Origin: a virus
Virus record (IMG/VR): IMGVR_UViG_3300011116_000982
Coordinates: 1 to 33,206 of that record
Reading direction: 5' to 3' (one strand)
DNA length: 33,206 nt
Position numbers and translations under genes: made by a program. How positions within the stretch are numbered: position 1 is the stretch's first letter; every line of letters begins with the position of its first letter. This document shows positions 1-33,206 of the stretch, in pieces. The notes under the pieces were generated by a model. It worked only from the letters and a program-made list of their open reading frames with translations, was not told where the DNA came from and did no database searches.

Positions 1-127
1 GCGAGGGCTGCGGCTTGCTGCTCCTGCTCGCGAACGCGCATACGCTCGAGGGCCTCTTGCTCGCCACGCTCGCCGCCCGTCAGGCGCCCATAAGCACGCT
101 CGAGCGCCTGGCCGATGGGAACCGAGG
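1..127. repeat. direct terminal repeat, left copy (circular overlap)
   Basis: These 127 bases are identical to 33080..33206. Joining the two copies restores one long open frame across the ends. This makes the window one unit of a 33,079-bp circle. The length equals a standard assembler k-mer, so it is probably an assembly overlap rather than a biological terminal repeat. Confidence 0.95.
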
Positions 128-338
128 TTCCGCCCTCGATAAGGCTCTCGGCGAACTGCACGCCCGCGCCAACGAGGCCGCCTTGCTCTTCGCGGAGCGT
201 CTGTTGACGCGCTGCCGCCGTCGCCTCTTCCGGCGTGAGTACCTGCGCGCCTGGAATGGTCTTCTGGAGCTCCGCGACGCGCTCTTGCGGGCCGGTGAAA
301 AGCTCGCCTTGCGGAGTGCGTACGGTTACGTCTGCCAT
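1..338 (-). CDS. N-terminal part of the large virion protein that crosses the contig join
   Basis: This piece encodes the first 112 residues of the 1027-residue protein continued at 30334..33206. The ATG at 338 gives MADVTVRTPQGELF and directly follows the TAA (339..341) of the upstream gene. The start of the internal ORF seen at the right end (33120) corresponds to position 41 here, exactly 99 codons downstream of this ATG and in the same frame. That proves the continuity. The first ~45 residues look like a small folded domain. A charged, Gln-rich helix follows. Confidence 0.9.
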   Translation of the reverse strand, partial: MADVTVRTPQGELFTGPQERVAELQKTIPGAQVLTPEEATAAARQQTLREEQGGLVGAGVQFAESLIEGGTSVPIGQALERAYGRLTGGERGEQEALERMRVREQEQQAAAL

Positions 339-2282
339 TTACTTGGCCCCGGTGCGGAAGCCTGCGGCGGTCGCGGCCTGCTTAGCTTGCCCGAAATTCA
401 CCACGGCTGCGAGGGCCGGATTCGTCCTCGCGATAATGTCGAACGCTTGCCGGTCGGTCGACGCGATGGCCCGCGCCTTGGCTGCGTACTTTCCATAAAA
501 GTCGACGAGCGCGTTTTGCAGCTCGCCAACGGTGCCGCTGCCGCGAATGCGCTGAAGAGCGCCCGCGCGGTCTCCGTCCGTAATGACACCACCGGAAGCC
601 TTTGCGATGTTCTCCACCTGTTCGATAACCTGGCGCTGAATCTCTTTCGCCTGCGAGGTCACGTTGAACGGGTCTTTGAACGTGCCGCCGAACGAATAGC
701 CGGCGACCGAGCCGCTGGAGCTCTTCGCACCGGTAACTGGGTCGATGCCCACGAGCTGCATGAGCGAGGCCATGCTTTCGGGGCCTGTGATTAGGTTGCG
801 CTCGTCGAGGATCTTGAAATGGCTCGTCGTGCGGTTGATGAGCTTCTCTTGTTGCTCGGGCGTGCCAGTGCCCTGCACAATCGCGCCCGTTTGCGGGTCA
901 AGCGTGAGCTGACCTTGATCGATGAGCTTGAGCACCGCTTGACGGCGGAACGCGCGCTCCTCCTTGTTTGCGGCTGCGGTGGCGGCTGCTCCTGCGGCGG
1001 CGCGAGCCTGGCGGCCGGCGGCCGGGACGAGCGCGGCTTTGGTCTGCGTCTCGCGAATGCCGGCCGAAATCTTATCCATTTCAGCGGCCGCGCGGGCTTT
1101 GAGGTCGTCGCGCACCTGGGCCTGGCGTGCCGTGAGCTCGCCGCCGACCTTGCGCGCCTCAATGTCCTTCGCGAGCGCCTCGAAGGTCTGCGCGCGTGCG
1201 AGCGTGCGCGCCTTGGTCGCGTCGCCAAGAAGGTCTTCGTTACGCTGAAGGAGCCGGCCAAGCTCCGTGACCTTGCCCTTCGCCTTGTCGAGTTCGCTAC
1301 GCTGCGCGTCAAGCTCGCGGTTAATGCGCGAGTCCACGAGCTGCATGGCGTAATTTGGCCCGCCCGTGAGCGACGCGCCGAACGAGCCGAGGGCTACCGC
1401 GAGTCCCGCGAAGATTCGGCCACCTGCGCCGCCGTAAGCCTTGTCCACGTCGATCTTCGTGTTGTCGAGCGCGTTTTGCGCGGCTTCAAGCTTGCGCGCG
1501 GCGTCCGCTGCGGCCTGGCGGCGGGTCTCTTCTTCGATGCGTCGCTCTTCGGCTGCCACCTGGGCTTCTTCGGAGCGCGCCGCGGCGAGCGCCTGCGTTT
1601 CCGCCTGCGCCGTGCGCTCGGCCGCCTGCACGCCTTCGACGTTCGCGAGGGCCCGCTCGAGCTCGCCCTCGGCTCGCGCGCGCTGCTCCTTGAGTGCCTT
1701 CGCCTCGCCGGTCAGGCCGCCGACCTGGATTCGCTCCACCTCGGTCGCGCCACGCATACCGGCATCCAGGCCAGCCGCGGCGGCCTTTGCCGGTCGCAGG
1801 TCCACGCCCATGTACGTATCAGGCACGCCGCCAGCGGCGCCAGGAGCCGCACCACGGGCCGCAGGAGCGGCCGGAGCCGCCGCGGGCGCCGGAGCCGCCG
1901 CGGGGCCCGTGGCGGGGCTTGCAGGCGGCGCGAATTGGGCGCCGATGCCGGTAAACGATTGCGGGAGCTGCTCGGCGGGGAGAACACCCACGCCCGTTGC
2001 GCGTGACGCCACGGCGGGAGCCGCTGCGGGAGCCGCTGCGCCGCCCGAATCGGACGTGATGAACCGCTCGAGACCGCGACCGAGCGCGCCCGCGAGGCCA
2101 AACGTGGCGTAGTCGAGACCTGAGCGCCCTGCGGGAGCGGCAGGGGCAGGCGCCGGAACCACGACGGGGGCTTGGCCGAGCACAACGGGGCCGGGGAGCG
2201 GGGCCGCATAGCCTCCTTCGACCGTGGGATCGAAGTCGAGCGGATCGGGAACCGGGCTCATTTGACCGAGAACTGCAACCAT
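339..2282 (-). CDS. putative ejection (internal virion) protein, 647 aa
   Basis: Structural protein inferred from position and composition; there is no catalytic motif. The N-terminal third (about residues 20-160) is a low-complexity Ala/Pro linker. Residues ~180-300 are charged and Ala-rich and should form long coiled coils. A Gly/Ala segment follows (FAGLAVALGSFGASLTGG), then another long helix of about 100 residues. This helix-Gly/Ala-helix layout is common in podovirus proteins that leave the capsid and build a channel through the cell envelope. The ATG at 2282 lies 8 bases after the previous stop, and the TAA touches the next gene. A tape-measure-like role is the alternative, but no long-tail genes are present. 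Confidence 0.6.
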   Translation of the reverse strand: MVAVLGQMSPVPDPLDFDPTVEGGYAAPLPGPVVLGQAPVVVPAPAPAAPAGRSGLDYATFGLAGALGRGLERFITSDSGGAAAPAAAPAVASRATGVGVLPAEQLPQSFTGIGAQFAPPASPATGPAAAPAPAAAPAAPAARGAAPGAAGGVPDTYMGVDLRPAKAAAAGLDAGMRGATEVERIQVGGLTGEAKALKEQRARAEGELERALANVEGVQAAERTAQAETQALAAARSEEAQVAAEERRIEEETRRQAAADAARKLEAAQNALDNTKIDVDKAYGGAGGRIFAGLAVALGSFGASLTGGPNYAMQLVDSRINRELDAQRSELDKAKGKVTELGRLLQRNEDLLGDATKARTLARAQTFEALAKDIEARKVGGELTARQAQVRDDLKARAAAEMDKISAGIRETQTKAALVPAAGRQARAAAGAAATAAANKEERAFRRQAVLKLIDQGQLTLDPQTGAIVQGTGTPEQQEKLINRTTSHFKILDERNLITGPESMASLMQLVGIDPVTGAKSSSGSVAGYSFGGTFKDPFNVTSQAKEIQRQVIEQVENIAKASGGVITDGDRAGALQRIRGSGTVGELQNALVDFYGKYAAKARAIASTDRQAFDIIARTNPALAAVVNFGQAKQAATAAGFRTGAK

Positions 2283-2290
2283 TTCTTACC

Positions 2291-3028
2291 TCATACGAGA
2301 GAGCCGCCGACCTTGGCGCCAATTGCGCCGCCGGCGGGGCCGCCAACCGCGGTGCCTAGAATGGTGCCGCCCACGGTCGCGAGCTGGCCCATTTGCGCTT
2401 GGCGCGACGCGGCCGATCGCTCTTGCTGGCCTGCCGCGATGCGCTGCGCCGCGAGGAAACGCGCTTGCATGTCCTTCAGGAGCTCCTGCTCCGTCAGGCG
2501 GCGCTGTTCTGCCTCGGTCATGAGCCCTGCGCCGAGTTGCTGCACGCCTCGGAGGTACGCGGCTTGACGCGCTGCGGCCTCTTGCTCAAGCGCGCCGAAC
2601 TGAGCAGCGGGGGCCGCGCCGATGGCGCCGCCGAGAATGGCCGCCTCTGGGCTTGCGCCCTTGCCGCCGTAGGGCGTGCGCGCTGCGACCATCGCTTGCG
2701 CCTGGGCGCGCTCGCGCGCTTGCTGCACGCCCTGAAGGGCGGCGCCGCCCTCGAGGGTCGCCGCGCGTTGACCGAGGGCCGCGATAGCGGCTTCCTGTGG
2801 CGCTCGAGCCGCAGCAAAGCGTTCGATCGCTCCGCGCTCCAAGCCACGGAGGGCTCCCACCTGTTGCTCGTATGCGGCGCGCTCGGCCTCCGCGTCCCTC
2901 TGCGCCTGTCGGCGCTGCTCGAGGATATAGGGAGGCACGAGGGAGTCTTCGATGTATCCCTCGGGCTGTTGCGCGCCTTGCTGGAACGCTGCGGCGCCAG
3001 TCTGCATTTCAAACGGTGAGCGTGCCAT
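2291..3028 (-). CDS. putative ejection protein with C-terminal glycine zipper, 245 aa
   Basis: A helical protein rich in Ala, Gln and Arg. Residues ~30-215 are mostly predicted coiled coil. The last ~28 residues are a glycine-zipper-like hydrophobic segment (TVGGTILGTAVGGPAGGAIGAKVGG), suited to membrane insertion. The ATG at 3028 overlaps the previous TAA as TAATG. It lies between two other coiled-coil virion proteins downstream of the nozzle-like gene, where short-tailed phages keep their ejection proteins. The function is inferred from context, not from a recognised family. Confidence 0.55.
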   Translation of the reverse strand: MARSPFEMQTGAAAFQQGAQQPEGYIEDSLVPPYILEQRRQAQRDAEAERAAYEQQVGALRGLERGAIERFAAARAPQEAAIAALGQRAATLEGGAALQGVQQARERAQAQAMVAARTPYGGKGASPEAAILGGAIGAAPAAQFGALEQEAAARQAAYLRGVQQLGAGLMTEAEQRRLTEQELLKDMQARFLAAQRIAAGQQERSAASRQAQMGQLATVGGTILGTAVGGPAGGAIGAKVGGSLV

Positions 3029-3726
3029 TAAAAGCCGAGCTCCTTCTTAAGGTCTTCTTCTTGCTTCTTCTGGTACGCTGCATAAGCGTCGTAACCGGCG
3101 GAACCGAGAGCCGCCACGCCTTGCGCGACCGCGCCTTGCATACGCCTCGCGCGCTCGGCCTCGGCTGCCGCGTACTGTTGTTGCATCTCGAGCTCCGGCA
3201 CCATAAGCGCGCGCTGGGCTCCAAGCGCCTGTGAAATGTCGCCGCGCTCGAGCGAGAGTCGCGCGAGCTCCTGTTGGCGCAGCATCTCCGCGAGCTGAGC
3301 CTGCGCGAGCGCGTTGCGCTGCTCCTCCTGCGCTTGCACCTGGCGAGCCTCGACCATGCCCGCCTGCTGGGCCTGGCCGGCACCAAGAGCCGCGAGGCCG
3401 GCCGTCTGCGTACCTGCGACGCCTGCTTGGCTGCGAGCCGCGCCAACGGTCGCCTGAGCGCCCTGCATGGCCTGCGCCCGTGCGGCTTCGGTGGCTACGT
3501 TGGACGGCTGCATGGCGCCGAGGATGCGCTCGCGCTGTTCGTCGAAGAGCCGGGCTTCTTCGGCGCGCTGGCGAGTTTCGAGCTGCTCGCGTACGCGGCG
3601 CTGGTACTCGTCTTCCACGCGGGTCGGGTCGCCCCCAATTTGGCCAACGCCGAGCACGGTTTGACGGGCCATACGCTTGACGCCAGGGGCTCCAAAGGTC
3701 GCAAGCTCTGTAAATGGGTTAACCAT
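3028..3726 (-). CDS. putative ejection protein, Ala/Gln-rich coiled coil, 232 aa
   Basis: The N-terminus contains MVNPFTELATFGAPGVKRMARQTVLG. A long Ala/Gln/Glu/Arg helix follows (about residues 40-205), with a Gly/Ala break near residues 95-125. The C-terminus is charged (KKQEEDLKKELGF). It is the first of four consecutive helical virion proteins after the large nozzle-like gene. The stop overlaps the next start. It probably belongs to the set of internal proteins delivered with the DNA. A small structural adaptor is the alternative. Confidence 0.5.
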   Translation of the reverse strand: MVNPFTELATFGAPGVKRMARQTVLGVGQIGGDPTRVEDEYQRRVREQLETRQRAEEARLFDEQRERILGAMQPSNVATEAARAQAMQGAQATVGAARSQAGVAGTQTAGLAALGAGQAQQAGMVEARQVQAQEEQRNALAQAQLAEMLRQQELARLSLERGDISQALGAQRALMVPELEMQQQYAAAEAERARRMQGAVAQGVAALGSAGYDAYAAYQKKQEEDLKKELGF

Positions 3727-3732
3727 GCCGCC

Positions 3733-6700
3733 TCACTTCTTCCTCATGTCTGGGAGTCGTCTCATGCCTCCGAGCGGGAGCATTTCGAGCGCGAGGCCGA
3801 CGAGCTGGGGGCCTTGGCCGGTTGTAGCACCGGCCGGGGCCGCGTCGGAAATGATGATCTTGACCGCTTGCGTTTTTTGCGTGCCGACCTGAAGCCGCAC
3901 CTGCTCGGGGTAGACCGTCGAGGCGACCGGCGCGAGCTGCGCCGCGGTCCATGTGCCGGTGGCGGCCACGGTCGACTCGTCGAAGTCCACGCGCACGCTC
4001 ACGGTCAGGTTATGCTGGCCGGCCACGCGGCCGAGCACCTGCGCGTAACGGAAGCGGCTGTAATCCTGCGAGCCGGCCGGCTGAATCCAGGCGGTACGCA
4101 CCTGGAGCGGGATGTAATCGGGGCCGTCGAAATACTGGATGCCGGTGTCTTGCGTGTAGCGCGTCGGCGTGAGCACAAAGCAGCGGAGCGCATCGGAGAA
4201 GCACGCACCCGCCCACGAGTCAGGGAAGCCGCCGGAGAAATCCGAAATAAGGTCGAAGCTCCACTGGTCCACTTGGTAGTTGTAGACGAGCGCGGCGGCG
4301 ATGGGCGGAAGCGGGTCTTGCACGTAGAAGCGCACCTCGCGCTCGGCCTCGACGTGCACGGCGGCTTGAATGCGATTGAACGCGGTCGAGCCTGGGCCGG
4401 TGCCAAGCGTAACATCCTGCACCTTCAGGCCGATCGGCTGGAGGCCAAGGCGCTCGTCGATGAGGTAAAAGCGGCCATCGGTCGCGAAGAAAATGAGGCC
4501 CGTGGGAATGCTCACGACGCTTAGGGGCTGCGTGCACCCGATGTAGTCGTGGATGCTCTCGAGCTCCGCGAGGGCGTCTCCGGCTCCGGTCGCGTCGCGG
4601 AACTGGCCGAACGTCGCATAAATGCCGTTCGCGCTGAATAGGATCAGCTTGTCGTTCACGTTGCCGGCTGCGGTGCACCCGGTCTCGTGCTCCATTCGGA
4701 TGACGTTGCCCACGGCGAAGCTCGCAGCCTGGTAGGCTGTGGGGCCGTTCGAGTAGTAGACGCTCTTGGGGTCGTCTGCGCCGCCGACGATGAGCCTGTT
4801 CTTGAAGAGCGTGGCGAAGCGGCACGAGGGCACGGGCACGAACGGGAGCACGCCGCCGGTGGTGTAGATCGTGGGCGCGTCGAGCGAGGGGAGGCCCGTG
4901 CCGCCGACCTGCGGATCAAACGCCGTGAAAGTGAAGACGGAGCCGAGCGTGGGGTTTGGTCGAGACGCCCACGCGCGGAGGATCGTGCCGTTGGGCTCCG
5001 TAACGTAAAACTCCATCGTTACGTCTGCGCGGTTCGTGTAGCTCGTGGGCGAGTAGTAAATCGTCCACTCGCGCGGCGTCGTGCCGCCGACCACCATTCG
5101 GTACGGGTCGCTGGGCGTGCTGCGGTGCACGTTGCCCGCGCTGTCGCGATACGCCGCAACGGCTTGGATCAGGTAGTCGCCCGTCACAAACTCGTCTACG
5201 GCGCCGTTGTTCGCGGTGGCTACGTGGTAGACGTGCGGGCGGTCTGCGAGCGTCACCTCGCCCACGCGCTCGCCGTCAATCTGCTGGAGCACGCCGCCGG
5301 GGTAGATCGGGAGGCCCGCGAACGCGCCGGGGCTCACGTCTCCGACGCTGCGCTCGGTCAGGCGCACGAGCGCGATTCCAAAGCCGGCCGAGCCGTCGAG
5401 CGCCACGAGCTGCGGGACGTACCATTGGCCGCTTACTTGGATCGGCGAAGGCGGCGGTGCGGGCACGAGGCGCGGCGCGATGGTCTGCACCGGGCCGGCC
5501 ATGGTGGTGAGCGTCGTGGCCGTGGGGCCAACGATGGCGAGCGTGCCGATCGTGCTCGAGTAGTTGGCCGTGAAATTGGTGGTTGGCGCGTTGGTGACGG
5601 CGATGCGCCCATAGAAGGTCTGAACGCTTGCGCCGACCACGAGCGGGAGCCGCGTCAAAAGCCGGTCGGTGCTTGGGATCTGCGTTGTCGGTTGAAGGTT
5701 GAACATGCGCGAGGCTGGCACGGCCGAGGAGAAGCGCACGAGCACGTCATCGGCGGTCGCGCGGCCTTCGCCGATGCCCACGCGCACGAGCTGATGGTTC
5801 CACACGATGCCGGGAGCCGAGTATTCGAGCTGCTCGAGGATGCCGACCACGCGCGCCTCGGTCGCGTCTTGCGCCTTGTAGACCTGCACCGTCACGCGGC
5901 CAGGGGCCACGCGTGCCGCGGCGTTGGTGCGCGTGACCGGGAAAATCGAGAAGGCGTGCACCGTGATCGCGGCCATGTCGAGCACGATGAGCACGGCGCT
6001 CGTATTGGCCGCGTTGTAGTAGTCGGGCGCGGCGGCGGGGCTGTACTCGCCGGAGCAAATGGCCACGCGGTTGTTTACGAGGCACGCGCTCAAAACGTGC
6101 GCATCTGCCGTGCCGGCCGGCTTGAAGTCGTTGTTTCCGACCGACGTAATCGCGGCGGCCGTCACGTCGAAGATTTCGGCTCGGTACGATGCCGCGCTGG
6201 CCGAGTAGCTCACGAAAAAGAGCCGCTGGCCTCGCTTGATCACGTCAAACGGGCAGAGCGGCCGGTACTGCTCTTCGGGCAGGCCGTCGAATGCGGTCAC
6301 ATCGATCCATGTGATCGTTGTCTGGCGCACCGTGGGGGCCGGCGCGGCCACAAATACGAGGCCCGCGGAGCTGAACGTGTACAGGAAAAACTCGCATGTG
6401 CCGAGGCCCGGCGCGCTGTTGTGCGCCACGGCCACCACGAGCGCGGCCGTTGGCGCGTCGTACGCCACGAGCTTCACGTAGACGCGAGCGGAGGCCCAAA
6501 TCAGGATCTTCTCCGAAATGACGGCGCGGGTCGTCTTGTCGTACTGCGTGAGCGTCAACGCGCTTGCCGTTGTCGCGTCTCGCACCTGCGAGAGCTTGGC
6601 GACGAAAATAAAGTCGCCCAAAGCGGCGTAGTCCACGGTCTCGGCGACGGTGCCCGCGTTGCCGTCGAGCACGATGGTATCGGCCACCACGTCCGCCACG

Positions 6701-7077
6701 GGGCCGGTTGTTACCCAGTCGACCGCGGAGCCTGGAGCATAGCTACGGGCCACGCGCCGGCACTCGTTGCCAATGCGTTGGTCCACGAAGTTGCGGCTCC
6801 AGTCGTCTGCGGCGTTGTCGGTGGCAAGCTCGATCGTGGCCGTCTGCGGGCCTTGCGAGAGGGCTGCGACCGGGCTTTGCGCCGCTCCACCGATCGGCGG
6901 CGTGAGCGCGGTGTATCCGGTGCGCTTGCGAATGCTGCCAACACGCTCGAGGCGGCCGTTTACAAGGTTCGAGAGCTGCGACGGCGGGACGCGCCACGCG
7001 TCCATGCTCTGATCGATGCCGCCACCGAAGTCGGCTCGAACGATGACGCCTTGCCCAGGTTTGCTCTGCTCTGCCAT
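3733..7077 (-). CDS. large tail protein, putative tail nozzle/hub, 1114 aa
   Basis: A very long beta-rich protein placed between the adaptor genes and the ejection proteins, where short-tailed phages encode the nozzle (P22 gp10 or T7 gp12 role). The N-terminus has a motif often seen in such proteins, GGIDQSMDAWRVPPSQLSNLVNGRLE followed by SIRKRTGY at about residues 19-55. Repeated short stretches such as NDKLILFSANGIYATF and GLIFFATDGRFYLIDE suggest beta-propeller blades. I chose the ATG at 7077 (MAEQSKPG) over an upstream in-frame ATG at 7203, because 7077 lies 4 bases after the stop of the preceding gene. The family assignment rests on context and residue pattern. Confidence 0.6.
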   Translation of the reverse strand: MAEQSKPGQGVIVRADFGGGIDQSMDAWRVPPSQLSNLVNGRLERVGSIRKRTGYTALTPPIGGAAQSPVAALSQGPQTATIELATDNAADDWSRNFVDQRIGNECRRVARSYAPGSAVDWVTTGPVADVVADTIVLDGNAGTVAETVDYAALGDFIFVAKLSQVRDATTASALTLTQYDKTTRAVISEKILIWASARVYVKLVAYDAPTAALVVAVAHNSAPGLGTCEFFLYTFSSAGLVFVAAPAPTVRQTTITWIDVTAFDGLPEEQYRPLCPFDVIKRGQRLFFVSYSASAASYRAEIFDVTAAAITSVGNNDFKPAGTADAHVLSACLVNNRVAICSGEYSPAAAPDYYNAANTSAVLIVLDMAAITVHAFSIFPVTRTNAAARVAPGRVTVQVYKAQDATEARVVGILEQLEYSAPGIVWNHQLVRVGIGEGRATADDVLVRFSSAVPASRMFNLQPTTQIPSTDRLLTRLPLVVGASVQTFYGRIAVTNAPTTNFTANYSSTIGTLAIVGPTATTLTTMAGPVQTIAPRLVPAPPPSPIQVSGQWYVPQLVALDGSAGFGIALVRLTERSVGDVSPGAFAGLPIYPGGVLQQIDGERVGEVTLADRPHVYHVATANNGAVDEFVTGDYLIQAVAAYRDSAGNVHRSTPSDPYRMVVGGTTPREWTIYYSPTSYTNRADVTMEFYVTEPNGTILRAWASRPNPTLGSVFTFTAFDPQVGGTGLPSLDAPTIYTTGGVLPFVPVPSCRFATLFKNRLIVGGADDPKSVYYSNGPTAYQAASFAVGNVIRMEHETGCTAAGNVNDKLILFSANGIYATFGQFRDATGAGDALAELESIHDYIGCTQPLSVVSIPTGLIFFATDGRFYLIDERLGLQPIGLKVQDVTLGTGPGSTAFNRIQAAVHVEAEREVRFYVQDPLPPIAAALVYNYQVDQWSFDLISDFSGGFPDSWAGACFSDALRCFVLTPTRYTQDTGIQYFDGPDYIPLQVRTAWIQPAGSQDYSRFRYAQVLGRVAGQHNLTVSVRVDFDESTVAATGTWTAAQLAPVASTVYPEQVRLQVGTQKTQAVKIIISDAAPAGATTGQGPQLVGLALEMLPLGGMRRLPDMRKK

Positions 7078-7081
7078 GGCG

Positions 7082-7516
7082 TCACCATACCCAAATTTTT
7101 GCGCTGCACGCGTGCTGCGAATTGATGCGCACAAAACGCTCGTCGAAAGAGCGCGAGACGCTGATCCGGTAAAGCTGGCCGTCGCCGCGCACCTGGAGGT
7201 CAACCAAAATAAAGCCTTCTACGGGCCGGCCGAGCTGGTGCGCAAAGTCGTTGTCGCCGCTGGCGATGGCCAGGAGCTCGTTGCGGCCACCGGCGCCATC
7301 TGGCTCGGTCAAAAGCTGGCCTTTTGAAAACGGAGGCTGAGCCAGGCGGTTTACGACTTCGATCGCCTGGTTTGTGCGCTGCGTCGCCATTTGCGACTGG
7401 CGTTGCGCGTCCGTTGTGGCCGCGTCCTCGGTCTGGAGCACGCGCGTTGGGATCGTGCGAAGGCCCATCGGCAGGAGACCGACGAGCCCGGGGCGGCCAG
7501 GTACAGGGCGCGCCAT
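7082..7516 (-). CDS. small virion-associated protein, 144 aa
   Basis: The N-terminal half is polar and flexible (RVLQTEDAATTDAQRQSQMATQRTNQAI). The C-terminal ~75 residues look like a compact beta domain, with a segment of the type NDFAHQLGRPVEGFILVDLQ and an aromatic end (AKIWVW). Phages often carry such short beta domains in minor tail or head-tail proteins. It lies between the adaptor and the nozzle-like gene, 3 bases after the adaptor stop, and ends 4 bases before the next ATG. A structural role at the head-tail junction is likely; the exact role is unknown. Confidence 0.55.
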   Translation of the reverse strand: MARPVPGRPGLVGLLPMGLRTIPTRVLQTEDAATTDAQRQSQMATQRTNQAIEVVNRLAQPPFSKGQLLTEPDGAGGRNELLAIASGDNDFAHQLGRPVEGFILVDLQVRGDGQLYRISVSRSFDERFVRINSQHACSAKIWVW

Positions 7517-7519
7517 GGC

Positions 7520-8209
7520 TTAGGGCAGCGGCAGGTAACGCGAGGGGTCTACGTCGTAGTAGGCGTCGCGGTAAACGTCGGTCACGCGCTCGGTGTTCTG
7601 CGTCGCGCGGAACGGTGCGAGGCGATCGATGCGGCCGCCGAGGCTTGCGACGAAGGAAAGCGCGAAGCTCGGGTCGAGCTGCTCCTTTTGCTGCACGTAT
7701 GCCACCGCGCGCCAAATGGCGTACTCTTCCCAGCCGTCGATACCGTCAAACGTCGCGGCGTCGCTGGCGAGGCGCTGGCACGCTGGCACGTACCAATGCC
7801 GGATCGTGTAGCCTGCCGTGGGGGCCGGGAGGAGCGTGAGGTTTCCCGCGATGATGCGGAACGCGGCCGGCCTGCCAGGGTTCGAGGCGCTCGAGCCGAT
7901 GAGCGCGGCGCGCTGATGGAATGAGTACGAGCCGAGGCGGAAGCGCGTGCCTCCGTCGTCGAGCTCCACATAAAGCGTCTCGTAATGGTCCGCGGGGAGC
8001 GCGTAGCCTTCCACGCCCGTCGTCGTGATGACCTGTTCGGTCGCGTAGTACTCCTGGCCGCGCGAGCCCACGAGGCGATCGTAGAGTTCCGCGATGCTCT
8101 GGTTGATGTACTCGTTTAGCTCCGAGTCCGTGACGAACTGATTGCCCACAAGATCGGCACGGAGCCGAACATCCGATCGCATGTCTCCGAGCGTTCGACT
8201 CCGTGCCAT
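7520..8209 (-). CDS. head-tail adaptor protein, 229 aa
   Basis: The N-terminus (RTLGDMRSDVRLRADLVGNQFVTDSELNEYINQSIAELYDRL) is the helical pattern of phage adaptor or tail-tubular-A-like proteins that dock under the portal. It is followed by a beta segment with TGVEGYALPADHYETLYVEL and a C-terminal helix including DGWEEYAIWRAVAYVQQKEQ. Length and position, between the capsid genes and the nozzle-like gene, fit an adaptor ring subunit. The ATG at 8209 follows the upstream stop by 12 bases. Family identity is good; the exact subfamily cannot be fixed by eye. Confidence 0.7.
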   Translation of the reverse strand: MARSRTLGDMRSDVRLRADLVGNQFVTDSELNEYINQSIAELYDRLVGSRGQEYYATEQVITTTGVEGYALPADHYETLYVELDDGGTRFRLGSYSFHQRAALIGSSASNPGRPAAFRIIAGNLTLLPAPTAGYTIRHWYVPACQRLASDAATFDGIDGWEEYAIWRAVAYVQQKEQLDPSFALSFVASLGGRIDRLAPFRATQNTERVTDVYRDAYYDVDPSRYLPLP

Positions 8210-8221
8210 ATCTGCGTCTCC

Positions 8222-8446
8222 TCAGTCTTCGTATTCGCCGCCGCAGCACATCACGAACGCCTCAAGAGCGTCCGCGAGCGCCTGCCGGTCGCCGCTCTTC
8301 ACGGCGTCGAGCACGTCACCTGCGAGGGCCTTTTTCTCGGCCATCGAGGCGCCCGATTCAGAGGCCGGAGCCTCCTCCTCTTCGTCCATGTTGCCCTTTG
8401 GCCCACGGCCAAGAGCGATAAGAAGCGCGGGCTTCTTCATGGTCAC
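8222..8446 (-). CDS. small acidic structural-region protein, 74 aa
   Basis: A short acidic protein with a basic or hydrophobic N-terminus (MKKPALLIALGRG), a Glu-rich middle (DEEEEAP) and a C-terminal helix ending DALEAFVMCCGGEYED. Similar small proteins sit next to capsid genes in many phages, but I know no function. The GTG at 8446 makes a GTGA overlap with the preceding stop. An ATG two codons later (8440) would start at MKKP and is an equally good start. Confidence 0.6.
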   Translation of the reverse strand: MTMKKPALLIALGRGPKGNMDEEEEAPASESGASMAEKKALAGDVLDAVKSGDRQALADALEAFVMCCGGEYED

Positions 8447-8823
8447 ACGCTCGAGTTTTTGAGCACGAGGAGCACCTGCACGGTACCCGTCGAAACGCTC
8501 GTGTATGCCGTCGAGCTAATGTCGTAGATGCCGACACCGATGGTCTTCGAGGTCGCGAACACGGCGCGGATTTTCGCGAAGCGATCGTCCGGCGGGTCTG
8601 CATCGACGTAGGAAGCCTGCGCGGAGAGGCACGCGAAGTACTCGTCCGTGAGTACCACGTCGTACACGCTTGCGCTGGCGTTCCACGTCACGGAGGCCAC
8701 GCCGCGACCGCTGATTGCGCTCGATGCGATGGCGCCCGTGCCGTTGGGCGTGAAGTTGAATCCGAGCACCACGACACCGGGATCTGCGGCGCCGAGGAGC
8801 TGGACGAAAGAGCGTGCGGCCAT
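8443..8823 (-). CDS. putative capsid decoration/head protein, 126 aa
   Basis: A beta-rich protein encoded immediately after the major capsid gene. The sequence has a fold-like pattern (NFTPNGTGAIASSAISGRGVASVTW ... DVVLTDEYFACLSAQASYVD ... QVLLVLKNSSV) that I associate with small phage head or fibre-associated proteins of unknown detail. The ATG at 8823 (MAARSFVQLLG) lies 7 bases after the capsid stop. The longer upstream reading to 8937 only runs back through the capsid gene in another frame. Decoration is inferred from position. Confidence 0.5.
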   Translation of the reverse strand: MAARSFVQLLGAADPGVVVLGFNFTPNGTGAIASSAISGRGVASVTWNASASVYDVVLTDEYFACLSAQASYVDADPPDDRFAKIRAVFATSKTIGVGIYDISSTAYTSVSTGTVQVLLVLKNSSV

Positions 8824-8830
8824 GGTTGCC

Positions 8831-10144
8831 TCAGTAGGTGGTGGTGGCGAGGTAGTTGAAGCCGCGGCCGTTGAAGCCGGGGGCGCGGCAACGGAGGTTC
8901 GCATACGAGCCCACGCGGATCTGATACGCGTCGTCATCCGAGACGCGGAGGATCTGCTGGTTGTCGTAATCGAGGATGTGCGGCGCGCTGTTGAGCGAGA
9001 AGAGATCCCACGAGTCGAGCTGGAGCGCGAAGATTTGGCTCTGCGGCACGTTGATATCGGAAACGCACTTGAGCGGGCCAGCGTCGCCCATGAGGGTGAC
9101 GGCCTGGAAGCCGATCTCCGCGTCCTCGACGCTCACGGCGCGGTCGTAGACCGTACGCGAGCCGAGGAACTTCACGAGGCTCGCGAAGTCGCGCGGGTTC
9201 ATGAAGCAGTGGTCAGGACGGCCGCCCTCCGCGTTGATGTCGCTCGCGAGCTGGATGATCGCCTCGTCCGGCGCCGCGCCGGTGCAGTCAAGCGAGTTGC
9301 CGGCGAGGCTCGTCTTGTCGGTCGTGCGGGTCACGCCGTAGATCGAAGCCTGGAGCTGCGCGCCAGCGTTCGCGCCCGTGACGGCGCCCGTCTGCGAGCC
9401 GGCGAGCCACTGCGTAACGCCCGTGATCACGCGCGAGTTGGTGAACACCGTGGCGTCCGAGGTCGCGAGCGAGCGGTCGCCGAAGCGCGCGATGTACTGG
9501 TTAGCCGAAACGCCCGTATTGCTCGAGAGCGTGATGGTGCCAGCCTTGCGGTCGACGGCCGTGATGAGGTACGGCACGGTGTCGGTGTTGTTAACCGCCG
9601 TGTCCATGAGGAACGACGACGACGAGAAGAGCGAAACGCGCTCGCCAAGGTCGAAGTTGAACGCATCCGATGGCGTCGAAAGCGTCACGACGCTGCCCGA
9701 AATGCTGCCGACCTTGCCCGCCCACGCGCAACCGTCGCGGAAGAGGTTGCGAGCGATCGAACGCATCGCGGTCATCATGGCGAGGTCGATCGTATCCTGG
9801 AAAAGGTCGACCATGGCGCCCTCGTCCATAACGGCGGCCTTCATGGCCTCGCCGCTGATCGTCGCGAGCGAGTAATCGCTCTTGCGGGTCAGCGTGAAGG
9901 TCTTGTACGTGTCGGCGTACGAGGTGCTAAGCTCGTTCGAGCTCTTGGCCGCGCTGAAGAGCGCCGAGCCGCCCTGCGTGGTGTTGATGGTGAGTGGAAC
10001 TTCGACGCTCTTACCCACGAAGTTCGTCTTCTTCGCGAGCATCGCGTAGAAGGGATTCGTCTTACGGAGTTCACGGGGAACCGTGTAATCCGGGTACAGG
10101 AACTTGATGATGTTGGTAGCGGTGGAAACGTCCAAAACGGCCAT
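8831..10144 (-). CDS. major capsid protein, 437 aa
   Basis: The main shell protein, likely of HK97 fold. It lies directly after the scaffold-like gene and two genes after the portal. The sequence has typical capsid features: N-terminal arm MAVLDVSTATNIIKFLYPDYTVPRELRKTNPFYAML, a beta stretch KSVEVPLTINTTQGG, and an alpha domain with EGGRPDHCFMNPRDFASLVKFL. There is also a beta insertion of about 80 residues (GSISGSVVTL...GTITLSSNTGVSANQYI, about residues 140-220) that probably forms a surface domain. The ATG at 10144 is preceded by a GGAG Shine-Dalgarno. The intergenic hairpin upstream may set its expression. Confidence 0.85.
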   Translation of the reverse strand: MAVLDVSTATNIIKFLYPDYTVPRELRKTNPFYAMLAKKTNFVGKSVEVPLTINTTQGGSALFSAAKSSNELSTSYADTYKTFTLTRKSDYSLATISGEAMKAAVMDEGAMVDLFQDTIDLAMMTAMRSIARNLFRDGCAWAGKVGSISGSVVTLSTPSDAFNFDLGERVSLFSSSSFLMDTAVNNTDTVPYLITAVDRKAGTITLSSNTGVSANQYIARFGDRSLATSDATVFTNSRVITGVTQWLAGSQTGAVTGANAGAQLQASIYGVTRTTDKTSLAGNSLDCTGAAPDEAIIQLASDINAEGGRPDHCFMNPRDFASLVKFLGSRTVYDRAVSVEDAEIGFQAVTLMGDAGPLKCVSDINVPQSQIFALQLDSWDLFSLNSAPHILDYDNQQILRVSDDDAYQIRVGSYANLRCRAPGFNGRGFNYLATTTY

Positions 10145-10159
10145 GTGAGACTCCGAAAC

Positions 10160-10188
10160 AGGCGGGAGGGTGGTGAGGTCTCCCGCCT
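10160..10188 (-). other. intergenic hairpin between scaffold and capsid genes
   Basis: A perfect 9-base inverted repeat (AGGCGGGAG / CTCCCGCCT) with an 11-base loop fills most of the 51-base gap between the scaffold and capsid genes. In the leftward transcript it stands just upstream of the capsid ribosome site. The following TGTTT is too short for a strong terminator. An mRNA-stabilising or processing hairpin that raises capsid yield is a plausible role. Confidence 0.6.
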
Positions 10189-10195
10189 CGGAGAA

Positions 10196-11239
10196 TCAGC
10201 CGCCGAGTCGTCCGTTTCGGAAGAGCTGCGCCACGTATTCTTTGCGGGCGTCTCGGCTCATGCCGCGGAGGTCCGGGCTCGCCGTGCTCTTCTCGCCGGC
10301 CCTCGAGGTGCTCAGGGTGCGGGAGGTTCTCGGCTTGCCTGCTGCGGGGCCGTTGCCCGGTGCCGCGGCTTTGCTGGCGCCGCGTCGAGCTTCGCGCTCG
10401 CTGACGTGACGATACTCCTCGCTCGCGAGGTAGTCCAGCGCCTCTGCAATCTCTTGCAGGCTCGGCACCTTGCCGGTCTGCTTGTAGTACTGATCCTGGA
10501 GCTGGTACGCCTGCGCCTTCACGAGCTCCGGGTGCAGCTCGGCACGGGCCGCGAGGAAGGGAAATTGCTCTTCTTGCTTGGCCAGGCCGAAGAATTCGGT
10601 CTCGGCCTTCGCGCGGGTCTGCTCCATTTCGCGTGCGGTCTGGCCGCGGCGGTAGTCTTCGAGCTCTTTCCGCTGCGCCTCGAGCGCCTCGCGGAGCTCG
10701 CGGAGCTGCGCATCCGGCGTGCCCTCCATGGCCGCGCGCTCGGTCAGGTCGCGAAGGTCCACGCCGAGCTCCTTGAGGCCCGCCAGCGGGTCGCGGGCCA
10801 TGGCCTCGCGGGCCTTGCGGAGCTGCTCCACCTCGCGGCGCTCCATGTCGAGGCGCACCCGGTCGCGCTCGATCTCCATGCGCTGCGCCTCGGCCTCACG
10901 GCGAAGGCGGTTCGCCTTCTCGCGAGCGCGCACCACGGCCGCGAGCTTCGGCTCGTCTTCGGCCTCGTCGGCCTCTTGCTGCGCCTCTGCGCCACGCGGG
11001 AGCGCCGGCGGCTCGTCGGCCACCTCGCCGTCGTCGTCGTGCTCCTCGGCCGCTTCCTGCGGCTCCTCGGCCGCGCGTGGCGTGGACGCGGCTTTGGCGG
11101 CCTGCTTGGTTGCAGCGTTCATGGCGGCCACGGCCGCCTCGCGTCGTGCGCGGCGGTCGTCTCCGTTGGTGCCGACAAATTGCGCCGTCTGCTCGGGTTG
11201 CTGCGAGCTCGTGGCTACGGGTGCGGTCATTTCGATCAT
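10196..11239 (-). CDS. scaffolding protein, 347 aa
   Basis: A charged, mainly helical protein between portal and major capsid, the usual place of the scaffold. The N-terminal ~90 residues are disordered and acidic (EEPQEAAEEHDDDGEVADEPP). Residues ~95-235 form a long coiled coil (EKANRLRREAEAQRMEIERDRVRLDMERREVEQLRK). The C-terminus is basic and ends in a short helix (SRDARKEYVAQLFRNGRLGG), as in scaffolds that touch the inner capsid surface. The ATG at 11239 has GGAG upstream. A protease domain is not visible. Confidence 0.7.
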   Translation of the reverse strand: MIEMTAPVATSSQQPEQTAQFVGTNGDDRRARREAAVAAMNAATKQAAKAASTPRAAEEPQEAAEEHDDDGEVADEPPALPRGAEAQQEADEAEDEPKLAAVVRAREKANRLRREAEAQRMEIERDRVRLDMERREVEQLRKAREAMARDPLAGLKELGVDLRDLTERAAMEGTPDAQLRELREALEAQRKELEDYRRGQTAREMEQTRAKAETEFFGLAKQEEQFPFLAARAELHPELVKAQAYQLQDQYYKQTGKVPSLQEIAEALDYLASEEYRHVSEREARRGASKAAAPGNGPAAGKPRTSRTLSTSRAGEKSTASPDLRGMSRDARKEYVAQLFRNGRLGG

Positions 11240-11249
11240 GGGGTCTCCG

Positions 11250-13055
11250 CTAGGCTAGTGCGGGTGCCTGGCCTGCGAGCTGCGCAAGTTCAGGCGGGAG
11301 GCCCTCGGGGCCAGGAGCGGCACCGGGAGCGGGAGGCGGGGGAGCGGCTGCGGCGGCCTGGAGGTCTTGCGCGCTCTGGATGTACCGGCGCAAGAGCTCG
11401 AGGGCCACGGGGTCAGCGTCGTTAAGGCGCGCGAGGTTGTAGGCCTTCACGCCGCGCTGGAGAATCATCGCCAGGTTGTCGAACGGCTCCGCAATGATCG
11501 GGAACTGCCGCACGAGGATCGCCTCAATGTTCCGGTCAATGATCTGGAGGTCGGAAAGGTCGAGGTCGTTCTCGGCCTGGAGGTCTGGCAGGTCGAGCAC
11601 TTCGCGGAACTGCGGCACCGTGAGCGCGCCGAGCTGGAGGAGCTTCTCGCCTTGGTCGATGCGAGCGGCAAAGTCGCGCGCGAACTGGCTCGTGGGCATA
11701 ACGCGGATCTCGTACTCGTCGTCATCCATGGCCACGTCGCGCCATCGCACGGTCTCGGCGCGGCCTTTGCCCATGACGCGCACGGCAAAGCGCGGCGTCT
11801 CTTCGGCCACAACGGCGCACGCACGGATCGCAAGCTTCGCGATCTGTACATGCCACGAGGAAAAGGCGCGGTGCATCGCGAGGAAGCCTTCGGCCTCCAC
11901 GTCGTCGAGCGTCTGGATCGCGATGCCGCTGGTGACGCCGCCCGGCTTCTGGTTCGCCACGCTCATGGCGCTCGCGCCGCTCATTTCGGTCATCATGGGG
12001 CCGAGGTCGGTGAAGTAGCGGTACAGGTCCGGGGCCACGGCCGGCGGGCTGAATGGCTGAATCTGGCCAGGGTTCGCGCGCCAAATCGTGCCCGGCTCGT
12101 TGGTCATCTGCTCCGTGCTGAACTCCACGCCCGGCGCCACGATGAAATGGGCGCTGCTCATGATGCGGAACGTGCGTTGGAGCTTCGCCGCGGTGAACTC
12201 GAGCTCACGCTGGATGGGAAGCAGGAGCTTCGCGAGCGGCACCGGGAAGAAACCAACCGGCGGCGCGTAGAAACGCAGGATCGCCACGGGGAACTCGGGC
12301 TCGGTCCACTCCTCACTGAGGAGCTCGTGGCCTTCGATGGCGATGATATGCCGCCCTGGCTTGTCCTCCGTGCCGAGGCTCCACGCCTCGCACACTTTCA
12401 CGGCGTCGGGGTTGTAGGTCGACGTGAGGCGCGTGCTTCCCACCTGCGCCGGCATGGGCGCCGCCATGATGGCCGACTCGCTCTCGGGGAACATGTCGGC
12501 GAGCGCGCCGCGGTCGAAGTCGTCAACGTAGTAGAGGCGCCGCGGCATTCCGCCGTTACACTCGGCGTCGCGCAAGTGAAGGCACCACGGCTTGAGGCGC
12601 TCGAAGTTAACGCGCTCGAGCTCCGGCGTTACTTTGAGCGCGGCGAAGCCGCAAAGCAGCGCGTCACGCACGGCCAGATCTGCGTGGCCGTCCATGTTCT
12701 CCGTCGCGAGGAGGCCCTCGAGGAACAGGCTAAAACCTTTTGCCTTAGCTCGCGTCGAATAGTCGCCGCCCGTGCTCACGGCCTGCGGGAGGATCTTGTT
12801 TCGGATGATCTTCGCCTGGATGGTATCGAGCACGCGGCGGAACTTGTTCGGCGTGAGTACCTCCTCGTCGATGCGGCGGTACGGGCTGCCGCGCCGGCCA
12901 TTCGTCGGGAGCTCCACGTCATACGCCTCAAGGTATCGGGCATAAGCGTCGAGGCGGCTCTCGCTGCTCTGCTCGAGCTCGCGCACCGTAGACCATACGC
13001 CTTCGAGCGCCTGCTTACCCTCGAGGGACCACCACCGGATCGATTGACTCGCCAT
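11250..13055 (-). CDS. portal protein, 601 aa
   Basis: Forms the ring through which DNA enters and leaves the head. Length, position directly after the large terminase, and sequence all fit. The N-terminal region has RLDAYARYLEAYDVELPTNGRRGSPYRR. A central wing and stem follow, with FAALKVTPELERV, FYAPPVGFFPVPLAKLLLPIQRELEFTAAKLQRTFRI and an AMSVANQKPGGVTSGIAIQTLDDVE segment. The last ~40 residues are an Ala/Pro tail. I place the start at the ATG at 13055 (MASQSIRWW), which overlaps the terminase TAA as TAATG and has GGAG seven bases upstream. The ATG two codons earlier (13061) is possible. Confidence 0.85.
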   Translation of the reverse strand: MASQSIRWWSLEGKQALEGVWSTVRELEQSSESRLDAYARYLEAYDVELPTNGRRGSPYRRIDEEVLTPNKFRRVLDTIQAKIIRNKILPQAVSTGGDYSTRAKAKGFSLFLEGLLATENMDGHADLAVRDALLCGFAALKVTPELERVNFERLKPWCLHLRDAECNGGMPRRLYYVDDFDRGALADMFPESESAIMAAPMPAQVGSTRLTSTYNPDAVKVCEAWSLGTEDKPGRHIIAIEGHELLSEEWTEPEFPVAILRFYAPPVGFFPVPLAKLLLPIQRELEFTAAKLQRTFRIMSSAHFIVAPGVEFSTEQMTNEPGTIWRANPGQIQPFSPPAVAPDLYRYFTDLGPMMTEMSGASAMSVANQKPGGVTSGIAIQTLDDVEAEGFLAMHRAFSSWHVQIAKLAIRACAVVAEETPRFAVRVMGKGRAETVRWRDVAMDDDEYEIRVMPTSQFARDFAARIDQGEKLLQLGALTVPQFREVLDLPDLQAENDLDLSDLQIIDRNIEAILVRQFPIIAEPFDNLAMILQRGVKAYNLARLNDADPVALELLRRYIQSAQDLQAAAAAPPPPAPGAAPGPEGLPPELAQLAGQAPALA

Positions 13056-14674
13056 TACCATCTCCGTTTTTGCTGCGAGCGCCTCGCGGCCTCGTCGGCT
13101 GCGCGTTCCAGGCGAGCCGCTTCCGCTTCGTACCACGCTTCCGAGTTGCGCTCATGCGCCGCGGGTCGCTTGTCGGGGATGTGCTGCGCCGTGGCCAGCA
13201 TGAGGCTTGGCACGTAGTCGCAATGGCGGCCATCGCCTCCGGTCGGCAAGTCGAGCCGCACGCCCTGCATGGTCGTCGTTCGCTTCGCCCTGAGCACGTC
13301 CTCGCGGAGCACCGGGTCCGGGTGCATCTCGAGACGCCCCTCGAGGAGCTCGCCGCGGAACCTCGCGGCCTGCTCCCATCGGTCCTTGGAAGGCGTCATG
13401 CGCGGGTAGAGCGTCAGGCCGTGCTGTTGCGCGAGCTCCTGCAACGGGTCGGCGCTCCACTGGTCGCACCATACCGAGGCGATACGGTAACGCGCCGCGA
13501 TGGACGCGATCTCGCGGAGAATCTCCGAGGCCGAAAGCGGGGCGTTACGAGAGCCGATCCACTCCCGCGCAAGGTCGACGCGCCGCTTCTCGCCGTGGCG
13601 GCTCATGACGATCAGCGTCCATGCGTTGCCTCGCGTGCCGGCGTCCATGCCGGCCACGTACGAGCGCAGCGGGTCGGCCTCGAGGTCGCCGGCCTGGCGC
13701 GTCGCCGCCGCGAGGGCGTCCGGCGGCACGAGCGCGCTTTCCGGTGCCGCGAACTCGGCGGCGCAGTCCACGCGGTAGGCGTCCGGGTCGCTCGCCTTGA
13801 GCTCGTCCATGCGCTCGGGCGTCCAATACACCGGATTCATCGCCCACCCTGGAGCGCGCACCACGACGCGCTGCGCGGTCGGCTTGCGCCAATTCTCTTG
13901 CACCTGCTCGAAGATCGGCCCGAAGGGCGCCCACGGGCTGCCGATGCTGATGAATTGCGCGCCAGGCCGCAACCGGCCGAGGATAACGCGGCGCGTTTCG
14001 TCGAAATTGGCCACGGCCTCGCCCTCTCCGGCCATGCGAGGCGCCTCGTCCACGATGACGCCGGCCATCCATCGCGCGATGAGGCTTGAGCCGGCTCGCT
14101 TACCGGCCACGGTGCAGATCTCAATCGGCCTGCCGCTCGGGTGGTAGAGCTTCAGGGAGTCGGCCTTCGGCTCCTCGACGAGGAGCTCGCGAAGCACCGG
14201 AGAGGCAAGCACGGTGCCCGTCAGGTGCTGGTGCGCCACTTGCGCCAGGTCGAGGTCGAGGCTCAGGATCGGCACGCGAGGGATCTCGCCGTGGCCGAGG
14301 CCCTCGAGGTCGACCGTTTGCGTCATGCGAATGGCCGCGGCTGCGGAGAGCATCGTCTTGGCCGAGCGAATGGCGGCCACGATCGTCACCTCGCGAGGGC
14401 GCACGCCCACGAGCGGCGTCACGTCTCCAACGGCCTCGAGGAGCTCAGGATTCGACGGCTCGAGCGCCGGGTCGCCGTCCACGAGGCGCGCGAGCTGGCG
14501 CTGGAGCGGCGTCGCTGTCTCCAGGCCGAAGCCCAGCCGGTGCGTCAGTAGGCTCTCGAGACTCCCCAGCACCTCGGCCCTCTGGTGCTGCCAGTACGCT
14601 CTCAGGAGAGGGGAACCGGGCGTGCTCAACGCGCGACCATGGGAGGAGCGTACACCCGTCGCCGACCGCATCAC
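13055..14674 (-). CDS. terminase large subunit, 539 aa
   Basis: The packaging motor and nuclease. The ATPase Walker A is VAAIRSAKTML at about residues 99-109 (Lys106). It has the unusual form A-x4-A-K-T in place of G-x4-G-K-T. Walker B is AGVIVDEAPR with Asp209 and Glu210. An RNase-H-like nuclease domain follows, with probable metal ligands in VAGMDAGTRGNAW, VWCDQWSA and CDYVPSL. A GTG at 14674 makes a GTGA overlap with the upstream stop. Strong third-position GC only begins near 14600, so the true start may lie further in. Its 5' part overlaps two other frames. It is followed directly by portal. Confidence 0.88.
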   Translation of the reverse strand: MMRSATGVRSSHGRALSTPGSPLLRAYWQHQRAEVLGSLESLLTHRLGFGLETATPLQRQLARLVDGDPALEPSNPELLEAVGDVTPLVGVRPREVTIVAAIRSAKTMLSAAAAIRMTQTVDLEGLGHGEIPRVPILSLDLDLAQVAHQHLTGTVLASPVLRELLVEEPKADSLKLYHPSGRPIEICTVAGKRAGSSLIARWMAGVIVDEAPRMAGEGEAVANFDETRRVILGRLRPGAQFISIGSPWAPFGPIFEQVQENWRKPTAQRVVVRAPGWAMNPVYWTPERMDELKASDPDAYRVDCAAEFAAPESALVPPDALAAATRQAGDLEADPLRSYVAGMDAGTRGNAWTLIVMSRHGEKRRVDLAREWIGSRNAPLSASEILREIASIAARYRIASVWCDQWSADPLQELAQQHGLTLYPRMTPSKDRWEQAARFRGELLEGRLEMHPDPVLREDVLRAKRTTTMQGVRLDLPTGGDGRHCDYVPSLMLATAQHIPDKRPAAHERNSEAWYEAEAARLERAADEAARRSQQKRRW

Positions 14675-14786
14675 GAATCAGCACCCCGAAAGGGGAGCAC
14701 GTCACCCGCGAGACGGGAACGCGAATCGTTTCCATCATGCGCCCGTCGATGTGCACTCCCGATACCAAGCGAATCAATGCTTCCAC
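14445..14786 (-). CDS. small overlapping ORF with a perfect Shine-Dalgarno, up to 113 aa
   Basis: Starts at GTG 14786, six bases after GGAGG within GGAGGTGAT (14789..14797), the best ribosome site in the window. The first ~64 residues read like a small beta protein (RLVSGVHIDGRMMETIRVPVSRVT ... GCTLLPWSRVEHARF). By my count, over 14671..14786 about 27 of 38 codons end in G or C in this frame, against about 17 of 38 in the GNAT frame, which favours translation here. After about 14595 the composition looks like a shadow of the terminase and no stop comes until 14445. The true 3' end is therefore unclear; a frameshift or sequence error is possible. Function unknown. Confidence 0.5.
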   Translation of the reverse strand: MEALIRLVSGVHIDGRMMETIRVPVSRVTCSPFGVLIRDAVGDGCTLLPWSRVEHARFPSPESVLAAPEGRGAGESREPTDAPAGLRPGDSDAAPAPARAPRGRRPGARAVES

Positions 14787-15069
14787 GAATCACCTCCGAG
14801 CGAAGGCGCGTTCCGATGCCGTTCCGGCGAGCGTCCTTCGAGACAAACACGAACCACGAGACGCCGCCGATCGCAGCGGCCCAGCCGAGCAGCGTGTCCT
14901 CGTCGGCCTCCGAGCACGCCACGACGATGAACGAAGCGTTCAGCATGGCGCGCACGGTCAACGCGAGCTCCTCGCGGTCGACGCCGCGCACAAAGCGGGG
15001 CGCCTGCTTCAGCGCCGTTGCTGCCACGTAAGCCGCGTCTGTCTCGCGAGCTGGGCGCACCCGAATCAT
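14671..15069 (-). CDS. GNAT-like acetyltransferase-fold protein, 132 aa
   Basis: The N-terminus (MIRVRPARETDAAYVAA) and the acetyl-CoA loop region FVFVSKDARRNGIGTRL (about residues 73-89, R-x-N-G-I-G) match the GNAT fold. Phages often carry such a protein beside the terminase genes; its substrate is unknown to me. After about residue 95 the sequence no longer resembles a GNAT C-terminal half. It overlaps the small ORF starting at 14786, so the protein is short or its end is disturbed. The ATG at 15069 overlaps the small terminase stop (ATGA), and its TGA overlaps the terminase GTG (GTGA). Confidence 0.6.
   Translation of the reverse strand: MIRVRPARETDAAYVAATALKQAPRFVRGVDREELALTVRAMLNASFIVVACSEADEDTLLGWAAAIGGVSWFVFVSKDARRNGIGTRLRSEVIRGSIDSLGIGSAHRRAHDGNDSRSRLAGDVLPFRGADS
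14789..14797 (-). promoter_or_regulatory. strong Shine-Dalgarno deciding the GTG start at 14786
   Basis: The minus strand reads GGAGGTGAT, fully complementary to the 3' end of 16S rRNA. It leaves 6 bases between GGAGG and the GTG. It lies inside the GNAT-like gene, so it marks an internal initiation rather than chance spacing between genes. Confidence 0.6.
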
Positions 15070-15530
15070 TCGGCGGTGCCCGTCGCAACGTGAGAAGCGC
15101 GCTCGCGTCGCGCTTTCTCCGCGAGCACCATGCGCTCGAGCTCCTCGAGGGGAATGGCGTCCACCTGCGCCTGGGCGGCCTGTCGGGCCTCGCGCTGCAT
15201 GCGTTCCCACGAGAGATCACGTCGGCCCCAACGGGTTACGAACTTGCGCTCGAGGAGCCACGCCGCTGCTTGCCAATGGTCGCCTGCCGCCTTGCGAATT
15301 GTCGCGACAAGCGAGGCTTCGGCCTGCGCTTCGGCCTGCTTTACTTGGTCCAAAAATTCCAGGTAAGCGGGCTCTCCGCGCTTGCCTCGGTTGAGCCAGT
15401 CGCGCAACGTCTCGTCGCTGATACCGGCGAACTTGCACGCGGCCACGCGGTAGTTACCGGCGCGAAGCGCGCCGAGAATCTTCTCGCGCGTCTCGGGCGT
15501 AAACATGCTCGGTCGGCCTGGCTTTCCCAT
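15066..15530 (-). CDS. terminase small subunit, 154 aa
   Basis: The DNA-recognition subunit for packaging. Residues ~11-50 (TPETREKILGALRAGNYRVAACKFAGISDETLRDWLNRGK) are a helix-turn-helix as found in small terminases and transposase-like binders. The rest is helical (QAEAQAEASLVATIRKAAGDHWQAAAWLLERKF), as expected for the oligomerisation domain. The ATG at 15530 (MGKPGRPSMF) lies one base after the preceding stop; the longer in-frame upstream extension is a shadow. It is two genes upstream of the large terminase. Confidence 0.82.
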   Translation of the reverse strand: MGKPGRPSMFTPETREKILGALRAGNYRVAACKFAGISDETLRDWLNRGKRGEPAYLEFLDQVKQAEAQAEASLVATIRKAAGDHWQAAAWLLERKFVTRWGRRDLSWERMQREARQAAQAQVDAIPLEELERMVLAEKARRERASHVATGTAE

Positions 15531-15531
15531 G

Positions 15532-15669
15532 TCAGAAAGGCACCGGGCCGGAGGATGGTCCCTTCGCGCGCTGGCGCGCAAGTCGGCGGTTCGCCGCCTC
15601 CACGCGCTTCTCCGCTGCGCTCTTTCCGCCGGCCTTGCCCTTCTCCGATCCTGTCTTGCTCTTGGCCAT
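15532..15669 (-). CDS. small basic protein, 45 aa
   Basis: A short Lys/Arg-rich protein (MAKSKTGSEKGKAGGKSAAEKRVEAANRRLARQRAKG...). It occupies exactly the gap between the PLD-like gene (ATG one base after its stop) and the small terminase (stop one base before its ATG). This exact fit supports translation. Its charge suggests nucleic-acid binding, perhaps with the terminase, but no family is recognised. Confidence 0.6.
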   Translation of the reverse strand: MAKSKTGSEKGKAGGKSAAEKRVEAANRRLARQRAKGPSSGPVPF

Positions 15670-15670
15670 G

Positions 15671-16486
15671 TCAAACTCCCGCAACGGCGTTCCATGCGCC
15701 GGCTTTCCCCAGGTTAGCACGGTGCACGTCGAACCGCTCCACGATGCGATCGATCCATTTGCCGTGGAATCGGTGCGCCTCCGGGTCTCCGATTGACACC
15801 GTGATTTGCTCGATGGCCTGGCACGAGCGCAAGTTGGCGCTGCCTTCAATGCACCAACCGGGTCGGGACGCGTCGAGCGGCTCGAGGAGCGCTACCTTCG
15901 CGTGCGTGCCGCACACGGCGTAGCGGCACCGCTCGCGCGGTAGGTTCGTCACGAGCATTCGCCAAAGCGTGTGCCGGTAATGCGAGTAAAAGAAATCGCT
16001 CGTCACGAAGTCGAGGCTTGCGATCGAGCCTTCCTGAAACGCGGTCCAAAGCGCATCCACGTTCTCGGCCGAGTAGCTCAGCGTCACGATGCGAGCTCGG
16101 CACGGGCCGATGAGCGCGGCGGCGTCCATGATGAGGTCGCCGAACACGAAAGAACCTCTCAGAACGCAGCGCGTCACGCCTGGGCCCGCGTTGTGCAGCG
16201 CGTGCGCGAGCGTCTCCGCGTGCTCCGCTGCCACGCCGCGATCGTCGTCGAGGATGCGCCTCGGCTTGCCGAGAAGCTCGCTCGGGTCGAGGTCGAGCTG
16301 TTCCGTTGCCCTAACTGCGCCCTCGTCGCTCGCCTCGAGCTCCACGCCGAACGTCGAAAGGTCGAGCTCGGGAAAGTCGAGGCCTCCAACGTGGTCGGCC
16401 TCGTCTGCCTTGAGGAGCGCCTCCGGTGGCCTGTAGCCCACCTCGCCCTCGAACATCTCGATCGGTCGCTTCTTCTTCGGCTTCAC
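15671..16486 (-). CDS. phospholipase-D-like phage protein, 271 aa
   Basis: First gene of the late unit. The C-terminal half resembles a PLD-type fold, with a single HKD-like motif H-A-K-V-A-L-L-E (His195, Lys197, Glu202 where Asp is usual) followed by WCIEGSANLRS (215-221), a hallmark of the family. The N-terminal ~90 residues are polar and acidic and have no visible domain. PLD-fold proteins include nucleases that work as dimers of single-motif chains, so a nuclease tied to packaging is possible; loss of activity is also possible. The start is GTG 16486. An internal ATG at 16456 is the alternative. Confidence 0.6.
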   Translation of the reverse strand: MKPKKKRPIEMFEGEVGYRPPEALLKADEADHVGGLDFPELDLSTFGVELEASDEGAVRATEQLDLDPSELLGKPRRILDDDRGVAAEHAETLAHALHNAGPGVTRCVLRGSFVFGDLIMDAAALIGPCRARIVTLSYSAENVDALWTAFQEGSIASLDFVTSDFFYSHYRHTLWRMLVTNLPRERCRYAVCGTHAKVALLEPLDASRPGWCIEGSANLRSCQAIEQITVSIGDPEAHRFHGKWIDRIVERFDVHRANLGKAGAWNAVAGV

Positions 16487-16626
16487 TGGTGCCTCTGCCC
16501 TCGTGCTGCGAGGTCTTCCGCTTCCCTAGCACGCTTTCGCATTTGCTAAAGGTTCTTTCCTCTCTCTTTCTCTCTGCACTCTCTTTCTCTCTTCTATCTC
16601 CAAACCATGCTTCGATCCTTCAATAG

Positions 16627-16654
16627 ATTCTATCGCGCGCGCGCGCACGTATAA
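16627..16654 (-). promoter_or_regulatory. candidate late promoter
   Basis: On the minus strand TTATAC (16649..16654) and TAGAAT (16627..16632) are 16 bases apart. The -10 matches consensus in 5 of 6 positions and the -35 only weakly. The -10 sits in a small palindrome (16623..16633). The spacer is almost entirely alternating CG. It stands between the early hairpin and the first late gene, where a late promoter is needed. A weak -35 would fit a promoter that needs an activator. Confidence 0.4.
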
Positions 16655-16715
16655 GAGAGTGCCCCCCGGTGCCGTGGGAGGCCGGGCTTGCTGACTGCAC
16701 CGGGAGGCCCTCTCT
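16654..16715 (-). terminator. long hairpin at the end of the early unit
   Basis: Arms 16697..16715 and 16654..16672 pair over 19 positions with two mismatches around a loop of 24 bases. It begins two bases after the TAA of the last early gene. The stem is GC-rich, but the 3' tract is TATACG rather than a run of T. It may therefore be a leaky or antitermination-controlled terminator. Confidence 0.6.
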
Positions 16716-16717
16716 CG

Positions 16718-16909
16718 TTACCTGGGCTCGGCCTCCTCGGCCACGCATTTCGGGCACACCACACGCGCGAACGTGTCGCCCGTCACGATGCGCCACCCGA
16801 CCGGCCACCGTGCGAAGCGCGGCTTGCGGTGCCACTCGGTTTCCACGAGCTGTACCGCCCCGCACCCGCTGCACTTCCATTCGCCAAAGGAGCCCATGGG
16901 TTCGCTCAT
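16718..16909 (-). CDS. zinc-ribbon protein, last early gene, 63 aa
   Basis: Two Cys pairs, CSGC near residue 13 and CPKC near residue 52, frame a Trp/Arg-rich middle (ETEWHRKPRFARWPVGWRI). This is the layout of a small zinc ribbon that binds nucleic acid or RNA polymerase. It is the last gene before the terminator and the candidate late promoter. In lambda-like phages that place is held by the late regulator, but the sequence does not show that function. The ATG at 16909 overlaps the resolvase stop (ATGA). Confidence 0.65.
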   Translation of the reverse strand: MSEPMGSFGEWKCSGCGAVQLVETEWHRKPRFARWPVGWRIVTGDTFARVVCPKCVAEEAEPR

Positions 16910-17556
16910 ACGCTGGTTTTTCCCGTGCGTGTTGTTTGCTGGCGTTCCGTTGCCGTTTTACGGGCCTTTTGACGCTTCGGGGTGTCGTCGCCCGTTCTCG
17001 TCGTCTTCGTCGCTTCTCGGTGCCGTCTTGCCGCCGCAATCGGTATGTCTGCCTCTCGGGTCGGGAGCGCGTGCACCCTCACCACGAGCTGAGACCATTG
17101 GGCGTCATCCTCGACCGCGATCCAGTCGACCGAAAGGCTTCGGATCTGCCGGTCGTTCTTCCAAAGCTCCGCACCGGGCTCTTCGCCTCGGTGAAGCTGG
17201 CCGGCGTCCATGACGGTCTTTGCCAGGTTGTCGAGGTCGGCCGTTTGCGTCTCGCCCCAAAAGGCAAGGTCGAGGCGCATGGCGGCCTCTGCGGTCCACG
17301 GCGCCTTCCGTGCTTCGTAGAGGCCCCGCACGTAGGCGAGCGTGGCCGCGAGCTTCTCGCAGTGCTGGCGGTATTCGGTCGGCATGAACGTACCGCGGCT
17401 TGTCACGCGCGGCCTCGGGCTCGGCATGTGGGGCGCGAAGACGTGCGCCACGATTTCCCAGCCGATCGCCTCGCTCGTGTACACCGGATAACCGCCCGGC
17501 ACGTCGTGCGCGAACGCTGGAACGCTGATGTCTTCCGCCTTCAGTCTTCGTTTCAT
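16906..17556 (-). CDS. rusA-like: RusA-family Holliday-junction resolvase, 216 aa
   Basis: Cuts four-way junctions formed in recombination and replication, so that branched DNA can be packaged. The family signature is clear: RPRVTSRGTFMP (48-59), the acidic cluster TADLDNLAKTVMDAG (105-119; Asp107, Asp109, Lys113, Asp117) and WKNDRQI (132-138, Asp135). The last ~40 residues form an extra basic tail rich in Lys, Arg and Thr, beyond the usual ~120-140 residue core. It may add DNA affinity. The ATG at 17556 overlaps the preceding stop (ATGA). It fits with the annealing protein and nuclease encoded in the same transcript. Confidence 0.85.
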   Translation of the reverse strand: MKRRLKAEDISVPAFAHDVPGGYPVYTSEAIGWEIVAHVFAPHMPSPRPRVTSRGTFMPTEYRQHCEKLAATLAYVRGLYEARKAPWTAEAAMRLDLAFWGETQTADLDNLAKTVMDAGQLHRGEEPGAELWKNDRQIRSLSVDWIAVEDDAQWSQLVVRVHALPTREADIPIAAARRHREATKTTRTGDDTPKRQKARKTATERQQTTRTGKTSV

Positions 17557-17792
17557 TTGCCCTGCCTCCTGTTGTCTCCGTTGGCGCACGATACGCATTT
17601 GCCGCCTCGTGAGCCCATCTCGTTTTCCCACTTGCGGCTTTGGTATCCGCACCCGCACACGATGAGCCACTGCCGATCGGCTCCGCGTGGGCCATCGACG
17701 AGGAGCTCGGCCACTCGCCACGCGTGCCACGCGTCGCCGGGCCTGAACTTTGGCGGCCGGTGCAAATGCATCATGGGGCCTCGCGTCGTCAT
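17553..17792 (-). CDS. small putative zinc-binding protein, 79 aa
   Basis: It contains a Trp-rich middle (PGDAWHAWRVAELL) and two Cys pairs, CGC in WLIVCGCGYQSRKW and CVSC in GGKCVSCANGD, which suggest one zinc site. No known family is recognised. It is joined by ATGA overlaps to the gene before and the resolvase after. It probably acts on nucleic acid or on a host protein during early infection. Confidence 0.6.
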   Translation of the reverse strand: MTTRGPMMHLHRPPKFRPGDAWHAWRVAELLVDGPRGADRQWLIVCGCGYQSRKWENEMGSRGGKCVSCANGDNRRQGK

Positions 17793-18079
17793 GCTCCGAT
17801 CTCCTCCTCGAGCTGCGCCCGGTCGAGCGTGGGCCACGCACCGGCGGCGGCCTCGAGGGCCTGCCACGCGCCGCTCTCCTCGGGGCGGTCGCGGTGGTGG
17901 CTCGGCTTCTCGAGCCCCACGCGCACGGCTTCGGCGTAAAGCCACGCCGTGAGCTCGCCGGCCGTGTAATCCTCCTCGAGGTCGGCAAAGGCGCGTGTCA
18001 GCACGTCGGCCCCGCTTTCGCCCGTGGCCTTGGCGAGCGCCTCGAGGCGCTGGAGGTGGTGTTCGTCGAGGTAGGTCAT
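17789..18079 (-). CDS. hypothetical helical protein, 96 aa
   Basis: An acidic, mostly helical small protein (MTYLDEHHLQRLEALAKATGESGADVLTRAFADLEEDYTAGELTAWLYAEAVRVG). The first ~25 residues look a little like ribbon-helix-helix or antitoxin-type sequences, but not enough to assign. It is coupled by ATGA overlap to the helicase upstream. It may be a helicase partner. No function assigned. Confidence 0.6.
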   Translation of the reverse strand: MTYLDEHHLQRLEALAKATGESGADVLTRAFADLEEDYTAGELTAWLYAEAVRVGLEKPSHHRDRPEESGAWQALEAAAGAWPTLDRAQLEEEIGA

Positions 18080-19416
18080 GCGTCGTATCTTTCGTGCTGG
18101 GCGTTCCAGTTGAGCGTGAACCAGGCCGGAGAACCCTCGCGGGCCTTCTGAATCGAAAGCCGCGGCTCGCTTGCGCCCTCGCTTTCGGTGCCCGGTATCG
18201 GGCGGGTGAGAATGAGCACGTTATCGGCGTGCCGGAGGATGGCGTACGAATCGCCAATCATGCCGCGCGTTGCCTTTGCGCCGGCCTTCTCGGCCTCGCG
18301 ATTGAGCTGCGCCAGCGCGATGACCGGGACGTTGAGGCCCCGCGCGAGCGTCTTGAGCCGTAGCGCGTACTCGCCGAAGAGCTCGTGCCGCTCGCGGCGT
18401 TGCCGCAGGTCTTCGGCGGTCGGCGTCAGGATGCCGAGGTAGTCCACGACCACGAGGCCGAGGCGCTGCCCTTCGTCGGCGAGCCGTGAGGCCATGAGCT
18501 TTGCGCGCATCGCAACGTGGTCCGTGCTCTGCACCGGGCTGCACGCCCATTCGATGCGGAGGCCCGCGTCCACGAGGCGGCCGATGGCGCGCGTCAAATC
18601 CGAGTAGGCCTGTGGCCGCAGCGGCTCCGGTGCGAGCTCGGGCCGGTGCTCGATGCCGTACTCTTGCCGCGCCACGCGCGCCAGGTTTTGCCCGGCTCCC
18701 ATCTCGAGCCCAACGAACATGCACCACGCGCCGGCGTGATGACACGCTCGCGCGTACTGGATGCCGAGCACCGTCTTACCTACGCCCGTGGCGGCTGCGA
18801 GCACCGTGAGGCTTCCAGGCGTGAGCGGGGCGTGGCGGTCGACGCTCGGCCACGGGCTCGGCGTTGCCGCGCTCGTGCGGGCCTGGAGGCGCTCGAGGAG
18901 TTCCACGGCGGCCTGGCGGGTCGAGACGAGGCCTTCGTCGCGCTCGGCCTGGCGGGCCACGAGGCGCTCGGCGAGCTCCTGGCGTAGCACCTGGCCGGCC
19001 TCTCGCTTCTGCTCTGCTCGCGCTGCACCCTCGAGGCACACGCGGCGGATCTCGCGGCGCTCGTGGGCGTTCACGAGGTCGCTTGCGAGCTCCTCGCCGC
19101 GCTCCTCGGGCGTCAGGCCTCCGCGGTGCAGGTAGGGCGCGGCCTGGTCGCGAATGGCGAGAAACCACGCCTTCCACGATGCGCTCTGTGGGTGCGAGGC
19201 CTTGCTCGCTTGCAGCGCCTCGCAGATACGCGACCACGCTACGCTCGTGCCCTCGGCCTCGAAGGCCTTGGCCACGCGCCAAAAGTCGCCGCACGGCTCC
19301 TGGGCGAAGTGCGCCGGGTCGATGCGCTCGAAGAGCCCAGCGCGCGCGGCTGCGCTCGTGGCGGTCACGAAGACGCAGGCCGCGAGCTCCGCGTCGAGGT
19401 CGATGAGGGTGCTCAC
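18076..19416 (-). CDS. dnaB-like: DnaB-like replicative helicase, 446 aa
   Basis: The hexameric 5'-3' helicase that unwinds DNA at the phage fork. An N-terminal helical domain (residues ~1-90, DLDAELAACVFV ... PAHFAQEPCGDFWRVAKAF) precedes a linker and a RecA-type core. Walker A is ATGVGKT (209-215), Walker B LGLVVVDYLGIL (319-330, Asp325). Sensor/arginine-finger-type segments include VIALAQLNREAE and DSYAILRHADNVLIL. The start is GTG 19416, overlapping the initiator stop as GTGA. It lies downstream of the initiator, as helicase genes do in lambdoid phages. No primase or polymerase was found. Confidence 0.9.
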   Translation of the reverse strand: MSTLIDLDAELAACVFVTATSAAARAGLFERIDPAHFAQEPCGDFWRVAKAFEAEGTSVAWSRICEALQASKASHPQSASWKAWFLAIRDQAAPYLHRGGLTPEERGEELASDLVNAHERREIRRVCLEGAARAEQKREAGQVLRQELAERLVARQAERDEGLVSTRQAAVELLERLQARTSAATPSPWPSVDRHAPLTPGSLTVLAAATGVGKTVLGIQYARACHHAGAWCMFVGLEMGAGQNLARVARQEYGIEHRPELAPEPLRPQAYSDLTRAIGRLVDAGLRIEWACSPVQSTDHVAMRAKLMASRLADEGQRLGLVVVDYLGILTPTAEDLRQRRERHELFGEYALRLKTLARGLNVPVIALAQLNREAEKAGAKATRGMIGDSYAILRHADNVLILTRPIPGTESEGASEPRLSIQKAREGSPAWFTLNWNAQHERYDA

Positions 19417-20060
19417 GACGTTTTGCCCTTGGGGATGCCCAGCATCATGTCGCCATCGTTCCACCCTTTCACGACGGGACGCGGCTTGACGTGAGCCGGC
19501 TCGCGAGCCGGGTCTGAGCGTAGGAGCCACTGGGTAAATGCGGCGTTCCATCGAACGGCGCGGCGTGCGGTAGACTGCGCGTGAAGTCGGAACGTCTCGG
19601 CCTGGTAGGCCAGCGTCAAGCCAAGCTCTGCGGCCTTGGCCTCGTGCTCGGCCGTTGGCGTCCAGTCGGCCGGGAGCTCGAGCTGCGCGGCCTTGCGCGT
19701 TGCGGCCGGTATCTCTCTCTCTTTGTCTCTCTTCTCTTCTCTCTCTCTATTGTCGTGACGGTCACGGGTTGAAACCGGGTGCGTCACGGGTGCGTCACGG
19801 GTCTCCGGTTCACCTTCCTTTGTCCTTTTGCGCACTTGGCGTTCGCGCTCGGAAAGAAGACGGGGGCAGATTCGGGAAAGTTTTGTCTCGATTCCGCGCG
19901 ACTCCAGATCGGAACGCTCCGCTTCCGTGACGTTCGGAAGCTCCTCGAGCTCGCGAGCGAGCTGGAGCTCCCTGGCCGAAACGAACCGTTTGCGAAGCTC
20001 GCGGGGCAAGCTCGCGATGGCCTTCAGCTCGAAGGCCGTGCATTGGAACCATGAGATCAT
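19413..20060 (-). CDS. replication initiator / helicase-loader-like protein, 215 aa
   Basis: The N-terminus MISWFQCTAFELKAIASLPRELRKRF resembles phage replication proteins of the O or DnaT-like type. A charged linker follows (TRDRHDNREREEKRDKER). The C-terminal ~60 residues (LPADWTPTAEHEAKAAELGLTLAYQAETFRLHAQSTARRAVRWNAAFTQWLLR) match the small DnaT-like domain found at the end of many such proteins. It stands directly before the helicase. The ATG at 20060 overlaps the stop of a small upstream ORF (ATGA); another ATG at 20102 is possible. The linker DNA holds repeats that may be the origin. Confidence 0.72.
   Translation of the reverse strand: MISWFQCTAFELKAIASLPRELRKRFVSARELQLARELEELPNVTEAERSDLESRGIETKLSRICPRLLSERERQVRKRTKEGEPETRDAPVTHPVSTRDRHDNREREEKRDKEREIPAATRKAAQLELPADWTPTAEHEAKAAELGLTLAYQAETFRLHAQSTARRAVRWNAAFTQWLLRSDPAREPAHVKPRPVVKGWNDGDMMLGIPKGKTS
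19712..19802. other. candidate replication origin: 9-mer repeats beside a pyrimidine tract
   Basis: The 9-mer GTCACGGGT occurs at 19761..19769, 19783..19791 and 19794..19802. The last two are part of a tandem 11-base repeat, GGGTGCGTCAC. The spacings are 22 and 11 bases, so the copies face the same side of the helix. Next to them, 19712..19749 is almost pure C/T on the plus strand. Lambda and similar phages carry the origin inside the initiator gene in this way. The repeats fall in the linker region of the protein, where the amino-acid sequence is free. Confidence 0.5.
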
Positions 20061-20197
20061 CGTACTGCTCGAAGCGAGGCACGTTGACCCATCGCCCACC
20101 ATGGGCTACGGTTCGCGGTGCTGCATGTTTTCGCCCTCGAGGTCTTGCCGGACTTCGGGGGCTTCGTCTTTCTACGCCTGTTGGCTTGCTCAGGCAA
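20057..20197 (-). CDS. possible small basic protein with TTG start, 46 aa
   Basis: The gap between the 65-residue gene and the initiator holds one open frame that fits its borders exactly. TTG at 20197 directly follows the upstream TGA. The stop at 20057 makes an ATGA overlap with the initiator ATG, like most junctions in this phage. The product is very basic (PEQANRRRKTKPPKSGKTSRAKT...). The TTG start and lack of known relatives keep confidence low. Confidence 0.4.
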   Translation of the reverse strand: MPEQANRRRKTKPPKSGKTSRAKTCSTANRSPWWAMGQRASLRAVR

Positions 20198-20395
20198 TCA
20201 AAACGGGCCGGTGGGCTTTTCCTCGGCTTTGCACGCCTGATGACGCGCCACGAACTGCTCAGTAGCGGTTACAAGTTCCGAGGCCGGCACGGGCAGCGCG
20301 AGGCGCAGTGCGCCCGTGCAGTGCCCGCAATAGAGCACGAGCACCTTGGAGCCGTGGATCTGGTGAATCGTTACGTGTTCCGCGCGCGTTCCCAT
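20198..20395 (-). CDS. hypothetical protein with a Cys pair, 65 aa
   Basis: A short beta-rich protein (TIHQIHGSKVLVLYCGHCTGALRLALPVPASELVTATEQFVARHQAC). The CGHC pair, another Cys and several His could bind zinc. The ATG at 20395 has GGAGAG upstream, within the end of the preceding gene (25-base overlap); the in-frame extension to 20437 is unlikely. No family recognised. Confidence 0.6.
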   Translation of the reverse strand: MGTRAEHVTIHQIHGSKVLVLYCGHCTGALRLALPVPASELVTATEQFVARHQACKAEEKPTGPF

Positions 20396-20532
20396 CGCAC
20401 TCTCTCCTGGTGTTGCTCGGCCAGCATCCGGTGCCACGCAGCCTTGATAGCCGCGGCCTCGCCGCTGCTCTTCACAAGCCGCGCGAAGAGCTTCTCGCCG
20501 ATGGTGCTGATCGCAAGTTCGCGGGCGGTCAT
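20371..20532 (-). CDS. hypothetical small helical protein, 53 aa
   Basis: Short and helical (MTARELAISTIGEKLFARLVKSSGEAAAIKAAWHRMLAEQHQERVRWERARNT). The ATG at 20532 overlaps the preceding stop (ATGA), which supports translation. Its first residues, MTAREL, repeat those of the endolysin by chance or common start context. No function can be given. Confidence 0.55.
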   Translation of the reverse strand: MTARELAISTIGEKLFARLVKSSGEAAAIKAAWHRMLAEQHQERVRWERARNT

Positions 20533-20891
20533 GGTGCCGCTTTGCGGTAACACCGCTTGCACCCTCGCCGGCCTTGCTGGAACGATGCCTTGCGGCACTG
20601 CGTCTCGGTGGCCTCGCGCTCGGCTCCGCACACGGCGCACGCGATGCGCCAAATGCGGGTGTCGTGCTTCTCGTCGGGCGTGAGGCACTCGAGCGGCCGG
20701 ATCTTTGCGCGGGTCCACCAATACGCCCGCGGGTTCGGGCCGCGGTGTAGGCAACCGCAGCTCTTTACGCCGTTGCGCACAACCCACGCCCCATAGCGGC
20801 GCACCGTCTCGCCGCACGCGCACGCGCAAACGAACGGCGTCACGCTTAACACGGTCAGGTTGCCATACACCTCGCCAACGGTCGGGCTCAT
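20529..20891 (-). CDS. zinc-binding protein with homing-endonuclease-like ribbon, 120 aa
   Basis: Ten Cys in two groups. The first, CACACG ... NGVKSCGCLHRG (residues ~22-50), resembles the small zinc ribbon that precedes HNH or GIY-YIG domains in many phage endonucleases (pattern C-x-C-G ... S-C-G-C-L). The second, CAVCGAE ... CRKASF ... CKRC (residues ~85-115), suggests another zinc site. No HNH or GIY-YIG catalytic core is present, so it is a DNA-binding remnant or a regulator rather than an evident nuclease. ATGA overlaps join it to both neighbours. Confidence 0.62.
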   Translation of the reverse strand: MSPTVGEVYGNLTVLSVTPFVCACACGETVRRYGAWVVRNGVKSCGCLHRGPNPRAYWWTRAKIRPLECLTPDEKHDTRIWRIACAVCGAEREATETQCRKASFQQGRRGCKRCYRKAAP

Positions 20892-21349
20892 CGCATGCCC
20901 TCCAGCGTCGTGATGCGCGCCTTCAGTTCGGCGATCTCTTCTTTTGCCAGCTCATGCGCCGCAGCGCGGAGCAGCTCCACGACCTTTCCCACGTTCATCT
21001 CGTCAGCGACACACTCCGCGATGAGTTTGCGAACGCCGTCGTAGCTGATGCCGTACTCGCGCATCTGCGCGGCGTCGGCCCGTAGCTGCTTCATGTACAG
21101 GTCCGTGAGGAGCGTGCGCGTCTCCTGGTGCGCATCGTACTCGTCGACGAAGCGTTGCTCGGCGACCGCGATGCGGTGCGACCATTCGGTCTCGCCAACG
21201 GTGTACGTCACGCGGCTCTCCAGCTCCTTGATGTACGTGAGCAGGCTCAAGGCGTCATAGGCCAGCAGCGCGTCACAAGCACGCGCGCTTGAATCCGTTT
21301 CAACGCTCTGCGCGCGCGCCCGGATGGCGTCGAGGTCGGGGCGGGTCAT
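20888..21349 (-). CDS. hypothetical coiled-coil protein, 153 aa
   Basis: An acidic, largely helical protein (ALSLLTYIKELESRVTYTVGETEWSHRIAVAEQRFVDEYDAHQETRTLL...). The C-terminal ~40 residues (VVELLRAAAHELAKEEIAELKARITTLEGMR) should form a coiled coil. The ATG at 21349 overlaps the preceding stop. It belongs to the cluster of small unknown early genes between the regulator and the replication genes, a region that often holds host-takeover genes. No function assigned. Confidence 0.6.
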   Translation of the reverse strand: MTRPDLDAIRARAQSVETDSSARACDALLAYDALSLLTYIKELESRVTYTVGETEWSHRIAVAEQRFVDEYDAHQETRTLLTDLYMKQLRADAAQMREYGISYDGVRKLIAECVADEMNVGKVVELLRAAAHELAKEEIAELKARITTLEGMR

Positions 21350-21549
21350 CGGTCGGTCCTTGGGTCGAGGTACCACGCCAACCAACGGGCCACGTCTTGC
21401 AGCGCGCGGCGCATGGAGTCGTGCTCGCAGCACACGTTGACGCGCACCGAATAGAGCACGCAGGCATCTCCAATGGTGTCGTCCGTGACTGTGACCGTCG
21501 CGCCGTCGTTTGTGTCGCGCGTCACGTCGAGTCGAAAGGTGCTGGTCAT
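21346..21549 (-). CDS. hypothetical small protein, 67 aa
   Basis: A small protein with a beta-rich first half (STFRLDVTRDTNDGATVTVTDDTIGDACVLYSVRVNVCCEHD) and a helical end (SMRRALQDVARWLAWYLDPRTDR). It has three Cys. ATGA overlaps at both ends support expression. No relatives recognised. Confidence 0.58.
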   Translation of the reverse strand: MTSTFRLDVTRDTNDGATVTVTDDTIGDACVLYSVRVNVCCEHDSMRRALQDVARWLAWYLDPRTDR

Positions 21550-22004
21550 GGCTCCTCCGGGGTCGGCATGTCTCTAAGCTTGTCGGCCACATGGCCTGAA
21601 ACCCAGTGGTCAACCCACTGCGCACACGCCTCGCGCATGGCCTCCGCGCCGCGGCGGTAGGCGCTATCGCGGTCCTCGCGCATGGCCTCGAAGTCGTGCG
21701 CCATTTCGCGCAACCGCCCCACCTCCGCCCGCGCCTCGTCGCGCGCTTCCGTGCGGTCGTTTATGATGCCAAACAAATTCCTGTTGCAGATAAGACAATC
21801 TTCATACAATTCCCGCGCCTCGTCGCGCTCGCGTTGCGCATCGCGCATGTCGATGCGCGTCTCGGAGAGTTCGCGGCGCGTCGCGTCCTCGCGGGCGGTG
21901 ACGCGCTCGACCTCGGCCTCCAGCAGTCTCACGCGCTCTAGCGCCTCGTCGCGCTCGTTCAGCACGCGCCGCAGCTCGGCGATGATCTCCGCGTTCGCTG
22001 TCAT
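21546..22004 (-). CDS. hypothetical coiled-coil protein, 152 aa
   Basis: Residues ~5-65 and ~80-115 are highly charged heptad-like helices (NERDEALERVRLLEAEVERVTAREDATRRELSETRIDMRDAQRERDEARELYE). Between them is a short segment CLICNRNLFGIINDR whose DNA is clearly richer in A/T than its neighbours. The C-terminus is CAQWVDHWVSGHVADKLRDMPTPEEP. It is translationally coupled to the HTH gene by an ATGA overlap, so it could be a partner of the regulator. Function unknown. Confidence 0.6.
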   Translation of the reverse strand: MTANAEIIAELRRVLNERDEALERVRLLEAEVERVTAREDATRRELSETRIDMRDAQRERDEARELYEDCLICNRNLFGIINDRTEARDEARAEVGRLREMAHDFEAMREDRDSAYRRGAEAMREACAQWVDHWVSGHVADKLRDMPTPEEP

Positions 22005-22183
22005 TTGCTTTTTTCCTTCAGGAGCTGCTCGACCGTGATGCCGAGCACGCGCGCAAGGGCGCGCGCGGTGGCGGCTTTGCCGAGACCGGGACGCGCAAGC
22101 CATTGGTATAGGCCCGTGCGGCTGATGCCGGCCTGGCGCGCGATCTCGGTCATGGTGAGCCCGCTGCGTTGAATTGATTTCAT
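22001..22183 (-). CDS. Cro/C1-type HTH transcription regulator, 60 aa
   Basis: A minimal helix-turn-helix protein: TMTEIARQAGISRTGLYQWLARPGLGKAATARALARVLGITVEQLL (residues ~10-55) is the HTH_3 pattern, with SRTGLYQW as recognition helix. There is no dimerisation or cleavage domain, so it resembles Cro rather than a CI-like repressor. A 20-bp dyad ends one base upstream of its ATG (22183), and a related dyad covers the early promoter. It therefore probably controls both. An in-frame TTG at 22219 would extend it through the operator and is less likely. Confidence 0.8.
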   Translation of the reverse strand: MKSIQRSGLTMTEIARQAGISRTGLYQWLARPGLGKAATARALARVLGITVEQLLKEKSK

Positions 22184-22184
22184 G

Positions 22185-22204
22185 TCGTCAACGTATGCTA
22201 ACAG
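22185..22204. promoter_or_regulatory. operator 2, in front of the HTH gene
   Basis: The plus strand reads TCGTCAACGTATGCTAACAG. It agrees with operator 1 (25067..25086) at 14 of 20 positions, and the agreement is concentrated in the two half-sites (GTCAACG and TAACA). Bound repressor would block the start of the HTH mRNA. A weak promoter (TTGCCT, 16 bases, CATACG) may lie across it. Confidence 0.6.
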
Positions 22205-22243
22205 GTTTGCGCAAGGCAAGAGCCGACCGAAGCCGGCTCGTGC

Positions 22244-22564
22244 TTACTTGGTGTTCGCGTATCGCTTCAGGAGCGATCGGCCTTTGGCGGCCAGTCGGCG
22301 CACGGCCTCCATGGTCGTCGGCGCGGCCTCGCCCCACGCTCGAGCGGCCAGCGCGTAGCGCGTCGGCTCGCCGTTGGGCTTCGTGAGCGGCGGCACGTCG
22401 CTGCGCCCGTAGAAGCGCGAAAGGAATGAGCCCTTGCGACGCATTTTCTGCGGCGTGTCTGCCGGGCCTTTGACGCCCGGCTTGAGGTCTGCGCCTTCGG
22501 TGCGGGCGAAGTAGCGGCGGCCGGCGGCCGTGAGGCCTCCCTTGGGATCGCGGAGTTTGCTCAT
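22244..22564 (-). CDS. conserved small phage protein (DUF6321-like), 106 aa
   Basis: The text SKLRDPKGGLTAAGRRYFARTEGADLKPGVKGPADTPQKMRRKGSFLSRFYGR matches a basic phage protein family that I recall under the label DUF6321; this name is from memory. A short helical C-terminus follows (TMEAVRRLAAKGRSLLKRYANTK). The function is unknown; the charge suggests DNA or RNA binding. The ATG at 22564 (MSKLRD) is chosen because the family begins there. It is the last gene before the 60-base gap holding operator 2. Confidence 0.68.
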   Translation of the reverse strand: MSKLRDPKGGLTAAGRRYFARTEGADLKPGVKGPADTPQKMRRKGSFLSRFYGRSDVPPLTKPNGEPTRYALAARAWGEAAPTTMEAVRRLAAKGRSLLKRYANTK

Positions 22565-22580
22565 GGCCGCCAGCCTAGCA

Positions 22581-22946
22581 TCAAAAGAGGTCGTCGCCTT
22601 CGTCGAGGCTCGGCTCGCCTTGGCTCTTCTTGCGCGCCGCCCACGCCGCCGCCTTGGCCGCATCGCGTCGGTCCCATTCGGCCTGCTCGCTCTTGCCGTT
22701 GCCTTCCTTCCACGATGCGCTGCGCTCGAGCTCCGCGGCGAGGAATTCGAGGAAGCGAACCGAGCACGCGCTCATGCGCTGGCCGGCCGGCGAGGGGCCG
22801 TCCCACTTCTTCGGAACGTACTTGATTTCGGGATCTCCAAATCGGGGATCGTCGATGTTTGCGGTGAGGGGCTTGCGCCCGACGCGCTGCGCGCCGTTGC
22901 CGAAAACTGCGGCTTCGAGGGCCGCGAGACGCTGTTCGATGCTCAT
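22581..22946 (-). CDS. recombination-cluster protein with acidic C-terminal tip, 121 aa
   Basis: A conserved-looking small phage protein: an N-terminal helix MSIEQRLAALEAAVFG, then a core DPEIKYVPKKWDGPSPAGQRMSACSVRFLEFLAAELERSASW, a charged helix, and a tail EPSLDEGDDLF. The tip (acidic residues ending in Phe) recalls the protein-recruiting tip of bacterial single-strand binding proteins, though no OB fold is visible. Its ATG overlaps the nuclease stop (ATGA). A partner of the annealing protein and nuclease is a reasonable guess. Confidence 0.62.
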   Translation of the reverse strand: MSIEQRLAALEAAVFGNGAQRVGRKPLTANIDDPRFGDPEIKYVPKKWDGPSPAGQRMSACSVRFLEFLAAELERSASWKEGNGKSEQAEWDRRDAAKAAAWAARKKSQGEPSLDEGDDLF

Positions 22947-23974
22947 GCTTTGATCTCCTGGGTCGTGGTGTAGGTGGTGGTCTTGCTGCACGCGCTGATC
23001 TCCTCGTCGCTCGCGCCCTGCCCGCGTGCGATGGCCTCGAGGGCCTTCGCGTCCATGCTCGTGCGCGAACGCTGCACCACGGTCAGGCGCTTTCCGCCAG
23101 GAAGCGGAAGGCCATCGCCTTCGGCCGCGAGCGCCTTGCAGGCGTCCTCGATGGCCTCGAGGCGCTTCTTTGCTTGGCGCAGCTCTGCCCAAATCTCGCC
23201 CGCGCGCGCCGGCGTGATGGGACCGGCGCCGCCGGGGGCCACGAGCGCGGAGAGGCTCGCGAGCTGGGCGGGGCACGATTGCGCCGCGGGGCAATAGCGG
23301 CACTCGGGTCCGCGTTGCAGCGCGATCGAGCCCTCGTGAACCTCGTTCAGCGCCTCGCCAAGGAGCTCGACGTGGGCGATCAGATCGGCGCGGGTCCACC
23401 AATGCGTGCGCAGTTTTGCGCTTGCCTCGTTCACTTGCACGATGGCCACGAGCACGCCCTCGAGCGTCATCTGATCGTCCATGGCGAGCATGTGCGCAGC
23501 GGCGAGCGTGCGGAGCTGCGCGGTGTCGGCGGCCACGGGCTCCATGCCAAATTTCCAGTCCACGATGGCGTGAACGTCTCGACCGGGCTCGTTCGGCGTA
23601 ATGCGGAGAACGGCGTCCGCGGTGCCTGCGATCTCGTGCCATCTCAAGGGGCCGTATTCGCGCGGGCCGGTGAGCTGCACGATTCGGCCGGTGCGCGTCT
23701 CGGTGTCAAGCACGTAGGCGCGCTCGGTGTCCACCTCTGCGATTTGCCCAACGTCTCGGGCCATGTCCACCTCCAGCACGTCCCACGCGAGCCGCGTGAA
23801 GCGTTCGCCGATGACTGCATCGGTCATCTCGAGCTGGCCGCGCATGGTCTCCATGATGGCGTGGAGCCTCGTTCCCTCGGTTGCGGCGTCGCTGGTCTCA
23901 CGTACCCACGCAAGGCGCGCGTGGCCGCTGCACTGGAGGAGGCGCCCGGAGCCGCTTGCGGTGACGCGGTTCAT
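22943..23974 (-). CDS. PD-(D/E)XK exonuclease with Fe-S-type cysteines, 343 aa
   Basis: The nuclease partner of a two-gene recombination pair. The core shows GTRLHAI (34-40), IAGTADAVLRI (115-125, Asp120), AIVDWKFG (136-143, Asp139 and Lys141) and a Gln/Tyr-motif-like TAQLRTLAAAHML. Cys15 plus the late trio CRYCPAAQSC (Cys225, 228, 234) have the spacing of the 4Fe-4S nucleases related to AddB and Cas4. It probably degrades one strand from DNA ends, leaving ssDNA for the ERF protein encoded just before it. The ATG at 23974 overlaps that gene's stop. Confidence 0.82.
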   Translation of the reverse strand: MNRVTASGSGRLLQCSGHARLAWVRETSDAATEGTRLHAIMETMRGQLEMTDAVIGERFTRLAWDVLEVDMARDVGQIAEVDTERAYVLDTETRTGRIVQLTGPREYGPLRWHEIAGTADAVLRITPNEPGRDVHAIVDWKFGMEPVAADTAQLRTLAAAHMLAMDDQMTLEGVLVAIVQVNEASAKLRTHWWTRADLIAHVELLGEALNEVHEGSIALQRGPECRYCPAAQSCPAQLASLSALVAPGGAGPITPARAGEIWAELRQAKKRLEAIEDACKALAAEGDGLPLPGGKRLTVVQRSRTSMDAKALEAIARGQGASDEEISACSKTTTYTTTQEIKA

Positions 23975-24555
23975 GGGGCCTCTGCTGCGGCCTTGAGGAA
24001 CTCACCACGCGCACGCCACGCGGCAACCGCGGCGGCGCCGAGGCGCGCGGCGTCGGCCTTGCGGCTGCGGAGCTCCTCGAGGTCGTTGCACGCCTTGACC
24101 TGCGCGATGAACGCGGCCAGCTCGTCGTGCGCCGGCTTCGAGGGTGCGGCGCTGGCCGCGTTGCCGTCGTCGTCGTCGTCTGCGGCCACGCCCACGATCG
24201 CTTGAAGCGCGTAGCGCCGCGCGTAGGTCATCGCGGAGCCGTATCCCTGCGGGTCGGCCTTCACGGGTTGGATGGGGTAGTAGCCGCACAATTCCTCGTC
24301 GCGCCAGTGCAAGCGGGTCACGAGGAGCAGGCGGCCCTGCTCGTCGACCTGCGTCGTCTGCGTGAGCGCGATGCCGTGCTTTGCGAGCACCGGGCGCACG
24401 GTCTTCAGCACGGTCGCCAAATCGGCGTACCGGCTGCGGAAGTGCGGGTTCACGGCGTCCTTTTGGGGATCCGTGATCTCAAGCTGCGCGGCGGCGAGCG
24501 CCTCCGCGAGGGTCTGCGGGCCCGTTGGGGCCTCGGTCGTCTTCGTCGTTGCCAT
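23971..24555 (-). CDS. erf-like: ERF-family single-strand annealing protein, 194 aa
   Basis: Pairs complementary single strands for recombination and genome circularisation. The family signature YADLATVLKTVRPVLAKHGIALTQTT (43-68) and DPQGYGSAMTYARRYALQAIVGVAAD (101-126) is present. An acidic run (DDDDDG) and a flexible C-terminal helix follow. The ATG at 24555 has AGGAG upstream. The long in-frame extension to 24846 overlaps other genes and is rejected. It forms a pair with the nuclease that follows by ATGA overlap. P22-type phages need such a protein to circularise permuted DNA. Confidence 0.88.
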   Translation of the reverse strand: MATTKTTEAPTGPQTLAEALAAAQLEITDPQKDAVNPHFRSRYADLATVLKTVRPVLAKHGIALTQTTQVDEQGRLLLVTRLHWRDEELCGYYPIQPVKADPQGYGSAMTYARRYALQAIVGVAADDDDDGNAASAAPSKPAHDELAAFIAQVKACNDLEELRSRKADAARLGAAAVAAWRARGEFLKAAAEAP

Positions 24556-24626
24556 TGTCTTCTCCTGCCTCGCCTTGTGGCGCTGCCCGATGCACGCGAG
24601 AGCCTCGCGAGCACGAGGGCAAAGCC

Positions 24627-24719
24627 TCAGGGCAAGAGCATCGCGCCGACGATGAACGCCGCGAGCATGAGTGTTCCGCCGATGGCCTCGAGGAGCTGGG
24701 CGCGGTCGTAGGCGCTCAC
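24627..24719 (-). CDS. tiny single-span membrane protein, 30 aa
   Basis: GTG at 24719 makes a GTGA overlap with the preceding stop and gives MSAYDRAQLLEAIGGTLMLAAFIVGAMLLP. Residues ~12-30 are one hydrophobic membrane helix. The coupling and the clean membrane profile support expression despite its size. An early membrane protein could act in superinfection exclusion or on host membrane proteins; this is a guess. Confidence 0.5.
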   Translation of the reverse strand: MSAYDRAQLLEAIGGTLMLAAFIVGAMLLP

Positions 24720-24997
24720 TGGGCCACCTCGCGGCCGAACGTCTCGGCGTCGTCGTGCTCGAGGGCGCGGAGCTCGTCGGCGACCTGCGCCTCGTAGGCG
24801 GCGAGGGCCGATCGCATCTCGGCCTCATTGCCGTCGGCGTACACATGGCGGCCGGAGTCGTGCTCGATCCATCCCTCGGGGCTTGCGTTCAGCGACTCAC
24901 GGAGTTGCTCCCACGTCGCGAGCGCAACGTAGTCGCCGGCCGCGTCAATCAACCAATATTCAGTGGTGAGGTCGGTGGCAATGTCGTTCGTGTTCAT
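24716..24997 (-). CDS. first early gene, acidic hypothetical protein, 93 aa
   Basis: The first gene after the strong early promoter, with AGGAG (25004..25008) six bases before the ATG. The product is strongly acidic (WLIDAAGDYVALATWEQLRESLNASPEGWIEHDSGRHVYADGNEAEMRSALAAYEAQVADELRALEHDDAETFG). Small acidic first-expressed proteins are often inhibitors of host defence or host enzymes, some of them DNA mimics. Nothing in the sequence proves this. No family recognised. Confidence 0.62.
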   Translation of the reverse strand: MNTNDIATDLTTEYWLIDAAGDYVALATWEQLRESLNASPEGWIEHDSGRHVYADGNEAEMRSALAAYEAQVADELRALEHDDAETFGREVAQ

Positions 24998-25044
24998 GGT
25001 CGTCTCCTGCGCGTTTGGGGAATCGCGTTTCCCGGTATGCGGAG

Positions 25045-25073
25045 ACTATACGCACGCCCGCGCGCGGTGTCAA
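25045..25073 (-). promoter_or_regulatory. early promoter, near-consensus sigma-70
   Basis: On the minus strand TTGACA (25068..25073) and TATAGT (25045..25050) are exactly 17 bases apart. The -35 is perfect and the -10 matches 5 of 6. Transcription would start near 25038 and run leftward into the gene at 24997, whose ribosome site is AGGAG. It is the only promoter of this quality that I found. A 20-bp dyad covers its -35. Confidence 0.85.
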
Positions 25074-25086
25074 CGCACGTTAACAC
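25067..25086. promoter_or_regulatory. operator 1, over the -35 of the early promoter
   Basis: GTGTCAACGCACGTTAACAC on the plus strand is an inverted repeat with half-sites GTGTCAACG and GTGTTAACG (one mismatch) around a 2-base centre. It contains the whole -35 hexamer, so a bound regulator would exclude RNA polymerase. The 60-residue HTH protein, with a related dyad at its own gene, is the likely binder. Confidence 0.7.
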
Positions 25087-25122
25087 TTTTCGAGACGATT
25101 GTTCACGCGGCGAGGAGAAACG

Positions 25123-26028
25123 CTAGGGAAGCGGTCGACGCACGAAGAGCCGTGCGAGCCACACGAGGAGCCGGAGCCACCACGGGCGCGGGGCCTCCAC
25201 GAGCGGCTCTCCGATGCGAGGAAGCACCACGGGCGCCACTGGAGGCGGTGCCGGTGACGTGGGCTCGCTGGGGGCCGTGGGCGCCTCAATACGGGCCGTT
25301 TGCGGCTCCGGTGCGGGCACGGTGGCCGCGAGGCTTACGAGGGCCTCCACGGGGCGCGTGGGCGGCGCTGGCGCGGTGTCGGGCACGAGCCGCGCATACT
25401 CCCGCGCGATGCTGGCGACGTTCTTGGAGTAGACCTTCGGGTCCGCGGTAAAGTACCCCTTGTCACGCAGCCGCGTAACGAACGTGAGCGGATCGTTCGC
25501 CAGGGCCGCGTCCACGGCTTCGACGTAGCGGGCCTCGCGGAAACCGTCGGCCGCAGGCTTGCCGACCATGAATGCGCAATGGTGCGCCACGGCGTCGGCG
25601 AGCGTCTCGAAGGCCACGAAACGATTCATCGGGTGCGGGCCGCTGAACGTCAGAATCCACTTTCCATCGGCGTCTTCGCCGACCTTCTGCACCTTGGTCC
25701 CGGCCGGCGCCTCGGCCATGTACTTCGACGCCGCCGGGGGCGCGAAGTGCTCGCGGGTCGTGAAGTGCTGGTAGCATTCCGTCCAGCCCTTCGGGCACTT
25801 GATGCCGCCGAGGTTGTAGTTGCTGATGCTCTTGAAGCGCCCGGTCTCGAGTGCCATCTGCGCCAGCATGATCACCGTCGCGGCGCGGAGCTCCTCGGCC
25901 GTGGCCGCGGGCTTGCCCTGCTCGGCTCGGCGCGCGTTTACGAGCGGCTCGAGCTGGAGGCGGACGGCAAGGTAGAGGTCAGGAATCGCCACGGGCGTCT
26001 TCCTAGCCTGGAGCTCGCGCGCGGTCAT
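25123..26028 (-). CDS. endolysin: glucosaminidase with hydrophobic C-terminal tail, 301 aa
   Basis: Cuts glycan strands of peptidoglycan at lysis. Residues ~15-215 form a FlgJ/glucosaminidase-like domain. MLAQMALETGRFKSISNYNLGGIK holds the likely catalytic Glu61, and later come CYQHFTTREHF and GKWILTFSGPHPMNRFVAFETLADAVAHHCAFM. A proline-rich linker (~216-281) then leads to PWWLRLLVWLARLFVRRPLP (282-301), a Trp-rich, cationic, hydrophobic helix. There is no N-terminal signal. The tail could anchor the enzyme in a membrane or disrupt the outer membrane. It is the last gene of the late unit; its ATG overlaps the previous stop. Confidence 0.82.
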   Translation of the reverse strand: MTARELQARKTPVAIPDLYLAVRLQLEPLVNARRAEQGKPAATAEELRAATVIMLAQMALETGRFKSISNYNLGGIKCPKGWTECYQHFTTREHFAPPAASKYMAEAPAGTKVQKVGEDADGKWILTFSGPHPMNRFVAFETLADAVAHHCAFMVGKPAADGFREARYVEAVDAALANDPLTFVTRLRDKGYFTADPKVYSKNVASIAREYARLVPDTAPAPPTRPVEALVSLAATVPAPEPQTARIEAPTAPSEPTSPAPPPVAPVVLPRIGEPLVEAPRPWWLRLLVWLARLFVRRPLP

Positions 26029-26471
26029 GCTTTGCCCCTCGCCATGCTTTGCGCGATGCGGATTGCGGGCTTGTCACGGTAGCGCGCGGTTTTCTTCGCG
26101 ATGCGCTCGGGCTGCTTGCTGAACTGCTCGCCGCGCTTCGTGGCCTCACGCTTCGCGCGGGTCGTCGCGCCGTACTCGGCCGGAGTCAGGGCCTCGCGTG
26201 CGGCCTTGGGCAAGTAGCGTTCTCCCGTAGCTTTCGGGCCTTGCGTCGAGGGCTTGCCGCTCTTCGTGCCCCACTTCTCTTTCGTCCACTGAACGAGGCT
26301 TTTTTGGCCTCCGCTCTTCTTCCCGCGGTATCCGCCGCCGGCCTTCTCGTAGGCCTGGGCGAGAAGCTGCGCCTTGCGCGCGCTCCATTGGCCTGGGCGT
26401 CCACCCTTGTCGCCGGCCATGATGCGATCCTTGATGCGCTCGCGGAGCTCGGGGCGGGTGTACTTGCTCAC
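26025..26471 (-). CDS. DUF5872-like conserved phage protein, 148 aa
   Basis: A basic protein with the strongly conserved stretch KSLVQWTKEKWGTKSGKPSTQGPKATGERYLPKAAREALTPAEYGATTRAKREATKRGEQFSKQPERIAKKTARYR (about residues 58-135). I know it from many phages and giant viruses as a domain of unknown function (DUF5872, from memory). The start is GTG 26471, overlapping the preceding stop (GTGA). The charge suggests DNA or RNA binding or packaging in the virion. Its place next to lysis genes gives no clear role. Confidence 0.75.
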   Translation of the reverse strand: MSKYTRPELRERIKDRIMAGDKGGRPGQWSARKAQLLAQAYEKAGGGYRGKKSGGQKSLVQWTKEKWGTKSGKPSTQGPKATGERYLPKAAREALTPAEYGATTRAKREATKRGEQFSKQPERIAKKTARYRDKPAIRIAQSMARGKA

Positions 26472-26611
26472 GACTTGCCCCGCGCGGCCTCGAGCGCGAT
26501 GGCGATGATCTGCTTCATCGGTCGCTTTTTGCCGCCTGCGCCCTTGGCCTTGCCCTTCTTTTTGTTGTCGGCCTGAAGTTCGGCGATGTTCTTTCCAACG
26601 TCTTTACTCAT
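26468..26611 (-). CDS. small basic phage protein, 47 aa
   Basis: The ATG at 26611 overlaps the previous gene by 8 bases, and its stop forms GTGA with the next gene. Sequence: MSKDVGKNIAELQADNKKKG, a Lys/Gly-rich linker, then KRPMKQIIAIALEAARGKS. The last segment resembles a short motif (KQIIAIAL) found in other small basic phage proteins, often near DUF5872-type genes. Nucleic-acid binding is likely from the charge; the role is unknown. Confidence 0.62.
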   Translation of the reverse strand: MSKDVGKNIAELQADNKKKGKAKGAGGKKRPMKQIIAIALEAARGKS

Positions 26612-26930
26612 CGGCATTTTCGATCTCCCTCACGAGCGCGGCGAGCTGCTCCGAGCTTGCCGCAACGGTGGCCAGTTGCTTGCGCAATTCGGGGTCTCGG
26701 CGGGCCTTTTCGACAAGCCGCGCCTTGGCCTCGGGGCTCGACACGATGAGCGCCTGAAGGGCCGCCAGGGAGGCGCTCGGGGGCATCGTTGCGCGAGAGC
26801 CGGCGAACCACTCGTAGAGCTCGCGGATCAGTTTGATGATCACGAGCGCCACCTCGAGACCCTCTTTGATGTCGTCGCCGCTGGGCATGTAGAACGCGAT
26901 CGCGTTCTGCTCGTGGTCATGGTCGCTCAT
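26604..26930 (-). CDS. hypothetical helical protein, 108 aa
   Basis: The ATG at 26930 (MSDHDHEQN) overlaps the lipoprotein stop (ATGA); the upstream extension to 26960 is rejected. The N-terminal half has an amphipathic or membrane-adjacent helix (DDIKEGLEVALVIIKLIRELYEWFAG). The C-terminal half is a charged helical stretch (PEAKARLVEKARRDPELRKQLATVAASSEQLAALVREIENADE). It sits in the membrane/lysis gene group and may be a peripheral membrane protein. No family recognised. Confidence 0.58.
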   Translation of the reverse strand: MSDHDHEQNAIAFYMPSGDDIKEGLEVALVIIKLIRELYEWFAGSRATMPPSASLAALQALIVSSPEAKARLVEKARRDPELRKQLATVAASSEQLAALVREIENADE

Positions 26931-27169
26931 GGCTTGCGCTCCTCGAGCTCCGCTCCGCACTTGCTCGCGAGGAGAGCCGCACGCACTCGGCTGTAGTTGA
27001 CTCCGCAGGCGAGGAGCAGCTCAGGATCGCGTTTCTCCAGGCCAGCGGAAGCGCAAGCGGCATCGAAGGCGATGGCGGCGTGGGCGGTCGCAACGCACGG
27101 CCGAGGAGCACACCCGCCGAGAAAGAGAGCAGCGCCAAGAGCGGAGAGAGCTCTACAAGGTCCATTCAT
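26927..27169 (-). CDS. phage lipoprotein with lipobox, 80 aa
   Basis: The N-terminus MNGPCRALSALGAALFLGGC has a short hydrophobic core and a lipobox L-G-G-C, so Cys20 would be lipidated after signal peptidase II cleavage. The mature part is small, with four more Cys (APRPC ... DAACASAG ... LLLACGV ... SKCGAEL), which could form disulphides in the periplasm. It sits in the lysis gene group and could be an outer-membrane spanin, though it lacks the usual proline-rich stretch; superinfection exclusion is another option. The ATG at 27169 overlaps the preceding stop. Confidence 0.7.
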   Translation of the reverse strand: MNGPCRALSALGAALFLGGCAPRPCVATAHAAIAFDAACASAGLEKRDPELLLACGVNYSRVRAALLASKCGAELEERKP

Positions 27170-27384
27170 CGCTCCACCTTTCCGGTGGCATCCTTGAGCG
27201 CGTTCAGCGCCTTGTGAACGTCGAGCCCGGTGGCCGAGCAGAAACGAATCAGGGCCGCGAGGCGAGGACGCTCCATCGCGAAGACCATCCACTGCTCGGG
27301 CGTCTTGAAGCGAAACAGGGCGTTGACGACGGCCGAGAAGATCGGCCACGCCACCGCGATCCAAAGCTCCACTCGCTCATGCAT
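27166..27384 (-). CDS. small membrane protein, possible holin, 72 aa
   Basis: The N-terminal part HERVELWIAVAWPIFSAVVNALFRF holds one likely membrane helix (residues ~5-24). It is followed by an amphipathic region (EQWMVFAMERPRLAALIRFCSATG) that may be a second hydrophobic helix, and a short charged end. Size, topology and position in the lysis group fit a holin, but no family is recognised. The ATG at 27384 overlaps the end of the preceding gene by 8 bases. Confidence 0.55.
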   Translation of the reverse strand: MHERVELWIAVAWPIFSAVVNALFRFKTPEQWMVFAMERPRLAALIRFCSATGLDVHKALNALKDATGKVER

Positions 27385-27955
27385 TCGTTCCGCCCTTTCG
27401 CTTTGCCGCCTTCTCCAAGCGTTCGATGCGCTCTAGCACGTCGCTTGGAAGGCTTGGGGCTACAAGCGTTTCACCCTTCGCCACGCGGGCCTCTAGCTCC
27501 GCGATGCGCGCCGCGCACGGCGCGTGATTGCCCTGCTGCTTAATCCTCGCCATGTTCTCCTCATGGCGACCGTTGATCGCGCTCGGGAGCACGCGGAACG
27601 CAATTGCGGAAAGCGACGCGATGGCCGCAAAGGCCAACACCTCGGGGCCTTTCAATCCCTCTGGGATGGCGCTCTTCAGCGTCGCCACGTCGAAGCGGTC
27701 AGGCTGCACCTCGACGGCCTGCGGGGCCGCTGGCGGGGCCGCTGGAGCCGCTGGCGCAGGCGTCTGTACGGGTGCGGTCGATGCGTCCATCGGTGGCCGT
27801 CGTTTCTGCGTTGGTGAGTCGTCGACCAGGAAGCGCGCGAGGAGCAGTGTCGACGAGTCGGGCGGATATGGCGACCCGGCGTCAAGCCACTCCTCCACCG
27901 TCATTCGCGCGCCAAGAATCTCGAACGGGCGTCGCTCAGAGTCATCCGTGTTCAT
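27377..27955 (-). CDS. single-span membrane protein with coiled-coil end, 192 aa
   Basis: An N-terminal soluble part (~1-60) is followed by an Ala/Pro linker (VQTPAPAAPAAPPAAPQAVEVQP). One hydrophobic segment, EVLAFAAIASLSAIAFRVLP, lies at about residues 104-123, and a coiled-coil C-terminus follows (ARIAELEARVAKGETLV ... DVLERIERLEKAAKRKGG). The layout could suit an inner-membrane spanin-like or holin-associated protein. The ATG at 27955 overlaps the preceding stop (ATGA). Internal ATGs, for example at MDASTAPV, are alternatives. Function not established. Confidence 0.55.
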   Translation of the reverse strand: MNTDDSERRPFEILGARMTVEEWLDAGSPYPPDSSTLLLARFLVDDSPTQKRRPPMDASTAPVQTPAPAAPAAPPAAPQAVEVQPDRFDVATLKSAIPEGLKGPEVLAFAAIASLSAIAFRVLPSAINGRHEENMARIKQQGNHAPCAARIAELEARVAKGETLVAPSLPSDVLERIERLEKAAKRKGGTNA

Positions 27956-28179
27956 CCACGGTGCGCCCCGTTCTTGCTTTGCTGGCGGTGCACGGTCTCA
28001 ATGACGGCGATGGCCGTCTCGTGCGTTTGTACGGCCTTGGTCAGCTCTTTGACTTGCTCGCTGATCGCCTTCACGTCTTCGCGCACGCCGTCGAGCTGAG
28101 TGGACACCCGTGCCGCCCACCAAATCGCGGCGCCGAGCTGGGCTGCCAAAAAGGTGGCGAGCGGCACGAGCGGCATCAC
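27952..28179 (-). CDS. small membrane protein with coiled coil, holin-like, 75 aa
   Basis: A hydrophobic helix at residues ~3-23 (PLVPLATFLAAQLGAAIWWAA) is followed by a heptad-patterned stretch (VSTQLDGVREDVKAISEQVKELTKAVQTHETAIAVIETVHRQQ). Its combination of one span and a short coiled coil recalls XhlA-type haemolysin/holin partners, with reversed order. The start is GTG 28179 (GTGA overlap), with an ATG one codon later. A role in lysis is likely from position. Confidence 0.6.
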   Translation of the reverse strand: MMPLVPLATFLAAQLGAAIWWAARVSTQLDGVREDVKAISEQVKELTKAVQTHETAIAVIETVHRQQSKNGAHRG

Positions 28180-28358
28180 GGCGCGGCCTCTTCCTGCACC
28201 ACGGGCACCTGTTCGGCCACGAGGCCGAGCTTGGGGCCGAGGAGCGTAAGCGCCTCGTGCACGAGCGCGCTCTCGTGAATCTCGAAGGCGCCGAGCTTCT
28301 GGCCCTTTGCGAGGGCCTGCACGAGCACCTGGGCGGCTTGCTTCTCGTCGAGGGCCAT
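28176..28358 (-). CDS. hypothetical small helical protein, 60 aa
   Basis: The ATG at 28358 lies one base after the previous stop, and its TGA overlaps the next GTG. Sequence: MALDEKQAAQVLVQALAKGQ, then ... GPKLGLVAEQVPVVQEEAAP. It is helical, without membrane segments or Cys. It separates the tail-fibre genes from the membrane-protein genes. No family recognised. Confidence 0.58.
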   Translation of the reverse strand: MALDEKQAAQVLVQALAKGQKLGAFEIHESALVHEALTLLGPKLGLVAEQVPVVQEEAAP

Positions 28359-28359
28359 C

Positions 28360-28710
28360 TCACACGCTCCCATCAGCCGGAGGAAGCGGAGCGCCATCGG
28401 GGAGCACGGGCGGTGCCGTGATGACCGGCGGCGGGGGTTCGACCATCGCAGGCGCGTCGGGCACGATCTCAATGATCGTAAGACCGAGCTGCGCGGCGGT
28501 GTAGGTGTAGAGGTAATCGTCGTCGGTGCCCCAGGCGGCGTAGGCGTCGCCCGTGAGGTTGATGGTGCCGGTCGTGAGGTTCGCGCGCTCAGCGCTCTGG
28601 AGCCACCACTGGTAGCTTGCAGACGCGCCCGGCTGCACGTTGACGTTGTTGATCCAGAGCACGGTGGCCGTGGATGGGAAGACGGAAACGGGTTCGATGG
28701 TTGCGAACAT
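28360..28710 (-). CDS. small fibre-associated protein, 116 aa
   Basis: A beta-rich N-terminal ~85 residues (VFPSTATVLWINNVNVQPGASASYQWWLQSAERANLTTGTINLTGDAYAAWGTDDDYLYTYTAAQLGLTIIEI), then a Pro-rich tail (EPPPPVITAPPVLPDGAPLPP). Position directly after the fibre gene suggests a minor tail protein or fibre chaperone. The ATG at 28710 is nine bases after the fibre stop. No known family. Confidence 0.55.
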   Translation of the reverse strand: MFATIEPVSVFPSTATVLWINNVNVQPGASASYQWWLQSAERANLTTGTINLTGDAYAAWGTDDDYLYTYTAAQLGLTIIEIVPDAPAMVEPPPPVITAPPVLPDGAPLPPADGSV

Positions 28711-28719
28711 GGGGGTTCC

Positions 28720-29946
28720 TTAAACGCTGTATGAGAAGCTGAACACAATCGTCGTGCCTGCCTGAATGTTGGCGGCTGCGTCGTCGTTTCGTGTGTTTGG
28801 CGAGTAGCGGTCAAAATAAACGATCGGCGTTGCCGACGTGTCGCTGGTGCCCACGATGATGTTACCGGAGGGCACGCCCGTCGTGTCATTTGTGCGCGTC
28901 TCGCACACGAAGAACGTGAACGGCTGCGGGCACCCAGTAAGCGTGCACGAGAGACGCCCAAGCGGGGCAGACACCGACGAGACGACGATACGCCCGTGCC
29001 CGATGACTTTGTTGCCCACGCGCGTTACACGCGCCTTGCTGCTCGCAGCGTTGACCGTGATGGTGCCCGACGTTCCGCAGGTGAGCGTGAGCGCGATCTC
29101 GGCGGGCGTACCGGTGCCGATCTCCTGATACGCATCCAGCGTCTGCGTGTCCGCGTTGCCCGGCGTCGCGGGGAGTTTGAGGCCCCATCCGGAGCCGATG
29201 CTGATGTTCAGCAGGCTATTTGCCGCCTCAAAGCGAAGGCGGACGTTCCCCGCGGCGTCGCGGAATGTCACCGTGTCGCCCTGCGTTTCGAAGATGGTGC
29301 CTGCGGTTGTCGGACGACCGACAGCAAAGTTCCCGTTAGAGTCGATGCGGGCGCGTTCGAGGTTGCCGGTGAGGAACACGAACGGGAATGAGCCGCCAGT
29401 GCCGGCGCGATACTCTGACGTAGCATCGTTCCACACCTGGTAGCCGTAGCGCGTGGCCGAGTTGCTGCACACGATGGTCGGATTCGTCGCGCGAACGTCC
29501 AGCGTACCAATAGGGCTCGCCGTGCCGATGCCGACGTTGCCGGATGCGTCGATGCGGGCGCTCTCCAACCACGTCAGCGCGTTTCCAGCCGTTCCGTTTC
29601 CGGCTCGGTTAAAGATAATCGCTCCAGCGTTTGCCCGAATCGAGTTTGACGGCGTGCTAGCCGCAACAGCATATTTCCATCCGCCGCCGGAATGTTTCGC
29701 GTTGGCCGTGATCCAAAGGTCGTTATCAGCGTTAACGAAGCCGCTTCCAAGACCGCCAACCTCTAGAGCTTTGTAGCCTGCAAGGTCTGTGGTCGGAGCG
29801 TTTCCGATGCCGATCGCGTTTGCGGTCGATCCCTGGATAATGATCGAATCCCCCAACGTGCTCGCGCCCGTCCAACGGGGGATCGTGTTCGTGGTGCCGG
29901 TGCCGCCGATATCGGCGCCTGCCTGCTCGTATTGAGGAGCGCCCAT
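28720..29946 (-). CDS. tail fibre / receptor-binding protein, 408 aa
   Basis: The likely host-recognition protein. The N-terminal part (GTGTTNTIPRWTGASTLGDSIIIQG) attaches to the tail. The shaft has the repeated motif ARIDASGNVGIGTASPIGTLDV and ARIDSNGNFAVGRPTT, known from trimeric fibres. The last ~130 residues (TLTCGTSGTITVNAASSKARVTRVGNKVIGHGRIVVSS ... GTTIVFSFSYSV) look like a jelly-roll C1q-type tip domain. Base composition is somewhat less GC-rich than in the capsid genes, as is common for exchanged fibre genes. The ATG at 29946 follows the previous stop by one base. Confidence 0.75.
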   Translation of the reverse strand: MGAPQYEQAGADIGGTGTTNTIPRWTGASTLGDSIIIQGSTANAIGIGNAPTTDLAGYKALEVGGLGSGFVNADNDLWITANAKHSGGGWKYAVAASTPSNSIRANAGAIIFNRAGNGTAGNALTWLESARIDASGNVGIGTASPIGTLDVRATNPTIVCSNSATRYGYQVWNDATSEYRAGTGGSFPFVFLTGNLERARIDSNGNFAVGRPTTAGTIFETQGDTVTFRDAAGNVRLRFEAANSLLNISIGSGWGLKLPATPGNADTQTLDAYQEIGTGTPAEIALTLTCGTSGTITVNAASSKARVTRVGNKVIGHGRIVVSSVSAPLGRLSCTLTGCPQPFTFFVCETRTNDTTGVPSGNIIVGTSDTSATPIVYFDRYSPNTRNDDAAANIQAGTTIVFSFSYSV

Positions 29947-29947
29947 G

Positions 29948-30337
29948 TTAGACTCCGATCACCTTGACGATCGGGGTTCCCGCCGTCGAGAAAAGAAACA
30001 CGTTGTCGAGGCGGTTCACGTCGAGACGCAACGCCGCGCCGGGCTGAATCGGGATCGCTGTCGTCGACGTGTGCGAGGCGCTCGAGCCCACATACGCGAT
30101 GTTCGTTGCGTCCGTGTTGATGAGCGTCGCGCCCTGCGTATAGAAGCGACCTGGGTTGACCGGGCCAGTGTTCAGCACGCGCGAGGCCGTGGGGCTCGGG
30201 CTCTGCGAGACGAGGCCCGCGGTGCCGACCGGAGAGCCGACCGGCTGCGAGCATTCGAGCTGCCGCTGCGTCGTGGAGAGCGTGACCGCGTACACCGTGA
30301 TTTCGGCGTTTGCGCCGGTGCCGATTCGTTGCGTCAT
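29948..30337 (-). CDS. small virion protein before the tail fibre, 129 aa
   Basis: A beta-rich protein. The segment GRFYTQGATLINTDATNIAYVGSSASHTSTTAIPIQPGAALRLDVNRLDNVFLFSTAGTPIVKVIGV is of a type seen in minor tail or baseplate-associated proteins, which carry a small sandwich domain. Placed between the large virion protein and the fibre, it may link the fibre to the tail. The ATG at 30337 overlaps the preceding stop (ATGA). Confidence 0.6.
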   Translation of the reverse strand: MTQRIGTGANAEITVYAVTLSTTQRQLECSQPVGSPVGTAGLVSQSPSPTASRVLNTGPVNPGRFYTQGATLINTDATNIAYVGSSASHTSTTAIPIQPGAALRLDVNRLDNVFLFSTAGTPIVKVIGV

Positions 30338-33206
30338 TGGACCTTGCTTTGCGCGGCGAGTGCCTCGGGACCGGTGCGCAGGTCAGCCGCGAACGACCCC
30401 CGCACCCTGCCCGGCGTAGCACGAGGAGCCCCGGAGGGGGCAGGCTGCGCCGGCGTAAAACTGGATTGAAGCGCGCGAATGCTCGCGGGCTGGAGCGTCG
30501 GATCGGTAGCAGCTCCGAAGAGCACGCCGAGGAGCACGCGCTGCGAGTAGCTCACCTCGGAGCGAGACGTGTGCAGCGCCTCGAGCACTTTGGCCTGGAT
30601 TGACGAATAGATCGCAGGGTAGAGCGCGCGGAGCGTCTCCACCTGCTCGCGGCGCACGGTGCCGGCCTCGAGGTCTTTGAGCACCGAAAGCGGCTTTGCG
30701 GCCGTGGTGACGTAGGCGTTCCAGCGTGCGATCTCCGCGTCGGAAAGCTGTCGCTGCACGAGCTGCGGTTGCAGCGTGTTCGATTGGAACACGGGCGGCG
30801 CCTTTGCGTTCAGGAACGCCGCGGCACGCGCGAGCGTGAGCGCCACGTTCTCGGATGGGCGCGTGTTCGTCGTCGACTGCACCGGAGCCGATCCTTGGTA
30901 GGCGAAAGCCTCGATGGCCTGCGGCGTGCCGGCGACTGCGGCCACGGTGGCGATCTGGCGTAGCGCCGTCTCGGCACGTTGCGCGCGGGTCTCCTTCGGC
31001 GCTGCCGTCGCGAGCTCCGTGGCCACCGCTTGCCGCGCCTTGGTCTGCGGCGCGGGCTTGTCGGCCGCTGCGGCGGCGCGGCCTGTCGCCTTGGCGGCTT
31101 CGGCCACGAACTTTCCGGGCCGCCCGCCGCCCCGAACGGACTTGACTGCGGCCTCGGAAATGCGGCGGTCGGCGTCGCCCACGAGGCCCGAAAGCGTGCG
31201 CTCCATGACGGCGCGGCGCTCGAGGTCGAGCATGGTGGTTAGGACGCGACCAACGCCGCCGAGGTTCTCGGCCGCGGCGCGTTGCATCGCGTTCTGTGCG
31301 TCTTCGGCGATGAGTTTGGCGGCGTCGAGCGACGCGGACGCTCTGCGCGCCTCTGCAAGGTCGCGCTGCATGATTTGAAGCGCGCCGATGCTTTCCTCAA
31401 TGCGCTTGACCTGGCGAGCACTCGGCTTGAAGAGGCGAAGCGCCGTCTGTTGGAACTCAAGCTGAGACGAGATCCAATCGCTCATCACCTGAGCCTTGAA
31501 CTCCTGCTCGGGCGCACCAATGCCGCGAATGAACGGGATCGCCTTTGCAGGGTCCACGACTTTGGCGAGCTGGTACGGGTTCAGCTCGACCTTTTCCATC
31601 CCCGTGCGCAAGAGGATGTTTTGAATTTCCGACTGGTGCGGAATTAGGCGCGTCCATGCCTGGTTAATCGTCGCCTGCGTTGCGGCGATCTTCTCGCCGA
31701 AGAGCTGCGGATCGGAGAGTGCACGACGAAGCGCGCTCGGGCCGTCTGACTTCTGAAAGAAGCTATACACTCCACGCTCATCGGCGAGCGCAGATCGCGA
31801 AGGCCCGGAGGCGACGAGCTGATCGAAGTCTCGCTTGGGGATTTCTGCGATCTGGTGAATCTCCGCAAGCGCCCTTGCATCGTCTCCGGCGGTCTCGCGG
31901 ATCTTCGCCGCTGCCTCGCGCATCCTCTTGGCCTGCGCGGTGAACTGCTTCTTGACGCCAGGAACGCCGGAAATCTGTTCTTCGATGATGTTGGCGGTTT
32001 CTTCGAGGCGCACCGGCAACGCCTCGCGCGAGCGCCTCACGTATGAGGCCACCTCGGCCGGCTCCATCTCGCTTGCAATCCGCGTGAAGTTCTGCGGCTT
32101 GCGCGCTCCAGTAACGGCCTCGCTTGCATCCTCAAAGCCGCGCGTAGCCTTCGCGAGGTATCCTTCGCGGAAGTCGCCGAACGAACGCGCGATGCTTTCG
32201 ATCTTGTCTTTTGCCTCTGAGAGTTGCCGACGCGCAAAGGCTGCAAGCTCGGGTTCCTTGCTCTTGAAACGCTCCCCTTCGCGCTTCACAAGGTCGGCTT
32301 GAGCGTCTGCGAATTCAAACGTTTCCCGCCGAATGCGGTTTAGCTCGGCGCGACGCTGGCGCACGAGCTCGGCCTCTGCGCCGTCGAGCGTTCCGGCTTC
32401 CTCGGCTCGGAACGTCGCTTCCTCTGCGAAGTCGACTTCTTGACGTTCGAGAACCGACGCCACTTCGTCCGGCGTGAGGTCGCCCGTTTTGCGCAGCTCG
32501 CCCGCTGCCGCCTTGCGGTTGAATGCCTCGCGCTCGGCTGCCTCGGTCAACGCGGCACGCTCGCCAGCCGCGGCGCTCTTGCCGATGGCTCGGCCGACCT
32601 TCGCGCCGATGTAGCCACCCGCGGCTGCGCCAGGGAGACCACCCGCGGCGAAGCCGAAGCCGGCACCCGCCAGGCCGCCCACGGTGCCAGCTCCGGTGGC
32701 CTCCGCAGCCTTGACCGCTGCGGTGCCGAGGCCCTCGAAGAGCGCGCCGCCTGCGCCGCCGATGAGCGCGCCCGTGAGCACGCGCTCGGCCACGAGCTCG
32801 GCGCTAATGTCTTCGCCAAGCACGGCCTCTTTGGCCACCTGGCCGAGGCCGAGGGCCGCGCCTTCCGTGGCGCCTCGAGCGGCCGCGCCGACAACGGCGC
32901 GCTTGACGCCTTCCTGCGCCACCTTGCTCTCCGCGAGGGCCGCCGCGCGCGTTCCTGCGCCCATGATGCCGCGCGTGAGGGTCGTGGCGCCCTCCGCGAG
33001 TCGAGCCGCACGGCCGGCCGCCACGGCCTCGCCTCCGACCGGCACGAGCGCGGCCGCGCCGAAGCCGATGGCCTGGCCTGCGAGGGCTGCGGCTTGCTGC
33101 TCCTGCTCGCGAACGCGCATACGCTCGAGGGCCTCTTGCTCGCCACGCTCGCCGCCCGTCAGGCGCCCATAAGCACGCTCGAGCGCCTGGCCGATGGGAA
33201 CCGAGG
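30334..33206 (-). CDS. large virion (ejection) protein, C-terminal part of a 1027-aa protein
   Basis: Continues from 1..338 through the circular join. In full-length numbering, residues ~110-145 and ~214-279 are Gly/Ala-rich and hydrophobic (for example VGGLAGAGFGFAAGGLPGAAAGGYIG) and could cross a membrane. The rest is mostly long charged helices. A distinct block, YSFFQKSDGPSALRRALSDPQLFGEKIAATQATINQAWTRLIPHQ, lies in the middle. As the largest of four helical proteins after the nozzle-like gene, it probably travels with the DNA into the cell envelope, like T7 gp16 or P22 gp16 in role. No transglycosylase or other enzyme motif is visible. Confidence 0.65.
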   Translation of the reverse strand, partial: SVPIGQALERAYGRLTGGERGEQEALERMRVREQEQQAAALAGQAIGFGAAALVPVGGEAVAAGRAARLAEGATTLTRGIMGAGTRAAALAESKVAQEGVKRAVVGAAARGATEGAALGLGQVAKEAVLGEDISAELVAERVLTGALIGGAGGALFEGLGTAAVKAAEATGAGTVGGLAGAGFGFAAGGLPGAAAGGYIGAKVGRAIGKSAAAGERAALTEAAEREAFNRKAAAGELRKTGDLTPDEVASVLERQEVDFAEEATFRAEEAGTLDGAEAELVRQRRAELNRIRRETFEFADAQADLVKREGERFKSKEPELAAFARRQLSEAKDKIESIARSFGDFREGYLAKATRGFEDASEAVTGARKPQNFTRIASEMEPAEVASYVRRSREALPVRLEETANIIEEQISGVPGVKKQFTAQAKRMREAAAKIRETAGDDARALAEIHQIAEIPKRDFDQLVASGPSRSALADERGVYSFFQKSDGPSALRRALSDPQLFGEKIAATQATINQAWTRLIPHQSEIQNILLRTGMEKVELNPYQLAKVVDPAKAIPFIRGIGAPEQEFKAQVMSDWISSQLEFQQTALRLFKPSARQVKRIEESIGALQIMQRDLAEARRASASLDAAKLIAEDAQNAMQRAAAENLGGVGRVLTTMLDLERRAVMERTLSGLVGDADRRISEAAVKSVRGGGRPGKFVAEAAKATGRAAAAADKPAPQTKARQAVATELATAAPKETRAQRAETALRQIATVAAVAGTPQAIEAFAYQGSAPVQSTTNTRPSENVALTLARAAAFLNAKAPPVFQSNTLQPQLVQRQLSDAEIARWNAYVTTAAKPLSVLKDLEAGTVRREQVETLRALYPAIYSSIQAKVLEALHTSRSEVSYSQRVLLGVLFGAATDPTLQPASIRALQSSFTPAQPAPSGAPRATPGRVRGSFAADLRTGPEALAAQSKVQ
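33080..33206. repeat. direct terminal repeat, right copy (circular overlap)
   Basis: This is the second copy of the 127-base sequence at 1..127, without mismatch. It lies inside the coding frame of the large virion protein that crosses the contig ends, so any annotation of the linear sequence cuts that gene. Confidence 0.95.

Follow-up and report, generated by a model that had tools for sequence, protein, structure and literature searches.

A 60-residue helix-turn-helix (HTH) protein encoded by this virus probably represses both the early recombination genes and its own operon, acting as a dimer through two related 20-base sites, op1 and op2; from the sequence comparisons described below, we put the probability of this reading at about 0.8. 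The window, which is the whole stretch of DNA analyzed, is the 33,206-base virus record IMGVR_UViG_3300011116_000982. Its major genes all lie on the minus strand and comprise structural genes with the terminase, replication genes, and an early operon that encodes an ERF annealing protein and a PD-(D/E)XK exonuclease. An earlier sequence-only reading had proposed an HTH regulator that shuts off early transcription and its own gene, and both the relatives of the virus and a genome-wide matrix scan lend support to that putative role. The relevant features of the window are the following.

25067..25086, minus strand: candidate operator op1 (plus strand GTGTCAACGCACGTTAACAC; minus strand GTGTTAACGTGCGTTGACAC), roughly −48 to −29
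25045..25073, minus strand: early promoter, TTGACA-17-TATAGT, with 11 of 12 consensus bases
25018..25033, minus strand: conserved inverted repeat GGGAAACGCGATTCCC in the early leader, in the interval from promoter to first gene
24716..24997, minus strand: first early gene, 93 residues, without a known family
23971..24555, minus strand: ERF-type ssDNA annealing protein gene of the early operon (Pfam ERF, 1.4e-24; PHROG 2324)
22943..23974, minus strand: PD-(D/E)XK exonuclease gene of the early operon (DUF2800/PDDEXK_1)
22581..22946, minus strand: conserved early gene, 121 residues
22244..22564, minus strand: DUF6321 gene, the final gene ahead of the hairpin
22220..22239, minus strand: UUCG-loop hairpin, terminator-like with a weak U tract, just upstream of op2
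22185..22204, minus strand: candidate operator op2 (TCGTCAACGTATGCTAACAG; minus strand CTGTTAGCATACGTTGACGA), which stops one base short of the HTH ATG (22183)
22001..22183, minus strand: gene for the 60-residue HTH protein, the proposed repressor (HTH_3, lambda-repressor-like domain)
21546..22004, minus strand: gene after the HTH gene, overlapping its stop codon and opening the downstream operon
19413..20102, minus strand: replication-initiation-like protein gene (PHROG 1032)
18076..19551, minus strand: DnaB-like helicase gene, downstream of op2

The run of genes downstream of op1 comprises, in order, the 93-residue gene, the ERF protein, the exonuclease, the 121-residue gene, and DUF6321. 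In a simple consensus scan, the promoter of this run is the sole strong promoter-like site in the window: none was found in positions 1–20000, and positions 20000–33206 contain, besides the early promoter, a single weaker site matching 9 of 12 bases. Op1 has eight symmetric pairs out of 10 and is centered near −38.5, and the entire −35 hexamer TTGACA (25073–25068, minus strand) falls within it, a position suited to repression. The coordinates and the promoter scan agree with the earlier description of a dyad at 25067..25086 that covers the perfect −35 of the only strong promoter.

The second dyad was likewise found one base ahead of the HTH start at 22183, where the sequence-only reading had placed it, and 14 of its 20 bases are identical to those of op1; in the window, only 5 of its 10 pairs are symmetric. 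No Shine-Dalgarno sequence precedes the HTH gene, whereas the first early genes do have one. Because this sequence is absent and the hairpin lies just upstream, the HTH mRNA is probably nearly leaderless, with its start in or near op2. A by-eye search for σ70 elements found a TG-n-TA extended −10-like motif inside op2 and no −35; as the motif coincides with an operator half-site, and is thus confounded with it, we do not claim a σ70 promoter at op2. The gene that follows overlaps the stop codon of the HTH gene, and the series continues as far as the replication-initiation-like protein and the DnaB-like helicase; op2 therefore probably governs this second operon, through the replication genes, besides the HTH gene. 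The earlier view of this dyad as a target at the regulator's own gene thus holds with respect to location but is too narrow, as op2 heads a whole operon and not the HTH gene alone.

The 60-residue protein is a member of the HTH_3/lambda-repressor-like (Cro/C1-type, XRE) proteins. It scores 28.3 bits against PF01381 (HTH_3), for which the curated cut-off is 23, and its predicted structure (mean pLDDT 85) is a compact all-helical domain of five helices in which helices 2 and 3 form the helix-turn-helix (residues 11–18 and 22–30). The nearest folds identified with Foldseek, at E values >0.001, are SinR and the DNA-binding domains of P22 c2 and 434. Matches of HTH domains to mad1 and capH in PADLOC were set aside as generic HTH similarity. 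The matches from a PDB sequence search were also set aside; most were to designed or repetitive proteins through one helix and represent a composition artefact.

In the window alone, the evidence for paired sites is weak, and a single genome leaves the claim plausible and unproven. The window contains 38 20-mers with symmetry equal to or greater than that of op1, as compared with ∼45 expected in shuffled sequences, and the symmetry level of op2 is reached by 13% of window positions. Matches to op1 of at least 14 of 20 occur on average 1.4 times per shuffled genome, and for a match as good as that of op2 within 65 nt around the HTH start the probability is ∼0.002. With the relatives included, the pairing is, on the sequence comparison, far beyond chance.

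The productive search for relatives was a query of viral contigs with the nuclease, which gave four relatives from environmental DNA that have the nuclease, the early promoter, and the HTH gene. Searching viral contigs with the 60-residue HTH protein alone gave no matches, and a search with the HTH-family alignment returned only these four known relatives and weak, unrelated XRE proteins. The relatives considered here are G001 (L002), G002 (L003), G003 (L004), G004 (L005), G005 (L006/L013), and G006 (L007); G001 and G002 are near-identical. G005 and G006 also came from the nuclease query, but in these a contig end splits or truncates the nuclease. The nucleases of G001–G004 are 59–67% identical to that of the window and their HTH proteins are 55–65% identical to the window protein. 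All four have the same early promoter, with the same operator over its −35, and in all four an op2-like site abuts or overlaps the ATG of the HTH homologue. The op2 sites of G001, G002, G003, and G004 match op1 of their own genome at 18, 18, 13, and 17 of 20 positions, respectively, and matches of 18/20 and 17/20 did not occur in 20,000 simulated regions.

A symmetrized matrix was trained without the genome under test, with the near-identical twin also excluded in the tests of G001 and G002. In the window and in each of G001–G004 this matrix ranks op1 first and op2 second genome-wide. The next-best score is below that of op2 in every genome; the margin is small in G001 (24.3 versus 20.3), where the next site is an overlapping neighbor of op2. 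Among ATG starts of open reading frames of at least 60 residues on the coding strand, the best match to op1 is at the HTH start in all five genomes, when one G001 reading frame that overlaps op1 itself is set aside. The scan with a matrix of both dyads and the comparison with related phages, which had been proposed as checks on the model, are therefore both passed.

A similar UUCG-loop hairpin is found before op2 in all five genomes, with z-scores from −3.8 to −5.5. DUF6321 is the final gene ahead of it in the window, G003, and G004 but is sited elsewhere in G001 and G002, where another gene precedes the hairpin. Because the preceding gene differs in this way, it appears that the HTH gene moves as one unit with op2 and the hairpin.

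The HTH gene and the pair of sites are found together in five genomes, of which G001 and G002 are near-identical. Both are missing from G005, a single negative control in a small sample. No HTH_3 gene was found in G005, although the nuclease, the ERF gene, and the early leader are present, including the conserved inverted repeat of the leader. The G005 early promoter (TTGACT) is without the operator, and there is no op1- or op2-like site in the ∼30 of 34 kb that were scanned. G006 has a different HTH gene, of 93 residues, near the equivalent place, and its contig does not reach the early promoter, which makes it uninformative about op1. Nothing in G005 or G006 scored above about 11 in the matrix scan. 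In G004, both arms of op2 are altered in concert (AACA to ATCA), a change that would fit reading of the site by a symmetric dimer. The co-variation of operator and recognition helix that the sequence-only reading had suggested looking for is suggestive at one position and not at another. Recognition-helix position 23 is T/T/T/A/G across the five genomes, and the innermost base of the op1 half-site shifts as well, from G through mixed to A in G003/G004; no such correspondence is seen at position 27, which is Q or L.

A scan of contigs for the promoter pattern returned the four known relatives and six other contigs; in these six, the promoter is not preceded by a GTTAAC half-site and no protein matches any protein of the window. 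Among 28 further contigs, almost all of which were retrieved with the portal protein, there was no match to the HTH protein, and only one showed the lysis gene that lies next to the early region. Most of these appear to be structural-gene fragments and to provide evidence neither way.

The circuit that we infer from these sites would operate as follows. A dimer of the HTH protein would bind two operators of the approximate form RTGTYAAC-N4-GTTRACAY. Occupancy of op1 would cover the −35 and block RNA polymerase, turning off the recombination genes (the ERF annealing protein and the exonuclease), and occupancy of op2 would cover the start region of the HTH gene and damp its expression together with that of the replication genes that follow. 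The overall effect would be early shut-off with negative feedback. Some observations fit a repressor less well: the poor symmetry of op2 in the window, the match of only 13/20 between op2 and op1 in G003, the proximity of the op1 center to class II activator positions, and the lack of a convincing promoter at op2.

The third of these observations bears on the alternative that the protein binds both sites but activates, or has a dual role, boosting the early promoter, its own operon, or both. Lambda CI is an activator at PRM, and the center of op1 lies within a few bases of the class II positions. An early promoter with a consensus −35, a near-consensus −10, and 11 of 12 consensus bases overall needs no activator, however, op1 overlaps the −35 itself, and in each of the five genomes op2 either adjoins the start codon or overlaps it; activation is therefore quite unlikely. 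It is still less likely that a host transcription factor reads the dyads and that the HTH gene stands beside op2 by coincidence. Although palindromes of this length are common among host regulator sites, these are found at two places only, with op2 always at the HTH start and not at other genes, and G005 lacks both the sites and the HTH gene. We give almost no credence to the proposal that op2 resembles op1 by chance or is conserved as a coding N-terminal extension of the HTH protein. The 14/20 match in the window is by itself within genome-wide chance, and in the window as well as in G001–G004 the open HTH frame extends upstream of the ATG. Coding constraint, however, would not produce a likeness to op1, and neither the 18/20 and 17/20 matches, never seen in the simulations, nor the joint change of the two G004 arms is accounted for in this way.

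A further alternative is that another small HTH protein, of the G004 or G006 type, is a hidden partner and that the circuit is the remnant of a two-repressor lysogeny switch. In its favor, the first HTH gene of G004 is followed immediately downstream by a second, and the different HTH gene of G006 lies close to the corresponding position. The window, G001, G002, and G003 each have a single HTH_3 gene, however, and profile searches in which positive controls worked found no integrase (PF00589), serine recombinase (PF00239), or S24-type repressor domain in any of the seven contigs (the window and its six relatives). The contigs may be incomplete, but four of the six relatives have sizes of 32–34 kb in differing permutations, suggesting that these are near-complete genomes. 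Portal and helicase profiles, run against 84,980 bacterial and archaeal genomes by a method that is not exhaustive, identified no relatives. These results make a hidden partner highly improbable. The earlier statement that there is no CI-like partner stands for the window, with its one HTH_3 gene and no S24 domain, but does not extend to the whole group, as G004 and G006 carry another small HTH gene. Since no integrase or CI-like gene was found, the repressor circuit most likely provides an early-to-middle shut-off, and nothing found in this phage indicates that it is temperate.

Lambdoid Cro and the CI repressor act against each other at operators that both bind, in a region with divergent promoters. 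The positions of the sites, at an early promoter and at the regulator's own gene, fit a comparison with Cro, but the window has one HTH_3 gene, no S24 domain, and its main genes on one strand. The term "Cro-only" used in the sequence-only reading is thus fair for the likely action of the protein; membership in a Cro/CI switch is not claimed because a CI partner was looked for and not found. P22 c2 and 434 repressor have DNA-binding domains with the same five-helix lambda-repressor-like fold as our model (Foldseek TM-score about 0.7–0.8), but these belong to larger repressors of temperate phages that also have a C-terminal domain and act at several operators, whereas the protein here has 60 residues and no further domain. 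The C proteins of restriction-modification systems, such as C.BclI and C.Esp1396I, are also small single-domain HTH proteins with this fold; they control their own operon, often as activators, and sit with restriction and methylase genes. Here, in contrast, the proposed second target is a phage early promoter. No methyltransferase was seen among the neighboring genes scanned, and an HNH endonuclease gene lies at 20529–20891.

The Cro protein of the telomere phage PY54 acts in a Cro/CI pair, binds a single site, close to cI, and is not regarded as a repressor of its own gene; leaderless transcripts have been described for both cro and cI (PMC4488713). The present system resembles it in having a small putative HTH repressor and, where a repressor gene starts, a palindromic candidate operator, and a leaderless transcript is suspected here also; it differs in that no CI was found and that there are two sites, separated by 2.9 kb, of which one is at the gene of the regulator itself. 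Staphylococcus aureus phage SA97 has no cI-like repressor and forms no lysogens; it lacks cro-like repressors also but keeps an integrase (PMC4632378). The virus described here is similar in being without a cI-like repressor but differs in that no integrase was found and one small putative repressor is conserved with its candidate operators. A circuit of exactly this kind was not found in the open-access literature searched, but it falls in the known class of small autoregulated phage repressors and is of a fairly ordinary kind.

It would represent a minimal natural form of phage early shut-off, with one repressor, one shared operator sequence, two targets, and no lysogeny genes found, and would supply a precisely defined regulator, open to checking, for phages that are known here from metagenomes only. 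A broader proposal, which we consider doubtful, is that a single autoregulated 60-residue repressor with two operators is the complete temporal switch between recombination and replication in integrase-less phages and may also give superinfection immunity or pseudolysogeny without CI or integrase; if the HTH protein does block a second infecting phage, this would be immunity without lysogeny. The matched operator pairs and diverged recognition helices of the relatives make the co-evolution of operator and repressor directly testable.

The leader between the early promoter and the first early gene contains a short inverted repeat that is kept in every genome in which this region is covered:

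Window 25018-25033, minus strand: inverted repeat GGGAAACGCGATTCCC
L002 6358, L003 3363, L004 3207, L005 9071 and L013 7722: the same repeat in relatives

It is still carried by G005 (L013), which lacks both op1, the predicted operator over the -35 of the early promoter, and the gene for the 60-residue HTH protein. The repeat may be a leader RNA element or an antitermination signal.

Some relatives have additional features at op2, the predicted operator at the start of the HTH gene, or further small HTH genes:

L002 9300-9329 (G001) and L003 5792-5821 (G002): op2 may be a tandem operator, with a third half-site that overlaps it and is displaced upstream by one helical turn
L005 11966-12276 (G004): second small HTH gene, immediately after the first
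L007 1090-1371 (G006): alternative, different small HTH gene, close to the equivalent location

Within the replication-initiator gene region, immediately before the helicase gene, lie repeats with a spacing of 30 bp that look like replication-origin iterons; in L002, they are followed by an AAGAC repeat tract.

L002 12303-12352, L003 9607-9656, L054 2974-3023 and L007 2418-2467: GTGAC..TCACGTGA repeats
Window ~19740-19800, minus strand: weaker version, GTGACGCACCC, ahead of a GAGA tract

Two other window genes were compared with the relatives:

Window 20529-20891: HNH-endonuclease-like gene (PHROG 374)
Window 14671-15210: acetyltransferase-like gene, flanked by the small-terminase and large-terminase genes

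The former, possibly a recent insertion, has no match among the six relatives; homologues of the latter are present in all six.
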